Shown here piece by piece: positions 1 to 64,000 of a stretch of DNA of 64,000 nucleotides (its first letter is position 1; every line of letters begins with the position of its first letter). Origin of the DNA: Ignavibacteriales bacterium (GTDB lineage: Bacteria > Bacteroidota > Ignavibacteria > Ignavibacteriales > Ignavibacteriaceae); the NCBI GenBank assembly GCA_015709675.1, contig CP054182.1:2583448-2647447 (forward strand). The letters run 5' to 3'. Below the pieces are notes generated by a model. The model saw nothing but the letters and a program-made list of their open reading frames with translations, made no database searches and had not been told where the DNA came from. Made by a program: the position numbers and the translations under genes.

Positions 1-1629
1 ATTGACCCAACTTATGCCGGTAGAGATATCCTGGCTGAGGCAATTGCAGAGGGGCATAAACATGGTCTTCAGGTAGAAGCATGGTTTGAGTATGGATTTG
101 TGGGAGGGTGGACTGGAAATCAGCCTGCTGGTGCAAAAGGACCGATATTTAACGCACATCCTGACTGGGTAGCAAAAAAGCAGAATGGCGAAGAAATTGA
201 CGGCAGCAATTTTTACTGGATGGTTCATACGAGAAAAGATGTTCAGGATTTCATGATTGAAATGCTGACTGAAATGTGCCGTAAATATGATCTTGATGGC
301 ATTGAACTGGACCGGATCAGATATTCAAGTACTGATTACGGATATGATGTCTACACGGATAGTTTATACCGCGCCGAGAATAACAATAATCCTCCGCCAC
401 AAATTGGTTCGGATCCTAACTGGATTCGCTGGCGGGCAGATAAACTGAATGAATTTGTGGCACGCGCTTACGATTCAATAAAATCAGTCTCGGAGCATAT
501 CAATGTTTCAAATGCTCCCTCACTCTATAGTTCCAGTTCTTATACGGCCTATAACAGTTTCTGTCAGGATTGGGTCTGGTGGGTAAATAACGGTAAGGTT
601 GATAACGTACAGGTACAATCTTACGTCACCTCCTCTTCATCTTTTAGCGCCATACTTGACTATATATCAGGCAGCTTAATTACTGATAAATCAAAGGTTT
701 ACCCTGCGTTAGCTGTCAAACCAAATAATACACAGCTTTCCAATACCGTGATCGAAAGTATGATTCAAACAACACGGAGCAAGGGATTTAAGGGAAATGC
801 CATCTGGTATTACACAGATCTTGTGGGTATTTTTCCTTTTATAAAGAGTTCCTTGAATCAGAATAAAGCCTACGTGCCTCACTCTTCACCAGACTGGAGG
901 GAGCATTATGGGATTATTAATCATACCGATACTGCATTTGTAGTTAAAACGGGAGCATGGTATAGTAATGGATTAGCAGGTAATCAGGGTTTTTCACTTT
1001 CAGCTAACGGGGGTGCTCCGGCTGCAATTGATTATTATGCTGATATAGATGTGGCTGGGTACTATGATATTTACTCATTCAATGTTACAGCAACAAACAG
1101 AACAGATTCGGCTAAGGCAATCCTGACTGATACATCAGGTATGAACAGTGAATACTTTATACCTCAAAATAATCCTCTTCTTAAAAGATGGTATAAAATA
1201 GGTACGGTATTTCTCAATAACGGGAGAAAAAGAATCGTCAGGATGGAAAACTCGAACCTTTCGATCGGTGAAATAATGAATGCAGATGCTGTTTATTTCA
1301 AACTAAACCGGCTGCTTTCCCCGGAGCCTGTAACCGGAATTCATGATAAAAAAAAAGATAAATCTGAACTGAATTTCCGCCTGGGTGCATACCCAAACCC
1401 CTTTAATTCGGCCACCAGACTGCGTTTTAACCTGCCAAAAGCATCTGATTTCCGGATTAAGATTTTTGATATTCTGGGTAATACCGTGAGTAATATTAAT
1501 TATGTCAATGCTGAATCCGGTGAGAAAGAATTGTCAATTACGATGAACAATTTTAGCAGTGGCATATATTTTGCTAATATCAGACAGGAAAATTTTTCAC
1601 AATCAGTAAAATTAGTCTTGCAGAAATAA
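1..1629 (+). CDS. GHL10-type glycosidase with T9SS sorting domain (5' partial)
   Basis: The reading frame is open from the first base, so the start lies outside the window. The N-terminal part has the family features of the DUF187/GHL10 glycosidase-like (beta/alpha)8 proteins: an AHKHGLQVEAWFEYGF-like strand (here EGHKHGLQVEAWFEYG), a DLDGIELDRIRY strand carrying candidate acidic catalytic residues, and a later SKGFKGNAIWYYTD strand. Next comes a beta-sandwich domain of golvesin C-terminal type, around nt 870-1315. The last ~85 residues (from the AYPNPFN motif) form a type A T9SS sorting domain. It is therefore predicted to be exported across both membranes and anchored at or released from the cell surface. 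The exact polysaccharide substrate cannot be told. The downstream phosphofructokinase follows after 22 nt and may be co-transcribed. Confidence 0.85.
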   Translation: MDPTYAGRDILAEAIAEGHKHGLQVEAWFEYGFVGGWTGNQPAGAKGPIFNAHPDWVAKKQNGEEIDGSNFYWMVHTRKDVQDFMIEMLTEMCRKYDLDGIELDRIRYSSTDYGYDVYTDSLYRAENNNNPPPQIGSDPNWIRWRADKLNEFVARAYDSIKSVSEHINVSNAPSLYSSSSYTAYNSFCQDWVWWVNNGKVDNVQVQSYVTSSSSFSAILDYISGSLITDKSKVYPALAVKPNNTQLSNTVIESMIQTTRSKGFKGNAIWYYTDLVGIFPFIKSSLNQNKAYVPHSSPDWREHYGIINHTDTAFVVKTGAWYSNGLAGNQGFSLSANGGAPAAIDYYADIDVAGYYDIYSFNVTATNRTDSAKAILTDTSGMNSEYFIPQNNPLLKRWYKIGTVFLNNGRKRIVRMENSNLSIGEIMNADAVYFKLNRLLSPEPVTGIHDKKKDKSELNFRLGAYPNPFNSATRLRFNLPKASDFRIKIFDILGNTVSNINYVNAESGEKELSITMNNFSSGIYFANIRQENFSQSVKLVLQK

Positions 1630-1651
1630 AAGAGAACGGAGAATAAAGAAG

Positions 1652-3019
1652 ATGATCGCACCTAAGAGACTTGCGATACTTGTAGGCGGAGGTCCGGCGC
1701 CGGGAATAAATAGTGTTATCGGAGCAGCAACTATCCGGGCTGCAATTGAAGGAATAGAAGTTATTGGTATCAGAGACGGATTTCAATGGATAATGGAGGG
1801 GGATATTTCACATGTAAAAGAATTGACCATACAAAATGTTTCACGGATTCATTTCAGGGGCGGATCCTACATTGGCATTTCAAGAGCGAATCCTACAAAA
1901 AATCCTAAACATCTGGAAAATACCGTTACGTCGTTGTTACGCCTTAATGTTGATAAACTGATAACCATCGGCGGAGATGACACCGCTTTCAGCGCCATGA
2001 AAGTGGAAGAAATGGCCAACGGCAGGATAAAAGTGGTTCACGTGCCAAAAACCATTGATAATGATCTGGATCTGCCGCTCGGAATTCCGACTTTTGGATT
2101 TCAGACTGCACGTCATCTCGGCGTTGAGATAGTAAAAAGCCTGATGGTTGATGCCCAGACTACCAGCCGTTGGTATTTTGTGGTAACCATGGGAAGAAAA
2201 GCCGGTCATCTGGCTCTCGGGATAGGAAAGGCAACGGGTTCAACCCTGACGCTTATTCCTGAAGAGTTCCCTGAAGGTGTCAGTAAACTTTCACATGTTG
2301 TGGATATCCTGGCTGGTGCTATTATAAAACGCCTCAGCTACGGTAAAACTGACGGTGTTGCTGTTCTCGCTGAAGGATTGGTTGAGCATCTTGATCCCAA
2401 GGATCTTGACGATCTGGTGAATATTGAGCGTGATGCCCATGACAATATCAGAATAGCCGAGATAAATTTTGGAGAAATCCTGAAGGCGAAAGTTCAGAAA
2501 AGACTTAGGGACTTCAATCTCAAGGTCACTATTGTGGCTAAAAACATAGGTTACGAACTCAGATGCGCGGATCCCATTCCTTATGATATGGAATATACCC
2601 GTGATTTAGGATTCTCTGCCTCCCAGTTCATTCTTGGTGGCGGAAATGCAGCTATGGTTTCAATCCAGAGCGGTCATTTTGTGCCGCTGTATTTCACCGA
2701 TATTCTGGATCCAAAGACGAAGAAAACTAAGGTTAGAATGGTTGATACCACGTCTGAGTCTTTCTACATAGCCCGCCGTTATATGCTCAGACTGAACGAG
2801 GGGGATTTTGAGGATCCGCATGAACTGGCCAAATTTGCAGCCACCTGCGGACTTTCCCTGGATAAATTCCGGGAGCAGTTCTATTATCTTATCGAAAACG
2901 ATATGCTGTATCGTCACATGAAGGATGGAAAGATTAAGCTGAAGGGAACGGAGACCAATCTGGCACATCAATCCCAGCCTTACAGCGGGGATGACGACGA
3001 TCATCCGATGAATATCTGA
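1652..3019 (+). CDS. pfp: 6-phosphofructokinase, predicted pyrophosphate-dependent
   Basis: 455 residues of the PFK family, cytoplasmic, interconverting fructose 6-phosphate and fructose 1,6-bisphosphate. The N-terminal GGGPAPGIN loop, GGDDT (residues 107-111), PKTIDND (132-138) and MGRKAGH (180-186) are all present. In this family ATP enzymes carry GGDG and PGTIDND. An Asp in GGDD together with a Lys in PKTIDND is the known signature of pyrophosphate-dependent enzymes. I therefore infer PPi use and reversibility; an assay would be needed to prove it. The length is longer than the ~320 residues of classical ATP-PfkA and fits the long PPi/ATP clade. Start ATG follows a weak purine-rich stretch. 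It sits 22 nt after the glycosidase gene and is followed by a strong intrinsic terminator. Confidence 0.92.
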   Translation: MIAPKRLAILVGGGPAPGINSVIGAATIRAAIEGIEVIGIRDGFQWIMEGDISHVKELTIQNVSRIHFRGGSYIGISRANPTKNPKHLENTVTSLLRLNVDKLITIGGDDTAFSAMKVEEMANGRIKVVHVPKTIDNDLDLPLGIPTFGFQTARHLGVEIVKSLMVDAQTTSRWYFVVTMGRKAGHLALGIGKATGSTLTLIPEEFPEGVSKLSHVVDILAGAIIKRLSYGKTDGVAVLAEGLVEHLDPKDLDDLVNIERDAHDNIRIAEINFGEILKAKVQKRLRDFNLKVTIVAKNIGYELRCADPIPYDMEYTRDLGFSASQFILGGGNAAMVSIQSGHFVPLYFTDILDPKTKKTKVRMVDTTSESFYIARRYMLRLNEGDFEDPHELAKFAATCGLSLDKFREQFYYLIENDMLYRHMKDGKIKLKGTETNLAHQSQPYSGDDDDHPMNI

Positions 3020-3026
3020 TGTTATA

Positions 3027-3058
3027 AGGCTGTCATTAACCTGACAGCCTTTTTTTTT
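3027..3058 (+). terminator. Intrinsic terminator after the phosphofructokinase gene
   Basis: A perfect 9-bp stem (AGGCTGTCA / TGACAGCCT) with a 6-nt loop is followed by nine T residues, starting 8 bp after the stop codon. This closes the + strand unit and also lies just beyond the 3' end of the small minus-strand ORF. Confidence 0.93.
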
Positions 3059-3062
3059 CTGG

Positions 3063-3167
3063 TCAGGAATTACTTTTATTTGTCAGAATCTTACCAAAAG
3101 TAAAGACCAGAATGGAAAGAATAATTAACCAGGCTGCTGAAAGGAAGAGAATTCCTCCTGTGCTCAT
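3063..3167 (-). CDS. 34-residue single-span membrane protein, MetS-like
   Basis: A short ORF on the minus strand, ATG at 3167 and TGA at 3063-3065. An excellent ribosome binding site (AAGGAGAT, complement of 3171-3178) lies 4-5 nt before the start. The product begins MSTGGILFLSAAW, has one hydrophobic segment of about 20 residues and ends in a short basic/polar tail (GKILTNKSNS). Length, the MSTGGI start and the Trp in the helix resemble the small MetS-type subunits that accompany NSS or other sodium/solute symporters. No transporter gene is adjacent on this strand here, so that role is only a family-level guess. Support comes from the ribosome binding site and the clean hydrophobic profile. 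It could still be a chance ORF. Confidence 0.6.
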   Translation of the reverse strand: MSTGGILFLSAAWLIILSILVFTFGKILTNKSNS

Positions 3168-3207
3168 TTGATCTCCTTATCTTCTTTTAGGTAAAAATAC
3201 GTCAATT

Positions 3208-3243
3208 CCCCTAAAATTCAAAGAATTCTTTGATTTATGGGGG
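3208..3243. promoter_or_regulatory. Long palindrome in a divergent promoter region, candidate operator
   Basis: A perfect 16-bp palindrome (TCAAAGAATTCTTTGA, 3218-3233) is extended by imperfect arms to CCCC at 3208-3211 and GGGG at 3240-3243. It lies between the divergent small membrane protein gene and the SGNH hydrolase gene and has no T tract, so an operator is likelier than a terminator. It overlaps the -33 part of the candidate promoter at 3229-3259. Confidence 0.45.
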
Positions 3244-3259
3244 TATATGGATATTTTTG
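3229..3259 (+). promoter_or_regulatory. Candidate Bacteroidota-type promoter of the SGNH/acyl-transfer operon
   Basis: TTTG at 3229-3232 and TATTTTTG at 3252-3259 (fits TAnnTTTG) are separated by 19 bp. This is the -33/-7 architecture described for Bacteroidota primary sigma factors. The start codon follows at 3289, giving a short leader with a GGAGATAC-type ribosome binding site. It is a motif match only. Confidence 0.45.
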
Positions 3260-3288
3260 TTCTGTAATTTTTAACCTTATGGAGATAC

Positions 3289-3954
3289 ATGAGAACAATA
3301 ATTGTTCTATTCCTTTTCGTGTGTACAGTATTTTCCGCGCAGGGTTTTCAACAGGATTCTGCATTTTATAAGAAGAATCCTAACTACAACCTAGAAACAG
3401 ATTTTTATAAAATTTACAAGAAAAAACAGGCAGATATAGTCTTCCTTGGTAATTCAATTACCAAAGGAGTAAGCTGGCCGGAACTGCTTGGAAGAGATAA
3501 TGTTGCCGGTCGGGGAATCCCCAGTGATGTTCTGGAAGGAATGCTTGCCCGGACAGAGACCGTTCTTAGTTTACGCCCCAAAATTGTTTTTATTATGGCA
3601 GGAATTAACGATATCTACAACTGGCTGCCAGTTGAAACTATATCTGAACAATATACCAGGCTGATTTCTGAATTCCGGGAGAAGGGCATCAGAGTTGTTG
3701 TTCAGTCCACACTTTATGTATCCCCCCGCTGGCCAAATGCCGCTGACAGAAACCGTGAGGTTGAAAAACTTAATACGCTCATGCAATCCTGGTGCAAGCA
3801 GAACGGGGTTGATTTTTTAGATCTGAATCCTGGACTCTCAATAAGTAAATTTCTCAGGGAAGAACTTACCTATGACGGCATACATCTAAAGGCAGAAGGT
3901 TACAGACTTTGGGGCAGAGAGATTGAAAAATTATTAATTAAATACGGAATATAA
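3289..3954 (+). CDS. Secreted SGNH/GDSL esterase
   Basis: 221 residues. Residues 1-19 form a signal peptide (MRTIIVLFLFVCTVFSAQG), so it acts in the periplasm or outside. All SGNH blocks are visible: GNSIT with Ser56, the block II Gly75 (GRGIP), GIND with Asn107, and DGIH with Asp196 and His199. It should be an active O-acyl esterase or transferase of the platelet-activating-factor-acetylhydrolase-like type. It opens the operon that continues with a second, membrane-anchored SGNH protein, an acyl-AMP ligase, an acyl carrier protein and an MBOAT protein. I infer a role in adding or trimming O-acyl groups on an extracellular glycan. A generic lipase or esterase function cannot be excluded. Confidence 0.88.
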   Translation: MRTIIVLFLFVCTVFSAQGFQQDSAFYKKNPNYNLETDFYKIYKKKQADIVFLGNSITKGVSWPELLGRDNVAGRGIPSDVLEGMLARTETVLSLRPKIVFIMAGINDIYNWLPVETISEQYTRLISEFREKGIRVVVQSTLYVSPRWPNAADRNREVEKLNTLMQSWCKQNGVDFLDLNPGLSISKFLREELTYDGIHLKAEGYRLWGREIEKLLIKYGI

Positions 3955-3968
3955 GGAGCGGTATCAAG

Positions 3969-5327
3969 GTGGTAGAAAACAAGAACGCAGTTAAACCATT
4001 TTTACTGGTAGCGATTGCGCTGGTTTTAGTTCTTTTTACTCAGTATATCCCTGAAGGAACTAAGATTTTCTTTTACGAAACAAAGGAAGTTGATTTTTTC
4101 AGCGATGTGAGGGTTGATGAAGAAGAGACTTTATTAATTGATGAATTTCCGGATAACATGACTGTTTCAGCCGGAGTTATGTCATTTTTAAACAACCCAT
4201 TAAGTACTTCGTTTGTCAATACACTTGCTTATTTCCCTCCATCGGAAAAGATCGGGGGTAATACTCAGATGCTGAAGAAATTTACCGAAGCGCTCACACA
4301 ATCCAAAACAAAGAAAATTCGTATAGCTCATTTCGGTGACTCGGTAATTGAAGGGGATCTCATCAGTGCTGATCTGCGTAAGAATCTCCAGTCAAAATAC
4401 AGCGGTCATGGCGTTGGGTTTGTTGCAATTAATTCCATGGATATAGCATTCAGAACTACAACCAAATTGTCTTATTCTGACAACTGGAAATTCGGAGCGG
4501 TTTTCGCGCAGAATCCGGATAAACTGCCGGTTGGAATTAATGGCGCAGTCTCCTATACAAACGGCGGATCATGGGTGCAGTACGAAGTTACTAACCTTTA
4601 TGGCATTAAACATTTCGTAAATGCAAAATTATATTATCAGTCTGATGCAGGCGGGCAGATTAGCATTTCAGTTAATAACGGTGCCGAAAAATCGTTCACT
4701 CTGAAGGGTTCGAAAAAAATTGAAGAACTTGATTTTTACCTGACAGGGCGGAACAAAAGTTTAAAAATTAATGTGCCCAATGGTACCAAAGGAAACTTTT
4801 ACGGCGTCAGTTTTGAAGAGAATACCGGTGTATATGTAGATAACTTTCCGCTCAGGGGAAACTCTGGCATAGCATTGCGTGATATACCAGAATCGATGCT
4901 TAAAGATTTTTCAAAGTATTTAGATTATGATCTTATCGTTCTGAATTTTGGTCTTAATATGTTAGACCAGGATACAAAAGATCTGAGCTGGTATATAGCC
5001 GCGATGAATAAAAATATTGCTGCTCTGAAGGCTGCTTTTCCTGAAGCCGGAATTCTCATTATCGGAGTTCAGGATAAGGGTATTAAGAAAGGGTCAAAGT
5101 TTGTGACTGATCCTGCCGTGCTTAAAGTGCTTGATGCTCAGAAGAAGATCGCTGAACAATCAAATGTACCGTTCTGGAATCTCTATGAAGCGATGGGGGG
5201 AGAAGGCGCCATGGCTAAGTGGGTTGCTGAAAATAAAGCGTCAAAGGATTATACTCACCTGAATACTGAAGGTGCCAGGGAAGTAGCTAATCTGATTTCA
5301 AAAGCATTAGAAGATTTAAAAAACTAA
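3969..5327 (+). CDS. Membrane-anchored SGNH protein, DltD/AlgJ-like
   Basis: 452 residues from a GTG start preceded by AAGGAG (3952-3957). One N-terminal membrane helix (about residues 9-27) is followed by an extracytoplasmic region. The SGNH core starts with FGDS (Ser125). A beta-rich insert of roughly 120 residues (nt ~4490-4830) follows, then an NFGLN block and finally DYTHLN with Asp427 and His430. The combination of one membrane anchor, an SGNH fold and a neighbouring MBOAT gene is that of DltD and of AlgJ/AlgX-type proteins, which take an acyl group from the MBOAT partner and pass it to a polymer. A clear paralogue with the same insert lies at 19896-21122 in the exopolysaccharide locus, which suggests a shared target. 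The acyl group and acceptor are unknown. Confidence 0.78.
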   Translation: MVENKNAVKPFLLVAIALVLVLFTQYIPEGTKIFFYETKEVDFFSDVRVDEEETLLIDEFPDNMTVSAGVMSFLNNPLSTSFVNTLAYFPPSEKIGGNTQMLKKFTEALTQSKTKKIRIAHFGDSVIEGDLISADLRKNLQSKYSGHGVGFVAINSMDIAFRTTTKLSYSDNWKFGAVFAQNPDKLPVGINGAVSYTNGGSWVQYEVTNLYGIKHFVNAKLYYQSDAGGQISISVNNGAEKSFTLKGSKKIEELDFYLTGRNKSLKINVPNGTKGNFYGVSFEENTGVYVDNFPLRGNSGIALRDIPESMLKDFSKYLDYDLIVLNFGLNMLDQDTKDLSWYIAAMNKNIAALKAAFPEAGILIIGVQDKGIKKGSKFVTDPAVLKVLDAQKKIAEQSNVPFWNLYEAMGGEGAMAKWVAENKASKDYTHLNTEGAREVANLISKALEDLKN

Positions 5328-5349
5328 CACAAGATTTGTGAGTTAAACT

Positions 5350-7047
5350 ATGGAAGCCCGGAATATTTGGGATCTTTGGAGTAAGCACGGAAGTGAGACT
5401 CCGGAGAAAGATGCTATTGTTGTTTGGAAGGCCGGAGAAGAACCATTCAGGTGGTCATTTTCTTCCATTATATCACAGGCGGAACGCTATACGCTCCACC
5501 TGAAAAAGACCGGTATTAAAAAAGGTGAAGTCGTAGCGATCATCATCCGTCATAATAAGGAATTCTTCCCATTATATATGGGAATAGTCGGGCTCGGGGC
5601 AATACCAGCGGTACTTGCTTATCCCAACCCAAGATTACATCCTGATAAATTCAGGCAGGGTATTATTGGCATGTCACACCGATCCGGCCTGGACTGGATT
5701 ATGACGGAACGGGAAATTCACCCCATACTTGAACCGCTTATTTCAGAAGGTACGGTAAAAGGTGTGCATTTTCCGCTTGAATTTCCAATGGCAGTTGATT
5801 TTTCTGATGAGGAATTTAGGGCTATCCGTAATACACGGAGTCTGGTAACACCGGATGAACCGATGCTTTTACAGCATTCATCCGGTACAACAGGATTGCA
5901 AAAGCCGGTATTGCTTTCTCACGGCGCTGTGGTAAGACATGCTGATTATTATGGAAAATCCATTCAGGTTACAGGAGAAGATAAGGTGGTCTCCTGGCTT
6001 CCTCTGTATCATGATATGGGACTGATTGCAGCATTTCATATGCCTTTGGCATTTGGCATACCTTCCATTCAGATTGATCCATTTGAATGGGTGCTAGCAC
6101 CGGTGCTATTATTTGAAGCATTAAGTCATGAAAAAGCTACATTAACCTGGCTTCCGAATTTTGCTTATAACCTTATGGCAGATAAAATTCATGAAGAAGA
6201 ATTTGAAGGAATGAGGCTTGATTCACTGCGTATGGTCATAAATTGCAGCGAACCTGTCAGATATCAGAGCCATGAACGTTTTAAGAATCATTTTAAAGCA
6301 TACGGATTTCGCGAAGAAGCACTCGCTACCTGCTATGCAATGGCTGAAACAACATACGCAGTTACGCAGTCTGAGCCGGGGAAAACTCCTGCTGTGATAT
6401 ACACCGACCGGGAAAAACTTGGTCAGGGAATCCTCACGTATGTGAACTCACCTGATAATGCAAGAATATGTGTTTCATCAGGAAAAGTAATTGAAGGCTG
6501 CAGGGTTGAAATAGTAGATGATCAGCGGAAACCGCTTGGTGATAATAAAATAGGGGAGATTGCAATTCAGTCAGTCTCCATGTTTGACGGGTACAGAAAT
6601 TATCCTGAGAAAACCGAAGAAGTTCTTAAGGACGGATGGTATTACTCAGGCGATTTCGGATTCATGAAAGATGGTGAGTGTTTTGTTATCGGACGAAAAA
6701 AAGATATCATCATCGTTGCGGGAAAAAATATCTATCCTGAGGATGTTGAAGATACTCTGAATAAAGTACCGGGAGTACTGCCCGGCCGTGTTATTGCCTT
6801 TGGCGCGGATGATGCGGAAGTAGGAACCGAGGTGCTGTGTGTGATTGTAGAATCAGAAGCAGCAGATCAAAAGGGAAAATCTGATCTGCGGGTAAAGATA
6901 CTTGAACATGCATTGGCTAATGATCAGAGTATTTCAAGGATTTATATAGTACCACCACGCTGGCTTATTAAAAGTTCAGCAGGGAAACCGAGCAGAAAGC
7001 ACAATAAAGAGAGAGTTTTAGAATCAAACGAATATTTAGTGGCATAA
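5350..7047 (+). CDS. Fatty-acyl-AMP ligase-like adenylating enzyme
   Basis: 565 residues of the ANL (AMP-binding) superfamily, cytoplasmic. The P-loop is SSGTTGLQKP. A SWLPLYHDMGLI motif typical of FAAL/FadD32-like acyl-AMP ligases follows, then YYSGDFGF (the adenosine-ribose-binding Asp) and GRKKDIIIVAGKNIYPEDVE. The C-terminal subdomain ends with SSAGKPSRK, holding the catalytic Lys. FAAL proteins activate a carboxylic acid as acyl-AMP and load it on a carrier protein. The next gene, 1 nt downstream, is a stand-alone acyl carrier protein. In the Dlt system the same place is taken by DltA, which activates D-alanine. Here the sequence style points to a fatty or short-chain acyl substrate, but chain length cannot be read. 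Confidence 0.88.
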   Translation: MEARNIWDLWSKHGSETPEKDAIVVWKAGEEPFRWSFSSIISQAERYTLHLKKTGIKKGEVVAIIIRHNKEFFPLYMGIVGLGAIPAVLAYPNPRLHPDKFRQGIIGMSHRSGLDWIMTEREIHPILEPLISEGTVKGVHFPLEFPMAVDFSDEEFRAIRNTRSLVTPDEPMLLQHSSGTTGLQKPVLLSHGAVVRHADYYGKSIQVTGEDKVVSWLPLYHDMGLIAAFHMPLAFGIPSIQIDPFEWVLAPVLLFEALSHEKATLTWLPNFAYNLMADKIHEEEFEGMRLDSLRMVINCSEPVRYQSHERFKNHFKAYGFREEALATCYAMAETTYAVTQSEPGKTPAVIYTDREKLGQGILTYVNSPDNARICVSSGKVIEGCRVEIVDDQRKPLGDNKIGEIAIQSVSMFDGYRNYPEKTEEVLKDGWYYSGDFGFMKDGECFVIGRKKDIIIVAGKNIYPEDVEDTLNKVPGVLPGRVIAFGADDAEVGTEVLCVIVESEAADQKGKSDLRVKILEHALANDQSISRIYIVPPRWLIKSSAGKPSRKHNKERVLESNEYLVA

Positions 7048-7048
7048 A

Positions 7049-7285
7049 ATGATAACACCAGAATTCAAAGCTTCAATTTTAAAGGAATTACACCTTGATG
7101 ATTATGATATCAAGGATGAAACTCTTGCAAACCAGATTCCCGGATGGGATTCCATTAATCACATTAATGTGATTTCTGCAATTGAGAAGGACTTCAATGT
7201 TCGTTTTAAAAGTATAGAAATACTGAAGTGTAAAAACATTGGCGATCTGCAAAATCTGCTCACTTCAAAACTTTCGAAAAAATAA
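7049..7285 (+). CDS. Acyl carrier protein, DltC-like
   Basis: 78 residues with a four-helix carrier protein pattern. The phosphopantetheine attachment site is Ser35 in GWDSINHI, followed by an acidic helix II (VISAIEKDFNVRF). The WDSINHIN form resembles DltC and other dedicated carriers more than the housekeeping AcpP (DSLD). It begins 1 nt after the acyl-AMP ligase stop and is followed 21 nt later by the MBOAT gene, so the three are almost surely translationally coupled. Inferred role: carry the activated acyl group to the membrane acyltransferase. Confidence 0.9.
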   Translation: MITPEFKASILKELHLDDYDIKDETLANQIPGWDSINHINVISAIEKDFNVRFKSIEILKCKNIGDLQNLLTSKLSKK

Positions 7286-7306
7286 ACGGATATATGCAGG
7301 TACTTC

Positions 7307-8797
7307 GTGTTCATTGACATAAATAAAGTTTCCGTATTATTCAAGTATGATCAGTATGATCCGCTGCTGTTTGCTTCATCCTTTTTTCTGTTTCTATTCC
7401 TGGGTCTGCTTTTAATTCTGTCGGTAATCAGAGACAGAAAAATTCAGACTTTTATTCTGATAGCTTTCTCCGTTTTCTTTTATTATAAAGCATCAGGAGA
7501 TTTGCTGGGCCTGCTGATTGCGGCAGGAATCGCGAATTATTTCATCGGAAAAGGAATTTACCGGACGGAAGGCCAGGGTGGCAAGCGTGCTTTATTGCTG
7601 CTGGGTGTATTAGTAAATCTCGGTGTGCTCGTTTACTTTAAATACACAAATTTCCTGATCGAGATTTACAACTCCGCGATGAATGGATCCATTGAGGCAT
7701 GGGATATCATACAGCCGCTGGGTATTTCATTTTATATTTTTAAGGCACTCAGCTATCTTTTTGATATTTATCTGGAGATGCATGAACCGGAAGAAAGCTT
7801 TTTTGATTTCTTTTTGTACCTCTCCTTTTTTCCGGCAGTTTTATCCGGACCGATTGACCGGGCTGGTGATTTCCTTACGCAAATAAAAAATCCTCTTCCT
7901 TTTACGAATGCTACCATTGCCAAGGCAGTTTTTCTGATTTCAATGGGTCTGCTTAAGAAAAATCTGATTGCAGATTATATCAGCATAAATTTTGTGGAAA
8001 GAGTCTTTGACGAGCCGGCGAGGTTCACCGGAGTTGAAAATCTTCTAGCTGTTTACGGATATACTCTTCAGATTTACTGCGATTTTTCAGGATATACCGA
8101 TATGGCGATAGGGATCGGTATGCTCATGGGCTTCAAGATGATGGATAACTTTAATTATCCTTACAAAGCCGTGAGTGTAACTGATTTCTGGAGAAGATGG
8201 CACCTTTCACTTTCTGCCTGGCTGCAGAATTATTTATTTAAGCCTATTCAGATCGGTCTGCGTTCCTTTAAAATCTGGGGGAATGCTGCTGCAATTCTGA
8301 TTACTTTTACGCTTTGCGGACTTTGGCATGGTGCCAGTTACAATTTTATTATCTGGGGTCTTCTTCATGCATTCTTTATGGTTTTTTCCCTTTTTACTAA
8401 GAATATCAGAGAGAGTATTGCATCGTTCTTAAGAATAAAAGACACACGGTTTCATAAGTTCCTGAAGGTTTTTATCACATTCCACCTTATTGCATTTGCC
8501 TGGATATTTTTCAGAGCATCATCCTTTGAGAAGGCTGAGACCGTTTTGAAACAGATTGCAACTTTTTTTCAGCCGGAAGTATTCCCTCAGTTTGTTGATG
8601 CATTTTTTCCTGTCTTTATCCTTATGTGCATCGGATATATAATACATTTTCTTCCATCCCGTCTGGAAAATGTTCTGCAAACATTTCTTGAGAAAATTAC
8701 ACTTCCCGGGCAGGCGGTTGTACTGGCCATTGCGATTTGGATTTCAGCTCAGGCCCGCTTCGCTGATCTTCAGCCATTTATATATTTTCAGTTCTGA
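7307..8797 (+). CDS. MBOAT-family membrane O-acyltransferase (AlgI/DltB-like)
   Basis: 496 residues with about ten to twelve hydrophobic helices. MBOAT features are the PLGISFYIFKALSYLFDIY stretch, DFSGYTDMAIGIG (around residue 260), FWRRWH (295-299) and LCGLWHGASYNFIIWGLLH, in which His341 corresponds to the catalytic His of AlgI and DltB. These proteins move an acyl group from a cytoplasmic donor to an acceptor on the far side of the membrane. With a carrier protein directly upstream the donor is probably acyl-ACP rather than acetyl-CoA, as in DltB. The chosen start is GTG at 7307, since no in-frame ATG lies near the first helix. This start is uncertain by a few codons. Confidence 0.9.
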   Translation: MFIDINKVSVLFKYDQYDPLLFASSFFLFLFLGLLLILSVIRDRKIQTFILIAFSVFFYYKASGDLLGLLIAAGIANYFIGKGIYRTEGQGGKRALLLLGVLVNLGVLVYFKYTNFLIEIYNSAMNGSIEAWDIIQPLGISFYIFKALSYLFDIYLEMHEPEESFFDFFLYLSFFPAVLSGPIDRAGDFLTQIKNPLPFTNATIAKAVFLISMGLLKKNLIADYISINFVERVFDEPARFTGVENLLAVYGYTLQIYCDFSGYTDMAIGIGMLMGFKMMDNFNYPYKAVSVTDFWRRWHLSLSAWLQNYLFKPIQIGLRSFKIWGNAAAILITFTLCGLWHGASYNFIIWGLLHAFFMVFSLFTKNIRESIASFLRIKDTRFHKFLKVFITFHLIAFAWIFFRASSFEKAETVLKQIATFFQPEVFPQFVDAFFPVFILMCIGYIIHFLPSRLENVLQTFLEKITLPGQAVVLAIAIWISAQARFADLQPFIYFQF

Positions 8798-8800
8798 TTT

Positions 8801-9985
8801 ATGAAAACACTTCTTCTCATTTTTTTGTGCAGTATTATGTACGCAGATTCAACCAAAGTGCTGGAGATTATTTCCAGCGTTAAAAAGAACCACGCTCCTG
8901 ACAAAAGGACTGCAATATTTACGGTAGATGCGGATTTCACTAAAAGCACTCCGCTTCTTTCGGGTGAAACAAACATTCCGGATGCACTCGAAGAACTCCG
9001 GTCTAAACTTAAAGATGCAAATATAGCTTCAGATTTTGCGATTGAAGTTCTGCCCCAAAAGAACCTGGGTGAAAATACCATGGCTGTTGTCTGTATATCA
9101 GTGGCTAATCACAGAACAGACCCGAAACATTCGGCAGAAATGGCCACACAATCATTAATGGGCACTGTTGTAAAAGTATGGAAAAAAAGAGGTGAGTGGT
9201 ATCTGGTTCAGACTCCGGATAATTATCTCGGATGGGTTGATGATGATGGCATCCAATTGATGAATCAGAGTCAGATCAGAGACTGGCTTGCTTCTGAAAG
9301 AGTTATAGTTACGGTTCCTTATGCACTGCTGAGAAGTGATGCTTCTGAAAAGAGTCCGGTTATTTCAGATTTAACCGCAGGCAATTTGCTGAGAAAAATC
9401 GGAATGAAGGGAGATTACTATCATCTCCGGACTCCTGACGGAAGGGAAGGCTATCTTTCAGTCAGCAATTCTGCTTCATTCACTGATTGGGTAAACGGAA
9501 CTGAACTGAATGGTGAAAATATTCTTAATTCGGCAGCGGAATTTATGGGTTATCCGTATCTCTGGGGCGGAACTTCAACCAAAGGAGTAGATTGCAGCGG
9601 ATTCACTAAATCCGTTTATTTCATGAACGGACTGATTACGCCCCGCGACGCTTCACAGCAGGTTTATTCAGGCATACTGGTTGATACGAAAGATGGTTTC
9701 TCGAAACTTGAACCCGGGGATCTGCTCTTCTTTGGCTTTAAGGAAACGGATACCACAAGAGAAAGAATAACTCATGTTGGCATCTATATCGGGAACGATG
9801 AATTTATTCACTCAAGCGGAAAAGTTAAAATTAACAGTCTGAATAAAACAAAACCCAACTTCAGTCCTTTCAGATTCAATACGTTTATAAGGGCCAAAAG
9901 ATTTTTTATCAATCCTGAAGCAAACGGACTTACTTTCATTAAAAATAGCCCGGCTTATTTTCTGAAGGAGAATCTGCCGCAATGA
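8801..9985 (+). CDS. NlpC/P60 peptidase with SH3 domains (muropeptide endopeptidase)
   Basis: 394 residues with a signal peptide (1-15). Residues ~75-225 hold two bacterial SH3-like modules (GTVVKVWKKRGEWYLVQTPDNYLGWV and PYALLRSDASEKSPVI...). The NlpC/P60 domain (~235-370) has catalytic Cys265 in GVDCSGFT, His325 in THVGIYIG and the polar His337 in EFIHSSG. The architecture matches YkfC-type gamma-D-glutamyl-diamino-acid peptidases, which release L-Ala-D-Glu from peptidoglycan peptides. The following gene, overlapping by 4 nt, encodes the matching L-Ala-D/L-Glu epimerase, which supports that role. It starts 3 nt after the MBOAT stop and may belong to the same transcript. Confidence 0.9.
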   Translation: MKTLLLIFLCSIMYADSTKVLEIISSVKKNHAPDKRTAIFTVDADFTKSTPLLSGETNIPDALEELRSKLKDANIASDFAIEVLPQKNLGENTMAVVCISVANHRTDPKHSAEMATQSLMGTVVKVWKKRGEWYLVQTPDNYLGWVDDDGIQLMNQSQIRDWLASERVIVTVPYALLRSDASEKSPVISDLTAGNLLRKIGMKGDYYHLRTPDGREGYLSVSNSASFTDWVNGTELNGENILNSAAEFMGYPYLWGGTSTKGVDCSGFTKSVYFMNGLITPRDASQQVYSGILVDTKDGFSKLEPGDLLFFGFKETDTTRERITHVGIYIGNDEFIHSSGKVKINSLNKTKPNFSPFRFNTFIRAKRFFINPEANGLTFIKNSPAYFLKENLPQ

Positions 9986-11115
9986 GCTCATCACGCAGAG
10001 ATTTTATAAAAATAGCATCTATGAGTGCAGGAGCACTGATGCTCAATCCGTTAAGTTCGATTGCTTCAGCAGCACAATCATCCATTTTTTCCGGAAAGAA
10101 AATGAAACTTCGATTCAGACCTTATACATTAGAGTTAAAACACGTTTTTACCATAGCAACAAGTTCAAGAACCACCACACCGGTGATGCTCACTGAAATT
10201 GAATATGAAGGTATAACAGGTTTTGGTGAGGCATCTATGCCGCCATATTTGGGTGAATCTCAGGAATCAGCCGCGGCATTTCTTTCTAAGGTTGATCTGG
10301 GACAATTTTCTGATCCCTTTGATCTTGAAAATATCTTAACGTATGTAGATGGAGTTGCACCTGGAAACCCTGCCGCCAAGGCATCGGTTGATATTGCTCT
10401 GCACGATCTCATAGGAAAGCTGCTTAATGCTCCTCTTTATAAAATATGGGGATTTGACAAAACAAAAACTCCGTATACCTCTTTCACCATTGGTATAGAT
10501 AAACCGGATGTTGTCAGACAGAAAACTAAAGAAGCTGCTGAATTTAAGATTCTTAAAATTAAACTTGGCAGAGATACTGACAAGGAGATGATTGAGACGA
10601 TACGCTCAGTTACTGATCAGCCGCTTTGCGTGGATGTAAATCAGGGATGGAAGGACAGGAACTTTGCACTGGAAATGATTCATTACTGCCAGGAACAGGG
10701 AGTTGTTTTTATAGAGCAGCCAATGCCTAAAGAAAATCTTGACGATAATGCGTGGCTTACGGAAAGAAGTCCTCTGCCTACCATTGGCGATGAAGCAGTA
10801 CAACGGCTTCCTGATGTCCTTAAGGCCCATAAGATATATTCCGGAATTAATATTAAATTAATGAAAAGCACCGGGCTTCGTGAAGCTCACAAAATGCTTA
10901 CTCTGGCAAGAGCTCTTGATATGAAAGTAATGCTTGGCTGCATGACAGAAACTTCATGCGCAATATCGGCCGCGGCACAAATTTCACCAATGGTTGATTG
11001 GGCGGATCTGGACGGTGCTCTTCTCATAGGTAATGATATTTATAAGGGGACTCAAATAATTGACGGCAAAGTCACCCTGAGTGACGGACCCGGTATCGGT
11101 ATTTCAAAGATATAG
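9982..11115 (+). CDS. L-Ala-D/L-Glu (dipeptide) epimerase, Tat-exported
   Basis: 377 residues of the enolase superfamily, muconate-lactonizing subgroup. Catalytic and metal residues are visible: KIK (Lys192, Lys194), Asp218 in VDVNQG, Glu245 in EQPM, Asp270 in GDEA and Lys292 in NIKLMKSTG. The C-terminal ADLDGALLIGND (Asp342, Asp344) is the DxD motif that binds the dipeptide amino group in L-Ala-D/L-Glu epimerases. The N-terminus SSSRRDFIKIASMSAGALML is a twin-arginine signal, so the enzyme should work outside the cytoplasm, unlike E. coli YcjG or B. subtilis YkfB. It overlaps the NlpC/P60 gene by 4 nt. Together they would turn released L-Ala-D-Glu into L-Ala-L-Glu before uptake. Confidence 0.93.
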   Translation: MSSSRRDFIKIASMSAGALMLNPLSSIASAAQSSIFSGKKMKLRFRPYTLELKHVFTIATSSRTTTPVMLTEIEYEGITGFGEASMPPYLGESQESAAAFLSKVDLGQFSDPFDLENILTYVDGVAPGNPAAKASVDIALHDLIGKLLNAPLYKIWGFDKTKTPYTSFTIGIDKPDVVRQKTKEAAEFKILKIKLGRDTDKEMIETIRSVTDQPLCVDVNQGWKDRNFALEMIHYCQEQGVVFIEQPMPKENLDDNAWLTERSPLPTIGDEAVQRLPDVLKAHKIYSGINIKLMKSTGLREAHKMLTLARALDMKVMLGCMTETSCAISAAAQISPMVDWADLDGALLIGNDIYKGTQIIDGKVTLSDGPGIGISKI

Positions 11116-11123
11116 GAGCTGCT

Positions 11124-12449
11124 ATGTTAAAAATTTTATTGTTTTTTGTAATGTCTGCGATGATGATAACTGCAAATGATGGCGGAAAGATTTTTCCGTA
11201 TAAATATGAAAACTATCTGCTTGATAACGGACTGAAAGCGATACTAATTCCCATGAAGGGAAGCGGCATAATTGCGTATTACTCCGTTGTGCGCACAGGA
11301 AGCAGGGATGAGTGGGAACCCGGTAAATCAGGATTTGCTCATTTTTTTGAACATATGATGTTCAGAGGAACAGAAAAATTTCCTGCTGATATGTATGATA
11401 GTATTGTCACCAGTATTGGAGCTGATGCAAATGCCTATACCAGTTCCGATCTGACAGTCTATCACATGAAATTTGCCTCTGATGATCTGGAAACGGTTAT
11501 CAGCATTGAATCTGACCGCTTCCAGTTTCTGCGTTACACCCTTGAGCAGTTTCAGACTGAAGCAGGTGCCGTTTATGGCGAATACCGCAAAAACAGAACA
11601 AACCCCTGGTCAGTAGTTTTTGAGGAAATGGCTGATCTTGCTTATGATAAGCACACGTATAAACATACCACCATGGGTTTTGAACGGGATATAAAAGATA
11701 TGCCCAATCAGTATGAATACAGTCTTTCATTCTACAACAGATACTACCGCCCGTCTAATGTAGTCCTGGTGCTTGCCGGTGACTTTGAAACCGATAAGGC
11801 AAAGGCTCTCATAACCAAATACTATGGAAACTGGAAACCCGGATATGTTGCTCCGCAGATTGAAACAGAACCGGAGCAGAAGGCCTTCAGGAAGAAGGAA
11901 GTTCAGTATGAAGGTAAATCACTCCCGTTGATCTTGTTAAGCTATAAGAGTGATGCGTTTTCCGCAAAGAATAAAAACCTTCTGTCCACAATTTATTTTG
12001 CGGAACTTGCTTTTGGTTCAACAAGTGATCTTTATAAAAAACTCGTGCTCAATGAACAGAAAGTTCAGTTTATCGGTGCTTCTCCGGCAGAAAACAGAGA
12101 TCCGGGCATGTTTGATATCTATTCCATGATAAAAGATGAAAAAGATGTTGATTATGTATTGGCAGAGATAGAAAAAACGATACAACAGTTCAAGGATCAG
12201 CCGGTTGATGAAACCCGGCTCAATAACTTAAAGAAGAGGAATAAATACTCATTCATTATGGGACTTGATAACCCGAATTCTGTTGCATCTGCTCTTCCTC
12301 AGCTTATTACCGTAACAGGAGGTATTGAAGTAATTGATGAAATGTATTCAGAATTGGAAAAACTGACACCCGCAGATATACAAAATGCCGTGAAACATTA
12401 TTTTACAAAGGAACGAAGCAATCTGATTATTCTGAAAGGAAGTAAATAA
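11124..12449 (+). CDS. M16 family zinc peptidase, active subunit
   Basis: 441 residues with an N-terminal signal sequence (MLKILLFFVMSAMMITA). The inverted zinc motif HFFEH gives His73, Glu76 and His77. The third ligand Glu153 lies in EAGAVYGEYRKNR, at the usual distance of about 76 residues. It is half the size of insulysin and forms one half of a two-gene M16B pair with the next ORF. These periplasmic pairs degrade peptides. It follows the epimerase by 8 nt with an AGGAGCTG ribosome binding site, so it could belong to the same murein or peptide-salvage transcript. The substrate is unknown. Confidence 0.93.
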   Translation: MLKILLFFVMSAMMITANDGGKIFPYKYENYLLDNGLKAILIPMKGSGIIAYYSVVRTGSRDEWEPGKSGFAHFFEHMMFRGTEKFPADMYDSIVTSIGADANAYTSSDLTVYHMKFASDDLETVISIESDRFQFLRYTLEQFQTEAGAVYGEYRKNRTNPWSVVFEEMADLAYDKHTYKHTTMGFERDIKDMPNQYEYSLSFYNRYYRPSNVVLVLAGDFETDKAKALITKYYGNWKPGYVAPQIETEPEQKAFRKKEVQYEGKSLPLILLSYKSDAFSAKNKNLLSTIYFAELAFGSTSDLYKKLVLNEQKVQFIGASPAENRDPGMFDIYSMIKDEKDVDYVLAEIEKTIQQFKDQPVDETRLNNLKKRNKYSFIMGLDNPNSVASALPQLITVTGGIEVIDEMYSELEKLTPADIQNAVKHYFTKERSNLIILKGSK

Positions 12450-12450
12450 T

Positions 12451-13938
12451 ATGAAAACGATTTATGTTTCACTTTTACTTATCTTCAGCGGAATACTCAT
12501 GTTTGGTGCAGAACAAGATAATTTGGTTATTCAAAAAAGTGATAACCCTGTCATTTCGATAAAAGTATGGTTTAAAACCGGCTGGCAGGATGATCCTGCA
12601 GATAAAAAAGGTTTATCATCAATAACTGCACAGATGCTATCAGAAGGGGGAACAAAATCTCTTACCTACGAAAAAGTACTGGATTTCTTTTTCCCTCTTG
12701 CTGCTGACTTCTCAGTCAGTTCTTCGATGGAAATGACGGTAGTTAATGCGAGGATTCATAAGGATAATCTGGAAGAGTTTTATCCTGTTTTCATTGACCA
12801 TCTTCTTAATCCTGGTTTCAGAGAAGAAGATTTACAGCGTGTAAAACAGAATACATTAAACTATATAAAGACAACTCTTCGCTATTCAAGCGATGAAGAA
12901 CTTGGTAAGGCAGTACTGTATAATGAGATTTTCAAAAATACTCCTTACGAAAATATAGGTGCAGGGACGGTATCCTCAATTGAAAGTATCACTATAAAAG
13001 ATATACAGGAAAGCTTTACCCGGTATTTTAACCGTTCAAATTATGTTCTAGGCATCTCCGGCGCTGCAGACGAAAAATTTATTGCAAGAATACAGTCTGA
13101 TTTAAATAAATTATCTGCGGGTAAAGTAAACAGTTATCCGAAGATAACTCCTGATAAGATTAACGGCCTGGAGACAGTAATTGTTAATAAAAAAGCTGCT
13201 GCAACAGCAATTTCATTTGGTTTCCCGATTAATCTAGTCCGCGGAAGCAGAGAATGGTACGCCCTGGCAATTGCTAATTCCTGGCTGGGCGAACACCGTA
13301 ATTCAAGTTCACACCTCTACCAGGTAATACGGGAGAAAAGAGGGCTTAATTATGGTGATTATTCATATATCGAGAATTTCCCTAATGGCGGAAGATATCA
13401 GATGCCTCCCGCAAATGTATCAAGAAGAAATCAGATTTTTGAGATTTGGATAAGACCTGTTCCTAATGAAACCCGGCACTTTTCTTTGCGGGCAGCTATG
13501 AGAGAACTGCAACTGCTTATTGATAATGGAATGAGCAAGGAAGATTTTGAAACCACGCGCAAATTCCTTCGTAATTATGTTCTTCATTTTGCTCCGTCCG
13601 AAGATAAACAGCTTGCTTATGCCCTGGATGACAAATTCTATGGAATTAACGGTTCGCATCTTCAGAAATTCCGTCAAATGATGGCGGAAATAACTCTTGA
13701 AGAAGTTAATGCTGCAATTAAAAAGCATTTGCAGTACAATAATATGAAGATCGTATTCATCACTGAGAATGGTGAGCAGCTTAAAGATGATCTGGTAAAA
13801 AATACCTCATCACCCATTCAATACTCTTCTCCAAAATCAGCAGATATTCTTGAAGAAGATAAATTGATTATTGATTATAAACTGCCATTCAAAAGCAATT
13901 CTGTTAAAGTTGTTGCAGTTGAAGAATTGTTCAAGTGA
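12451..13938 (+). CDS. M16 family peptidase, non-catalytic partner subunit
   Basis: 495 residues with a signal peptide (to about residue 20). It has the M16 fold but no HxxEH: the corresponding stretch reads LTAQMLSEGGTKS-like (SSITAQMLSEGGTKSL). The conserved substrate-binding region of partner subunits is present (IREKRGLNYGDYSYIENF). It starts 1 nt after the active subunit stop and should form the heterodimer with it, as known for other bacterial M16B pairs. The stop codon overlaps the GTG of the next gene. Confidence 0.9.
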   Translation: MKTIYVSLLLIFSGILMFGAEQDNLVIQKSDNPVISIKVWFKTGWQDDPADKKGLSSITAQMLSEGGTKSLTYEKVLDFFFPLAADFSVSSSMEMTVVNARIHKDNLEEFYPVFIDHLLNPGFREEDLQRVKQNTLNYIKTTLRYSSDEELGKAVLYNEIFKNTPYENIGAGTVSSIESITIKDIQESFTRYFNRSNYVLGISGAADEKFIARIQSDLNKLSAGKVNSYPKITPDKINGLETVIVNKKAAATAISFGFPINLVRGSREWYALAIANSWLGEHRNSSSHLYQVIREKRGLNYGDYSYIENFPNGGRYQMPPANVSRRNQIFEIWIRPVPNETRHFSLRAAMRELQLLIDNGMSKEDFETTRKFLRNYVLHFAPSEDKQLAYALDDKFYGINGSHLQKFRQMMAEITLEEVNAAIKKHLQYNNMKIVFITENGEQLKDDLVKNTSSPIQYSSPKSADILEEDKLIIDYKLPFKSNSVKVVAVEELFK

Positions 13939-15590
13939 TACGAATTATTAGCTGCCGTCTTATATTATTTATCGTAATTATGTTTGCAGCAGGCTGCTCC
14001 GGAAGTTCAGCTTCAGCACTGCACTTCCGGTTTAACCACGCGGGATATTTTCCTGAAGGTTTTAAAGAAGCAATTATTTTTTCTTCTTCGGAGATTGCCG
14101 GTTCAAAAGTAAAAATGATATCTGCCGGAAGCGGAAAGACCGTAAAAGAGTTCACTCTGAGAAATAACCGTGGGACCTGGGGGAAATTCAGATACCACTA
14201 TGCTGTTACCTTTTCAGATATAAAGCAGAAGGGGGAGTATTATCTGCAGATTGATAAAGTCCGCTCCGATAATTTTACCATCGGAAATGAAAAGTACCAT
14301 ACACTGCTCCCACAGGTGTTGGATTTTTTCAGAATCCAGCGGTGCGGTCCAACGAATCCTCATCTGCATGGTGTCTGTCATCTATATGATTCCTACAAAA
14401 TAGTAGGGGATGAAGCATTCGGCAATGTTGATGTAACAGGGGGCTGGCATGACGCAGGTGATTATATAAAATTCACCAATACGACAGCAGTTTCTGCGTA
14501 TCTGCTTGCCTTAAGTTATGTTCTTAATCCTTCTCTTCATGAAAAGGATATAAATAAAAACGGAGCGCCCGATATTCTTGAGGAAATAAAGGTGGCCCTT
14601 GACTGGCTGCTCAGATGCAACTATGCAGAAGGCAAACTGATTACTCAGGTTCAGGATATGAGAGATCATGACGTAGGCTGGAGATTACCGGAGAACGATA
14701 CACTGAAGTTTGACCGTCCGGCCTATAAAGGGGAGGGGAAAAATATTTATGGTATTTATTCCGCGGTGATGGCTCTCGGAGCCAAAATCTGGAGTTCCAG
14801 GTTAAATGAAAAAGAATTTGCTGAGAAATGCAGGGCAGCTGCGGAAAAATTCTATTCTGCCGCTTCTTCGGTTCCTGATATTGATGTCGCTTTCACAGGT
14901 ATGTATCAGGATAAAAGTCATCAGGGTAAGATGCTTCTTGGCGCTCTGGAGTTATATAATCTGACCGGCCGGCAAAAGTATCATGACGATGCCAAACGGA
15001 TGTCATCAGGATTGCAGCCAGATTACTGGTGGAGCTGGGGTGACCTGAACGCGCTTGCAAGTTTCCGGTCTGCTCAATTAGTAAAAACCGGAACAGCTGT
15101 TCTGGAAATTAACCTTGGCGGCTTTAACAAAGCGAAGGATAATACTGTATATGGTGATGCCGGAGTGTATACATGGGGAACCACCACGACTTTGTTTGGT
15201 ATTGCAGCAAAAGCGATGATGTATCGGTTTTTAAATTCTGCAAACACTTATGATACTCTTGCGATTAGGCAATTCGATTATATTTTTGGAAAAAATCCTT
15301 GGGGTAAATCATTCGTTGTTGGTTTAGGCAGTTCGTCTGTACGGTATTTGCATTCTCAGATCGGTTATTTTAATAACAATAATTTGCCCGGGGGGATTGC
15401 AGCAGGTCCGGCAACCACTGAAATGCTAAAAAACTACAACATCACCAGAAAGAACTTCGCCGGGCAGGAATTCAACTCGTCAGAAGTTGCTTATTATGAC
15501 GACCGTGATGATTATGTAACAAATGAACCAGCAATAATCACAAATGCAACTGCTGTTTTTGCGATGACATTGCTTCTTACTTATTATTAA
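13935..15590 (+). CDS. Glycoside hydrolase family 9 endoglucanase-like lipoprotein
   Basis: 551 residues. The N-terminus ends in a lipobox-like FAAGC (Cys about residue 22), so it should be lipid-anchored. An N-terminal Ig-like CelD_N domain (HFRFNHAGYFPEGFKEAIIFS) precedes the (alpha/alpha)6 GH9 domain with GGWHDAGDYIKF, which carries the catalytic base Asp. The C-terminal DDYVTNEPAIITNATAVFAM contains the acid Glu. The usual PHHR motif of the family is reduced to RYLHSQ here, which suggests altered subsite binding. The start is GTG, overlapping the previous stop. Position just before the TPR-barrel/GT2 genes parallels BcsZ, the cellulase found in cellulose-secretion operons. It may edit or release the polymer rather than feed the cell. 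Confidence 0.88.
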   Translation: MIRIISCRLILFIVIMFAAGCSGSSASALHFRFNHAGYFPEGFKEAIIFSSSEIAGSKVKMISAGSGKTVKEFTLRNNRGTWGKFRYHYAVTFSDIKQKGEYYLQIDKVRSDNFTIGNEKYHTLLPQVLDFFRIQRCGPTNPHLHGVCHLYDSYKIVGDEAFGNVDVTGGWHDAGDYIKFTNTTAVSAYLLALSYVLNPSLHEKDINKNGAPDILEEIKVALDWLLRCNYAEGKLITQVQDMRDHDVGWRLPENDTLKFDRPAYKGEGKNIYGIYSAVMALGAKIWSSRLNEKEFAEKCRAAAEKFYSAASSVPDIDVAFTGMYQDKSHQGKMLLGALELYNLTGRQKYHDDAKRMSSGLQPDYWWSWGDLNALASFRSAQLVKTGTAVLEINLGGFNKAKDNTVYGDAGVYTWGTTTTLFGIAAKAMMYRFLNSANTYDTLAIRQFDYIFGKNPWGKSFVVGLGSSSVRYLHSQIGYFNNNNLPGGIAAGPATTEMLKNYNITRKNFAGQEFNSSEVAYYDDRDDYVTNEPAIITNATAVFAMTLLLTYY

Positions 15591-15594
15591 TGAT

Positions 15595-15611
15595 CGTCTC
15601 ATATAGAGACA
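15595..15611. promoter_or_regulatory. Candidate activator site 1 (TGTCTCA-N3-TGAGACA type)
   Basis: CGTCTCA-TAT-AGAGACA matches the perfect palindrome found at 21123-21139 with two outer mismatches. It lies 88 bp (centre to -24) before the sigma-54-like element at 15690 and just after the GH9 stop. A simple mRNA hairpin is an alternative reading. Confidence 0.5.
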
Positions 15612-15624
15612 ATAAAAATTTAAG

Positions 15625-15641
15625 AATCTCAAAATAAGACA
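15625..15641. promoter_or_regulatory. Candidate activator site 2 (TGTCTCA-N3-TGAGACA type)
   Basis: AATCTCA-AAA-TAAGACA followed by ATTG. The core CTCAAAAT and the trailing ACAATTG are identical to the site at 21123-21143. Its centre is 30 bp from site 1, about three helical turns, as expected for tandem enhancer sites. Confidence 0.5.
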
Positions 15642-15689
15642 ATTGCAATGTTTTTATCTTGCTTTATGAGCGTTAATCGAATATGATTT

Positions 15690-15705
15690 TGGTATGGTTT
15701 TTGTG
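15690..15705 (+). promoter_or_regulatory. Candidate sigma-54 promoter (-24/-12)
   Basis: TGGTATGGTTTTTGTG fits TGGCACG-N4-TTGCW with the GG/G(C) spacing kept and C-to-T changes at both C positions of the core. The same variant (TGGTAyG-N4-TTTGTG) recurs at 21211. A start about 12 bp downstream would fall almost on the ATG at 15718, implying a nearly leaderless mRNA, which weakens or makes unusual this call. Confidence 0.42.
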
Positions 15706-15717
15706 TGATACGGTATT

Positions 15718-16980
15718 ATGACTAAAAAAAGAATAAATTTATTAAAAACTGGTTTGAGTATTGTTGATGAAAACTGGGGAGGTTTTTATCGTGGCGGTAC
15801 CTACTTACTGATTGGGCCCCGTAAATCGGGGAGGACTCTTATGGGTCTTCAGTATGCCATGGAGGGGGCCAAAAATAAAGAGGTTTGCCTCTATTTCACC
15901 AATATGCGGCCAAAAGATCTGATGATTCATGCCGCCTCCATAGACCTTGATTTACAGACTCTGATGAATCAGAATCTGATTATAGTTGTCCGGGTATCAC
16001 CACCTGCGGAGGTATACAATGCACCTAATCCGGATGACTTTCTGGTGGAATATCTTAATGATATTGTAACTGTCGTCAATCAGTATCATCCTGACCGGCT
16101 GATATTTGATGAACTGACACCATTTGTAGGATTTGAAAATCTGGGATTATTACAGCAATCATATTTAAGCATAATTGAGAGCATTGAAGAGAAAAACGTA
16201 ACAAGTTTTTTTGTACTTGCCGAGCCGGCCACTTCTTTTGCGCAAATGATCGTTGATACCTGTGCACAATACTCAACCGCAATTGTCTATCTCCAGAAAG
16301 AAGCAGATGCCGATACGATTGCTCACGGCGGAAAGTGTACAATTACTCCGAATGTCGGACATACTGAAGGACAATTTACGCAGGGTTTCACCATTGAACC
16401 TTATAAAGGAGTAGTGTTTCGCGATGGCAGTTCTGATTCAGCAGGAATGAGTTCTTATGACCAGTATCCCGGCGGAGGGAAGGGTTATGATCAGCCGGCC
16501 GTTACTCAGGCACCGAGCGCAAACGGAAATTCCAAATACCGTCCGCTTTCAAATGTTGATATGGTCACTGATAAAATGACATTTTCTAACCTTTATGATC
16601 TCAGTGAATTCACACTTATCCTTAATAATCAAATTGCTCTCTACAAGAGCACCGGGCAGGCATTTACCCTGATTTCAATGAAACTTGATGTAAATGCAGA
16701 GCGTCAGAAAATTCTGACGATGAGCCAGCTTCAGAATGCGGTCAGGCTATCACTTGATAAGAAGGAAAAAATCTGCGTAGTTGATGATAAAATACTCATC
16801 CTGATCGGCCGGAGTGATGACAAGGCGCTCAATGTTCTTGTAAGCAAAATAAAATCTAACTTACCGAATAACGATCCACAATATTTAAACCTCGTGATGC
16901 AGTATCTTTTTGCATTTACTTATGAAATCAACGACCGTGTTGAAAATGCTGAAAGTATCCTAAAAGAGCTTCTTGAATAG
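15718..16980 (+). CDS. KaiC-like RecA-fold protein with degenerate GGDEF-like C-terminus
   Basis: 420 residues, no signal peptide, so cytoplasmic. Residues 1-230 follow the KaiC domain pattern (TGLSIVDENWGGFYRGGTYLLIG, then LQYAMEGAKNKEVCLYFT). The Walker A reads GPRKSGRT, with Arg39 where Lys is normal, and the acidic pair after the second strand is missing. Walker B-like DRLIFDELT is kept. ATPase activity is thus doubtful; nucleotide binding is possible. After a Gly/Pro/Gln-rich linker (~235-275), residues ~285-420 have the strand-helix order of a GGDEF domain (FTLILNNQIALYKSTGQAFTLISMKLD...ICVVDDKILILIGR) but no GGDEF motif. It heads the operon with the TPR-barrel exporter, 12 nt apart, and I infer a regulatory role in polysaccharide export. 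The C-terminal assignment is by eye. Confidence 0.72.
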   Translation: MTKKRINLLKTGLSIVDENWGGFYRGGTYLLIGPRKSGRTLMGLQYAMEGAKNKEVCLYFTNMRPKDLMIHAASIDLDLQTLMNQNLIIVVRVSPPAEVYNAPNPDDFLVEYLNDIVTVVNQYHPDRLIFDELTPFVGFENLGLLQQSYLSIIESIEEKNVTSFFVLAEPATSFAQMIVDTCAQYSTAIVYLQKEADADTIAHGGKCTITPNVGHTEGQFTQGFTIEPYKGVVFRDGSSDSAGMSSYDQYPGGGKGYDQPAVTQAPSANGNSKYRPLSNVDMVTDKMTFSNLYDLSEFTLILNNQIALYKSTGQAFTLISMKLDVNAERQKILTMSQLQNAVRLSLDKKEKICVVDDKILILIGRSDDKALNVLVSKIKSNLPNNDPQYLNLVMQYLFAFTYEINDRVENAESILKELLE

Positions 16981-16992
16981 GAGTTTCCGGTC

Positions 16993-19854
16993 ATGAGAGG
17001 GCACAATTTATTTTTCTTCGTTCTGCTACTGAGCGTTTCAATATTTGCGCAGTCACCTGACTTCTTCAAAAAAGAAGGTCAGAATCTGATGAAAATCGGC
17101 AAATATGGTGAGGCGATTGAGCAGCTTAATAAGTATATCTCAGCAAGACCGAATAACGCTGACGGATTTTTTCTCCGTGCGCAGTGTTATGAAGCCCGGG
17201 GGCAGCTTGAATATGCAGTGTTTGATTATCGTGTTGCAATACGTATTGCTCCTAATGATAAGGAGATCAGAAGAGCATCCGATCTTGCCACAAATAAGTG
17301 GTATGCAATACTGGAAGACAAAATTGCAGGTCATAAGCGCGAAATAGCCATGGATCCTTCCATTCCTCTTAATTATCTTGAGATTGCCGAGTGTTACAAG
17401 CATATGCAGAAATGGTCTGATGCTGAAACTTGGTATGAAGCCTTCATGAAAAAACAGGAGGCAAATGCTGATGAAATTCTCAGATATACAGAGGTTCTGA
17501 TTAAGTTAAGAAGTTTTGAAAAAGGGGAGAGAGTTTCCAGAGCGTATAACGCTAAGTATCCGAAAGATATAAGACTGTGGAGCAGAAACGGCTGGTTTAA
17601 TGTGTGGCTGGGAAGATATAAACCTGCAGCAGAGTCATTTAAGAAAGCATTAGAGATTCGTCCTTTCTTTAAGGAAGCTCTGGAAGGACTTGAAATCTGC
17701 CAGAGTCAGGCGCCTTATATATTTACCTATTATGATACGGTAGGCCTCAGGCAGGCAGATCAGAAACCAAAGCAGGAAGAATATATCATCGACCGGTATT
17801 ACCGTCTGCTGAAGAATAATCCGGACGATGATGAAACCAGATTTGCTTTAGTACTTGAGCTAAAAAAAGTTGACCGCCTGGAAGAGGTTTTTCAGCAGCT
17901 GCAGCTTCTGGCTGATGAATACTCAGGTACTGAACGGTTTGATGAGTTGTGGACTGATGTAACAAATTACCGGGATTCTTTATACGCTAAAAGGATTGAG
18001 GAGATGAGCCAGGTTTTTGAGGCAAATCCCGGTGATACAACTGCTGCAATGATGCTTGCTGAATCGTATTTCCGATTGTCTGATTTTGATTCTGCAATAG
18101 AAGTTTATCGGAAACACCTCGAGGCAAATCCGAACACGAACGATAATATCCGGTTTAATTATGCCAAATATTTAGCATATAATCAGCAGTTTGAGCCGGC
18201 TATCGAACAAATGAATATATTGCTCGGGAAGCGGCCTGATGATCTGGATTATCAGCTGGTACGAGCTCAGATTGCCGTATGGACAACTCAGGATCTTGAA
18301 ATGGCAAAGGGGTATCTGAATAACATTCTTAGTAAGGATCCGAATAATCTTCAGGCAATTATAGCACTGACTACCATTTCTGTTAAAGAAAGAGATTTTG
18401 ATAAAGCACTGGAGTTTCTCAATCTGGCTAAAACACTTGATCCCAAAAGCAAGGAAGTTGAAGCGATTCAGAACTATTATGACTCCAATCTGGAACTTGA
18501 AGAGGACAGAAAGAATTTTGAGATTCTCGTTGAAGCAAGAAATCTTGCGGTAGACCAGCGGTGTGAGGAGTCTCTGCTTAAGTACGAAGAGTATTTTTCA
18601 AAAATCAGCAATCCATCCCGGTTTGAACAGATTGAATACGCGGACGTAAATATCTGTGCAGGAAATTTTGACGAAGCAATCAGTATTTATAATCGTCTGC
18701 TTGAAAATGAATATGATTATGATATATCGCTGCAGCGGGCTAAGGTGTATCTCTGGGGCGGAGATTCCCTTACGGCATTAAGCGAGCTGAAGAGACTGGT
18801 TGAAGAAGATACCTCAAGTTTTGAGTCACGTTTTTATCTGGCTGAAACGTATGAAAGACTTCAGGAGTATGATGAAGCCCAGGATATGTATTACAAACTT
18901 CTTGAAAGTACTGAAGATACCGCACGGGTCAGACTTATTAATCTTCGCATTGGTTGGCTGCCAAAGGGGACAAGCCTGTTTTCAAACATTCCGTTATTCA
19001 TCAGAATTTCACCACAGTTAAATTATTTTGGTGATAATCAGGGAATGAGTTTTGTAACTGCCGGAGGTAATGTTGAAATTGGTCTTCTGAGTTTTCTGTC
19101 TCTTGGAATGACCTTTACACGTTCAACTCTTGATTCCAATATCCTTAGCAACGTTTTTACAACGTTTAAGTGGAATTTATACATTTATCCTGCACCTAAA
19201 ATGGTCATCAGCGCGGGAATGGGCAACCTTTCTTATCTTAATCAGATTCCGGTGCAGAGAAGAAAACCCGTCTATGATATCGGATACCGTTATATTGATG
19301 ATGATTATTTTACATTTGGCCTTAGTTACGAAGCAACCGATGCAGTAATGATACTGTTTTCGAGCAAACTGCTTTATTACAATCTGCACAGTGAAATATA
19401 TAAATTTGAGTCCACGTACCAGCCTAACGATCTGGTTAAACTTACTGGAAGTTTTAATTATATAACGCTGGCTGACGGAAATGCAGGAAACAATGTACTT
19501 TTCAGAGTCGGAAGATACTTAGAAAAAGATATTATGGCCGGTTATGAGTATCAGTATGCCTCATATAACCGCGCGTCAACCTTATATTATTCTCCGATAG
19601 GATTTGAAGCTCATGTGGCCTGGGCGGACTGGCTTTTACGCCCCAGACCTGATACAAGAATTACTCTTAGCGGCAAGGTTGGATATATCCCTGAAAGTGA
19701 TTCTTTCCTCAGGGAAATATCTGCTTTAGTTGAATATAAACCTTCTGATACATTTATTCTTTCTCTCAGAGGAACAACCGGCGGATCGTTCCGTTATGAT
19801 GCCGGTTACCGCTATTATTCAGCTTTCCTTTCTGCATTCTGGAGTTTCTGGTAA
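16993..19854 (+). CDS. TPR-rich outer-membrane beta-barrel protein, BcsC/PgaA-like exporter
   Basis: 953 residues. A signal peptide ends near Ala19-Gln20. Residues ~25-640 are TPR repeats (for example EAIEQLNKYISARPNNADGFFLRAQCYEARGQ and KALEFLNLAKTLDPKSKEVE). The last ~300 residues alternate hydrophobic and polar residues in beta strands and end in an aromatic residue (SAFWSFW), the signature of an outer-membrane barrel. This TPR-then-barrel layout is that of PgaA and BcsC, which export poly-GlcNAc and cellulose, and of YaiO-type proteins. With a GT2 synthase, a deacetylase-like protein and a GH9 enzyme nearby, polymer export is the best explanation. It lies 12 nt after the KaiC-like gene. 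Confidence 0.83.
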   Translation: MRGHNLFFFVLLLSVSIFAQSPDFFKKEGQNLMKIGKYGEAIEQLNKYISARPNNADGFFLRAQCYEARGQLEYAVFDYRVAIRIAPNDKEIRRASDLATNKWYAILEDKIAGHKREIAMDPSIPLNYLEIAECYKHMQKWSDAETWYEAFMKKQEANADEILRYTEVLIKLRSFEKGERVSRAYNAKYPKDIRLWSRNGWFNVWLGRYKPAAESFKKALEIRPFFKEALEGLEICQSQAPYIFTYYDTVGLRQADQKPKQEEYIIDRYYRLLKNNPDDDETRFALVLELKKVDRLEEVFQQLQLLADEYSGTERFDELWTDVTNYRDSLYAKRIEEMSQVFEANPGDTTAAMMLAESYFRLSDFDSAIEVYRKHLEANPNTNDNIRFNYAKYLAYNQQFEPAIEQMNILLGKRPDDLDYQLVRAQIAVWTTQDLEMAKGYLNNILSKDPNNLQAIIALTTISVKERDFDKALEFLNLAKTLDPKSKEVEAIQNYYDSNLELEEDRKNFEILVEARNLAVDQRCEESLLKYEEYFSKISNPSRFEQIEYADVNICAGNFDEAISIYNRLLENEYDYDISLQRAKVYLWGGDSLTALSELKRLVEEDTSSFESRFYLAETYERLQEYDEAQDMYYKLLESTEDTARVRLINLRIGWLPKGTSLFSNIPLFIRISPQLNYFGDNQGMSFVTAGGNVEIGLLSFLSLGMTFTRSTLDSNILSNVFTTFKWNLYIYPAPKMVISAGMGNLSYLNQIPVQRRKPVYDIGYRYIDDDYFTFGLSYEATDAVMILFSSKLLYYNLHSEIYKFESTYQPNDLVKLTGSFNYITLADGNAGNNVLFRVGRYLEKDIMAGYEYQYASYNRASTLYYSPIGFEAHVAWADWLLRPRPDTRITLSGKVGYIPESDSFLREISALVEYKPSDTFILSLRGTTGGSFRYDAGYRYYSAFLSAFWSFW

Positions 19855-19895
19855 GTTTCTCAAAAATTTCTTTTTATAAATCTAAACAGTGTGGT

Positions 19896-21122
19896 GTGTT
19901 ATTGAATAAGTTCAAGTATGTTCTGTCTCTTTGTTCTGTTTTAATCGTTTCATTTTTTGTATCCGGTTCCTTTTACGGATCAGTCCATACTCCTTCTGGA
20001 AATCCCTCAAAGGAGAAAGTATATCCGATAAAAGGAAATACCAGTCAGTTAAAATATTATTTTGATGCACTAAAAGATGCTAAAAATAAAAAAGTAAGAA
20101 TAGGCCATTGGGGAGACTCAATTATTCTTGGAGATATTCTTTCAGACAGTTTCAGACGGCTTCTGCAGAAACAATTCGGCGGAAATGGTGTGGGTTTTGT
20201 ATCGCTGGTTCCCGAAGATTCACCAATGCGGCTTTCGACTATAGTCACAAGCTCTGGTGACTGGATTGAAGCATCACTCTTCAAGAGAAATCCTGACAGA
20301 CTGCCTCTGGGTATTAATGCATCGGTCTTTACTACAAAATCGGAAAAAAGCTGGGTTTCCTATGATGTTGGTAAGTATAATAAATCAATCAGAAATTATA
20401 ATTCCATTCATCTGTTTTACGCAAACGGAAATTCCTCGGGTGAAGTTAAATTTATTACCAGCAATGGTTTTACCAAAACAGTAAAACTTGAATCCGGATC
20501 TGGCATCCGGAAGGTCTCTGTTGATTTTCCGACACCGGCGACAAGTGTTAAACTCGAATTCAGTTCTTGTAAGAACATATATTTTTACGGTGTATCCATT
20601 GAAAATTCCCATGGCGTTTATGTAGATAATTTTCCTATAAAGGGAAATAATGGAATAGGGCTGCAGGATTTATCCTCCGAAGTCCTCAGTGATTTTAAGA
20701 AACTTCAGGATTATAAACTCCTCATCCTGAATTTCGGAGTAAACGTTCTTTCGCCTGAGCATAAAGAATATGACTGGTACATGACCAGAATGGAAAAAGT
20801 CATAGCTCATATTCAAAATTCATTTCCCGGCACATCCATATTAATTATTAGTACTGGTGACAAAGGAGTAAAAAAGGGGGGTAAGTTTGTTTCTGAACCT
20901 CAGATCAGAAATCTCCTGAAAGCACAGGAGGAACTTGCAACCAGAACCGGAGTTGCTTTCTGGAATCTCTTTGAGGCAATGGGGGGCGAAAATGCAATCG
21001 TGGACTGGGTGAACAGCAGGCCTGCCCTTGCATACAAGGATTATTGTCATTTTACACCTGAAGGTGGTGACAAAGTAGCTGATATGCTGAATGAGGCACT
21101 TATGAATTTAATGAACAAGTAA
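19896..21122 (+). CDS. Secreted SGNH protein, paralogue of the 3969-5327 product
   Basis: 408 residues with an N-terminal hydrophobic export signal or anchor (to about residue 28). GDS (Ser75, in IGHWGDSIILGD), NFGVN and DYCHF (Asp382, His385) make up the SGNH core. A beta-rich insert between the first two blocks (SWVSYDVGKYNKSIRNYNSIHLFYANG...) matches the insert in the protein encoded at 3969-5327, as do GVYVDNFPxxGNxGI and FWNLxEAMGGExA. The two are paralogues. Position between the TPR-barrel exporter and the GT2 synthase suggests acyl transfer to, or removal from, the exported glycan. Start GTG at 19896 or TTG at 19902; both are weak, 41-47 nt after the exporter gene. Confidence 0.78.
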   Translation: MLLNKFKYVLSLCSVLIVSFFVSGSFYGSVHTPSGNPSKEKVYPIKGNTSQLKYYFDALKDAKNKKVRIGHWGDSIILGDILSDSFRRLLQKQFGGNGVGFVSLVPEDSPMRLSTIVTSSGDWIEASLFKRNPDRLPLGINASVFTTKSEKSWVSYDVGKYNKSIRNYNSIHLFYANGNSSGEVKFITSNGFTKTVKLESGSGIRKVSVDFPTPATSVKLEFSSCKNIYFYGVSIENSHGVYVDNFPIKGNNGIGLQDLSSEVLSDFKKLQDYKLLILNFGVNVLSPEHKEYDWYMTRMEKVIAHIQNSFPGTSILIISTGDKGVKKGGKFVSEPQIRNLLKAQEELATRTGVAFWNLFEAMGGENAIVDWVNSRPALAYKDYCHFTPEGGDKVADMLNEALMNLMNK

Positions 21123-21139
21123 TGTCTCAAAATGAGACA
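21123..21139. promoter_or_regulatory. Candidate activator site 3, perfect TGTCTCA-N3-TGAGACA palindrome
   Basis: A perfect 7-3-7 palindrome directly after the stop codon of the SGNH gene, centred 81 bp before the -24 of the sigma-54-like element at 21211. The CTCAAAAT core and the flanking ACAATTG are shared with the site at 15625. It could instead be a small 3' hairpin of the upstream mRNA. Confidence 0.52.
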
Positions 21140-21185
21140 ATTGTTGAGTAAGTAAACAAAGCTAATTATCAAAATCCTTTGTTTT

Positions 21186-21233
21186 GTGCAAATTTCGTAT
21201 CATATTTAATTGGTACGAAATTTGTGCTTTTTT
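21186..21233 (+). terminator. Hairpin plus T tract, possible terminator of the KaiC-like/exporter/SGNH unit
   Basis: A 14-bp stem pairs 21186-21199 with 21214-21227 (two G-T pairs) around a 14-nt loop, and six T residues follow (21228-21233). This fits an intrinsic terminator. Its right arm is the same sequence as the sigma-54-like element, so one of the two readings may be coincidental. Confidence 0.5.
21211..21226 (+). promoter_or_regulatory. Candidate sigma-54 promoter (-24/-12) of the GT2 operon
   Basis: TGGTACGAAATTTGTG fits TGGCACG-N4-TTGCW except C-to-T at core positions 4 and 15, the same two substitutions seen at 15690. A start near 21237 leaves about 20 nt of leader before the ATG at 21258. 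It overlaps the right arm of a hairpin that also resembles a terminator. Confidence 0.48.
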
Positions 21234-21257
21234 GGCTAAAGAATAATAAATATTACA

Positions 21258-22697
21258 ATGCAGGCAAGAGTCCAACAAAAACCGCAGAATGAAGAAGAGA
21301 AATCGCCTAAAATCAGGCGGACTTCTATCACTGTTCAGAACACCACAGCCGGTGAAGGTCCTAAGGAAGACAAGAAGCAGATTATTATCAGGAGAATGAT
21401 ATACTCTGGTACGATCTCCGCTATCATGCTTGCGATTATCATCTATACGCTTCCGATGACGGTTCTAAGCGTAAGTGCGCTTTTTGAGTATGCTACACTT
21501 GTATCGCTCTTTCTGTTCCTCCTGGTGCTGCTTTTCCGTTATTTTGCTGTACTGGTGATGGCTTATATTTATATCAGTCAATACACGTTTAACAAGAATA
21601 CCGGATTTTATCCGTTTGTTTCAATCATTGTTCCTGTTTATAACGAAGGGGTCGTTTTAAAGGATTCAATAGATTCGCTGCTTCACCTGGACTATTCCAA
21701 TTATGAAATTATCATCGTAAATGATGGTTCAACCGATAATACTTACGAAGTAGGGAAAACACTTGTTGGTTTTCATAAAGGCCGTTATTCTGATATTAAA
21801 GTTTCCATGATCTCAAAACCCAACGGCGGCAAAGCCAGGGCATTGAACGCGGGAATTGGTTACTCCAAGGCTGAAATCGTACTCTGCATGGATGGTGATT
21901 CACAGTTATCTGAGGATTCCATTCGTATGGCAGTCCGGCACTTTGTTGATCCTGAAATTGGAGCAGTTGCCGGAAACGTAAAAGTTCTGAACAGAAGAAA
22001 ACTGTTCACCGATCTTCAGGCACTTGAGTACATTGAAGGTCTTAATTTTGCCCGGGCAGCCCAGAGTTTTCTGAAACTGGTAAATATTATTCCCGGTCCT
22101 ATCGGTCTTTTCCGCAGAAAAGCGATTGAAGATGCTGGTTATTATTCGAGCGATACTTATGCTGAAGATGCTGATCTAACTCTGAAGATACTTGCCAATA
22201 ACTGGAAAATCTATTACGAACCGCGCGCCATTTCTTATACCGAGGCACCAGAAACTTTGCATCAGTTGTTAAAGCAAAGATACCGCTGGACCCGGGGAAT
22301 TCTGCAGGCAATCAGGAAACATAAAGTACTTCTGGTAAATCCGACTATCAACTTCGGTGATACTTTTGTCCTTTGGTCAATGTTCTATGAAGCGCTCATC
22401 TGGCCGGCAATGAACATTATCTCCAATGTGTTCTTTATTTTTGTGGCTTTGGCTTACGGCTTTTCCAGTCTTATCTTTTTCTGGTGGGCAGGCCTGGCTA
22501 TACTGGATTTAACAACTGCACTTTATTGTGTAGCGGTGGAGAATGAAGAAATCCGGCTGGTGCCTTATGCTCTGGTTTACAGGATGTTTTTTATTCTTAC
22601 TATTGATATTTGTAAAGCAATGTCAACCGTTGAAGAGTTCCTGGGATTTGATATGAATTGGGGGAAACTTGAACGTGTTGGTTTAGTAAAAAGTTAA
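21258..22697 (+). CDS. Processive GT2 glycosyltransferase (PgaC/BcsA-like polysaccharide synthase)
   Basis: 479 residues. Two membrane helices (~50-70 and ~78-108) precede the catalytic domain, and about three helices follow (~365-460). The GT2 motifs are complete: NDGSTDNT (Asp156), MDGDS (Asp212, Asp214), YAEDADL (Asp304) and QRYRW (Gln340, Arg343, Trp344). The QxxRW motif marks processive synthases of the cellulose, hyaluronan and poly-GlcNAc group. It should make a linear polysaccharide from a UDP-sugar at the inner membrane and push it outward. The sugar cannot be told from sequence alone. It lacks a PilZ domain, so c-di-GMP control would need another protein. The N-terminal 40 residues are charged and cytoplasmic. 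Confidence 0.92.
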   Translation: MQARVQQKPQNEEEKSPKIRRTSITVQNTTAGEGPKEDKKQIIIRRMIYSGTISAIMLAIIIYTLPMTVLSVSALFEYATLVSLFLFLLVLLFRYFAVLVMAYIYISQYTFNKNTGFYPFVSIIVPVYNEGVVLKDSIDSLLHLDYSNYEIIIVNDGSTDNTYEVGKTLVGFHKGRYSDIKVSMISKPNGGKARALNAGIGYSKAEIVLCMDGDSQLSEDSIRMAVRHFVDPEIGAVAGNVKVLNRRKLFTDLQALEYIEGLNFARAAQSFLKLVNIIPGPIGLFRRKAIEDAGYYSSDTYAEDADLTLKILANNWKIYYEPRAISYTEAPETLHQLLKQRYRWTRGILQAIRKHKVLLVNPTINFGDTFVLWSMFYEALIWPAMNIISNVFFIFVALAYGFSSLIFFWWAGLAILDLTTALYCVAVENEEIRLVPYALVYRMFFILTIDICKAMSTVEEFLGFDMNWGKLERVGLVKS

Positions 22698-22712
22698 CGT
22701 AACGGATTTATC

Positions 22713-23207
22713 ATGGAATTAATACCGATTCTCGCAACAATCATACTTATGGCGACCATAAGTACTTTCTTTCTTGCTATTGGAGCATACGTGCTATTTA
22801 AAATAAGAGAAAGAAGAGGAGTGCTTGCCAAACTGGAAGCTCCTTCAACCGTACAAGCAGAATTGGTAACACCGGAAGCTGTTCAGGAACAGATGCAGGC
22901 ACCAGAAATGCAGCGCGCTCCGGCACAGCCGGTTCGTCCGCCGGTATTTGCACGGCCCAATGCTCCTTCTTATAAACCGGCACCAGAACCAATAATTGTT
23001 CAAAGAAGGAATCCCCAGCAGATAGTTACTCCTCAGCCGGTTCAGCAGCCAAGATATACTCCCGCACCTGCAGCAGCCCGTCAGGTTGCTGCCAGACCAG
23101 GACCGGCACAGAGTGCACCTGTTGAACAAAAATTTAAAAAATATACTGCCGAAGGATATGCTGCTAAGGCAGAAGAAAAGAAACAAAGTCCGGCCAAATG
23201 GAGATAG
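22713..23207 (+). CDS. Single-span membrane protein with Pro/Ala/Gln-rich tail
   Basis: 164 residues of unknown function. One N-terminal membrane helix (~5-28, MELIPILATIILMATISTFFLAIGAYVLF) is followed by a basic stretch (KIRERRG) and a low-complexity tail rich in Pro, Ala and Gln up to ~145, ending in Lys-rich sequence. By the positive-inside rule the tail is cytoplasmic. It lies 15 nt after the GT2 gene and overlaps the next gene by 10 nt, so it is coupled to both. A small membrane subunit of the synthase complex (compare PgaD) is plausible, but there is no sequence match I can name. Confidence 0.7.
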   Translation: MELIPILATIILMATISTFFLAIGAYVLFKIRERRGVLAKLEAPSTVQAELVTPEAVQEQMQAPEMQRAPAQPVRPPVFARPNAPSYKPAPEPIIVQRRNPQQIVTPQPVQQPRYTPAPAAARQVAARPGPAQSAPVEQKFKKYTAEGYAAKAEEKKQSPAKWR

Positions 23208-25174
23208 TAAATCCTAATCCAGGTAAGCATCCTCAGGAGTCAGAAGACCAGGGTAAGAAAACCCGGGCTGAAGAGACTGAAGCAAAAAAGAAGAAAGAAA
23301 AAGGTGTCGGCTTTTTCCCTCTGATGGGATTTGGCCTCTTTTTTATCGTTACAGGCCTGTATATATATATGTATATCATGCAGGGTGTTTTTGGCAATGA
23401 CGACTACATGGAGTACCTGACCCCGGCCGGTTTTATGGGACTGTTAAAAGGGGAAGAGAAAATTAAAATCGGAATTCTCTATTCCCAGTATACCGAAAAC
23501 CTCCTGCCTCCAGGTAATACTTCACTTAATGATAACATTGTCATCTGGAAACGGTTTTTGTCACAGTATAAACTTACTTATACCGTGCTTGCAGATTCAG
23601 ATATAGAAAAAGGACATCATAAGGAATATTCTCTCCTTATTTTGCCCAGTTCGAAAGCGTTAAGTGATCTTCAGTACCGGAATCTGAAATCATATATAGA
23701 CCGAGGCGGTTCCATTTTTGCGACCGCTGGTACTGCATCCTTCACTGAAAAAGCAAAATGGCGCGGCTGGATATTCTTTAATGAAATATTCGGAGTGAAA
23801 TTCCGTGCTGAAATTCCGCATGATATTGTAACCCGAATCCATACACTACGAGGCGGGCTGCCAATAACATCAAATATACCAGCCGGATATCCTCTTAAAA
23901 TTGCCACATGGGATCGTCCTATTGCAGTTGAAGTGCTTGAACCGCGTGCGGAACAGGCGAGTTTTTGGTATAACTACCGTTTTGATGAAGGCCTCGTAAG
24001 AGAAGGACTTACAAAAAGCGCAGGAATAGTCTTTGGAACCTACGGTAAGGGACGCTTTGTATGGATGGGTTTTGATGTAAACTCAGTAATTGGACGGCAG
24101 GAAGACTACGTTAATTTTGATAAACTTTTTAATAACTCAGTCAACTGGCTTCTCCGGCTTCCGATAGCTTATGTGAAAGACTGGCCAGGGGATTATAAAG
24201 CTGCTGCTCTGATTACTCCGACTGTCGTTGAGCAGCCCGGAAATATTGCCAATCTTTTTCCCATATTAAGTTCTGAAAATGTAAAGGCAAACTTTTTTGT
24301 TGATCCTTCGGTAGCTGAATCCTATCCTGATCTCATAAGAAGGATGGCAGGGTACGGAAATATCGGAGCGATAGGGGATATAGGTTTTATGTTATCAATT
24401 AACGATACCATAAATAAACTGAATGACCTGCCAACACAGTTTAATAAGGTAAAGAGTGCAAGAGATAAACTCTCAGCGATATCAAATACAAAAGTTTATA
24501 GTTTCCTTCCGGCAAACGGATTGCTGAATGATGACACCTATATGGCGCTTATCAGAAGCGGTTATAAAGTTGTTCTAACCGATTCTCTTACAGACCGTTC
24601 AGTTCCGCGTGTTGTTATTAAAGGTGACAGCGCAGTTATTGCAATCACCAAGACCGCCAGAGATGATTATGAAGTAATCAGGGATTATGGTCTGTATCAG
24701 CAGGAATTCCAGGTTTACACATACAGAGAAGATATTGAACGGGTTCTTTTTGAAAGGGGTTTGTATATCTTTAAGATGCACACAGAATATCAGTGTCTTC
24801 CTGAAAATGTCTGGGTAGCAAGAAATGTTATCCGGATGTTAAAGGAAAGACAATTCTGGATGACTGATATTAATAAACTGTATGACTGGTGGGTGCAAAG
24901 GAACAGAATTGAAATCAGAGTTATGCCCCGGAGTTCATCCAGAGTAGCGGTTGTTGTTACAAACCCCGGCAGTGATCTGATAAAAGAGTTTACTCTTTCG
25001 GTTGAACTTGAAAGTAAAACAGATAATTTTAAGATTTCATCAGAAATTATCGGTACCAAGATTCCGAAGTTCAATTTTAACCCCGCGTCAAAGAAGCTCG
25101 ATCTTTTTATCAAAGATTTGAAAGCGGGACAGTCAAGAAGTTATTTAGTAGATTTTGAACGCGTTGATGTCTGA
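23198..25174 (+). CDS. Membrane-anchored protein with ThuA/GATase-like and inactive deacetylase-like domains
   Basis: 658 residues. Residues 1-40 are charged and Lys/Glu-rich; one membrane helix spans ~44-66. A region at ~88-320 resembles ThuA or class-I amidotransferase-like flavodoxin folds (KIGILYSQY..., YSLLILPSSKALSDLQYRNLKSYIDRGGSIFATAG). Residues ~325-565 follow the NodB polysaccharide deacetylase layout (DYKAAALITPTVVE..., NVKANFFVDPSVAESYPDLIRRM, GLLNDDTYMALIRSGYKVVLTD). The catalytic motifs are not there: the TFDD strand reads LITPTV and the HxxxH region reads YGNIGAIGD. A beta-rich C-terminal domain ends the protein. It takes the place of PgaB/PelA-type periplasmic modifiers and may bind rather than deacetylate the glycan. 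It overlaps both neighbours. Confidence 0.72.
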   Translation: MEIVNPNPGKHPQESEDQGKKTRAEETEAKKKKEKGVGFFPLMGFGLFFIVTGLYIYMYIMQGVFGNDDYMEYLTPAGFMGLLKGEEKIKIGILYSQYTENLLPPGNTSLNDNIVIWKRFLSQYKLTYTVLADSDIEKGHHKEYSLLILPSSKALSDLQYRNLKSYIDRGGSIFATAGTASFTEKAKWRGWIFFNEIFGVKFRAEIPHDIVTRIHTLRGGLPITSNIPAGYPLKIATWDRPIAVEVLEPRAEQASFWYNYRFDEGLVREGLTKSAGIVFGTYGKGRFVWMGFDVNSVIGRQEDYVNFDKLFNNSVNWLLRLPIAYVKDWPGDYKAAALITPTVVEQPGNIANLFPILSSENVKANFFVDPSVAESYPDLIRRMAGYGNIGAIGDIGFMLSINDTINKLNDLPTQFNKVKSARDKLSAISNTKVYSFLPANGLLNDDTYMALIRSGYKVVLTDSLTDRSVPRVVIKGDSAVIAITKTARDDYEVIRDYGLYQQEFQVYTYREDIERVLFERGLYIFKMHTEYQCLPENVWVARNVIRMLKERQFWMTDINKLYDWWVQRNRIEIRVMPRSSSRVAVVVTNPGSDLIKEFTLSVELESKTDNFKISSEIIGTKIPKFNFNPASKKLDLFIKDLKAGQSRSYLVDFERVDV

Positions 25175-26474
25175 AATGTATCGTAAAAAATTAATGAGAT
25201 TATTGGCAGCAGCGGTGCTGTTATCAGGAGTATTTTTAAACTACAACTGTGCAGATAGTGTAACGGGCTCGGATAAACTTCCGCCGAATGTAATACTCTA
25301 TAAACCCTCATCAAATGATACACTTCTTGTTCAGCGCTATGAAGTTATTTATGATGCAAGCGATGATCAGAAAATTGCATCGGTCGATCTCTATATTAAT
25401 GATCAGTTCAGAGAGAGATTTGCACCACCGCCTAACGCAGCAAGACCAGCGGTGTACTGGAATATGGACACTACTTTGGCCGGAAATACCCATACAGTTC
25501 ATCTGATAGTAACTGACGCAAGCGGAAACAGCGTAAAAAGTGAAGTAAAAACCAATATCTTCGTAACTTTAACAAAGGATCCTCCGTCTGCTCCGTTCGA
25601 TCTGCAGTTAAAAAATCTTACGAGCACCCTTGTAAATATTTCCTGGAAAGATACGTCAAGATTTTCCAAGGGATATGAACTGTGGAAAAAAACCGGGTTC
25701 TCAGGGAATTATGTTAAATACAGAACATTTCCTGCCGGGAGTTTTAATACAAATGATGTATTGTCAGATCCTGAAGGGGAATACTATTACAAGATACGTT
25801 CGTTTAATGAATATGGTTACTCTATTTTCGGAGAAGAAGTAAATACCTCCGGAGCAGGCGGTTCCATAAATGTTTCGCCTCCGACAAAACTTACAGTAAA
25901 AGTATTTGGAACCCAAAAGACCGTGTTGACATGGCAGGATAATGCAAATAATGAAAATTACTTTGGTATAGAGCGTTCAAGGGAATCTGGAGAATTTGAA
26001 CAGGTTGGAGTAGTGCCTCTGAATTCTACAGGTTTTACTGATTCTGCAAGGGGTCTTGCAGCCAATGTAACCTATACATACAGAATAAAAGCATATTCAA
26101 CAACAGATTCATCCTGGTCTGGAGGCAGGACGGTTACTATGTCTTCCTTTAACATTAACCGGCCAAGCGGTCTCACTGCTCAGCAGGTTTCACCAACCAG
26201 AATAAATCTGACATGGGTTGATAACAGTAATTTTGAAATCCGGACATTTGTTGAACGTAAGGAAGGTCCTGCAGGTCAGTTCGTGGTCGTAGGCAGTTCA
26301 GGCACCGATATATCAGCATATAGTGATACTACATTTCCTTCAGGAACATTATTATATTACAGGCTTCAGGCATTTGACGGCAACGGTTACTCTGAGTATT
26401 CAAATGAATTAAACATCATTTCCTCAGGTAAACCCGTTATTCTTCAGGATAAAAAACAATTAAAGACGAGATAA
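25167..26474 (+). CDS. Fibronectin type III repeat surface protein, probable lipoprotein
   Basis: The preferred start is ATG at 25167 (overlapping the previous stop) or ATG at 25176; a longer TTG reading from 25155 only adds residues before the signal. The export signal LMRLLAAAVLLSGVFLNYNC ends in a Cys, but the lipobox (NYNC) is not canonical, so lipidation is uncertain. An Ig-like domain (PPNVILYKPSSNDTLLVQRYEV) is followed by three fibronectin type III domains (PPSAPFDLQL, PPTKLTVKVF and RPSGLTAQQV starts, each with a TWxDN- or SWKD-type strand). It probably binds glycan or partner proteins outside the inner membrane. There is no T9SS sorting domain. Confidence 0.78.
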   Translation: MSEMYRKKLMRLLAAAVLLSGVFLNYNCADSVTGSDKLPPNVILYKPSSNDTLLVQRYEVIYDASDDQKIASVDLYINDQFRERFAPPPNAARPAVYWNMDTTLAGNTHTVHLIVTDASGNSVKSEVKTNIFVTLTKDPPSAPFDLQLKNLTSTLVNISWKDTSRFSKGYELWKKTGFSGNYVKYRTFPAGSFNTNDVLSDPEGEYYYKIRSFNEYGYSIFGEEVNTSGAGGSINVSPPTKLTVKVFGTQKTVLTWQDNANNENYFGIERSRESGEFEQVGVVPLNSTGFTDSARGLAANVTYTYRIKAYSTTDSSWSGGRTVTMSSFNINRPSGLTAQQVSPTRINLTWVDNSNFEIRTFVERKEGPAGQFVVVGSSGTDISAYSDTTFPSGTLLYYRLQAFDGNGYSEYSNELNIISSGKPVILQDKKQLKTR

Positions 26475-26475
26475 C

Positions 26476-29400
26476 GTGGCACCATCAAAGGATATAAGAC
26501 TTCCTTCTGAGATAATTATACCTCTCATTGAAGGTCAGCCGTTCCCGGGAATCATTATTAACAGGAATGGCAACATACTTGCTGCGAATAAACCGGCAAG
26601 ATCGTTTTTCTCAATGCAGAGTGACGATCTTACTTTGTTTGAATTATTCGATGCTGAAGACAGGGAAAAAATCACCCGGATAATTGAGTCGGCATTAAAA
26701 TTCAATGGTGAGACAGTAGAGTATGCCGAGGTAACCCTGCAGGGGAAAAAAGTATCTCTTGAACTCTCAATCAATGCAGTTAAGGATGAGACCGGAAGCA
26801 AATATCTTTTTGTGAAAGTGAACCTTCCTTTTCAGGGAGGAACCGCGAACAGAGGGAAAGCCGGTTTCGGTCTGACCATTTCATCTGAAGATCTTTCCGG
26901 TCTGATCAGAAATAAAAAAATTGTCTCGGTCATCGAAAGCGTTAAATCATCGTTCCCGTTTACCTTTTTAGGTAAAAGTAAAATACAGAATGAGATTAAT
27001 AAACTAGCTGAGCTGTTTTGGATAAAAGACAGTAATAATAATTTTCTGCTTGTTAATAACCGGTTTTCTTCACTGTTAGGACTGAAATCCGCACAGTTGG
27101 AAGGCCGTTCTGAAAGAAATTTTCTTCCCCAGTATTATCTGGATTTATATAAGACAATAGATCAGTACGTAAAGGAGACACTCAGTTATTTTATTCTCGA
27201 AGGGATTCCGCTTAAAGGTTTTGCATCCTTAAAAAATTATCAGTCAATTGAGTTTCCTCTTGTTGATGCAGAAAACCGGGTACAGGCAATTATAGGAATC
27301 GGTCAGAAGAGGGAGAGCGGCACTGAAGGCAGTTCGGAGAGTGATGAGTCAGGCAATCTTCAGCTTTTCAGACATCTTCCAAAGCCGTATTGCATTATTG
27401 ATGAGGCCGGATCCATAAAAACTATTTCATCTTCATTCGAAAGTTTATTCTCCGTTGAAGAATCATTCATCACCGGAAGACAATATTCGGATGTGTTTCC
27501 TGAACAGCTATCCCATGCAATACGCGGTTTTCTGAGCGCAGGCAGGCAGTCACAGGAAATTAATCTTTCACTTACTCAGCAAAATGGGGAACAGACACAA
27601 TTTCATGTTACTCTGACAAAAGTAATAAACGAAGTATCCGCTTCTTTCAGAATTATCGTCGGAATTGAAAGGACAGCAGACTTTGATAATCTTGAAGAAC
27701 TGCTTAAAAGCAGGGGAAAAATGTATGATATTCTTATTCAGAGCAACCCGGAACCGATTTATGTTTACAGCACAGAGAATCTCCGTTTCATAGAAGCTAA
27801 CCCTTCCGCCCTGGAATTATATGGGTATACCCGGGATGAATTCCTGCAGATGGATCTTACAGACTTATATACACCTGAGGATATACAGTCCCTACTTGAA
27901 TCAGGGCAGGGCAGTGCTCCCGTAAACCGGTTTAACGGACCGTATAAACACCGTAGAAAAGACGGGGAAACCTTACATATTGAGCTTTGTAAAACAACAT
28001 TTCTTTTTGAAGGTAAGGAAGCTCACTTTAATGTAGTCCGTGATGTGAGTGAAAAGCTAACTATTGAAAAGAAATTCACGGCATTCAGAAATGTTGTCGA
28101 AAACACGAGTGATATCATAATCGTTACGGATAATGTCGGCTTCATCAGAGAAGTGAATGCCTCAGTGATGGAAAATCTTGGTTATCGTCCCGCCGAACTT
28201 ATTGAATCAAGTTTTATTTCTCTGGCATCAGATGAACACAGAGGACTGATTAATACATCCGTGTTCTATTCCCAGACAGCAGTATCAGGCAGGATTTCTG
28301 TTGATCTGAAGAAAAAAGACGGTTCGGTAATCCCCGCGAATATAGCATTTATACCTGTGGAGGGTGAGAATAATCAGATTGAGTCCTTTAATCTGATAGT
28401 TTCCACAAAACAATCAGGCGGTGAAACTGTACGTGAAGTTGAAAAAGTTGTAATCAAGGAAGTTGTTAAAGAAGTAGAAAAAATTGTTCCTGGTCCTGCA
28501 GGTACTGATGTTCTCACCAGAAAAGGCGGACTGGATCCTGCCCAAATTGGTACAATTTTTCATGAAATCCTCACACCGATTAATGTGATACTCGGCTTTG
28601 TTCAGGAAATTAAGGAAAGCCTTGGTGCTCCGAACTCTGAGCAGCAGGAGGCAATGGACTATATATCCCAGAACCGGGATAATCTTCTTGACACGATGAA
28701 TACCATTGCGGAATATGCCAAACTGAATCTGGTGCCTGAAGAATCAATTTCTGAACTCAGAGCTACTCTGCTTCTTGAGGAGGTAGCGGAAGAACTTGAA
28801 AGTCTCACAGATTCACTGAAAAAGAGTCTGGTCTTTTCAAAAGTCTCTGCATCGCTCAGTTTTGAAGGATACCCGTCGCTTTATAAGAGTTTCATTGTTT
28901 CACTTGTAAAAATCTGCTTTAAGATTTCAGTTGAAGAGCAAATTTATATCTCCGCGCAGGCGGTTGATAACAACAGATTTGTGATTTCGCTAAAAGACAA
29001 TATCGGAAAAGTTTCAAGTGAATTACTCAATAATCTGGTTAATTTATTTAATCAGAATGATATTTCCTTCGTACGTTCCTTCAATGTTTCACGTTATGCA
29101 GCATTAGCAGTCAAAAAACTGGTTTCGATGCTCGGCGGAAAAGTTGAAATACTTGGCAAAGGTGGAAAACCATTTGAAGTTGGAATCATCTTCCCTTATA
29201 AAGCCGAGCCGATATTGCCTGAAACTGCAGAAGCAGAAGTCCGGCCGGAGGAACCTGTTCTCTCAGAAGAACATGAAGAAGAAAATGAGCCTCTTACTGT
29301 ACTTCAATCTCCTATGAGCGAGCCGGCTATTCAAACGCCATTTGCTGAAAGGCAAATGACCGCAGGATTTGAACGTCAGACTCCTGAAGTGCCTTATACA

Positions 29401-29943
29401 CCCAGTCATATTCCTCCTGTTGTGCAGAATCAGCCGCCTCCGCCTCCCAGAAGTACTCAAATGGCACCTCCTGTTCATGCACCGGTTACACCGGTTTCTC
29501 ATCCCGGCATGACTCCGGTTGTTTCGGCGAGCCATCAGGAGCCTGTGCAGCAGATTTTGGAATTGTCATCACTTTCTTGTCTCTACATAGAAGATCAGGT
29601 AGATTCACAAATTCTGTTCAAGGTTCAGATGAAGGAACTTGGAAAGATGGAATTTGCGGTGAGTTTTGAGGACGCCCTGCCAATTATTACTTCACAGAAA
29701 TTTGATTTTATCGTGATGGATATCAATCTGCAGGGAGAGTATAATGGCCTTGATGCATTAAAAATGATACATAAAATGCCGGGCTTTGAAACTTTGCCGA
29801 TTATCGCAGTAACTGCTTATGTTCTTCCAGGCGACAGAGAGAAATTCATTGCAGCAGGCTTCAACGATTTCATCTCAAAACCAATTTTCCGTGAAAAAAT
29901 GATTGAGGCAATGGAAAAAATATTCAGGAAAAAAATCGTTTAA
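26476..29943 (+). CDS. Multi-PAS hybrid sensor histidine kinase with C-terminal receiver
   Basis: 1155 residues, start GTG one base after the preceding stop, no clear membrane helix, so a cytoplasmic sensor. Several PAS modules span ~1-660 (e.g. GRNFLPQYYLDL, EANPSALELYGYTRDEFLQM, NASVMENLGYRPAELIESSF). A coiled-coil of alternating Glu/Lys/Val (~662-680) leads to a dimerization helix with FHEILTPINVILGF (His696). The ATP-binding domain is divergent: the N box reads LVKICFKIS and the G1 box LKDNIGK, so autokinase activity is uncertain. A Pro-rich linker (~910-1030) joins a receiver domain with phospho-acceptor Asp1082 (VMDINL) and Lys1135 (SKPI). Encoded at the end of the polysaccharide locus, it may control it. 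Confidence 0.87.
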   Translation: MAPSKDIRLPSEIIIPLIEGQPFPGIIINRNGNILAANKPARSFFSMQSDDLTLFELFDAEDREKITRIIESALKFNGETVEYAEVTLQGKKVSLELSINAVKDETGSKYLFVKVNLPFQGGTANRGKAGFGLTISSEDLSGLIRNKKIVSVIESVKSSFPFTFLGKSKIQNEINKLAELFWIKDSNNNFLLVNNRFSSLLGLKSAQLEGRSERNFLPQYYLDLYKTIDQYVKETLSYFILEGIPLKGFASLKNYQSIEFPLVDAENRVQAIIGIGQKRESGTEGSSESDESGNLQLFRHLPKPYCIIDEAGSIKTISSSFESLFSVEESFITGRQYSDVFPEQLSHAIRGFLSAGRQSQEINLSLTQQNGEQTQFHVTLTKVINEVSASFRIIVGIERTADFDNLEELLKSRGKMYDILIQSNPEPIYVYSTENLRFIEANPSALELYGYTRDEFLQMDLTDLYTPEDIQSLLESGQGSAPVNRFNGPYKHRRKDGETLHIELCKTTFLFEGKEAHFNVVRDVSEKLTIEKKFTAFRNVVENTSDIIIVTDNVGFIREVNASVMENLGYRPAELIESSFISLASDEHRGLINTSVFYSQTAVSGRISVDLKKKDGSVIPANIAFIPVEGENNQIESFNLIVSTKQSGGETVREVEKVVIKEVVKEVEKIVPGPAGTDVLTRKGGLDPAQIGTIFHEILTPINVILGFVQEIKESLGAPNSEQQEAMDYISQNRDNLLDTMNTIAEYAKLNLVPEESISELRATLLLEEVAEELESLTDSLKKSLVFSKVSASLSFEGYPSLYKSFIVSLVKICFKISVEEQIYISAQAVDNNRFVISLKDNIGKVSSELLNNLVNLFNQNDISFVRSFNVSRYAALAVKKLVSMLGGKVEILGKGGKPFEVGIIFPYKAEPILPETAEAEVRPEEPVLSEEHEEENEPLTVLQSPMSEPAIQTPFAERQMTAGFERQTPEVPYTPSHIPPVVQNQPPPPPRSTQMAPPVHAPVTPVSHPGMTPVVSASHQEPVQQILELSSLSCLYIEDQVDSQILFKVQMKELGKMEFAVSFEDALPIITSQKFDFIVMDINLQGEYNGLDALKMIHKMPGFETLPIIAVTAYVLPGDREKFIAAGFNDFISKPIFREKMIEAMEKIFRKKIV

Positions 29944-29948
29944 TTTTC

Positions 29949-29979
29949 TTTGAAATCTCATTAAAATACCATAAATATG
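29949..29979 (+). promoter_or_regulatory. Candidate lexA promoter
   Basis: TTTG (29949-29952) and TAAATATG (29972-29979, one mismatch to TAnnTTTG) are 19 bp apart. The -7 element lies inside the candidate LexA operator, as expected for autorepression. Confidence 0.4.
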
Positions 29980-29985
29980 TATGGT
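29968..29985. promoter_or_regulatory. Candidate LexA operator (SOS box) upstream of lexA
   Basis: ACCATA-AATATG-TATGGT is a perfect 6-6-6 inverted repeat, with flanking AAAA and TTTT continuing the symmetry. It lies 20 bp before the lexA start, the usual place for the autoregulatory site. The sequence differs from the E. coli and Bacillus boxes, as LexA boxes do between phyla. Confidence 0.6.
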
Positions 29986-30004
29986 GTTTTAATATTATTA
30001 TGAG

Positions 30005-30637
30005 ATGACAAAACTACTTAGTCCTGTTCAAAAGAAGATTCTGGATTATCTGTTATGGAAAAAAGATAAAGACGGAATCCCTCCTACGCTCGCAGAAATA
30101 GCTGAGCACTTTGGCTATAAAAACCGTTCAACGGTAAAGCAGCATCTTGAAGCCCTCCATAAAAAGAAGTATATCCGTAAAATTGATAAGATAAACAGGG
30201 GAATAGAGATTCTTAAGAAAGACCTTTTCTTTAAGAGTTATCCTCTGCATGGTGAAGTTGCCGCCGGCGATCCGATTCTCTATTATAACAACGTGTTAAA
30301 TACTGCAGAACTGCCTTCTGCTCTGAGAATTCCATCCGACTCCTTCCTTTTGAAGGTGAGGGGTGACAGTATGAAGGATGCATACATCTTTAACGGAGAC
30401 GTTTTAATAGTGAAACCTGCTCAGGAGGTTATAAATGGTCAGCTCATTGTCGGGGTGTTTGAGGATTCCGCTTTAGTAAAGAAAATATTTGTGCTCAAAG
30501 ATTCCATTGAACTTCACCCTGAAAACCCTGATTTTAAGCCAATTGTCATAAAAGAAAAAGATACAGCAAAATTTCGGCTTATCGGACTGGTAGTCGGGGT
30601 ATACCGCACCGTTGCCCCTCCGCGGCAGGTGTCATGA
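30005..30637 (+). CDS. lexA: LexA SOS repressor
   Basis: 210 residues, the usual LexA length. The N-terminal winged helix-turn-helix (LSPVQKKILDYLLWKKDKDG, then TLAEIAEHFGYKNRSTVKQHLEAL) is followed by an S24 latent protease domain. The self-cleavage site is Ala87-Gly88 (EVAAGDP) and the catalytic pair is Ser122 (RGDSM) and Lys159 (ALVKK). RecA-stimulated self-cleavage would induce SOS genes. The helix-turn-helix recognition helix differs from that of E. coli, which fits the unusual palindrome found upstream. The stop overlaps the next gene by 4 nt, so the DUF72 gene is likely part of the SOS transcript. Confidence 0.95.
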   Translation: MTKLLSPVQKKILDYLLWKKDKDGIPPTLAEIAEHFGYKNRSTVKQHLEALHKKKYIRKIDKINRGIEILKKDLFFKSYPLHGEVAAGDPILYYNNVLNTAELPSALRIPSDSFLLKVRGDSMKDAYIFNGDVLIVKPAQEVINGQLIVGVFEDSALVKKIFVLKDSIELHPENPDFKPIVIKEKDTAKFRLIGLVVGVYRTVAPPRQVS

Positions 30638-31512
30638 ACTGGCATATTGGTACTGCAGGCTGGTCTTATAAAGATTGGGAGGGCAGTATTTACCCCAAAA
30701 GCAAAAAAGCCGGCAGCGATTACCTTGAGTATTATGCGCAGCTCTTTTCTGTTGTAGAGGTGAATGCAACCTATTATTCGTATTTGAATCCGGATTATGC
30801 TTTATCCTGGGTAAAAAAAACTGCGGACAATCAGGAATTTGTTTTCACCATCAAACTGCATCAGGATTTTACGCATAAACGCCATTACTCTAGTCAAAAC
30901 GTTAAATCCGTCCGTTCGTTATTCGATAACTTGTCCGGAGAGGGAAAACTTGGCGGGGTGTTAATACAGTTTCCCTACTCTTTTGTAAAAAATCACGATA
31001 ATGCCCGTTATGTTAACGATCTGGATGCTCTTTTTAATGAATACCGGCTTTTTTATGAGTTCAGGCACAAATCCTGGTTTTGCGAACTGCCATTATTATT
31101 AACCTCCGGGAGGCAGATTAATGTTTGCTCAATAGACCAGCCGGTAATAGGGGAGGCGCTTCCGTTCAACGTACAGACAGTGATACGTGACGGATATGTC
31201 AGGCTGCATGGAAGGAATAAACCTGCCTGGGAAGAATCTATCAAAAAATTCTCCCAGAATCTGCAAATGAAAGATCCAAATGCCAGGTATCATTACTATT
31301 ACAGTCCGTCTGAAATGCAGGAAATCCGGCTAAAAATAGAAAAAAAGGCAGAAAACGCAACGGGAGATGTTTTTGTAATCTTTAATAACCACCCTTTCGG
31401 ATATGCGCCGGCAAATGCGCTGGAATTAAAAATACTGCTGGAATCCTTAAAACCAGAGATTCCGATGCACATTGCCCTGAATTTTCCGCGGCTTGCCGGT
31501 TTAATAAAATAA
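30634..31512 (+). CDS. DUF72 (YecE-like) family protein
   Basis: 292 residues of the DUF72 TIM-barrel-like family, shown by WHIGTAGWSYKDWEGSIYPK at the start, EVNATYYSYLNPDYALSWVKKT, FVFTIKLHQDFTH and the late FVIFNNHPFGYAPANAL (the family usually shows a YFNND-like form here). Its biochemical function is unknown. It overlaps lexA by 4 nt (ATGA), so it is translationally coupled and probably induced with lexA; a link to DNA damage has not been shown in the sequence beyond this. Confidence 0.9.
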   Translation: MNWHIGTAGWSYKDWEGSIYPKSKKAGSDYLEYYAQLFSVVEVNATYYSYLNPDYALSWVKKTADNQEFVFTIKLHQDFTHKRHYSSQNVKSVRSLFDNLSGEGKLGGVLIQFPYSFVKNHDNARYVNDLDALFNEYRLFYEFRHKSWFCELPLLLTSGRQINVCSIDQPVIGEALPFNVQTVIRDGYVRLHGRNKPAWEESIKKFSQNLQMKDPNARYHYYYSPSEMQEIRLKIEKKAENATGDVFVIFNNHPFGYAPANALELKILLESLKPEIPMHIALNFPRLAGLIK

Positions 31513-31619
31513 TAATGTTAATGAAAAATTAACCTGTCAGGGGAGGGGGAATGAAAAAATTTAGAAAAATTTGGATTATTTTGCATGTTAATTCTAAACT
31601 ATTTTGAAAGATCTGCCTG

Positions 31620-32912
31620 ATGAGAATTTTAAGACTTTTAATAATTATGGCCATAGCATTGCCACTGCACGCACAGATTTTACTTGAAGAGAATTTTGAT
31701 TATCCCGCCGGAGACTCACTCAGAGCACATGGCTGGAATATCACCGGAACCTCAACATTAAATACTGTCCTTGTTTCAAACGCAGGACTTACATATCCCG
31801 GATATCCACTCAATTCCGGTAATAGTGCTGTTCTGCAGACAACAGGTCAGGATGTAAACCGGGGTTTCCTGAATAATGATTCGGTTACCTCAGGCAGTGT
31901 TTATGCTTCCTTTTTGGTAAATATATCAGCGGCCCAGACAGCGGGAGACTATTTCTTCCACTTTGGCATAGCAACCGATAATTCATCAATCTTTCTGGGA
32001 AGAGTATTTGCAAAACTTGATAACGGAAATGTTGCTTTTGGGCTTTCTAAATCATCCACAAATGCAACCGTACTTCCGGTATATACAACCACCACGTATC
32101 CGCTGAATACTACACATCTGATTGTACTTAAGTACACATTCTTCCCGGAAGCCACGGATGATTCAGTATATCTTTTTATTAACCCTGTGTTAAATTCATC
32201 AGAGCCCCTGCCGAATCTGGCGCATAGTACTCTTACTACTGGCAGTGATCCTTTGGTACTTAAGACTGTATGCCTCAGACAAGGATCCTCAGCGAATGCA
32301 GCTAATCTGATTCTTGACGGAATAAAAGTCTCCAGATCATGGAGCATGATTGTGCCCGTTGAACTTACTTCATTTACTGCCTCAGCTAAAGGCAGATCGG
32401 TTACTCTTAACTGGACAACAGCATCTGAAATAAATAATAAGGGATTCTATGTTGAGTTTGCGAAAAAAGGATCCGAATTCAGAGAGGCGCTCTTCATTGA
32501 AGGTAAAGGTTCAACCACTGAAAAAAATGATTATTCTGCCGTGATACCGAATCTCAGTTATGGCAGATATGAGTTCAGACTCCGCCAGGTAGATTTTGAC
32601 GGTACCATTACTTATTCACCTGTGGTAGAAGCAACGATTCTTACTACCGGAAGTTTTGTGCTTGATCAGAACTACCCGAATCCTTTTAATCCTTCAACAA
32701 CCATTACTTTCCAGCTTCCTGAAGATGCTGATGTTTCCCTCAAACTTTATAATGTAATGGGTCAGGAAATTAAAACAGTATTGAACAAAAGAATGACAGC
32801 CGGCTCACACAGCATCGCGCTTGATGCTGACGACCTTTCAGCTGGTGTATATCTTTATCAGTTAAAAGCAGGTTCTTATACCTCAACAAAAAAGCTTACC
32901 TTGGTTAAGTAA
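31620..32912 (+). CDS. Secreted protein with T9SS sorting domain, function unknown
   Basis: 430 residues with a signal peptide (to about Ala19, PLHAQ). Residues ~20-235 form a jelly-roll-like beta domain (ILLEENFDYPAGDSLRAHGWNITG...), of the kind often found in binding modules. A second beta domain at ~240-340 starts VPVELTSFTASAKGRSVTLNWTTASEINNKGFYVE, the common module that precedes T9SS domains. The C-terminal ~80 residues (LDQNYPNPFNPSTTITFQLP to KKLTLVK) are a canonical type A T9SS sorting signal. It should be secreted through T9SS and attached to the surface after PorU cleavage. It stands alone, ending in a strong terminator. Confidence 0.85.
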   Translation: MRILRLLIIMAIALPLHAQILLEENFDYPAGDSLRAHGWNITGTSTLNTVLVSNAGLTYPGYPLNSGNSAVLQTTGQDVNRGFLNNDSVTSGSVYASFLVNISAAQTAGDYFFHFGIATDNSSIFLGRVFAKLDNGNVAFGLSKSSTNATVLPVYTTTTYPLNTTHLIVLKYTFFPEATDDSVYLFINPVLNSSEPLPNLAHSTLTTGSDPLVLKTVCLRQGSSANAANLILDGIKVSRSWSMIVPVELTSFTASAKGRSVTLNWTTASEINNKGFYVEFAKKGSEFREALFIEGKGSTTEKNDYSAVIPNLSYGRYEFRLRQVDFDGTITYSPVVEATILTTGSFVLDQNYPNPFNPSTTITFQLPEDADVSLKLYNVMGQEIKTVLNKRMTAGSHSIALDADDLSAGVYLYQLKAGSYTSTKKLTLVK

Positions 32913-32931
32913 GGTTATAAATTATTATAAT

Positions 32932-32959
32932 GCCGGGCAAATTGCCCGGCTTTTTTTTT
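32932..32959 (+). terminator. Intrinsic terminator after the T9SS cargo gene
   Basis: GCCGGGCAA / TTGCCCGGC, a 9-bp GC-rich stem at 32932-32950 with a minimal loop, followed by nine T residues. Confidence 0.95.
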
Positions 32960-33064
32960 GCCCTTATACGCATCCGCCGGAAAGCAATTTCCTCCGCTTA
33001 TCAATAATCTGCTTCTCACAGTATGTGCATGCGTTATTTTGCAGTTCAAAAATATTCGAATACC

Positions 33065-34288
33065 ATGCTCAGGAAAATTATACTATTAGTCTTTATTATA
33101 TCTTCTTCAATCTTTCCGCAATGGATGTTCGAAGAAGGTCCGGGACAGACATACATATTTGATGTTCAGGTATATGATAACAAGCTCTATGTTGTTACTG
33201 ACTCAGTATTATTCGTGAAGTCTGATGAAATATGGAAACGAATTTCTCTCAATGGTCATCCTGCACAGTCCTTGTATTCCGTCTTTGTTCAGAATGATAT
33301 TATTCTCTTAGGAACCTCCAATAATGGTGTCTTCATCAGCAGAAATGCGGGTGAAACATGGTCACACTTCGCAAACGGGCTTCCTGATAATGCGTTAACG
33401 GTTTCAGGATTTGCAACCCTTGGTGATTACCTGTATATTTCCACTGTAGGCGGAGGAGTCTACAGATCTGCCCTTTCTCAGCTGACTGCATGGACCGGAT
33501 ATAATGAGGGAATACTATCAGGTCTGGACTTTAATATTAACGGAATTTATTCTGAAAATGGGAGGATCTTTATTTCAGCCGGGGGAAACGGATATGTCTA
33601 TTACAGGGATCATGGTGCTGACTCATGGATGCCGAGATTTGTAGCGTCAATTCTCCCTGAGATTACATTGTTTCCGGAGTTTGTTTCAGTGGACGGCAGT
33701 CTTTATGTTGCCGGTTCAGCTGGTCTTTATAAGAGTCTGGATAGGGGAGAAACCTGGGTGAAAGTTGAAGGTTTAAATGGCAGTTTTAATCCGCTTCTAA
33801 TTAAAGCCGGCGGGCAGGTAATTTATTCTCCATTAAAACTCACCTCGACTGCAATGCTCTACCGTATTGAGAATGGTTTAACATCTCCTCAGCCTCTTTT
33901 TGAGGCGCCTGTATTCGCTGATGGTAATGGAGTTTATTACTCAGGGAAAATTTATCAGCCGACGGCAGCAGGTCTTTATTCGAAAATGTATGATGTTACA
34001 TCCGGTGAACCGGTTGTCAGTCCCTCGCAATTTCAACTTTCATCCGTGTATCCAAATCCTTTTAACAGCACAGGAACTGTAAACGTCAGTATTGAACTGC
34101 CGGGGGAATATCTATTCGAGATTATTTCGGTTACAGGGGAGGTACTTAATTCAACCACTCATTTTTCTGAAGGGAAGCAATATTTTCAGTACAGAATTGA
34201 TGGAAAGAACTTGTCATCTGGAACATATTTTCTGAGGGTGAGCGGTTTACAGGAATCGCTGTTACAAAAATTCATTATTCTGAAGTGA
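33065..34288 (+). CDS. Secreted beta-propeller (BNR-like) protein with T9SS sorting domain
   Basis: The reading frame is open from 33023, but ATG at 33065 puts the signal peptide (MLRKIILLVFIISSSIFPQ) at the very start and is preferred, giving 407 residues. BNR/sortilin-like repeats follow (GTSNNGVFISRNAGETWSHF, STVGGGVYRSA, GSAGLYKSLDRGETWVKV), consistent with a beta-propeller. The C-terminal ~80 residues, from the VYPNPFNS motif to LLQKFIILK, are a T9SS type A sorting domain. It is predicted to be surface-exposed. No enzyme motif is visible; propellers of this type often mediate binding. Confidence 0.83.
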   Translation: MLRKIILLVFIISSSIFPQWMFEEGPGQTYIFDVQVYDNKLYVVTDSVLFVKSDEIWKRISLNGHPAQSLYSVFVQNDIILLGTSNNGVFISRNAGETWSHFANGLPDNALTVSGFATLGDYLYISTVGGGVYRSALSQLTAWTGYNEGILSGLDFNINGIYSENGRIFISAGGNGYVYYRDHGADSWMPRFVASILPEITLFPEFVSVDGSLYVAGSAGLYKSLDRGETWVKVEGLNGSFNPLLIKAGGQVIYSPLKLTSTAMLYRIENGLTSPQPLFEAPVFADGNGVYYSGKIYQPTAAGLYSKMYDVTSGEPVVSPSQFQLSSVYPNPFNSTGTVNVSIELPGEYLFEIISVTGEVLNSTTHFSEGKQYFQYRIDGKNLSSGTYFLRVSGLQESLLQKFIILK

Positions 34289-34316
34289 AAAACTTTAGTG
34301 AATCAGGATTAATTCG

Positions 34317-34324
34317 TAAATTTA
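34317..34324 (+). promoter_or_regulatory. Possible -7 element of the tRNA-Leu gene
   Basis: TAAATTTA, one mismatch to TAnnTTTG, 19 bp before the tRNA. No clear TTTG lies 19-21 bp further up, so support is weak. Confidence 0.2.
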
Positions 34325-34342
34325 CACTTCGAATTTTACCAT

Positions 34343-34428
34343 GCCGGAGTGGCGGAATTGGTAGACGCACTGGACTCAAAATCCAGCGAGGCTCAAACCT
34401 CGTGCCGGTTCGAGTCCGGCCTTCGGTA
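34343..34428 (+). tRNA. tRNA-Leu (anticodon CAA)
   Basis: An 86-nt cloverleaf. The acceptor GCCGGAG pairs with CTTCGGT (two G-U pairs). The D arm contains GGCGGAATTGGTAGACGC. The anticodon stem CTGGA/TCCAG holds loop CTCAAAA with anticodon CAA at 34377-34379. A long variable arm (class II, typical of Leu) precedes the GCCGG-TTCGAGT-CCGGC T arm. The discriminator is A and CCA is not encoded. It decodes UUG. Confidence 0.96.
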
Positions 34429-34434
34429 CAAAAA

Positions 34435-34460
34435 AAAGAAACCCTGCGGTTTCTTTTTTT
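34435..34460. terminator. Bidirectional terminator between tRNA-Leu and xth
   Basis: AAAGAAACC / GGTTTCTTT forms a 9-bp stem with a 4-nt loop, flanked by an A tract on the left and T tract on the right. It can stop the tRNA transcript on the + strand and the exonuclease transcript on the - strand. Confidence 0.85.
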
Positions 34461-34474
34461 ATTTTAAAGCATTC

Positions 34475-35236
34475 CTATATTTCAATTCCGACCGGACAAT
34501 GGTCTGATCCCATAACTTCCGGCATAATCCAGGCAGACTTAACTTTTTTCCTAAAGTTGTTACTCACAAAAAAGTAGTCAATTCTCCAGCCTACATTTCT
34601 TTCCCTCGAACGTGTCACCTGATCCCACCAGGTATAGTTTTTGCCTTCATTATTAAACATCCTGAAGGTATCAGTGTATCCTGCTTCAGTGAATTTATCC
34701 ATCCACGCCCTCTCTTCGGGAAGGAACCCGGAAACTTTTTCGTTTTCTTTCGGGCGTTCCAGGTCAATTGCTTTGTGTGCGGTATTAAAATCGCCGCAAA
34801 TGACGAGTTTTTTTCCTTCAGATGTCAGCTTTTGGGCATAATCCAGAAATGCATCATAGAAATCGAGTTTATATTTTAGCCGTTCAGCATTCTTTTTCCC
34901 GTTAGGGTAATAGTTGTTTATAAGAATGAAATCTTTATAGTGAGCAATAATGATTCTTCCCTCGTCATCAAATTCAGGAATGCCGTATCCATGTTCCACC
35001 CTGACGGGTTTCTTTTTTGTATATATAGCTACTCCGCTGTATCCTTTCTTAACAATGGAAGAGGAAAAATATGACGTGTATCCCTCAATGTTCAGAAGTT
35101 CATCGGAAAGCTGTTCAGGTGATGCTTTGGTTTCCTGGAGGCAGAGGATATCCGGATTCTCTTTTTTCATCCATTCGATAAAACCTTTTTTTTGGATCGC
35201 CCTGATTCCATTAACGTTCCAGCAGAGTAATTTCAT
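34475..35236 (-). CDS. xth: Exodeoxyribonuclease III
   Basis: 253 residues, normal length for the Xth/ExoA branch of the AP endonuclease family. Motifs are CWNVNGIRA (Asn), LCLQETKA (metal-binding Glu), [19 protein letters not shown] (Asp, Asn), WRIDYFFVS and the final GSDHCPV (Asp-His pair). It cleaves abasic sites in base-excision repair and removes 3' blocking groups. No signal peptide; cytoplasmic. It lies 12 nt after the HAD phosphatase gene on the same strand. Confidence 0.96.
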
Positions 35237-35248
35237 CTTTTAAGATTC

Positions 35249-35881
35249 CTATTTAACAAAATATAAATAATTGGGGAGTTTTACCCTTATGCCGTAATTT
35301 TCAATTTCGCAGTCACTGAATTGATCTCCGACACACATAACGAAGGTGTAGCCTTTTGCAGATAACTCCCTGCGTTTGTCTGCTTTAAATTCTGCCGCAC
35401 TCTGATAATTGTGGTTCATCGGTTTGGTTATCAGTGTATCAAAGGTACTATAACCTTCAGCGGTCAAATTTCTGAAAGTCGGCTCATACTGGGAATCATT
35501 TCGTCCGGTTATAAACAGTACCTTCAGACCCTTTTCTACGGCTTTTTTATATAAAAGAAATACGGGCTCAATTTTAACTGCTTTTTCTTCCCGGATCCAT
35601 GAATCCCAAAGAGAGGGGATATATCCAAATCCGACGGATTTTATATGGGAATAGTTCGACAGGGCAGTTTCATCAATGTCAAAAACGACAGCCTGTTTAC
35701 CTGCTGCTGAAATATTTTCAAGTTGCAGCAGCGCAGAGTCAATAATCTGCCTGACTTCCAAATCATACTGCCCTTGTTCGTAATAATTGGCAATACGGTC
35801 CTTAACAAAATCCAGGTTATCAAAATCCTGGCCGGATATAATGGTCAGGAGAAATAACCAAAGTAGAAGAGATTTCTTCAT
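35249..35881 (-). CDS. Secreted HAD-family acid phosphatase (class B/IIIB-like)
   Basis: 210 residues with a signal peptide (MKKSLLLWLFLLTIISGQ). The HAD motif I is DIDET (Asp68, Asp70), motif II LFITGR, then KADKRREL with Lys and motif IV CVGDQFSDC. The VVFDIDETALSN form is that of the plant-type and lipoprotein e(P4)-like acid phosphatases, which remove phosphate from nucleotides and other esters outside the cytoplasm. No lipobox is seen. It is 12 nt upstream of xth in the same direction; the shared operon may be only positional. Confidence 0.88.
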   Translation of the reverse strand: MKKSLLLWLFLLTIISGQDFDNLDFVKDRIANYYEQGQYDLEVRQIIDSALLQLENISAAGKQAVVFDIDETALSNYSHIKSVGFGYIPSLWDSWIREEKAVKIEPVFLLYKKAVEKGLKVLFITGRNDSQYEPTFRNLTAEGYSTFDTLITKPMNHNYQSAAEFKADKRRELSAKGYTFVMCVGDQFSDCEIENYGIRVKLPNYLYFVK

Positions 35882-36102
35882 TTTATCACTAAAAAGGTTT
35901 TAAAGAATGCAAAGTTACAAAACTTGAAGGAAATGAGATAGCTCACTGAACAATCAGAGTCTGCTTTAGCTGACTCCTGATAACCACAACATACGATAAC
36001 GGAGACTTTCTGAGATGTAACAGGGTGAGTCATGGAATGGAATATGATTTGAAAATTAAAGAAAATATTGCTTTATTTGGAATTGAACTTTAAAATTATA
36101 CT
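35882..36102. other. Gene-free spacer between the HAD phosphatase and tRNA-Glu
   Basis: The longest spacer without a gene (221 bp). It must hold the divergent promoters of the minus-strand phosphatase/xth unit and tRNA-Glu. Apart from the promoter candidate at 36048-36079, only an imperfect hairpin is seen (35953-35961 with 35972-35981, no T tract). Confidence 0.6.
36048..36079 (+). promoter_or_regulatory. Candidate promoter of tRNA-Glu
   Basis: TTTG at 36048-36051 and TTTATTTG at 36072-36079 (one mismatch to TAnnTTTG) are 20 bp apart, 23 bp before the tRNA. It has the same spacing class as the candidates at 3229, 29949 and 37232. Confidence 0.35.
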
Positions 36103-36179
36103 GGCGCGTTCGTCTAGTGGCTTAGGACGCTGCCCTCTCAAGGCAGAGATCACGGGTTCGAATCCCGTACGCGCTACCA
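36103..36179 (+). tRNA. tRNA-Glu (anticodon CTC)
   Basis: Acceptor GGCGCGT pairs with ACGCGCT. The D arm has GTCTAGTGGCTTAGGAC, typical of tRNA-Glu. Anticodon stem CTGCC/GGCAG encloses loop CTCTCAA with anticodon CTC at 36137-36139. The T arm is CGGG-TTCGAAT-CCCG. The discriminator A is followed by an encoded CCA (36177-36179), in contrast to the tRNA-Leu above. It decodes GAG. Confidence 0.97.
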
Positions 36180-36243
36180 GATTCTCCGGTCAAAGTTCCT
36201 CTTCAAATTAACAATAAACCCGCAATTTTTATTAATTCGAATA

Positions 36244-36582
36244 ATGCGCTTTAAAAAACATATTTTTATTTGTGAAAATAAGAGGCCTGATGGACATCCC
36301 AGAGGCTGCTGTGCTTCAAAGGGTTCTCCTGAAATTAAGGAATACCTCAAAAACCGCCTTAAAGAAGAGGGAATGCTCTCTGAATACCGTTCAAATACAG
36401 CTGGTTGTCTTGATGCCTGTGAATATGGTCCTGCAATGGTGGTTTATCCCGAACAAATCTGGTACGGGGCAGTTACTAAAGCTGACGTGGATGAGATTAT
36501 TGAATCACATCTTAAGGGTGGCACGCCTGTTGAAAGGCTGAGAATAAAAGACAGCCGTTTTGAAAGAAAATTTGAAGTCTAA
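36244..36582 (+). CDS. Thioredoxin-like [2Fe-2S] ferredoxin domain protein
   Basis: 112 residues, close to the size of stand-alone thioredoxin-like ferredoxins. HIFICENKRPDGHPRGCC starts the fold. Cys10, Cys23 (or Cys22), Cys55 and Cys59 have the C-x12-C ... C-x3-C spacing that binds a 2Fe-2S cluster. The late VVYPEQIWYGAVTKADVDEIIESHL is typical of the family. Probably an electron carrier in the cytoplasm; the partner is unknown. The end overlaps the nth reading frame by up to 23 nt. Confidence 0.9.
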   Translation: MRFKKHIFICENKRPDGHPRGCCASKGSPEIKEYLKNRLKEEGMLSEYRSNTAGCLDACEYGPAMVVYPEQIWYGAVTKADVDEIIESHLKGGTPVERLRIKDSRFERKFEV

Positions 36583-37210
36583 GCCTGAATCAGCCCGGCT
36601 TTCGAGAATTATTAAGATTCTTAAGCAGGAATATCCGGAAGCCAGGATAGCGTTAGATTTCCAGAGCCCCTTTCAGCTTCTGATTGCGACCATTCTTTCG
36701 GCTCAATGTACAGACGAAAGGGTTAATCAGGTTACTCCGGCACTTTTCAGGAAATACCCGGATCCTGAGAGTTTTGCAAATGCAGACCGCGCTGAACTGG
36801 AGAAGGATATCTTTTCAACAGGTTTTTACCATCAAAAGGCAAAGAATATAATCCTCTGCTCGAGGGAGATTTTGGATACCTATCAGGGTTCGGTTCCAAA
36901 TGATATGGAACAATTGATTAAGCTGCCCGGCGTGGGTAGAAAAACAGCTTCTGTGGTCATGGGTAATGGTTATGGTATACCTGCAATTGCAGTTGATACT
37001 CATTGTGTCCGCCTTTCAAACCTGCTTGGATTTGTTGAAACAAAGGATGCGGTTAAAATTGAAATGCGGTTACGGGAGCTCGCCGAACCAGAGGATTGGA
37101 TTATTCTCAGCCATCTTTTTGCATATCACGGACGAAAAACCTGCATTGCCCGGAGACCCGACTGCCAAAATTGTGTCATTTCTTCACTTTGCCCCTCTGC
37201 ACAAAAGTAA
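36560..37210 (+). CDS. nth: Endonuclease III
   Basis: 216 residues from TTG at 36560; TTG at 36572 is equally possible, and both lie inside the preceding gene. The helix-hairpin-helix LPGVGRKTA carries catalytic Lys128, and Asp146 follows in VDTHCVR. Cys195, Cys202, Cys205 and Cys211 have the C-x6-C-x2-C-x5-C pattern of the 4Fe-4S cluster. It is a bifunctional DNA glycosylase/AP lyase that removes oxidized pyrimidines. It overlaps the ferredoxin gene, so the two are co-translated; the ferredoxin's role in repair is not shown. Confidence 0.94.
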   Translation: MKENLKSKPESARLSRIIKILKQEYPEARIALDFQSPFQLLIATILSAQCTDERVNQVTPALFRKYPDPESFANADRAELEKDIFSTGFYHQKAKNIILCSREILDTYQGSVPNDMEQLIKLPGVGRKTASVVMGNGYGIPAIAVDTHCVRLSNLLGFVETKDAVKIEMRLRELAEPEDWIILSHLFAYHGRKTCIARRPDCQNCVISSLCPSAQK

Positions 37211-37231
37211 TTTACTACCGGAATTTTAGAC

Positions 37232-37264
37232 CTTGACTAATATCTTAAAACTTCGCTATGTTTG
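37232..37264 (+). promoter_or_regulatory. Candidate promoter of the porU operon
   Basis: CTTG (TTG 37233-37235) and TATGTTTG (37257-37264, perfect TAnnTTTG) are 21 bp apart. The porU ATG follows 69 bp later. Confidence 0.45.
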
Positions 37265-37332
37265 CCAAAAACAAGGAAAAAACTTAGAGATTTTTGATAC
37301 CATATTAACTAATTTCAGAACTGAATTCTGAC

Positions 37333-40300
37333 ATGGCACTCAAAAGTCTATTTTTTCTGTTTACCCTCAGCACTCTTACACTGATTGCTTCCGATGTACG
37401 GGTACTCCAGACCGGGAAAGATTTCCTCATTATTGAGTACACTCCCAGATACACAGACACCTCTTTCAGTCCTCTTAACCCTGAAATGCGTGACATCCGC
37501 TTTTTGAACATGTCTGTCCTCAACCCCATGGAGTTCGGAATATATCCGGTCAGTTTCAGGAAATTACTTATCGGACTTCCCTCAAATCAAAATCCTGTAG
37601 CAGAAATCCTTAGTACCGAATTCATTTCTCTGGGAGGTAAATTATTACCAGTTCCTCGCACTATTAAAACTGATGGGAGGTTAAGCTTTGAATATGCAGA
37701 GGCCCCGGCTGAAATTCTGAGCGCACAGCCTGGATTCCCAAAGGATCAGATTGTCAGTCTCGGGGAAACCACTACACTGCGGGATTTGAATGTTCAGGAA
37801 TTATTCGTTTATCCGGTTGGCAGGGGACCTCAAGGAAATATAAAACTTTTGAAGCGGCTTGTTCTCAGAATTACGTTCAGAGGAGTTCCTTCTCAATTAA
37901 AAGAAGGGTATACTGATGATCTCCTGGATGGGGTAATTATTAATTATCAGCAGGCGGTTTCATGGATGGATAAACCTATGCGGTTTAACAAAGTACTCAC
38001 TCCTTCCGTTTTTGCAACAGGGAAGTGGGTTAAATTTACGGTACCGCAGGAAGGAATCTACCGGATAACCAGATCATCACTTGCTTCCTATGGCATTGAT
38101 GCATCAACGGTAGATCCCCGTACTATTAAGATTTATAACAATGGCGGCAAAGTGCTTCCTGAATCAAATGCAGCCGATAGTCCGGTTGATCCTCAGGAAA
38201 TAGCGATACAGATTGTCGGAGAATCTGACGGAAAATTTGATGAAGGGGATTATATACTTTTTTACGCAAGGTCAGTTAATTTTTGGGAGTATAATAGTCA
38301 GCAAAAGAAATACATAAGGAATATACAGCCGTATACTGATAATAATTTTTATTTCATCACTTCAGGCGGCACACCCGGTAAACGCATGCTGAGTGTTTCC
38401 GGCGCTGATTTGCCCGGTGCCATTCCGGTGACAACTTCGAAAGCTTTCAAACACCTTGATGAATATAAAATCAATATTGGTAAAAGCGGTAGGAATTTTA
38501 TGGGGGATGAGTTCAGCGAATATGCTAAAACCAGAACCTATATGAACCGCCTGGAAGGTTATATACCCGGTTCTCAGATTCGTTACCGTTACCGTTTTGC
38601 GAACTCATTTTCCGGAGGAGTACGGTTTCAGATTAGTGAAAGTAATCAAATTTTTGTAGACAAAATTATTTCAGGCTATGGTAACAGCCAATATACCTTT
38701 GCACAAGCTGATACGGGTAATGTTCTGTTTTCCGGTTCTATTCAGGATGGCCGTAGTGTACTTAAATTTTCTTATGATTCTCCCGGCGCCTCAGCTAAAG
38801 GATATTTAGACTTTTTTGAGATACATTATGACCGGTCATTAAGTGCAACTGATACTGATGAAATATTGTTTTTTTCACCGGAAACACCGGGTACCTATGA
38901 GTATCAATTAAATAACTTTTCGACTTCCGCGATATCCGTATATGATGTTTCTGATTTTTCAGACGTACGCATTCTTACGCACCCATCATATCCGTCAGGC
39001 GGTGATTTCAGGTTTTCATCAACGGTAGAACCGGGTGTTAGAAAAAAATACCTTGCAATACATGAGTCACGAATTTTAACTCCGCAGGTAACCGGCGAAA
39101 TAAAAAATCAGGATCTTAAGTCATATTCAGAAGGTGTCCGGTTTATTATCATCACACCAGATGAATTCAGAGAGCAGGCAGAACGGTTAAGTGAGTATCG
39201 TGCAAATGGTTCGCGCTTTCCCATTACTTCGAAAGTATTCGATGTAAATGAAATATTTACTGAGTTTGGATGCGGAATAAGGGATATTTCAGCAATCAGA
39301 AATTTTATCCGGTATGCCATGCAAAATTGGTCAGTAAAACCTGAATTTGTACTATTATTTGGTGACGGTGATTATGACTATAAGAATATTGAAAAAGCGA
39401 ATGTGAATTTTATTCCGCCTTTCCAGACGGAAGAATCGTTTGATGAAGTAGGTTCATATAATGCTGATGATTACTTCGGGACTACTTCTCCCACATCTTC
39501 CTATCTTCAGATACCTGTTGGCAGAATTCCGGTTCAGAATCTGAAAGAAGCCAAAAATGCTGTTGATAAAATAATTGCCTATGAGAAAAATGATGAACAG
39601 ACTCTCTGGCGAAATCTTATAACACTGGTTGCCGATGACGGTCTTACTTCAACAGGCAACGAAGGTTCACTGCACACGGGTCAGTCGGAAACTCTTTCTA
39701 CACTGATTCCTCAGTCCTTTGATATAAAGAAGATATATCTTGCAAGTTATCCCACTGTTCTGTCAAGTTTCGGGAGAAGGAAGCCTGCGGTTAATGATGC
39801 AATAGTAAACGCCGTTAACGAAGGTACCCTCATTTTGAATTATATCGGACATGGCAGTCCTGAACTATGGGCGCATGAGCAGGTTTTTGTAAAAGATGTA
39901 ACTATTCCCCAGATGGTTAACAAAGATTTTTTCTTTGTAACCGCGGCTACTTGTGATTTTGGATATTTTGATAAAACCAATGCTCAGAGTTCAGCCGAAG
40001 TGCTGCTTCATAAGGAAAATTCAGGAGCAATCGGAGTATTTACTGCATCACGCCCCGTGTATTCGTTTTTTAATGCTGCGCTTAATGAGAAATTTTTTAC
40101 CGGACTCCTCAATCCCGGACGGGACAATCAGGGAGTGCCTGTTACAGTCGGTAAGGCATACTTTGCAGCCAAATCATCATCCACGATTGATAACGACCGG
40201 AAATTTCACCTGCTTGGAGATCCTTCTTTACGATTGCACATACCGGTCCTGACGGGAAGCATTGACTCAGTAAATTCCCAATCCACTGCTTCAGTTGTCC

Positions 40301-41313
40301 AGATAGATGCATTGAATAGTGTACGAGTCAAAGGCACTATTAAGAATTTCAACGGAACTCCGAATACATCCTTTAACGGGGAAGGTATTTTAACCGTTTA
40401 TGACTCCGACCGTTTTGCTCCAATTCCGGAATTCGGAAGCAATTATACCATTCGTCAGCAGGGGGGGGTAATATTTAAGGGTAAGGTTTCTGTGGTTAGC
40501 GGAAGTTTTCAGGCATCATTTGTTGTTCCGAAGGATATCTCCTACGAAACCAGAAACGGAAAGGTTGTCCTTTATTTTTATGATGATGATTTAGACGGTC
40601 TTGCATTTACAAAAAACATCGTCGTTGGCGGGGGAGGCAGCCCAATTCCTAACGATGGGCAGGGTCCGGAGGTTGAGATTTATTTTGATTCATTTGAAAA
40701 TATTTCAGGTAGTCTCGTCCGGCCCAATTCAACTTTATTGCTTAAACTTTCAGATGAAACAGGAATCAATACTACCGGTCTGGGGCTCGGTCATAAAATG
40801 GAAGCTACTCTGAATGATAATGAGGCCGCTTCCATAGACCTTTCCGAATATTTTACTGGTGACCTGGATTCCGGGGGCAAAACAGGTATTGTCCAGTTCC
40901 CGATGAACGGTATGCAGCAGGGGAAATACAAAATTCAGGTATCTGCGTGGGATGTTTTTAACAACAACACACGGGAAATCTCATACTTTGAGGTTGGTTC
41001 TGAATCAGGAACCGATGTTACGGAAGTCTATAATTATCCGAATCCCTTCAGTTCTGGTACCTATTTCACTCTGCAGCATAATTATCCGGAGCCGGTTCGC
41101 GTAAAGATCCGTGTCTTTACCGTTGCGGGACGTCAGGTTTATTCTGATGAACAGGTTAATCTTTCTGACCGTTTTGTCCGCATCCCCTGGGATGGCCGGG
41201 ATAACGATGGAAATTTACTGGCAAATGGTACGTATCTTTATAAAATTATAGTTTCCGGAATGAGCGGAAACGGCAGCCGCGAGTTTTTAAGCAAATTATC
41301 AATCCTTAAATAG
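37333..41313 (+). CDS. porU: Type IX secretion system sortase PorU (C25 gingipain family)
   Basis: 1326 residues. Signal peptide MALKSLFFLFTLSTLTLIAS. A long N-terminal beta region (to ~600) precedes the C25 peptidase domain, in which His840 (YIGHGSPELWAHE) and Cys874 (TAATCDFGYF) form the catalytic dyad. A late beta domain and a C-terminal sorting domain (YNYPNPFSSGTYF to LSKLSILK) complete the layout. PorU sits at the outer membrane, removes sorting domains from T9SS cargo and attaches the cargo to lipopolysaccharide. It is followed 79 nt later by porV, its known outer-membrane partner. The cargo proteins encoded at 1-1629, 31620, 33065 and 42550 are likely substrates. Confidence 0.95.
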   Translation: MALKSLFFLFTLSTLTLIASDVRVLQTGKDFLIIEYTPRYTDTSFSPLNPEMRDIRFLNMSVLNPMEFGIYPVSFRKLLIGLPSNQNPVAEILSTEFISLGGKLLPVPRTIKTDGRLSFEYAEAPAEILSAQPGFPKDQIVSLGETTTLRDLNVQELFVYPVGRGPQGNIKLLKRLVLRITFRGVPSQLKEGYTDDLLDGVIINYQQAVSWMDKPMRFNKVLTPSVFATGKWVKFTVPQEGIYRITRSSLASYGIDASTVDPRTIKIYNNGGKVLPESNAADSPVDPQEIAIQIVGESDGKFDEGDYILFYARSVNFWEYNSQQKKYIRNIQPYTDNNFYFITSGGTPGKRMLSVSGADLPGAIPVTTSKAFKHLDEYKINIGKSGRNFMGDEFSEYAKTRTYMNRLEGYIPGSQIRYRYRFANSFSGGVRFQISESNQIFVDKIISGYGNSQYTFAQADTGNVLFSGSIQDGRSVLKFSYDSPGASAKGYLDFFEIHYDRSLSATDTDEILFFSPETPGTYEYQLNNFSTSAISVYDVSDFSDVRILTHPSYPSGGDFRFSSTVEPGVRKKYLAIHESRILTPQVTGEIKNQDLKSYSEGVRFIIITPDEFREQAERLSEYRANGSRFPITSKVFDVNEIFTEFGCGIRDISAIRNFIRYAMQNWSVKPEFVLLFGDGDYDYKNIEKANVNFIPPFQTEESFDEVGSYNADDYFGTTSPTSSYLQIPVGRIPVQNLKEAKNAVDKIIAYEKNDEQTLWRNLITLVADDGLTSTGNEGSLHTGQSETLSTLIPQSFDIKKIYLASYPTVLSSFGRRKPAVNDAIVNAVNEGTLILNYIGHGSPELWAHEQVFVKDVTIPQMVNKDFFFVTAATCDFGYFDKTNAQSSAEVLLHKENSGAIGVFTASRPVYSFFNAALNEKFFTGLLNPGRDNQGVPVTVGKAYFAAKSSSTIDNDRKFHLLGDPSLRLHIPVLTGSIDSVNSQSTASVVQIDALNSVRVKGTIKNFNGTPNTSFNGEGILTVYDSDRFAPIPEFGSNYTIRQQGGVIFKGKVSVVSGSFQASFVVPKDISYETRNGKVVLYFYDDDLDGLAFTKNIVVGGGGSPIPNDGQGPEVEIYFDSFENISGSLVRPNSTLLLKLSDETGINTTGLGLGHKMEATLNDNEAASIDLSEYFTGDLDSGGKTGIVQFPMNGMQQGKYKIQVSAWDVFNNNTREISYFEVGSESGTDVTEVYNYPNPFSSGTYFTLQHNYPEPVRVKIRVFTVAGRQVYSDEQVNLSDRFVRIPWDGRDNDGNLLANGTYLYKIIVSGMSGNGSREFLSKLSILK

Positions 41314-41392
41314 GTATATTACTAGTCTTGTTTAAAATAATAGCCGGCTTCAGGCACAAAACAGGTTTTTTATTAAACGGAGATCTCTTTAC

Positions 41393-42553
41393 ATGAAGTT
41401 CAAAAATCAATTAATCGTTGCAGCATTATTCCTGATGCTTTTCCCGGGCAGGGTCTTTGCCCAGGGTGAAGCGGCTGTACCGTTTCTTCTGCTTGCACCC
41501 GACTCACGGTTTAGTGCATTAGGTGAATCCGGTACCGGTCTGGCTGATAATGCCTCAGCAATTTTTTGGAACCCGGCAGGTATCGCATTTTTAAGCGGCC
41601 AGGAGTTTACTTTTACCCACAGTAACTGGTTACCGCAGTTTAAGCTTGACCTGTTTTATGACTATGCAACCTACAGAAATTACATTCCTGAGATTGACGG
41701 AAGTGTAACGGCGAGCATCACCTATATGAACTATGGTGAATTCGTAAGAACCGGAGAGACAGGTCCTGAACCACTCGGAACTTTCCGTTCATTTGATGCA
41801 GCCCTTACTTTAGGCTACGCTACAAAACTTTCCAAGGACTGGGGATTAGGATTCAATTTCCGTATAATTCACAGTAATCTTTCAGACCAGCCGACAGCTG
41901 AGGAAAAAGGTTCCGGAGTGGCAACTACAGTATCTTTCGACGTGGGGGCAATGTGGCGTCCCACCTCGCTGCCAATTCCGTTCACGGGAGTTGATATTGG
42001 CAATCAATTCAGTATGGGATTAAATTTAAGCAATCTCGGCCCGAAGATTTTCTATATTGATAAAGCACAGGCAGACCCGATTCCGACCAATCTCAGACTT
42101 GGCTTTGCCCACAGAATTTTCGCTGATGAATATAACTCCCTTACCTGGACGCTTGATTTCAGCAAACTCCTTGTTAAAAAGGATACAACAGGTCAGAGCG
42201 AAGAGTTTTACCAGGCTCTCTTTACTTCCTGGATTGATAAGCCATTCGCGGATGAACTTCGTGATATCGTTACATCGTTCGGACTCGAATACTGGTATGG
42301 TCAGCCGGGCGACTTCCTCTTTGCATTAAGAGGCGGTTTTTTCTATGAAGACCCGTCATACGGCAATAGAAAGTTTATGACCCTGGGAGCAGGAATCAGA
42401 TACGATATATACGGTTTTGATTTCAGCTATATTTCAACATCGGTTTTTAAGGGGGGCGAAAATCATCCATTGTCAGACACTCTCCGTTTTACATTCCTTG
42501 TTGGCTGGGGTGCTCTTCCTGAAAGCATTAAAGGATTACCCAGAGGTCTTTGA
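41393..42553 (+). CDS. porV: Type IX secretion system outer-membrane protein PorV
   Basis: 386 residues with a signal peptide ending at VFAQ. The mature start GEAAVPFLLLAPDSRFSALGESGTGLADNASAIFWNPAGIAFL is the hallmark of the PorV/PorQ barrel family (FadL-like fold). PorV shuttles cargo from the translocon to PorU. The adjacent porU gene supports PorV over PorQ. The stop codon overlaps a TTG start of the next gene. Confidence 0.94.
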   Translation: MKFKNQLIVAALFLMLFPGRVFAQGEAAVPFLLLAPDSRFSALGESGTGLADNASAIFWNPAGIAFLSGQEFTFTHSNWLPQFKLDLFYDYATYRNYIPEIDGSVTASITYMNYGEFVRTGETGPEPLGTFRSFDAALTLGYATKLSKDWGLGFNFRIIHSNLSDQPTAEEKGSGVATTVSFDVGAMWRPTSLPIPFTGVDIGNQFSMGLNLSNLGPKIFYIDKAQADPIPTNLRLGFAHRIFADEYNSLTWTLDFSKLLVKKDTTGQSEEFYQALFTSWIDKPFADELRDIVTSFGLEYWYGQPGDFLFALRGGFFYEDPSYGNRKFMTLGAGIRYDIYGFDFSYISTSVFKGGENHPLSDTLRFTFLVGWGALPESIKGLPRGL

Positions 42554-45537
42554 TTTTGCATCCCCGCGCGTTAGTTTTAATTATTTTAGCAATTCTGAGC
42601 CACGTTTCCGTGGCTCAGCGCTATATACCAGCACCGGAATCCTTCAGCACAACCAGAGGCATTAAACCTGCCCCGGCTTCGGGTACACTTAGAGTACTTG
42701 CTATCATGGTTGAATTTCAGCGTGATAATGACAGGACTACGGTAGGGAATGGTCAGTTTGACTCAATTTATACCCGGAACTGGGGAAGCAGTATTCTTGA
42801 TCCCTTACCGCATGATTCAGCATACTTTTCCGCGCATCTGGAATTTGCCAAAAATTATTATGCAAAGGTCTCGCGCGGTTCTCTTGCTTTACAGTATACT
42901 GTTCTGCCGCAGGTAATTACTCTCAGTAAAACTATGCGCGAATATTCTCCTCCAATCAGATCAACCGATTTCACCCCCATGGTAAATTTTTATGAAGAGT
43001 CGTGGCAGAAAGCGGATGAATTGTATCCCGGTTTTGATTTTTCAGCTTATGATCTCTTTTGTGTTTTTCATGCGGGAGTAGGAAGGGATGTTAGTCTTCC
43101 AGGCAGTTTGAATAATGAAAGAGACCTGCCATCGGTTTATTTTAATCTTGAATCGTTCAGAAAGTACAAAGGGGCAGGATATAGTGGAGTTCCGGTTTCC
43201 GGCGGTAGTTTTACAATTAAAAACTCAATGATTCTTCCTCAGACACAAAACAGGGAAATTGAATCGTTTGGAAATTATTTCCTGGTAGAACTTACTATCA
43301 ACGGACTTTTGGTTTCTTCAATTGCCAGTCATTTAGGGCTTCCTGATTTATTTGATACCAAAACCGGGCTGAGTGCAATCGGCAGGTTCGGATTGATGGA
43401 CGGTCAGTCAATATTTGCATACAATGGAGTATTTCCGCCAAATCCTTCCGCCTGGGAAAGAATTCAATTAGGATGGGATTCTGCTATTCCCCTTAATGAT
43501 ACTTTAAGCAGAAACAATGCTTTATATAAGTTAATGGCAGTTTCTACCTCCGCTCCTAATGATACCACAGTTTATAAAGTAAGCCTCTCTGCTGATGAGC
43601 ATTATTATATAGAAAACCGTATCAAAGACGGCAATGGTGATGGAATCACTTTCACCATCTGGAATAATGGTTCTGTGTATCAGAAGAGCTTTACAAAAGA
43701 TACATCGTGGTTTAACAGTTTCACTGTTGATTCACTTGAAGGTGTAATCATTGATGTAGATGATTTTGACTGGGCACTTCCCGGAAGCGGAATTCTTGTC
43801 TGGCATATTGATGAAAAAGTAATACGTGAAAATATTGCATCAAATCAGGTAAATGCTGATAAACTGAGAAGGGGAGTGGATCTTGAAGAAGCTGACGGAA
43901 TTCAGGATATCGGAGAGCAGTTCACAACGATATTTGGTGATGTTCTGGTCGGGGAAGGAGATGATCTTGATCTGTGGTATAGCACAAATGAAGCTGATCT
44001 CTATAAAAACGAATTCTCGGATGTAACAAGGCCCGATACCAGAAGTAATGCCGGTGCGTTTTCACAGATAAAGTTATTTGATTTTTCCGCGATCGGGATG
44101 ACAGCCTCATTCCGTTTGGGATATACCTCAACAGGAATTGAGCCAGTAATCTCAGTGAGAAATTACCCTTCCGGTCTTGCTACGGTGAGATATTTTACAG
44201 CGGGCTCAAACAGTTATAAAGTTGAAGAATTTGACACGGTTATTGTAATCTCATCTTTGTCAGTTCATTCAGTAGTAAAGAGCAGCGGCGGAGCTGCATA
44301 TTATACAGACGGAACAGATCTTGTTATTATTACAGCTGATGACTCTACCATTACTCAGTCAGTCATTGGTGGAACTGTCGTTACAAAAAATACGTATAAG
44401 CCAGGCTTTACGATAAATGCGGGACCGGTGATGGCCGGAAATATTATTTATATCGGGAGCAAATCCGGATTACTTCACTCATTCAAAATGAGTAAAAACG
44501 GTACTATTGAAATAATTGCAGATTATAATTTCCCGGGCTCCGAGGTTCGGAAAATTTATCCCTATCCGCTTATTGCCTATACGGTTGTTAAAAGTGGTGA
44601 TAAATATATTGTATATGCAGCAAACTCAGAAATTTTTTCAGGAAATGAAGAGATAACATCATTGTTTGTGGCAAACGTATCGGATGGATCGGAAGATATT
44701 TATCTGTTGACATCATCAAATGAGATGATTGTTATAAACAGAACTTTAGCCGGCTCAGCTGCATCCTTAAAATATCGGTTTATGGGAAATCCGAATACCG
44801 CATTCGGAATAAATACTGGTGCCAATGAAGTTGTCTTGTTTTCTGCAAACGATAACAGTATAGAGGCGGATAATGTATATAATATCCCGGCTGAAAACTT
44901 TCCTGTAATACTTTCAGCAGATATAAATTCAAATATTGCCATCGCCAGAAAATCGTCGAATGAAAGTGTGATCTTTGCGATTACCAATGACGGACTTTTA
45001 AATGGTATTTCACTGAAATCCGGCAGACAGATACCGGGCTTTCCGCTTGCTTATGCAAATGGAGATTCTTCCAGAATCATGCTCCGGAGAACTGATAACA
45101 AGACTGCGCTTATTGCATATTCAGAAAACGAATCATATGCAGAATGGTATCTTACGGATATTGCCGATAATATTATTTGGTCAGGAGATCAGGGTGAAGA
45201 TGGTTTGTACGATGCAGTTTTTCTTACACAAAAGAATCTTGCAAACAGTGAACTTTTGGATAAAGTAAAAACATATAATTACCCCAATCCGGTAAGTGAA
45301 GGAAACACTCAAATACGTTTTTTCACAAGTGAAGATGCTGTTATAACCGTAAGGATATTTGATCTTGCCGGGGATCTGGCTGCAGAACTGAAAGCAAATG
45401 CTATTGGCGGATTTGATCAGGAAATTAGCTGGAATGTTACTGAAATTGAAAGCGGAGTCTATCTTGCGCGGATTGAAGCAGAAAACTCATCCGGTAAGAA
45501 GGATTTTAAAATTATTAAGATTGCTGTCGTTAAATAG
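42550..45537 (+). CDS. M6-like secreted protein lacking zinc ligands, with T9SS sorting domain
   Basis: 995 residues from TTG (42550; TTG 42556 also possible), with a signal peptide ending at VSVAQ. The N-terminal half follows the M6/immune-inhibitor-A peptidase pattern (TLRVLAIMVEFQRDNDRTTVGNGQFDS, FAKNYYAKVSRGSLALQY, and WHIDEKVI later). The zinc motif HExxHxLGLPD is replaced: residues 256-266 read SSIASHLGLPD, so both His and the Glu have become Ser and only the LGLPD end remains. It is likely not a peptidase. Residues ~540-900 look like a beta-propeller, and the last ~80 (NYPNPVSEGNTQIRFF...) are a T9SS sorting domain. It overlaps porV and is probably co-expressed with the secretion machinery. 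Confidence 0.82.
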   Translation: MILHPRALVLIILAILSHVSVAQRYIPAPESFSTTRGIKPAPASGTLRVLAIMVEFQRDNDRTTVGNGQFDSIYTRNWGSSILDPLPHDSAYFSAHLEFAKNYYAKVSRGSLALQYTVLPQVITLSKTMREYSPPIRSTDFTPMVNFYEESWQKADELYPGFDFSAYDLFCVFHAGVGRDVSLPGSLNNERDLPSVYFNLESFRKYKGAGYSGVPVSGGSFTIKNSMILPQTQNREIESFGNYFLVELTINGLLVSSIASHLGLPDLFDTKTGLSAIGRFGLMDGQSIFAYNGVFPPNPSAWERIQLGWDSAIPLNDTLSRNNALYKLMAVSTSAPNDTTVYKVSLSADEHYYIENRIKDGNGDGITFTIWNNGSVYQKSFTKDTSWFNSFTVDSLEGVIIDVDDFDWALPGSGILVWHIDEKVIRENIASNQVNADKLRRGVDLEEADGIQDIGEQFTTIFGDVLVGEGDDLDLWYSTNEADLYKNEFSDVTRPDTRSNAGAFSQIKLFDFSAIGMTASFRLGYTSTGIEPVISVRNYPSGLATVRYFTAGSNSYKVEEFDTVIVISSLSVHSVVKSSGGAAYYTDGTDLVIITADDSTITQSVIGGTVVTKNTYKPGFTINAGPVMAGNIIYIGSKSGLLHSFKMSKNGTIEIIADYNFPGSEVRKIYPYPLIAYTVVKSGDKYIVYAANSEIFSGNEEITSLFVANVSDGSEDIYLLTSSNEMIVINRTLAGSAASLKYRFMGNPNTAFGINTGANEVVLFSANDNSIEADNVYNIPAENFPVILSADINSNIAIARKSSNESVIFAITNDGLLNGISLKSGRQIPGFPLAYANGDSSRIMLRRTDNKTALIAYSENESYAEWYLTDIADNIIWSGDQGEDGLYDAVFLTQKNLANSELLDKVKTYNYPNPVSEGNTQIRFFTSEDAVITVRIFDLAGDLAAELKANAIGGFDQEISWNVTEIESGVYLARIEAENSSGKKDFKIIKIAVVK

Positions 45538-45555
45538 ACCTCCCCATAGGAGCTG

Positions 45556-48500
45556 ATGAGAAAAATTTTCCCTCTATTTGTAGTTCTTTTATTTATTCCC
45601 TTTACACAGGCACAGTTTACTGAATTCCATCCTGAACTGGAGTGGTACACTATAAAGGGTGAAAACTGTGTAGTTCATTATCATAAAGAGGCTGAACGTA
45701 CTGCTAAAGTAACTGCCAAAATCTGTGATGAAATTTGGGAGCCGATTACACGGCTGTACGGGTATGAGCCTGAAACGGTTCATTTTGTTATAAAAGACAT
45801 TGATGATTATTCCAACGGTGCAACTTATTTCTTTGATAACAAGATTGAAATATGGACCAGCGCTTTGGACTTTGATTTAAGAGGGACACATAACTGGCTC
45901 CGCAATGTTATTAGTCATGAATTCACTCATCTTGTCCAGATTCAGGCGGCATTAAAAACCGGGAGAAGAGTGCCGGCTGTGTATCTGCAGTGGCTGAATT
46001 ATGAAGACAAACGCAGACCGGATATTCTTTATGGTTTCCCGAATGTGATTGTCTCTTATCCGTTGGCAACATTAAATATGCCTGCCTGGTTTGCAGAAGG
46101 CACTGCCCAGTATATGAGAGAAGAATTTAACTATGATTACTGGGATGCTCACCGGGATATGATACTTCGTTCATATGTAACGGGCGGAAATATGTTAACC
46201 TGGAATCAGATGGGTGTATTTGAAAAAACCAGTCTTGGTAATGAATCAGTTTATAACTCAGGATTCGCGCTGACCCGCTATATTTCTCAAAAATATGGAG
46301 AAGATAAACTAAGGGAGATTACCAACCGGCTTGGTGTATGGTCAAATTTTACTATTGATGCTGCAATAGAAGATGTGCTCGGCATTACCGGCAGGCAATT
46401 ATATAATGAATGGAAGAGCTATCTGGAAAATTATTACAAAACAGCTCTGGAGCCGGTAAGAAGTAATGCTGTTACAGGTACCCAGTTGAATATGGAGGGC
46501 TTTGGAAATTTTTACCCGGTCTTTGCTGACAGCGGAAGAAAAGTACTTTATATCTCCAATTCAGGTAACGACTACATGAGTTTAACCTCACTTTATGAAT
46601 ACGACCTGGAGAAAAAGCAGACAAAAAGGATTACCGGACCCGTCAGGTCTACTTTCGGTTTGTTTGATAGTGAGAATAAAATTCTGTATGCAAAAATCAC
46701 GGATGACAACGAGAACTGGTACAATGTCCATGATTTGTTTGTTTATGACAGAAAAACGGAGGAAGAAACACGTCTTACCTTTAATCTGAGAGCGAATCAG
46801 CCGTCACTTTCTCATAAAAAAGATAAAGTGGTTTTTGTTTTCCAGAAAGACGGCACTACTAATCTTGCGACAGTAAATATTGACGGAACCGGGTTCACCC
46901 AGCTTACTTTTTTTGCTAATGGAGAGCAGGTTTATAACCCTTCCTTTTCTCCTGATGATTCCAGGATAATCTTTGATTATTCAGATTTTGATAATCGTGA
47001 TGTGGCGGTATATTCATTCAAAACAGGAAAGCATGATTTCCTGCTTGAAGCAAGAAATGATGAGCGAAATGCATTTTTTCTGAATGATACAACTGTAGTT
47101 TTTTCAGCTGACTATAATGGCATATTCAATATCCATAAATTTATTATAAATAAAGGCCAGATAATACAATTAACGAATGTTGAGGGGGGGGCATTTATGC
47201 CTGCGATTGATCGTAATGGAGATATCGCTTACAGCGGTTATACATCAACAGGTTATAAAATATTTCATCTGTCTGCGGATAGTTTAAGATCCATCGCCAA
47301 AAATGACAATTATAAAGGTGTTAAGGAATTCCCCTTAAATGAATTTAAACCAATTGGCGATTTAACCGATGATCAGATTCAGAACTTCAGGAATTTTAAG
47401 GATAACATCCTTCCGGAGTATGAATCATCCCGCTATAGCGGAGCATTTTCCAAACTTACTTTTTTTCCGGTCTTACGGCTCGATAATTACAATACCGGCA
47501 ATACTCCTTTTCAGCGTCTGAAACCCGGGGTTTATTTTACTTCTTCAGATATGCTTAACCGTTATTCTATTTTCGGCGGGGCGACTATCAACACGAGATT
47601 CGAACGCGATCTTTTCATGATGTTCGAGTATAAGAATAAGATTCCGCTTTTGTATGACATTGGCATAAAACCTGAAATTGCTCTTGAATTGTTCAACGTA
47701 AGCAGAAAAGCTGATGTTGATATTATTTTTGATGAGGACCTGCCGACCGTCACTACTGATGTTACCTATAATCTTTTTGAGGTTGGACTTAAGGCAAGTC
47801 ACAGAATTTTTACACGCGATCAGAATCTGGAGTTCCGTTATGCCTTCTCACGGTATACAGCCTCACTCGGAAGTTTTATTCTCCCGCTTGAAGGTGACCC
47901 CCAGCTTTATCCTACTACTAATGATGAGTATCTGATTGGCAATAACTTTATGCTGAAATACACGTATTCATCACTATTTCCTTATGTAGATTCTGATATT
48001 AATCCTGTGGGTACTCAGATTGATCTGACATACAACCTGGAGCTGAATAAATATAATCCTGACGGAAACTACACAATTGATAATGGCATACTTGTTCCGT
48101 TATACAGTAATTTTAATTTTTCACGTCTTGAATTGCTCGCCAAGCATAACTGGCGTCTGACAGGAAGCCATGGTCTTGAACTGACCATCAGAGGGGGAAC
48201 TATCATAGGCGCTGAGGTACCTGACTTTTTCGACTTCTACCTGGGCGGACTTGTTGGAATGCGATCCTATCCTTTTTATTCTCTTAGCGGCAATGAAATC
48301 GCGATGGTAAAAACTGCTTACCGTTTTCCGCTGTTTAAAAATATTGATTTTAGTGACGGTCACCTTTATCTGGATAAGATATTCCTCGAGGTATTTGCTG
48401 AAGCTGGAAATGCATGGAATTCTTATGCAACAACGATAAATGATATAAAAAAAGGTGCAGGGGCTGAATTACGTTTCTCGTTAAATTCCTTTTATCTCTT

Positions 48501-48630
48501 TCCAACCGCAATTTTCCTGAATGCAGCATACGGTTTTGATTCCTTTGAAAGAAATGTCAGGGATGAAAAAGTCATGTATGGAAAAGAATGGAATTTTTAT
48601 GCAGGTGTTCTTTTTGGATTTGACATTTAG
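45556..48630 (+). CDS. Gluzincin-like peptidase + TolB-like propeller + Omp85-like barrel protein
   Basis: 1024 residues with signal peptide (ends TQAQ). The N-terminal domain has ISHEFTHLVQ (His121, Glu122, His125) and WFAEGTAQYM (Glu181), a complete gluzincin zinc site as in M1/peptidase-MA-like proteins. Residues ~300-600 contain PD40/TolB-like propeller blades (NPSFSPDDSRIIFDYSDF, QPSLSHKKDKVVFVF). The C-terminal ~380 residues resemble the barrel of bacterial surface antigen/BamA proteins (GLELTIRGGTIIGAEVPDFFDFYLGGLVGMRSYPFYSLSGNEIAMVKTAYRFPL holds the typical G-x-R-xY motif). It should sit in the outer membrane. The start has an AGGAG ribosome binding site. Function unknown; T9SS- or surface-related by position. 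Confidence 0.82.
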   Translation: MRKIFPLFVVLLFIPFTQAQFTEFHPELEWYTIKGENCVVHYHKEAERTAKVTAKICDEIWEPITRLYGYEPETVHFVIKDIDDYSNGATYFFDNKIEIWTSALDFDLRGTHNWLRNVISHEFTHLVQIQAALKTGRRVPAVYLQWLNYEDKRRPDILYGFPNVIVSYPLATLNMPAWFAEGTAQYMREEFNYDYWDAHRDMILRSYVTGGNMLTWNQMGVFEKTSLGNESVYNSGFALTRYISQKYGEDKLREITNRLGVWSNFTIDAAIEDVLGITGRQLYNEWKSYLENYYKTALEPVRSNAVTGTQLNMEGFGNFYPVFADSGRKVLYISNSGNDYMSLTSLYEYDLEKKQTKRITGPVRSTFGLFDSENKILYAKITDDNENWYNVHDLFVYDRKTEEETRLTFNLRANQPSLSHKKDKVVFVFQKDGTTNLATVNIDGTGFTQLTFFANGEQVYNPSFSPDDSRIIFDYSDFDNRDVAVYSFKTGKHDFLLEARNDERNAFFLNDTTVVFSADYNGIFNIHKFIINKGQIIQLTNVEGGAFMPAIDRNGDIAYSGYTSTGYKIFHLSADSLRSIAKNDNYKGVKEFPLNEFKPIGDLTDDQIQNFRNFKDNILPEYESSRYSGAFSKLTFFPVLRLDNYNTGNTPFQRLKPGVYFTSSDMLNRYSIFGGATINTRFERDLFMMFEYKNKIPLLYDIGIKPEIALELFNVSRKADVDIIFDEDLPTVTTDVTYNLFEVGLKASHRIFTRDQNLEFRYAFSRYTASLGSFILPLEGDPQLYPTTNDEYLIGNNFMLKYTYSSLFPYVDSDINPVGTQIDLTYNLELNKYNPDGNYTIDNGILVPLYSNFNFSRLELLAKHNWRLTGSHGLELTIRGGTIIGAEVPDFFDFYLGGLVGMRSYPFYSLSGNEIAMVKTAYRFPLFKNIDFSDGHLYLDKIFLEVFAEAGNAWNSYATTINDIKKGAGAELRFSLNSFYLFPTAIFLNAAYGFDSFERNVRDEKVMYGKEWNFYAGVLFGFDI

Positions 48631-48636
48631 AATTAT

Positions 48637-49458
48637 ATGAACAAGACACTATTCATACTTATATTTAGCTATCTTTCACTTACAGCACAGCAGAGTGAAG
48701 TGCTTACCGGAAGTATAACATTTGACAGCAAAACGATCGGGATACTTCCTGCGGTGACAAAAAATTCAGTTCTGCCGGTTTCCGAAAAGAAAAAGCCAAT
48801 CGTTAATGGACTTCTTTCTTTAGTATTACCGGGAGCGGGACAGTATATGGCTGAGTCATATATTGAAGCCGGAATTTTCGCGGCATTAGAAGTTACTGCA
48901 ATAACCATAGCTGTAATAAATGACGGCAAAGGGGATGATCAGACAACAGAATTCCAAAAAGTAGCTGATGAGCGCTGGAGTGTTGTAAAGTATGCAGAAT
49001 GGCTGAATACGTATAAAAGTGCTTCGATTCCCATAAATCCAAATACTTCTTTGCGGCCATGGGAAAGAGTAAACTGGGATTCACTTAATGCGTATGAAAG
49101 TACGTTCTCTCACCGCCTTCCAAAGCATGGTGAACAGCAATATTACGAACTGATCGGCAAATATCATCAGTATAGCCCTGGCTGGGATGAATTTAATCCC
49201 GCTAACAGTAATAATGCGGATATACCGCCAATCTTTCTTTCCTATGCAAGCATGCGGGGTAAAGCAAATGATTTTTACAACAACGCTTCCAAAGCAGTAA
49301 TAGCCCTCTATATAAATCATTTTTTAAGCGCAGTACATGCGGTCTGGGCAACAGCATTGTATAATAATTCCGTTTCAGTAAAGCTTCAGTTTGATGAACA
49401 GGAATTGCGATATGCCGGTGCTCTGTCTCCGAGATTAACCCTGAAAGCAAATTTCTAA
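48637..49458 (+). CDS. DUF5683-like membrane protein
   Basis: 273 residues with a signal peptide (to ~18). The stretch NGLLSLVLPGAGQYMAESYIEAGIFAALEVTAITIAV is the short G-x-GQxY membrane motif of the DUF5683-type proteins common in Bacteroidota. A Tyr/Trp/Asn-rich middle and a second hydrophobic stretch (KAVIALYINHFLSAVHAVWATALYNN) follow. The function is unknown. It lies 6 nt after the barrel protein and overlaps der by 1 nt (TAATG). Confidence 0.72.
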   Translation: MNKTLFILIFSYLSLTAQQSEVLTGSITFDSKTIGILPAVTKNSVLPVSEKKKPIVNGLLSLVLPGAGQYMAESYIEAGIFAALEVTAITIAVINDGKGDDQTTEFQKVADERWSVVKYAEWLNTYKSASIPINPNTSLRPWERVNWDSLNAYESTFSHRLPKHGEQQYYELIGKYHQYSPGWDEFNPANSNNADIPPIFLSYASMRGKANDFYNNASKAVIALYINHFLSAVHAVWATALYNNSVSVKLQFDEQELRYAGALSPRLTLKANF

Positions 49459-50774
49459 TGTCAAAAATTCCGATTGTTGTAATAGCCGGCCGGCCAAATG
49501 TAGGCAAATCAACTTTGTTTAACCGCCTTACCAAAAGCAAGGAAGCAATAGTAGATGATGTGTCCGGAGTAACACGGGACAGGAATTATGGCGAGGTTGA
49601 ATGGGATAATAAGCTTTTTCGTCTTATTGATACAGGAGGCTATGTCCCTGAATCGAAAGATGTATTTGAAACTGCTATACGTGAGCAGGTTCATATAGCT
49701 GTGGATGAGGCTGACGCCGTAATATTCGTGGTAGACAGCAGAACGGGTATTACTCCTTTAGATTTTGAAATAGCAAAAATATTCCGTTCATCATCAAAAA
49801 AAATATTTCTGGCTGTTAATAAAGTTGACTCAGAGAATTATGATCCGCTGACCTCAGATTTTTATAAGTTGGGACTTGGTGAGCCATATGGTATCAGTGC
49901 AATAGGGGGAAGGAGACTGGGTGATTTTCTTGATGCCGTCACTCATGATTTTCCTCCAAAAGAGGAGGAATCATTAGATGATACTCAGTTAAAAATAGCC
50001 CTCGTAGGAAGACCTAACGTAGGAAAATCTTCTCTTACCAATGCACTGCTCGGTTACGACAGAAGCATTGTTACTGATATCCCCGGTACAACACGTGACA
50101 GTATAAACTCTGTTTTGAAGTATTACGGCAGAGAAATAGTTTTGGTTGATACTGCAGGTCTTAGAAAAAAAGCCAAGGTCAAAGAAAACATAGAGTTTTA
50201 TTCTTCAGTAAGGACCTTGCGCGCAATTGCAGAATCCACCGTTGTCGTCCTCATGCTTGATGCGACAACCGGATTAGAAAATCAGGATCAGAAAATCCTA
50301 GAGGAAGCTGTCAACCGCCGCAGGGGTATCATCATCGCGGTTAATAAATGGGATTTGATTGAGAAAGATACTAACACAGCAAGGCAGTGGGAACTGGCTC
50401 TCTATAAAATGCTTGGTAAGTACGATTATGTTCCCGTCATTTTCGTTTCTGCACTCACAAAACAGAGAATCTTTAAACTGGTTGATCTGGCTCAGGAAGT
50501 ACATGACGAAAGGATGAAAAAAATCCCGACTGATGAACTAAATGAGATTTTGCAGGAAGAAATTCAGAAAACTCCTCCTCCTGCAGGACCTACGGGAAAA
50601 GAAATTAAAATAAAATACATAACTCAGGTTGGAACATATTATCCGGTTTTTCTATTTTTCGGTACACAGCCAAAATATCTTCCGGATCACTATAAACGTT
50701 TTCTTGAAAAGAAAATCCGGGAAAAATTCGGCTTTAAAGGAGTTCCCATGACACTGAGTTTCCGTCAAAAATGA
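49458..50774 (+). CDS. der: Ribosome-assembly GTPase Der (EngA)
   Basis: 438 residues, the normal Der length, with two GTPase domains and a C-terminal KH-like domain. G1 motifs are GRPNVGKSTLFNRL (first) and GRPNVGKSSLTNAL (second); G3 are DTGGY and DTAGLR; G4 are NKVD and NKWD. The KH-like end has RFLEKKIREKFGFKGVPMTLSFR. It acts in assembly of the large ribosomal subunit. It overlaps both neighbours (1 nt and 4 nt), so the gene order is a tight operon. Confidence 0.97.
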   Translation: MSKIPIVVIAGRPNVGKSTLFNRLTKSKEAIVDDVSGVTRDRNYGEVEWDNKLFRLIDTGGYVPESKDVFETAIREQVHIAVDEADAVIFVVDSRTGITPLDFEIAKIFRSSSKKIFLAVNKVDSENYDPLTSDFYKLGLGEPYGISAIGGRRLGDFLDAVTHDFPPKEEESLDDTQLKIALVGRPNVGKSSLTNALLGYDRSIVTDIPGTTRDSINSVLKYYGREIVLVDTAGLRKKAKVKENIEFYSSVRTLRAIAESTVVVLMLDATTGLENQDQKILEEAVNRRRGIIIAVNKWDLIEKDTNTARQWELALYKMLGKYDYVPVIFVSALTKQRIFKLVDLAQEVHDERMKKIPTDELNEILQEEIQKTPPPAGPTGKEIKIKYITQVGTYYPVFLFFGTQPKYLPDHYKRFLEKKIREKFGFKGVPMTLSFRQK

Positions 50775-52123
50775 AGCCGCTTACCATTGCGGTAATAGGG
50801 GGTAATGCTGCGGGCGCTGCTGCTGCTGCTAAGGCGAAGCGGGTTAATCCGCAAGCAAGGGTTGTACTTTTTGAAAAAACCGATTATATCTCTGTTGGGG
50901 TTTGTGAATTCCCATTTGTACTTTCCGGTGAAATCTCGGATCCCGCATCTCTTATTTTTTACACTCCTGAAAAATTCTCCGAAGAAAAGAAAGTAGAAGT
51001 ATTCATCGGCTCTGAGGTCATCTCTGTTGATACCAAAGAACGGGTTCTTACTTTTACTGATAAGAATTCATCCGGGTCAATCCGGATGCCTTATGACAGA
51101 TTAATAATTGCAACGGGCTCCCGCCAGAGTGAGGTAGCCGGGCTGGATGCTGGCTTAGAAAATGTTCTTTGGCTGAAAAAATATCCTGATCTTTTAAGAA
51201 CAAAAGATTTTCTTGATCATAAATCACCTGAACATGGTATTGTTATAGGATCGGGGTATCTGGGTTTGGAAATTGCCGAAGCCCTGGTTAAAAGGGGAAT
51301 GGAGGTTTCAATTATCGAGAAGGAATCAAGAGTTTTGCCAGGTGCAGAACCTGAGTTTTCAGGAATAATAGGAGAGATCTTAAAGGAGAAACAAATTGCA
51401 GTTTACTCAGGAATAACGACATTATCTTTCATTACGGATCACAGAAGTGTAAAATCTGTTAAGGTCGGCTCAAGGGTATTGGAATCTAACGCACTTTTTC
51501 CGGCTACAGGATTCAGACCAGACACAAGATTTATTGCGGGACTTGATTTCAGAAGGGGGGCATTTGGTGAAATTATAACCGACACATTTTTACGCACAAG
51601 TATTCCATATGTATATGCTGCTGGTGACTCTGCAGGTATTAAAAATTTTCTTACCGGTAAGAGTCAGGTTTTTTATAGCGCCAAGGTTGCTCATAATACC
51701 GGGCATATAGCCGGGAGCAACGCAGCTGGAAAACCGGAGCAATTTAAAGGAGCAATCCCGGTAACAAGTTTCAGAATTTTTGATAATTACTTTAGTCAGA
51801 CAGGGCTCACTGAAAAAGCAGCCCGGGAGCATGGTTTTGTTGTTAAAACCGCTTTTGCAATCATGCCCAATCTTGTACACATTATGCCGGAAGTATCGAA
51901 CACCGCCGCGAAACTTATCATTAACAAATTAAATAAACAGATTCTCGGGGCTTCATTCTTAGGGGCCAAAGAAGTCTCAGGTTTTTCTGATCTGATCACA
52001 TTTATGATAAGAAATAGAATGAGTTATGATATTATATCTGAGACCGATTTTAACTATACACCGGCACTTTCACCATTCAGAAATATTCTGATATCATTGA
52101 AGAACAAATTAGACAAGGGTTAG
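50771..52123 (+). CDS. CoA-disulfide reductase/NADH oxidase-like flavoprotein
   Basis: 450 residues of the pyridine-nucleotide disulfide oxidoreductase family. The FAD site is VIGGNAAGAAAA, the NAD site VIGSGYLGLEIAEAL, and a second FAD motif YVYAAGDSA. The single redox Cys45 in SVGVCEFPFVLSGEI matches the Cys43-type active site of CoA-disulfide reductases and NADH oxidases. The C-terminal dimerization domain is present (TSFRIFDNYFSQTGLTEKAARE). Whether it reduces CoA disulfide, polysulfide or oxygen cannot be told. It overlaps der by 4 nt. Confidence 0.88.
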   Translation: MKPLTIAVIGGNAAGAAAAAKAKRVNPQARVVLFEKTDYISVGVCEFPFVLSGEISDPASLIFYTPEKFSEEKKVEVFIGSEVISVDTKERVLTFTDKNSSGSIRMPYDRLIIATGSRQSEVAGLDAGLENVLWLKKYPDLLRTKDFLDHKSPEHGIVIGSGYLGLEIAEALVKRGMEVSIIEKESRVLPGAEPEFSGIIGEILKEKQIAVYSGITTLSFITDHRSVKSVKVGSRVLESNALFPATGFRPDTRFIAGLDFRRGAFGEIITDTFLRTSIPYVYAAGDSAGIKNFLTGKSQVFYSAKVAHNTGHIAGSNAAGKPEQFKGAIPVTSFRIFDNYFSQTGLTEKAAREHGFVVKTAFAIMPNLVHIMPEVSNTAAKLIINKLNKQILGASFLGAKEVSGFSDLITFMIRNRMSYDIISETDFNYTPALSPFRNILISLKNKLDKG

Positions 52124-52124
52124 A

Positions 52125-52742
52125 ATGAGTTTATTTGTATGTGATTTTCCGCTTGTTAAAACAGCTATCACCCGGCTAAGAGACCGGAATTCGGAGCATA
52201 CTGAATTCCGCAGAAATGTGCGTTATATTTCAAGAGTACTTGCTCTGGAGGTTTCTAAGAAATTCACACTCAGCGAGTATCAGGTTGAAACACCCCTTGA
52301 AAAGACAACGGGATTCAGGTTTGAAAAAGAGGTAATCCTGCTCCCGATTCTTCGGGCCGGTCTGGGGATGCTTGATGGGTTCCTTGATATCATCCCGGGT
52401 GCCAAGGCGGGTCATATAGGCCTGCAGAGAAATGAAGTGACGCTTCAACCGGAAAAGTATTATTTCAAAGTACCTGAAATGGTTGATCCTATTGTTATCA
52501 TTCTCGATCCGATGCTTGCGACCGGAGGAAGCGCTTCTGCCGCCATTAATAAAGTTAAGCAACTGACCTCCGGCTCAGTTTATCTGGTATCGGTAATCTC
52601 TGCACCTGAAGGCGTTAAACGTGTTGAATCAGATTTCCCTGATGTGCAGATTTATACTGCGACTCTGGACAGACAACTGAATGATAAGGGTTATATTCTC
52701 CCCGGGCTCGGGGATGCCGGAGACAGAATTTTTGGCACATAA
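52125..52742 (+). CDS. upp: Uracil phosphoribosyltransferase
   Basis: 205 residues, the usual Upp length. Key motifs are PILRAGLGMLDG, IGLQRNE, the PRPP-binding loop LDPMLATGGSASAAI and the C-terminal YILPGLGDAGDRIFGT. It makes UMP from uracil and PRPP (pyrimidine salvage). It starts 1 nt after the flavoprotein gene and its 3' end overlaps the next gene. Confidence 0.96.
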   Translation: MSLFVCDFPLVKTAITRLRDRNSEHTEFRRNVRYISRVLALEVSKKFTLSEYQVETPLEKTTGFRFEKEVILLPILRAGLGMLDGFLDIIPGAKAGHIGLQRNEVTLQPEKYYFKVPEMVDPIVIILDPMLATGGSASAAINKVKQLTSGSVYLVSVISAPEGVKRVESDFPDVQIYTATLDRQLNDKGYILPGLGDAGDRIFGT

Positions 52743-53739
52743 GGTTTTTTTCTGGATCCTTTTATTCAGTTCTTTTCTTTTTCCGCAAAAGTTTCCTGAC
52801 CCTGCTGTTGACAAAGTTTTCAGAGAAGGAATAACTCTTGCTCTTAACGGGGATTATGAAGAAGCAAAAATACTTCTTGAAAACCCTGATTTTAAGAATT
52901 CAAAATTTCCGTTTTATGAAATACTTTCTGCCGCATCTGAAATCGGTATTTCGTATGATTATGCACTGCCGGCTAATAACAAATTAATTCATTCTTACCT
53001 AGATGAAGCATCACGTAAACTGAAGAAAATTACTTCTGACCAGAATTCAATACTCTGGATACATTATTGCAGCGGTCTTATTAATGGTTACCGTGCTATT
53101 CTCTATGCATACAATTCAGAATGGATTTCCTTCATCAATACCGGTCTTGATGCAGTTTCTTATTATGAAAAATGTATTGCCATTGATCCGGAGTTTGGGG
53201 ATGCGTATGCTTCAATTGGCGCGTTTAAGTTCTGGAGAAGTGAGAAACTTTCTTTCCTGAACTGGATGCCATTTGTTGACGATGAGCGAGAACTTGGCAA
53301 AAGCATGCTTGAAAAAGCACGTAAAGCGGGTACCTATCACTCCTACTTTATTTATAAAAACCTCTTCGATATTTATTATCTGAGAGAGGAATATAAAAAA
53401 GCCAGAGAGGTGCTGAACGAGGCAATTGCAAAATATCCGAAATCCAGGATGTTCCAGTATGATTTAGCCAGATTTCTGGGAAGAGAAAAACCTCTTGATG
53501 CCATCAAAGTTTTGCAGCAGATTATGAATTCGTTTGATCCGGCTAAAGTTAAAAACAGAATAAACGAACTTAGGATAAAGGGGAGGATGGTCAACCTCTA
53601 CAACAAGGCCGGCCAGAAGGATAAAGCCAGGGCATTGGCTGATGAAATTCTTTCAGCCCGCAATCTTTCTGATTATGAGTTATCGAAACTTGAGAGGTCA
53701 ATTGAAAGAGTGAAAGAGATCAGGGAGGAACTAAACTAA
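52732..53739 (+). CDS. Secreted TPR protein
   Basis: The frame is open from an ATG at 52681, but that would overlap upp by 62 nt. TTG at 52732 gives a normal export signal (LAHKVFFWILLFSSFLFPQ) and is preferred, with 335 residues. TPR-like helices include ITLALNGDYEEAKILLENP, YEKCIAIDPEFGDAYASIGAFKFWRSEKL and EYKKAREVLNEAIAKYPKSRMFQYDLARFLGRE. No enzyme motif is seen. It probably acts in the periplasm as a scaffold. Start uncertain. Confidence 0.75.
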   Translation: MAHKVFFWILLFSSFLFPQKFPDPAVDKVFREGITLALNGDYEEAKILLENPDFKNSKFPFYEILSAASEIGISYDYALPANNKLIHSYLDEASRKLKKITSDQNSILWIHYCSGLINGYRAILYAYNSEWISFINTGLDAVSYYEKCIAIDPEFGDAYASIGAFKFWRSEKLSFLNWMPFVDDERELGKSMLEKARKAGTYHSYFIYKNLFDIYYLREEYKKAREVLNEAIAKYPKSRMFQYDLARFLGREKPLDAIKVLQQIMNSFDPAKVKNRINELRIKGRMVNLYNKAGQKDKARALADEILSARNLSDYELSKLERSIERVKEIREELN

Positions 53740-53792
53740 AAGGGGGATTTTTTAGGGAAAATTAAGTTAACCCTTGAATATCTGCTGAAAAA

Positions 53793-56006
53793 ATGACATA
53801 TTTGAGGCTAAACAAAAGGTCTCAAAAATTGGCTTCCGCTCCCGTATCGTTTAAGGCAGAAAAAGACGAACTGCTTCAGCTTTGTTCCCGGAATATTCCC
53901 TCATTCCGGCCGGATGTTGTTGACAAGGCATTCGATTTTGCCATGGAAGCCCATAAGAACTTTGTCAGAAAGTCAAATGAACCCTTCTTTTCACATCCGA
54001 TAGCAGTAGCCAGGATTCTTGCCTCAGAACTTCCCCTTGATGATGTCTCGGTTGCCTGCGGGCTGCTTCATGATGTTGTTGAGGACAACGACAATTATAA
54101 CATTGATATAATTAAAAAGAATTTTGGGCATGATATTGCTGTCATAGTTGACGGTTTGACAAAAATTAAGAACCTGTTTAAGGGAACCGAATTTGATCAG
54201 GCCGAATACTACCGCAAACTCCTCCTTTCTATTACAAAGGATATACGGGTAATTATTGTTAAACTAGCCGACCGGCTAAATAATATGAGGACTCTGGAGT
54301 TTCTCGATTCAGACAAGCGTAAGAAGATTGCTAAAGAGACTCTTGAAATTTATGCCCCGCTTTCACATCGTTTCGGACTTGGTCAGCTTAAATGGGAATT
54401 AGAGGACCTGGCATTTAAGGAACTGAACAAACAGGCATACGAGGATCTTAAAAGAAAGATCAATGCTAAACGGGCTGAGCGTGAAGACTATATAGAACGG
54501 TTCAAACAGCCCCTGGTAAAAGAACTGGCCCAGTACAATATCAAATATGAAATAAGCGGCAGGGCTAAGCATCTTTATAGTATCTACCGGAAAATGATCA
54601 AAAGAAATAAACCGTTCAGTGAAATCTATGATCTTTTCGCGATACGGATTATCCTCGACTCGGAATCCAGAACTGATTGTTATACGGTGCACGGTGTCGT
54701 AAATGGAATTTATACACCCGTTCCTGACCGGTTTAAGGACTATATAGCAATTCCAAAAGCGAATAATTATCAGTCCCTGCATACAACAGTGGTCGGTCCG
54801 GACGGGAAAAAGGTTGAAGTACAAATCCGCAATAAGAAGATGCATGAGGTGGCCGAGCAGGGAGTTGCCGCCCACTGGAAGTATAAGGAAGGAAAATCCG
54901 GGGATGATCCGCAAATGGTCAGTTATATTGCCTGGATCAGGGATATTCTTGAATCATCCTCAGATGATGAATACAAAAAAGGTGTTGTAGACAATTTCAA
55001 GCTGGACCTTTATTCAGATGAGATTTTTATATTCACCCCAAAAGGAGACTTAAAAAGACTTCCGGTCGGATCCACACCGGTAGATTTTGCGTTTCAGGTG
55101 CATTCAAAAGTGGGCCATCACTGTATTGGTGCAAAGGTTAATCACAAGCTTGTTCCTCTGGATTTTGTCCTTAAAAGCGGGGATCAGGTTGAGATTCTGA
55201 CTTCAAAAAATCAGCACCCTAATAAAAACTGGCTTAAATTTGTCAAAACCTCCAAAGCTATTTCAGATATCAAAAAATGGCTGAATAAAGAAGATGAAAC
55301 CCTTTTCAATGCCGGAAAAGATCTTTGGGAGAAAAAACTTAAAAAACTGAAACTCTCCTTTACAAGCCAGGAGTTAAATAAACTGATTCAGTCCATAAAA
55401 ATGGATAATACCCGCCAGTTCTTTATGGCTGTAGGTCAGGCAAAAATCAATGTTGATGAACTCCTGACTACTTCAATGGAAAAGGAGCGGAAGAGTAAAG
55501 ATGTAACCAGCAGTTATGAAAACTTTAAGGATTTTGCCCGCTCAAGCGGTGGACAGCTTGCAATCAGCGGTGAAAACTTTAAGATGCTGGTTTCCTATTC
55601 AAAATGCTGCAGTCCGATTCCGGGAGATGATGTACTGGGTTTTGTCTCAATAGGTGGCGGAATAAGAATTCACCGGGCAGATTGCAAAAATATGGGTGAT
55701 CTGGCCAAAAGAGATCCTGAGAAAGTGGTGAGTATTTACTGGCCTGAAATAGAAGGTTCATCCTTTATCGTAGGACTTTCGATCAGCGGGCTGGATTCTC
55801 CGGGTATTCTTAATAATATTTCAAATACCATTCTAAACGTCAAAACCACCAATATTAAGTCCATTAACATTGATACCCATAATGGTGTTTTTAAGGGAAT
55901 TGTCACACTATATGTCATGAATAAGGAACACCTGAATACAATAATTGAAAAGGTCAGGTCCATCGAAGGGGTATATGAAGTCAGAAGATTAGATGAAATT
56001 ATCTGA
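53793..56006 (+). CDS. rel: Bifunctional (p)ppGpp synthetase/hydrolase (Rel/SpoT family)
   Basis: 737 residues. The HD hydrolase domain has FFSHPIAVA (His68) and LLHDVVEDN (His93, Asp94, Glu98, Asp99), intact. The synthetase domain follows (IFAIRIILD..., YQSLHTTVVGPDGKKVEVQIR), also intact by eye. TGS (~390-450, IFIFTPKGDLKRLPVGSTPVDFAF), a helical/zinc-finger region with conserved Cys pair (YSKCCSPIPGD) and a C-terminal ACT domain complete the RSH layout. It controls (p)ppGpp in the stringent response. It overlaps ruvX by 14 nt. Confidence 0.96.
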   Translation: MTYLRLNKRSQKLASAPVSFKAEKDELLQLCSRNIPSFRPDVVDKAFDFAMEAHKNFVRKSNEPFFSHPIAVARILASELPLDDVSVACGLLHDVVEDNDNYNIDIIKKNFGHDIAVIVDGLTKIKNLFKGTEFDQAEYYRKLLLSITKDIRVIIVKLADRLNNMRTLEFLDSDKRKKIAKETLEIYAPLSHRFGLGQLKWELEDLAFKELNKQAYEDLKRKINAKRAEREDYIERFKQPLVKELAQYNIKYEISGRAKHLYSIYRKMIKRNKPFSEIYDLFAIRIILDSESRTDCYTVHGVVNGIYTPVPDRFKDYIAIPKANNYQSLHTTVVGPDGKKVEVQIRNKKMHEVAEQGVAAHWKYKEGKSGDDPQMVSYIAWIRDILESSSDDEYKKGVVDNFKLDLYSDEIFIFTPKGDLKRLPVGSTPVDFAFQVHSKVGHHCIGAKVNHKLVPLDFVLKSGDQVEILTSKNQHPNKNWLKFVKTSKAISDIKKWLNKEDETLFNAGKDLWEKKLKKLKLSFTSQELNKLIQSIKMDNTRQFFMAVGQAKINVDELLTTSMEKERKSKDVTSSYENFKDFARSSGGQLAISGENFKMLVSYSKCCSPIPGDDVLGFVSIGGGIRIHRADCKNMGDLAKRDPEKVVSIYWPEIEGSSFIVGLSISGLDSPGILNNISNTILNVKTTNIKSINIDTHNGVFKGIVTLYVMNKEHLNTIIEKVRSIEGVYEVRRLDEII

Positions 56007-56430
56007 AAACGGGGAATTGACCGGAGGCGAGCGTGTTTTAGCGGTTGATTACGGACACGTACGGGTTGGGCTGGCCATCTCAGACCCTCTTAAAATCATC
56101 GCTTCACCCCTTACGACTCTAAAAAACGATGCGACTCTGCTTCAGGAAATAACCAGGATTATAAAAACTGAAGGAGTGAAAATCGTAATACTTGGTGATC
56201 CGGGTGAAAAGCCATCGAATAAGGAGATCCGGGATAAAATTATCCAGTTTAAGAGTTTTCTGGAATCCAGAAATTGCCGGGTAATTCTCTGGGACGAAAC
56301 CTATACCTCAGAGATGGCTAAAAAGATGGTTCTCGAGACAGTAAAAAGCCGCAAAAAAAGGCAGAATAAGGGGTTGGTGGACATGAACGCGGCTATCATA
56401 ATTTTGCAGGAATATCTAAGAACAGTTTGA
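55993..56430 (+). CDS. ruvX: Holliday junction resolvase-like RuvX/YqgF
   Basis: 145 residues of the RNase-H-like YqgF family. VLAVDYGHVRVGLAISDPL is the motif with the first catalytic Asp; GDPGEKPS and ILWDETYTSEMA hold the other acidic residues, and MNAAIIILQEYL ends the fold (Asp before Met). Family members act in 16S rRNA maturation and have been assigned resolvase activity. The start ATG at 55993 lies within the end of rel; a later in-frame start would lose little. Confidence 0.92.
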   Translation: MKLSENGELTGGERVLAVDYGHVRVGLAISDPLKIIASPLTTLKNDATLLQEITRIIKTEGVKIVILGDPGEKPSNKEIRDKIIQFKSFLESRNCRVILWDETYTSEMAKKMVLETVKSRKKRQNKGLVDMNAAIIILQEYLRTV

Positions 56431-56494
56431 TAATTATCTGTAATCCAAGTAATTTGAATATCATTAAAACAAAACTTATTAACGGAGTCTGAAT

Positions 56495-56776
56495 ATGACA
56501 TTAGATGCTTTGGGAATGATTGAAACCAAAGGTCTCGTCGGCGCAATTGAAGCAGCCGATGCAATGGTAAAGGCCGCTAAAGTTGAACTTATCGGTAAAG
56601 AAACTATTGGCGGTGGGTATGTAACCGTCATGGTCAGAGGTGATGTTGGCGCAGTTAAAGCTGCCACTGATGCCGGTGCAGCCGCAGCTCAGCGTGTTGG
56701 TGAATTAGTATCAGTTCATGTAATCCCAAGACCTCATACAGAAGTTGAATTAATACTCCCTAAGAAAAATAAATAA
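56495..56776 (+). CDS. Bacterial microcompartment shell protein, BMC-H (PduA-like)
   Basis: 93 residues, a single BMC domain of canonical size. [36 protein letters not shown], then [19 protein letters not shown] and [15 protein letters not shown] closely follow PduA/EutM-type hexamers. The pore loop is TIGGG, similar to the small polar pore of PduA. It should tile the facets of a protein shell around an enzyme core. A GGAG ribosome binding site precedes the ATG. A 64-nt spacer separates it from ruvX, long enough for its own promoter. A second BMC gene follows after 12 nt. Confidence 0.96.
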
Positions 56777-56788
56777 TCCTTTAGCATA

Positions 56789-57694
56789 ATGTCCCGTGCT
56801 CTCGGATTAATTGAAACAAAGGGGTTGGTAGGTGCAATTGAGGCCGCTGACGCGATGGTGAAAGCGGCCAATGTTACCATAATCGGTAAGGAAAAAACCG
56901 TCCCCGCAATGATAACGATTCAAATCGCCGGTGATGTGGCGGCCGTCAGGTCAGCAATTGACGCAGGCGCTGCAGCAGCTCAGCGGGTTGGGCAGTTGCT
57001 CTCTGTACACATCATTCCTCAGCCCGATGATCAGATTGAAACAATTATTCCTCAGCTTTTTTCTGAAGCAGACGATCTTTCCGGACCGCTTCCTGCTGAA
57101 GGATCTTTTGAGAAATCAGATGAGATAGCTGTTGAGCAAAAAGATGCGGAGAGTTTACCAGAAATTACTCAGGCTGCATCTGATACTCCAGTTACTGAAC
57201 AGATTCTCTTACCAGGATTTAAATCGCAGGAAGAAATTTCTTTAAAAGAAGATAAATCTGAAACTCAATCAGAGCCGATCAGTGAAGTCGAAACGATTTC
57301 CGCAACAGTAATGGAAGAACAGGCACCTCAGATTGTTCAAGAGGCAGAATTCATTCTGGAAGAACTGCCTGAGGAAAACGTTTTACCTGCAGAGTCTTCA
57401 ACTGAAGAGGTTGAAGAAATTACTCAAGAAACGGTGTCACCGGAGATTATTGAGGTAGCTTCTCAGGAAACCGTCAGTGCAGAAACCGATTTTATTGATG
57501 ATGTTTCGGAGAAGATGTTTGAAGATCTTCCCGATAATTTCAGCATTATGGAAAGTGATATTTACTCACTAAATGTTCATCAGCTCAGAAAACTGGCAAG
57601 ACAAATTGACAATTTTCCGATTCAGGGGAGGGAAATATCTAAAGCTAACCGCAACGAACTTCTCAGGCATTTTGAAGCTCTCAGATCCCCATGA
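56789..57694 (+). CDS. BMC shell protein with long acidic tail and SAP/Rho-N-like C-terminus
   Basis: 301 residues. Residues 1-91 are a BMC-H domain ([32 protein letters not shown]...), close to the preceding gene but with the pore loop changed from TIGGG to TVPAM. Residues ~95-253 are low-complexity, rich in Glu, Ser, Thr and Pro and strongly acidic, probably disordered. Residues ~258-298 (SLNVHQLRKLARQ then ISKANRNELLRHFEAL) have the two-helix pattern of SAP or Rho-N modules, which often bind nucleic acid. EutK of the ethanolamine compartment also carries a nucleic-acid-binding-like C-terminal domain. It may recruit cargo or tie the shell to DNA or RNA; the module call is by eye. Confidence 0.88.
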   Translation: MSRALGLIETKGLVGAIEAADAMVKAANVTIIGKEKTVPAMITIQIAGDVAAVRSAIDAGAAAAQRVGQLLSVHIIPQPDDQIETIIPQLFSEADDLSGPLPAEGSFEKSDEIAVEQKDAESLPEITQAASDTPVTEQILLPGFKSQEEISLKEDKSETQSEPISEVETISATVMEEQAPQIVQEAEFILEELPEENVLPAESSTEEVEEITQETVSPEIIEVASQETVSAETDFIDDVSEKMFEDLPDNFSIMESDIYSLNVHQLRKLARQIDNFPIQGREISKANRNELLRHFEALRSP

Positions 57695-57735
57695 GAGAAA
57701 CCTAAAGCAGAATAGTTTTCTGCTGAGATGAAACA

Positions 57736-58644
57736 ATGAAAAAGCTCCCTCTTTTCATAGTCTCATTCGTAATAGCTCTGATTATCTGGGTTGGAGTTTC
57801 TCTTTCTTATGAGTATTATTATACTCTCAGTCTTCCTCTCAAAATAACTAATCTTGGAAACGAATTTGCAGTCGCGGAAGAACTTCCTGAGAGAATGACT
57901 ATTAAACTTAAAGCCAGAGGATGGAAACTGGCAGCGCTCCTTGCTTCCGGCAATAATGAGTTCTTAATTGATGCACGGAAAGATACTGGAAAAATTACCC
58001 TGAAGGTTGCTAATGCTGTTGATGAAAACAGCTGGCTTACTTCTGATATACAGGTACTTGAATATCAGCCTTCGGTAATAAATCTTAAACTTGAAAGACT
58101 GATTTGGAAGAGTGTTCCGGTACTGCCCGAAATTGAGAATTCATTCAAATCAGGTTACGGTCTTGCAGGAAAAATTATGATACAGCCGGATAGTGTAACT
58201 GTTGCAGGAGCCAAATCTTATATTGAAAGACTGCGATACCTGACAACAGAAAAATATGTTTTCGAAAATCTGTCCTCCCAGACTACAGAATTGATTCCTG
58301 TAGACTACCCGAAACATATATCGGTGTTTCCCCAGTCTGTGTCAGTAACTATTGATGCACAGAAAATTGTTGATAAGGAGTTCCAGGATATCCCCGTTGC
58401 GATTCTGGATGTACCTGGTGACAGGCAGGTGCTTATTATTCCGGATAAAATTACGGTTGGTGTTGAAGGGGGAGTCTCCTTACTGGGTTCAATGGATCCT
58501 GCAAATATCAAAGCCGAATTGCATTATAAGGAAATAATTGCGGATTCCCTCGGATTCGTATTTCCAAAGATCACCGTTCCCCAATATCTGAGGGTGGTTT
58601 CGCAGAAACCAGAACGTTTAAGATATATATTAAAAAAGTTTTAA
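57736..58644 (+). CDS. YbbR domain-containing membrane protein (CdaR-like)
   Basis: 302 residues. One N-terminal membrane helix (LPLFIVSFVIALIIWVGVSLSY) is followed by YbbR-type beta repeats outside the membrane (LPLKITNLGNEFAVAEELPERMTIKLKARGW, SVTVAGAKSYIERLRYLTTEKYVFENLS, and QDIPVAILDVPGDRQVLIIPDKITVGVEG). In Gram-positive bacteria YbbR/CdaR regulates the c-di-AMP cyclase CdaA, whose gene is usually adjacent; no cyclase is seen here. The end overlaps tmk by 1 nt. Confidence 0.85.
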   Translation: MKKLPLFIVSFVIALIIWVGVSLSYEYYYTLSLPLKITNLGNEFAVAEELPERMTIKLKARGWKLAALLASGNNEFLIDARKDTGKITLKVANAVDENSWLTSDIQVLEYQPSVINLKLERLIWKSVPVLPEIENSFKSGYGLAGKIMIQPDSVTVAGAKSYIERLRYLTTEKYVFENLSSQTTELIPVDYPKHISVFPQSVSVTIDAQKIVDKEFQDIPVAILDVPGDRQVLIIPDKITVGVEGGVSLLGSMDPANIKAELHYKEIIADSLGFVFPKITVPQYLRVVSQKPERLRYILKKF

Positions 58645-59267
58645 TGTTTATTACATTTGAAGGAATAGATTTTTCCGGTAAATCAACCCAGATTCAGCTT
58701 TTGAAGGAGCATCTGACTGCAAAAGGCAGGGATGTTCTGGTTATCAGAGAACCGGGCGGTGGAGAAATTGAAGAAAAAATCAGGACAATACTTCTTGATA
58801 AAAAGAACCTTGAGATGACATCTGAGACAGAAATTTTATTATTCTCAGCATCCAGGGCTCAGTTAGTGAGGAAAACTATTCTCCCTTCTTTAGAACGGGG
58901 GACGATAGTTATTTCTGACAGGTTTCATGATTCTACCACGGCTTATCAGGGTTACGGCAGACAACTTCCTCTGGAAATGGTGAAAAAAATAAGTGAGTTC
59001 GCTATTCAGGAGGCCGTTCCTGATATAACATTCTTTATTGATATCCCGGTTGCAGAGGCAAGGAAAAGAAAGCTGGCTCACGGGCAGGAGTCACTTGACA
59101 GAATTGAAAATATGAATGATGATTTCTACAGCAGGGTAAGAAATGGCTACCTTGAGATAGCTAAATCCGAATCCAGATTCAGAGTGGTTAATGGCTGCGA
59201 GAAAAAAGATGAAGTGCATGCAATGATTGTTAATGAATTACAAAAAGCCGGTTTACACGATGTTTAG
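58644..59267 (+). CDS. tmk: Thymidylate kinase
   Basis: 207 residues. P-loop FEGIDFSGKST, REPGG (dTMP binding), the DRFHDSTTAYQGYGR signature and a lid-like region RKRKLAHGQESLDRIE. It phosphorylates dTMP to dTDP for DNA synthesis. The start overlaps the YbbR stop by 1 nt, and the end overlaps the protease gene by 8 nt. Confidence 0.96.
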   Translation: MFITFEGIDFSGKSTQIQLLKEHLTAKGRDVLVIREPGGGEIEEKIRTILLDKKNLEMTSETEILLFSASRAQLVRKTILPSLERGTIVISDRFHDSTTAYQGYGRQLPLEMVKKISEFAIQEAVPDITFFIDIPVAEARKRKLAHGQESLDRIENMNDDFYSRVRNGYLEIAKSESRFRVVNGCEKKDEVHAMIVNELQKAGLHDV

Positions 59268-60909
59268 AAAAAGAATTATTATTGCTCTGATTGTCGCCCC
59301 TATAATTTTCACAGGCGCGTGGCTTTACAAATCTGGTGATATCTATTTTGAAATTGCCAGAAATATTGATCTCTTTACCAGGATTTATAAAGAGGTTACT
59401 CTTAATTATGTGGATGATATTAATCCGGATGAGTTTCTGCGCTCCGGGATAAAAGGAATGCTTCAGAATCTTGATCCCTATACGGTCTTCATTGATGAAA
59501 AAAGGCAGGATGACATTGAGATGATGACCACCGGCAAGTATGGCGGTGTTGGGATTTCAGTTGGTATCCGTGATGAAAAAATAACTATTGTAGAAATCAT
59601 GGACGGTTACTCAGCGCAGCGTCAGGGGCTGATGATTGGCGATGAGATAGTTGCTGTTGATTCAGTAAAACTTGATAAGTCAATGTTTGATGATGTCTCA
59701 CTTTATGTTAAAGGGGAACCTGGAACTTTTGTTGGTCTGAAGATTGTGCGGCCGGGAGTAACGGATACTCTGCTTTTCAGTCTTGTGCGGGAAGAAATTC
59801 AGGTGAAGAATGTAACATTTGCTGATTTTGTCCCAGCTGAATCAGGTACCGCTTATATAAAGCTTAGCGGATTTAACCGGGGAGCCGGTGACGAATTGCG
59901 CAGATCAATACTAAATATTCAGAAAAAGGGGGAGATTAAAGAGATTGTGCTTGACTTACGTGGAAATCCGGGGGGTCTGCTCGAAAGCGCCGTTGATATA
60001 TCCTCTGTCTTTTTACCAAAAGGGACTCTTATTGTTTCTACCATGGGAAAAGATTCAACAAGCTACAAAGCGTATTTTTCTAGTAAAGAACCAATTCTCC
60101 CTGAGACTCCACTTGCTGTTCTGGTAAACGGCAGCAGTGCATCAGCTTCTGAAATTGTTGCAGGTGCTATTCAGGATCATGACAGAGGCATTATTGTTGG
60201 TGAAAGATCATTTGGCAAAGGACTTGTTCAGACGATTTCGCCGTTGTCTAATAATACTTCGCTTAAAATAACTACCTCAAAATATTATACACCAAGCGGC
60301 AGATGTATTCAGAAAGTTGACTACGCAAAGGATAATAAAGTAATTACCAATTCAGCTGAAACGTTACCCGAAAAATATTTAACTGATAATAAACGCACTG
60401 TTTTCGCTTCTGGCGGAATTTTGCCTGATTCATCAGTTACTTTGTCTGAACTCTCGGATTTCACAAGAGATCTGCTTGCAAAGGGCTATATATTCCGGAT
60501 ATCTTCTGAACTTATTGCGGTTGCCAATGAAAAACGATACACAGAATCTGACAGTTCGCTGATCAGAGAAAAAACCGGAAGATATTTAAAGGAAAAGGGG
60601 TACGTGTATAAACCTCAGATTGTGAAGAAACTTGAAGAGATCAGAGAATCATTCAAATCAAAAGATGATTTTGCCGCAATCAGTGCTGAGTTTAATCAGC
60701 TGATCTCCAAAGCAGAATCAGCCGGTAGTGCAAATACACTTGCTTTGCCATCAGACGGGGTCAGAGAGGTGCTGAGTGATATTATTAACCGGCAGGGAGG
60801 CAGTTCTGAGAAAATCAGATATCAGCTCAGGTTTGACCATCAATATGTAACTTCGGTTGCTTTAGTGAAAAACAGAAATTATATAGCAAAAATACTTAAC
60901 AGAAAATGA
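59260..60909 (+). CDS. ctpA: C-terminal processing peptidase (S41, CtpA/Prc family)
   Basis: The frame is open from 59227, but ATG at 59260 places the hydrophobic signal/anchor (KRIIIALIVAPIIFTGAWLY) at the start and is preferred (549 residues). A PDZ domain (~90-170, KYGGVGISVGIRDEKITIVEIMDGYSAQRQGLMIGDEIVAVD) precedes the S41 core with catalytic Ser295 (NGSSASASE) and Lys320 (SFGKGLVQ). A C-terminal helical domain of ~170 residues follows. It degrades or trims periplasmic proteins. It overlaps tmk by 8 nt. Confidence 0.94.
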   Translation: MFRKRIIIALIVAPIIFTGAWLYKSGDIYFEIARNIDLFTRIYKEVTLNYVDDINPDEFLRSGIKGMLQNLDPYTVFIDEKRQDDIEMMTTGKYGGVGISVGIRDEKITIVEIMDGYSAQRQGLMIGDEIVAVDSVKLDKSMFDDVSLYVKGEPGTFVGLKIVRPGVTDTLLFSLVREEIQVKNVTFADFVPAESGTAYIKLSGFNRGAGDELRRSILNIQKKGEIKEIVLDLRGNPGGLLESAVDISSVFLPKGTLIVSTMGKDSTSYKAYFSSKEPILPETPLAVLVNGSSASASEIVAGAIQDHDRGIIVGERSFGKGLVQTISPLSNNTSLKITTSKYYTPSGRCIQKVDYAKDNKVITNSAETLPEKYLTDNKRTVFASGGILPDSSVTLSELSDFTRDLLAKGYIFRISSELIAVANEKRYTESDSSLIREKTGRYLKEKGYVYKPQIVKKLEEIRESFKSKDDFAAISAEFNQLISKAESAGSANTLALPSDGVREVLSDIINRQGGSSEKIRYQLRFDHQYVTSVALVKNRNYIAKILNRK

Positions 60910-61211
60910 GCAAAAAGAAATTAGTCCGTTCAGGAAATATTATATTCAAACGGGATCCAAGTTTTTCAAAATGTCCATCCTGCGGAGAACAGTTCTCATT
61001 GCGCAGATCACGGGCAAGAAACCTGTTCGAAAATCTTGTAAGAAGCCTGACATTTTATAAAACCTACCGGTGTAATAAATGCGGTTGGCGCGGATTCCGT
61101 TCGACAATCATTATGACCTGGCAGTCGGTTAAAAATCTCATCATCTATCTGCTTATTGCCGGAGCCACGATAATCGTAGTAAGAATTGTATTACAGCGAA
61201 TGGTTGGGTAA
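60906..61211 (+). CDS. Zinc-ribbon membrane protein, function unknown
   Basis: 101 residues. Two CxxC knuckles (KCPSCGEQFSLRR and RCNKCGWRG) form a zinc ribbon, with a basic stretch between them; a single C-terminal membrane helix (NLIIYLLIAGATIIVVRIVLQ) anchors it. It overlaps the S41 peptidase by 4 nt and glcD by 1 nt. No known function. Confidence 0.83.
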   Translation: MSKKKLVRSGNIIFKRDPSFSKCPSCGEQFSLRRSRARNLFENLVRSLTFYKTYRCNKCGWRGFRSTIIMTWQSVKNLIIYLLIAGATIIVVRIVLQRMVG

Positions 61212-62629
61212 TGAATTCGGCCACTCTTTCAGCAATTTCGCGCATCGTTGGGGGAGATAATCTTTTAACTTCCGAGGAAGACAAAATTGTCTATTCCTAT
61301 GACGGAACTCCGCTGCTTCAACAAAAACCAGAAGCAGTTGTTTTTCCTGAGAATCCAACTCAGATTTCGGCTTTGTTTAAATTGGCAAAAGAGGATGGAT
61401 TTAAAATTGTACCGCGCGGTTCCGGGACCGGTTTAAGCGGAGGATCTATTCCTGTCGAGAATAGTATTGCACTGGTTATGACCCGCTGGAATAAAATTCT
61501 TGAAGTTGATGAACTTAACCTTACTGCAACGGTTGAACCTGGTGTGGTTACCTCACAATTACACAAGGAAGTTGAGAAGCGGGGACTGTTTTATCCTCCC
61601 GATCCCGGCAGTATGAATATCTGCACACTGGGAGGTAATGTTGCCGAAAATGCCGGTGGATTGCGCGGACTGAAATATGGAGTTACCAAGGATTATGTTC
61701 TTGGATTGGAACTGGTACTACCGGATGGCGAAATACTCTCAATCGGCGGAAAAAATTTCAAAGATGTTGCGGGGTATAGCATAAAGGATATATTTATCGG
61801 AAGTGAAGGGACTTTAGGTATCATTACTAAAATCCAGTTTAAGTTAATTCCCAAACCGACCTCTGCTGTTACTCTTTTAGCTTTTTTTGATTCTGTTCCT
61901 CAGGCAGGGGAGGCGGTTGCTGAAATTATAGCGGCCAAAATTACCCCTTGCATGTTGGAATTTCTTGATAATACAACACTCCGGTGTGTTGAGGATTACA
62001 CTAAACTCGGATTGCCGACCGATAAAGAAGCTGTGTTGCTCATAGAGGTTGACGGCAGGGGAAGCAGTGTAATGGAAGATGCAAATCAGGTTGAGCAGAT
62101 TCTCATGAAGAACGGAGGTCAGTATATATCCAAGTCAGAGGATCCCGCGGAGTCATTACGGTTGAAGTCGGCAAGAAGAACTGCATTTTCAGCATTGGCA
62201 AGGCAGAGGCCTACTACTATACTTGAAGACGCAACGGTTCCCAGAAGCAAACTTCCGGAGATGCTTGAAAAAATTCAGTACGCGGCTAAGAAGTATGACC
62301 TGATTATAGGAAATTTCGGACATGCCGGAGATGGCAATCTGCATCCGACCTGTCTGACGGATGAACGTGATCATAAAGAAATTGAAAGAGTTCATAAGGC
62401 ATTTGACTATATATTTGAGCAGGCAGTCGCTCTTGGCGGCACTATTACAGGAGAGCATGGTACCGGACTTGCAAAGAAACAATTCTTTGAAAAAATTGCT
62501 TCAAGACCTGCACTTCATGTCATGAATTCCCTTAAACTGGTTCTTGATCCGGATAACATACTAAATCCCGGTAAGATTTTTACCTTTAAGCCAAAATGCG
62601 AATCACTGATTTATGGCCGGCAAAGGTAA
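61211..62629 (+). CDS. glcD: FAD-binding glycolate/D-lactate oxidase subunit GlcD
   Basis: 472 residues, PCMH-type FAD-binding flavoprotein. VPRGSGTGLSGGSIP, DPGSMNICTLGGNVAENAGGLRGLKYG and GSEGTLGIITKI are the FAD-site motifs; the C-terminal FAD-linked oxidase domain ends with GNFGHAGDGNLHP, GEHGTGLAKK and DPDNILNPGKIF. GlcD works with an iron-sulfur subunit (GlcF), which starts 546 nt downstream. A FAD/GlcE-like subunit is not seen, so a GlcDF pair is more likely. Substrate could be glycolate, D-lactate or a related 2-hydroxyacid. Confidence 0.93.
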   Translation: MNSATLSAISRIVGGDNLLTSEEDKIVYSYDGTPLLQQKPEAVVFPENPTQISALFKLAKEDGFKIVPRGSGTGLSGGSIPVENSIALVMTRWNKILEVDELNLTATVEPGVVTSQLHKEVEKRGLFYPPDPGSMNICTLGGNVAENAGGLRGLKYGVTKDYVLGLELVLPDGEILSIGGKNFKDVAGYSIKDIFIGSEGTLGIITKIQFKLIPKPTSAVTLLAFFDSVPQAGEAVAEIIAAKITPCMLEFLDNTTLRCVEDYTKLGLPTDKEAVLLIEVDGRGSSVMEDANQVEQILMKNGGQYISKSEDPAESLRLKSARRTAFSALARQRPTTILEDATVPRSKLPEMLEKIQYAAKKYDLIIGNFGHAGDGNLHPTCLTDERDHKEIERVHKAFDYIFEQAVALGGTITGEHGTGLAKKQFFEKIASRPALHVMNSLKLVLDPDNILNPGKIFTFKPKCESLIYGRQR

Positions 62630-63188
62630 TAGAATAACATATATCCAGTTCCTATTTCTCCTGGTGTTTTCAATTGTTCAGGTACAAGGCCAGGAGTGGA
62701 AAGAGATATATTCTGATTCAGAATTGCGTAAAGATACAGTTTTGATGACAAGGGACCTCAGAGATAAACAGCCCGTAGCTGATACTCTGGCTAATTATAC
62801 AAAAGGGGAATGCACCATATTCATGCTTTACACACCTGAAATCATTCTCACCTTTGAAACTTCTGAGTATACTCTGCTCATGAATAGTAAGAGTGAAAAA
62901 TTTGAAGATTATTTATATTTCCTGACTGACAACGATGTGTTGGAATCCCTTTTTATGGTTGTCTACGATAGTTTAATGAATCCTATCCGGATTGACAGGA
63001 TAAGCACCGATATTAATATAAATTTTGGGGAGCATATTTATTCTTATTTCCTTGATTCGCTCGGCAGGGTAACAAATGTACTGGACTGGATCTGTCGCCG
63101 AGATGAAGGTAATGTAATCCTCTACACGATTGCATATGATAGATTTTTTCCAAAAGATATTTCATATTCGATTCATGAACGCAATTAA
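62613..63188 (+). CDS. Small secreted protein of unknown function
   Basis: 191 residues with a signal peptide (YIQFLFLLVFSIVQVQG). The rest is mixed polar, Asp/Tyr-rich, with no recognized motif (one Cys pair not obvious). It overlaps glcD by 17 nt and glcF by 14 nt, so it is embedded in the glcDF transcript. Overlap does not prove a role in hydroxyacid oxidation. Confidence 0.75.
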   Translation: MAGKGNRITYIQFLFLLVFSIVQVQGQEWKEIYSDSELRKDTVLMTRDLRDKQPVADTLANYTKGECTIFMLYTPEIILTFETSEYTLLMNSKSEKFEDYLYFLTDNDVLESLFMVVYDSLMNPIRIDRISTDININFGEHIYSYFLDSLGRVTNVLDWICRRDEGNVILYTIAYDRFFPKDISYSIHERN

Positions 63189-64000
63189 TTCTGGACAGAG
63201 CAGAGAGTTACTCTCTAAGGTCATGCCGCACAGTGATATACTTACTCAGTGTATGCACTGCGGGCTCTGCCTGGCTGTATGTCCGACATATGATATTACA
63301 AAACTTGAGCGTTCATCGCCGAGGGGAAGAATCAGACTTATCAAAGAACTTGCGGAGGGGAAAAGTGAGATTTCTGATACTTTTATTAAGGAAATGAATT
63401 TCTGTCTGGATTGTCAGGCATGTGAAACCGCCTGTCCGGCAGGTGTGAAATACGGCCAGATGGTGGAGGCTGCAAGAAACTATATTACGGAAGTTGAAGC
63501 TGAAAAAGGGTTAAAAAATAGAATAAAAAGATTCTTCTTAAACCGGATACTTGCAAACGCACCGGCCCTTTCAGTTTTCTCATTCTTCATGGCTCTTTAT
63601 AGAAAGAGCGGCTTACAGTGGCTGATAAGAAAAACTTCTATATTAAAAGTACTCCCCGGTAATCTTGCTGAGGTAGAATCGCTTTCACCTGAATTCGAAT
63701 TTTTCCCTCCGAAGTATAGAGAAATTGAAAAGGTGTATGGAGCATCCGCGGCCGGAACCATGGCTTTTCATACCGGCTGTCTGATGAAACACGCTTTTGG
63801 GAATATTAATAATGACACCGTGAAACTTATGCAGATTAACGGCTTTGATGTCCTGATTCCTGAAGACCAGGTATGCTGCGGCTCACTGCATGCTCATAAT
63901 GGGGAAGGAAAGATGGCGATTGAACTGGCAAAAAAGAATATTGACCGTTTTACCGGAAAAGAATATCAGTTTCTCATCTCTAATTCAGCCGGCTGCGGTG
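63175..64000 (+). CDS. glcF: Glycolate/lactate oxidase iron-sulfur subunit GlcF (3' partial)
   Basis: ATG at 63175 overlaps the preceding ORF; the frame stays open to the window end. Two ferredoxin-type motifs are present: CMHCGLCLAVCP and CLDCQACETACPAG, so two 4Fe-4S clusters. The first CCG domain starts with FHTGCLMKHAFG and continues to QVCCGSLHAHNGE; the second is only just reached (NSAGCG). It passes electrons from GlcD to the quinone pool. Confidence 0.94.
   Translation, partial: MNAINSGQSRELLSKVMPHSDILTQCMHCGLCLAVCPTYDITKLERSSPRGRIRLIKELAEGKSEISDTFIKEMNFCLDCQACETACPAGVKYGQMVEAARNYITEVEAEKGLKNRIKRFFLNRILANAPALSVFSFFMALYRKSGLQWLIRKTSILKVLPGNLAEVESLSPEFEFFPPKYREIEKVYGASAAGTMAFHTGCLMKHAFGNINNDTVKLMQINGFDVLIPEDQVCCGSLHAHNGEGKMAIELAKKNIDRFTGKEYQFLISNSAGCG

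Follow-up and report, generated by a model that had tools for sequence, protein, structure and literature searches.

The repeated palindromes and TGG...TTG elements of the polysaccharide locus described here are best explained, with a probability of about 0.83, as two sigma-54 control regions that would switch on two operons (operons 1 and 2) together with type IX-secreted adhesins for an extracellular matrix. The locus lies in a 64,000-nucleotide stretch of DNA (the window) from the genome of an Ignavibacteria-type bacterium, a single contig of 4.21 Mb. Judging from sequence, one activator and the sigma-54 polymerase very probably turn on the exopolysaccharide machine along with large exported adhesins, and the sites ahead of operon 1, at least, belong to a control region that Ignavibacteria share. 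A preliminary description of the window had proposed that one enhancer-binding protein and RpoN activate both transcription units, and this proposal is supported by a copy of rpoN and 13 enhancer-binding proteins in the genome, by promoter elements in 68/69 and 26/28 orthologous regions, by tandem dyads at fixed distances and by further targets of like kind. From these features we infer sigma-54 dependence, binding by one enhancer-binding protein, co-expression and a role in the matrix.

In the proposed mechanism, a dimeric Fis-type enhancer-binding protein would sit on tandem dyads (consensus TGTcTCA-N3-TGAgACA) spaced ~29 bp apart, or roughly three helical turns, and looping of the DNA would bring it to the RNA polymerase-sigma-54 that is bound to the -24/-12 element. 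A signal would then lead to ATP-driven opening and the start of transcription. Activators on tandem dyads, looping and ATP-driven opening are established sigma-54 biology. Operon 1 (KaiC-like ATPase, TPR exporter, SGNH protein) would be activated with operon 2 (PgaC-like synthase, small membrane protein, deacetylase, Ig protein, hybrid kinase), and type IX-secreted adhesins encoded elsewhere in the genome would be turned on alongside them to give an extracellular matrix. From the gene content, this would be an exopolysaccharide matrix with exported adhesins.

Sites and genes of the two operons

All three palindromes and both TGG...TTG elements of the preliminary description were confirmed (Table 1). 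The elements had been written there as TGGTAyG-N4-TTTGTG; the elements themselves stand, but three bases and not four precede TTTGTG. Counted to TTG, the form is TGGTAyG-N4-TTG, which gives GG-N10-G, as sigma-54 needs. This spacing is obligatory for sigma-54, while a C after the -12 G is usual but not absolute. Both window elements have GG and G separated by exactly 10 bases, and in both the next base is T instead of the C of the usual TTGC. The missing -12 C lowers the fit to the consensus, and the invariant GG and G are present, so that the elements are kept as sigma-54-like at the probability given above and not as proven. An ACAATTG flank, described earlier as shared by two of the dyads, is absent from the sister species and is therefore an apparent coincidence.

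Table 1. Control sites and genes of the locus (positions within the window)
Feature	Position	Strand	Details
GH9 gene	13935		5' of KaiC-like gene
Distal dyad CGTCTCATATAGAGACA	15595-15611	.	2 mismatches; centre 88 bp 5' of GG
Proximal dyad AATCTCAAAATAAGACA	15625-15641	.	3 mismatches; centre 58 bp 5' of GG
-24/-12 (sigma-54-like) element 1 TGGTATGGTTTTTGTG	15690-15705	+	Conserved in 68/69 orthologous upstream regions
KaiC-like ATPase domain protein, 420 aa	15718-16980	+	Pfam PF06745; first gene of operon 1
TPR protein, 953 aa	16993-19854	+	Probably outer-membrane export protein (PgaA/BcsC-like TPR part)
SGNH/GDSL hydrolase-like protein, 408 aa	19896-21122	+	PF13472
Perfect dyad TGTCTCAAAATGAGACA	21123-21139	.	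Adjoins stop codon of 19896 gene; centre 81 bp 5' of element 2 GG
Intrinsic-terminator-like hairpin	21186-21227	+	17-bp stem, 8-base loop, then T6 (21228-21233)
-24/-12 (sigma-54-like) element 2 TGGTACGAAATTTGTG	21211-21226	+	Element in 26/28 orthologous upstream regions
Membrane glycosyltransferase 2 (GT2), PgaC/IcaA-like polysaccharide synthase	21258-22697	+	TIGR03937, 207.7 bits
Small membrane protein	22713-23207	+	
Polysaccharide deacetylase-like membrane protein	23198-25174	+	PF01522
Fibronectin III / Ig-domain protein	25155-26474	+	
PAS-rich hybrid histidine kinase, C-terminal receiver	26476-29943	+	End of operon 2

Transcription from promoters 1 and 2 is predicted to start near 15716 and 21237, respectively. 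The two dyads of promoter 1 lie 30 bp apart, and the position of the distal one (~87 bp from GG) is matched in most relatives. With element 1 in use, the leader of the KaiC-like mRNA would be only ~2 bases long, making it a leaderless message; the distance from element to start codon is nearly equal in the sister species (G001), and other genera have a leader of ~15-30 bases.

Like PgaABCD and cellulose-type synthase-dependent loci, the two operons encode a GT2 similar to PgaC/IcaA, a TPR export-like protein and a deacetylase. The TPR protein is probably an outer-membrane exporter, with a barrel predicted from its sequence. Unlike in PgaABCD, all of the proteins fall under the NCBIfam cut-offs, including the GT2, whose 207.7 bits against TIGR03937 lie below the 422.3 required of a PgaC synthase; the KaiC-like ATPase, the SGNH protein and the hybrid kinase are extra here. 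Genes for SGNH, AMP-binding, MBOAT acyltransferase and NlpC/P60 proteins further upstream, at 3289-9985, suggest acyl modification of the polysaccharide. At 31620-34288, two more genes encode proteins that have a type IX sorting tail (PF18962), and the full-arrangement scan found no dyad arrangement ahead of them.

Conservation and specificity of the dyad-promoter arrangement

Upstream DNA of the KaiC-like and GT2 orthologs was scored for the element and the dyads in 41 related genomes and in named genomes, the named relatives being Ignavibacteria that include Melioribacteraceae and Stygiobacter. Both orthologs are present in most of the 41 genomes; the KaiC-like gene has a strong match in 38, its own included, only a weak match in one (G018), and is missing in two (G002 and G024). 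The GG-N10-G element was found in 68/69 upstream regions of the KaiC-like gene, where nearly all copies lie between -28 and about -58 relative to the start codon. Of the GT2 regions, 26/28 have it, at a similar distance. GG and TTG are practically invariant at fixed spacing (GG in 68/68 scored KaiC elements), and shuffled sequence scores ~2.8-3.3 units below the real elements (sd 1.0). The base after the -12 G varies in the KaiC promoters (G 28, A 19, T 13, C 8; n=68), and loss of the -12 C may be a lineage trait of this RpoN.

The best dyad 5' of the -24 matches at 10.5 of 14 bases in the KaiC-gene regions and at 10.9 of 14 in the GT2 regions, against 8.0-8.1 in shuffled sequence (8.0 +/- 0.8 for the comparison with 10.5). 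Pairs of dyads are mostly spaced 28-31 bp apart, and in relatives the dyad centres concentrate ~58 and ~87 bp upstream of GG, compared with 58 and 88 bp in promoter 1 of the window.

The palindrome taken alone is within chance, and the arrangement of two dyads and a -24/-12 element at fixed distances is far beyond it. At up to 3 mismatches the window holds 5 matches to the palindrome against 2.8 expected, and a scan of the 4.21-Mb genome at up to 2 mismatches gave 10 against 15 for a reversed control, so that the enrichment which the preliminary description had looked to was not found for the palindrome by itself. The copy at 21123-21139 is the only perfect one in the genome. For the full arrangement, defined as an element plus dyads in both positions with a summed score of at least 17, a fair test is provided by a 1.30-Mb set of loci for which protein homology was the only criterion of choice, since a wider scan took in loci that had been fetched by the motif itself. 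In this set there were 78 occurrences against 0 in reversed sequence: 42 before KaiC-like genes, 34 before GT2 genes, one before the small membrane gene, and one without a resolved open reading frame, which lies near a contig end. Thus 77/78 precede KaiC-like or GT2 genes or the next operon gene. A pattern scan for a dyad, N41-71 and a -24/-12 element found 28 places in 21/41 genomes against 2 in reversed sequence. A looser scan of the relatives was noisy, with matches moderately above control and many within genes, and from it only those intergenic matches were kept for which the gene downstream could be read.

The hairpin at promoter 2 and alternative explanations

Element 2 is exactly the 3' arm of a hairpin, a feature overlooked in the preliminary description. 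The copy at promoter 2 in this genome is atypical, with this overlap and with a single dyad at 81 bp in place of the usual 58/87. The hairpin has a run of T directly after the stem-loop, as in intrinsic terminators (21186-21233). Rfam gave no match. In the sister species its core is letter-identical and a dyad lies 80 bp 5' of GG, with the intervening DNA drifted; in the other GT2 regions examined no such hairpin was found, and within this set it is confined to the genus of the window. As the predicted start at ~21237 lies past the hairpin, the hairpin can act only on operon 1 RNA. We read 21186-21233 as a terminator of operon 1 which, in this genus, overlaps a kept but altered sigma-54 promoter, and the working of promoter 2 in this genome is less certain than that of promoter 1. 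A second overlap of an activator site with terminator-like sequence is seen in a relative's GT2 upstream region (L062, in G007), where one dyad lies within an inverted repeat, AAAAAAATCC...GGATTTTTTTT.

It is also conceivable, if unlikely, that the sequence at 21211 is a rho-independent terminator only, with a -24/-12 look that arose by chance, and that operon 2 is reached by polymerase reading through out of operon 1 or has some other promoter. The 17-bp stem and T6, with a folding energy of -21.7 kcal/mol (z ~-7), form the strongest terminator-like site of an 18-kb scan, and the exact coincidence of the element with the 3' arm, the single dyad off the usual positions and the restriction of the hairpin to one genus in the examined set all agree with this; however, 26/28 orthologous GT2 regions carry the element at a similar distance, element and dyad are both kept in the sister species, the dyad is the sole perfect copy of the genome, and terminator and promoter functions can coexist. 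In an improbable reading confined to the perfect dyad, this palindrome would work in the operon 1 transcript, as a stem-loop at its 3' end, instead of binding a protein. It stands directly 3' of a stop codon, folds at -7.7 kcal/mol, and differs between the genus's two species by symmetric changes of its outer bases, but the dyads ahead of GT2 in relatives are imperfect, often paired and at a fixed distance from the -24, and genes unlinked to the locus also have this motif in front of them.

Two further explanations concern the sites as a whole. The dyads could be operators of some other regulator (a repressor or a sigma-70-type activator), and GG/TTG part of another promoter class such as the Bacteroidota TTTG/TAnnTTTG. 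The unconserved -12 C and the many elements that read TTTG speak for this, which is nonetheless highly improbable given that GG stands at a fixed distance from TTG in all 68 scored KaiC elements, that TAnnTTTG is absent from the column counts, and that dyads 58/87 bp upstream are in the range of an activator and rarely of a repressor. That everything is chance similarity in AT-rich spacers would agree with the chance-level counts of the single motif in window and genome, but is scarcely credible beside 78 arrangements against 0 and elements in 68/69 and 26/28 regions.

Candidate activators, remote targets and related regulons

Away from the locus, sites precede genes for PAS kinases and large secreted proteins as well as the small membrane gene; relatives of the small membrane gene at 22713 have a dyad and -24/-12 promoter of their own in other genomes. 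Each of the eight secreted targets scanned at full length terminates in a domain for type IX secretion sorting (TIGR04183, PF18962). In six, a choice-of-anchor A / pAdhesive_15 domain occurs together with DUF11, and five of these six have a thioester domain in addition; the other two carry DUF4082 and FN3 domains. Since the eight were picked because they had the motif and were evidently secreted, they illustrate what targets look like and not how common these are. One of the six is a third target in the host genome, at ~781.4 kb, a 755-aa choice-of-anchor A protein with a type IX tail; upstream are the dyads ATTTGATACA and AGTCTCAGTTTGAGACG and then TGGCACATCTTTTG, with the start codon 42 bp further.

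Sigma-54 has been argued to control the bacterial exterior generally (Francke et al. 2011, PMC3162934), and the Ignavibacteria case fits this view. In the PEP-CTERM-box regulon with PrsK/PrsR, a 17-nt activator motif, sometimes repeated, is followed by a spacer and a sigma-54 -24/-12 element ahead of genes for sorted surface proteins, which are linked with exopolysaccharide loci (Haft et al. 2006, PMC1569441). Activator motif, spacer, -24/-12 element and association with exopolysaccharide are alike here, whereas motif 1 of that regulon ends in TTTACA (PMC1569441) and the column counts here give TGTCTCA-N3-TGAGACA, and the eight scanned targets have type IX sorting tails and not PEP-CTERM. Membership in the PEP-CTERM-box/PrsR regulon was considered and not assigned, because both the activator motif and the sorting signal are different and none of the ten enhancer-binding proteins scanned reaches the PrsR cut-off. 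We read the Ignavibacteria regulon as a probable functional counterpart of the proteobacterial PEP-CTERM/PrsR regulon. The odds moderately favour the wider reading of an order-wide Ignavibacteria sigma-54 regulon which co-expresses a KaiC-led exopolysaccharide locus and type IX-secreted thioester/choice-of-anchor A adhesins, on the PEP-CTERM/PrsR plan but with an unrelated motif and sorting signal and with the -12 C lost. This suggests that sigma-54 came to couple sorted surface proteins to exopolysaccharide synthesis in two settings that differ in their export systems. In a different phylum, a sigma-54-linked effector also controls a biofilm exopolysaccharide in Burkholderia cenocepacia (BerB/RpoN; PMC5552954). 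Regulation in Ignavibacteria is almost undescribed: a full-text search within a collection of open-licence papers found none on sigma-54 or RpoN in this group, and the letters of the palindrome returned unrelated papers only. The defined motif, fixed geometry and target list make matrix formation in Ignavibacteria testable.

GlrR/QseF-type sigma-54 activators bind TGTC-N10-GACA. The outer TGTC...GACA is alike here, with a gap of 9 and conserved inner TCA/TGA, which offers a lead only. As the preliminary description had anticipated, rpoN and enhancer-binding regulators are both present. The single rpoN matches the RpoN DNA-binding domain at 1.1e-58 and has the RpoN-box-like ARRTIAKYREQ, and the 13 enhancer-binding proteins are strong matches to PF00158. 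An NCBIfam scan of ten of them (all except L013, L020 and L024) gave none above a specific cut-off, the best score for PrsR (TIGR02915) among these ten being 426.5 bits against a cut-off of 502.6. Five enhancer-binding proteins of the host genome are shared with two locus-bearing relatives, but all five also occur in G002 and four in G024, both of which lack the locus, so that this co-occurrence singles out no activator. A dyad-plus-promoter arrangement was not found near enhancer-binding genes in five genomes. Among the 13, an AtoC-like protein is encoded at about 3457982-3459334 (G000:C1). L015, an AtoC-like regulator that forms a pair with a PAS kinase in four genomes, keeps 34/48 and 29/47 residues of its DNA-binding end in two locus-bearing genomes compared with 21/48 in G002, and is about equally conserved among these genomes outside that end; this makes L015 a weak lead as candidate activator, from a single comparison that proves nothing.

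Among the sites away from the locus, a dyad and TTGGCGTGATTATTGC stand in the sister species (L301, G001:C71:26029) ahead of an operon of pilin-like small proteins, whose last gene product has a weak match to a type IX sorting domain. At another (L092, G015:C85:6142-6287), three to four dyads lie between two convergent genes with no obvious -24/-12 element, and possibly belong to an unannotated small gene or RNA.
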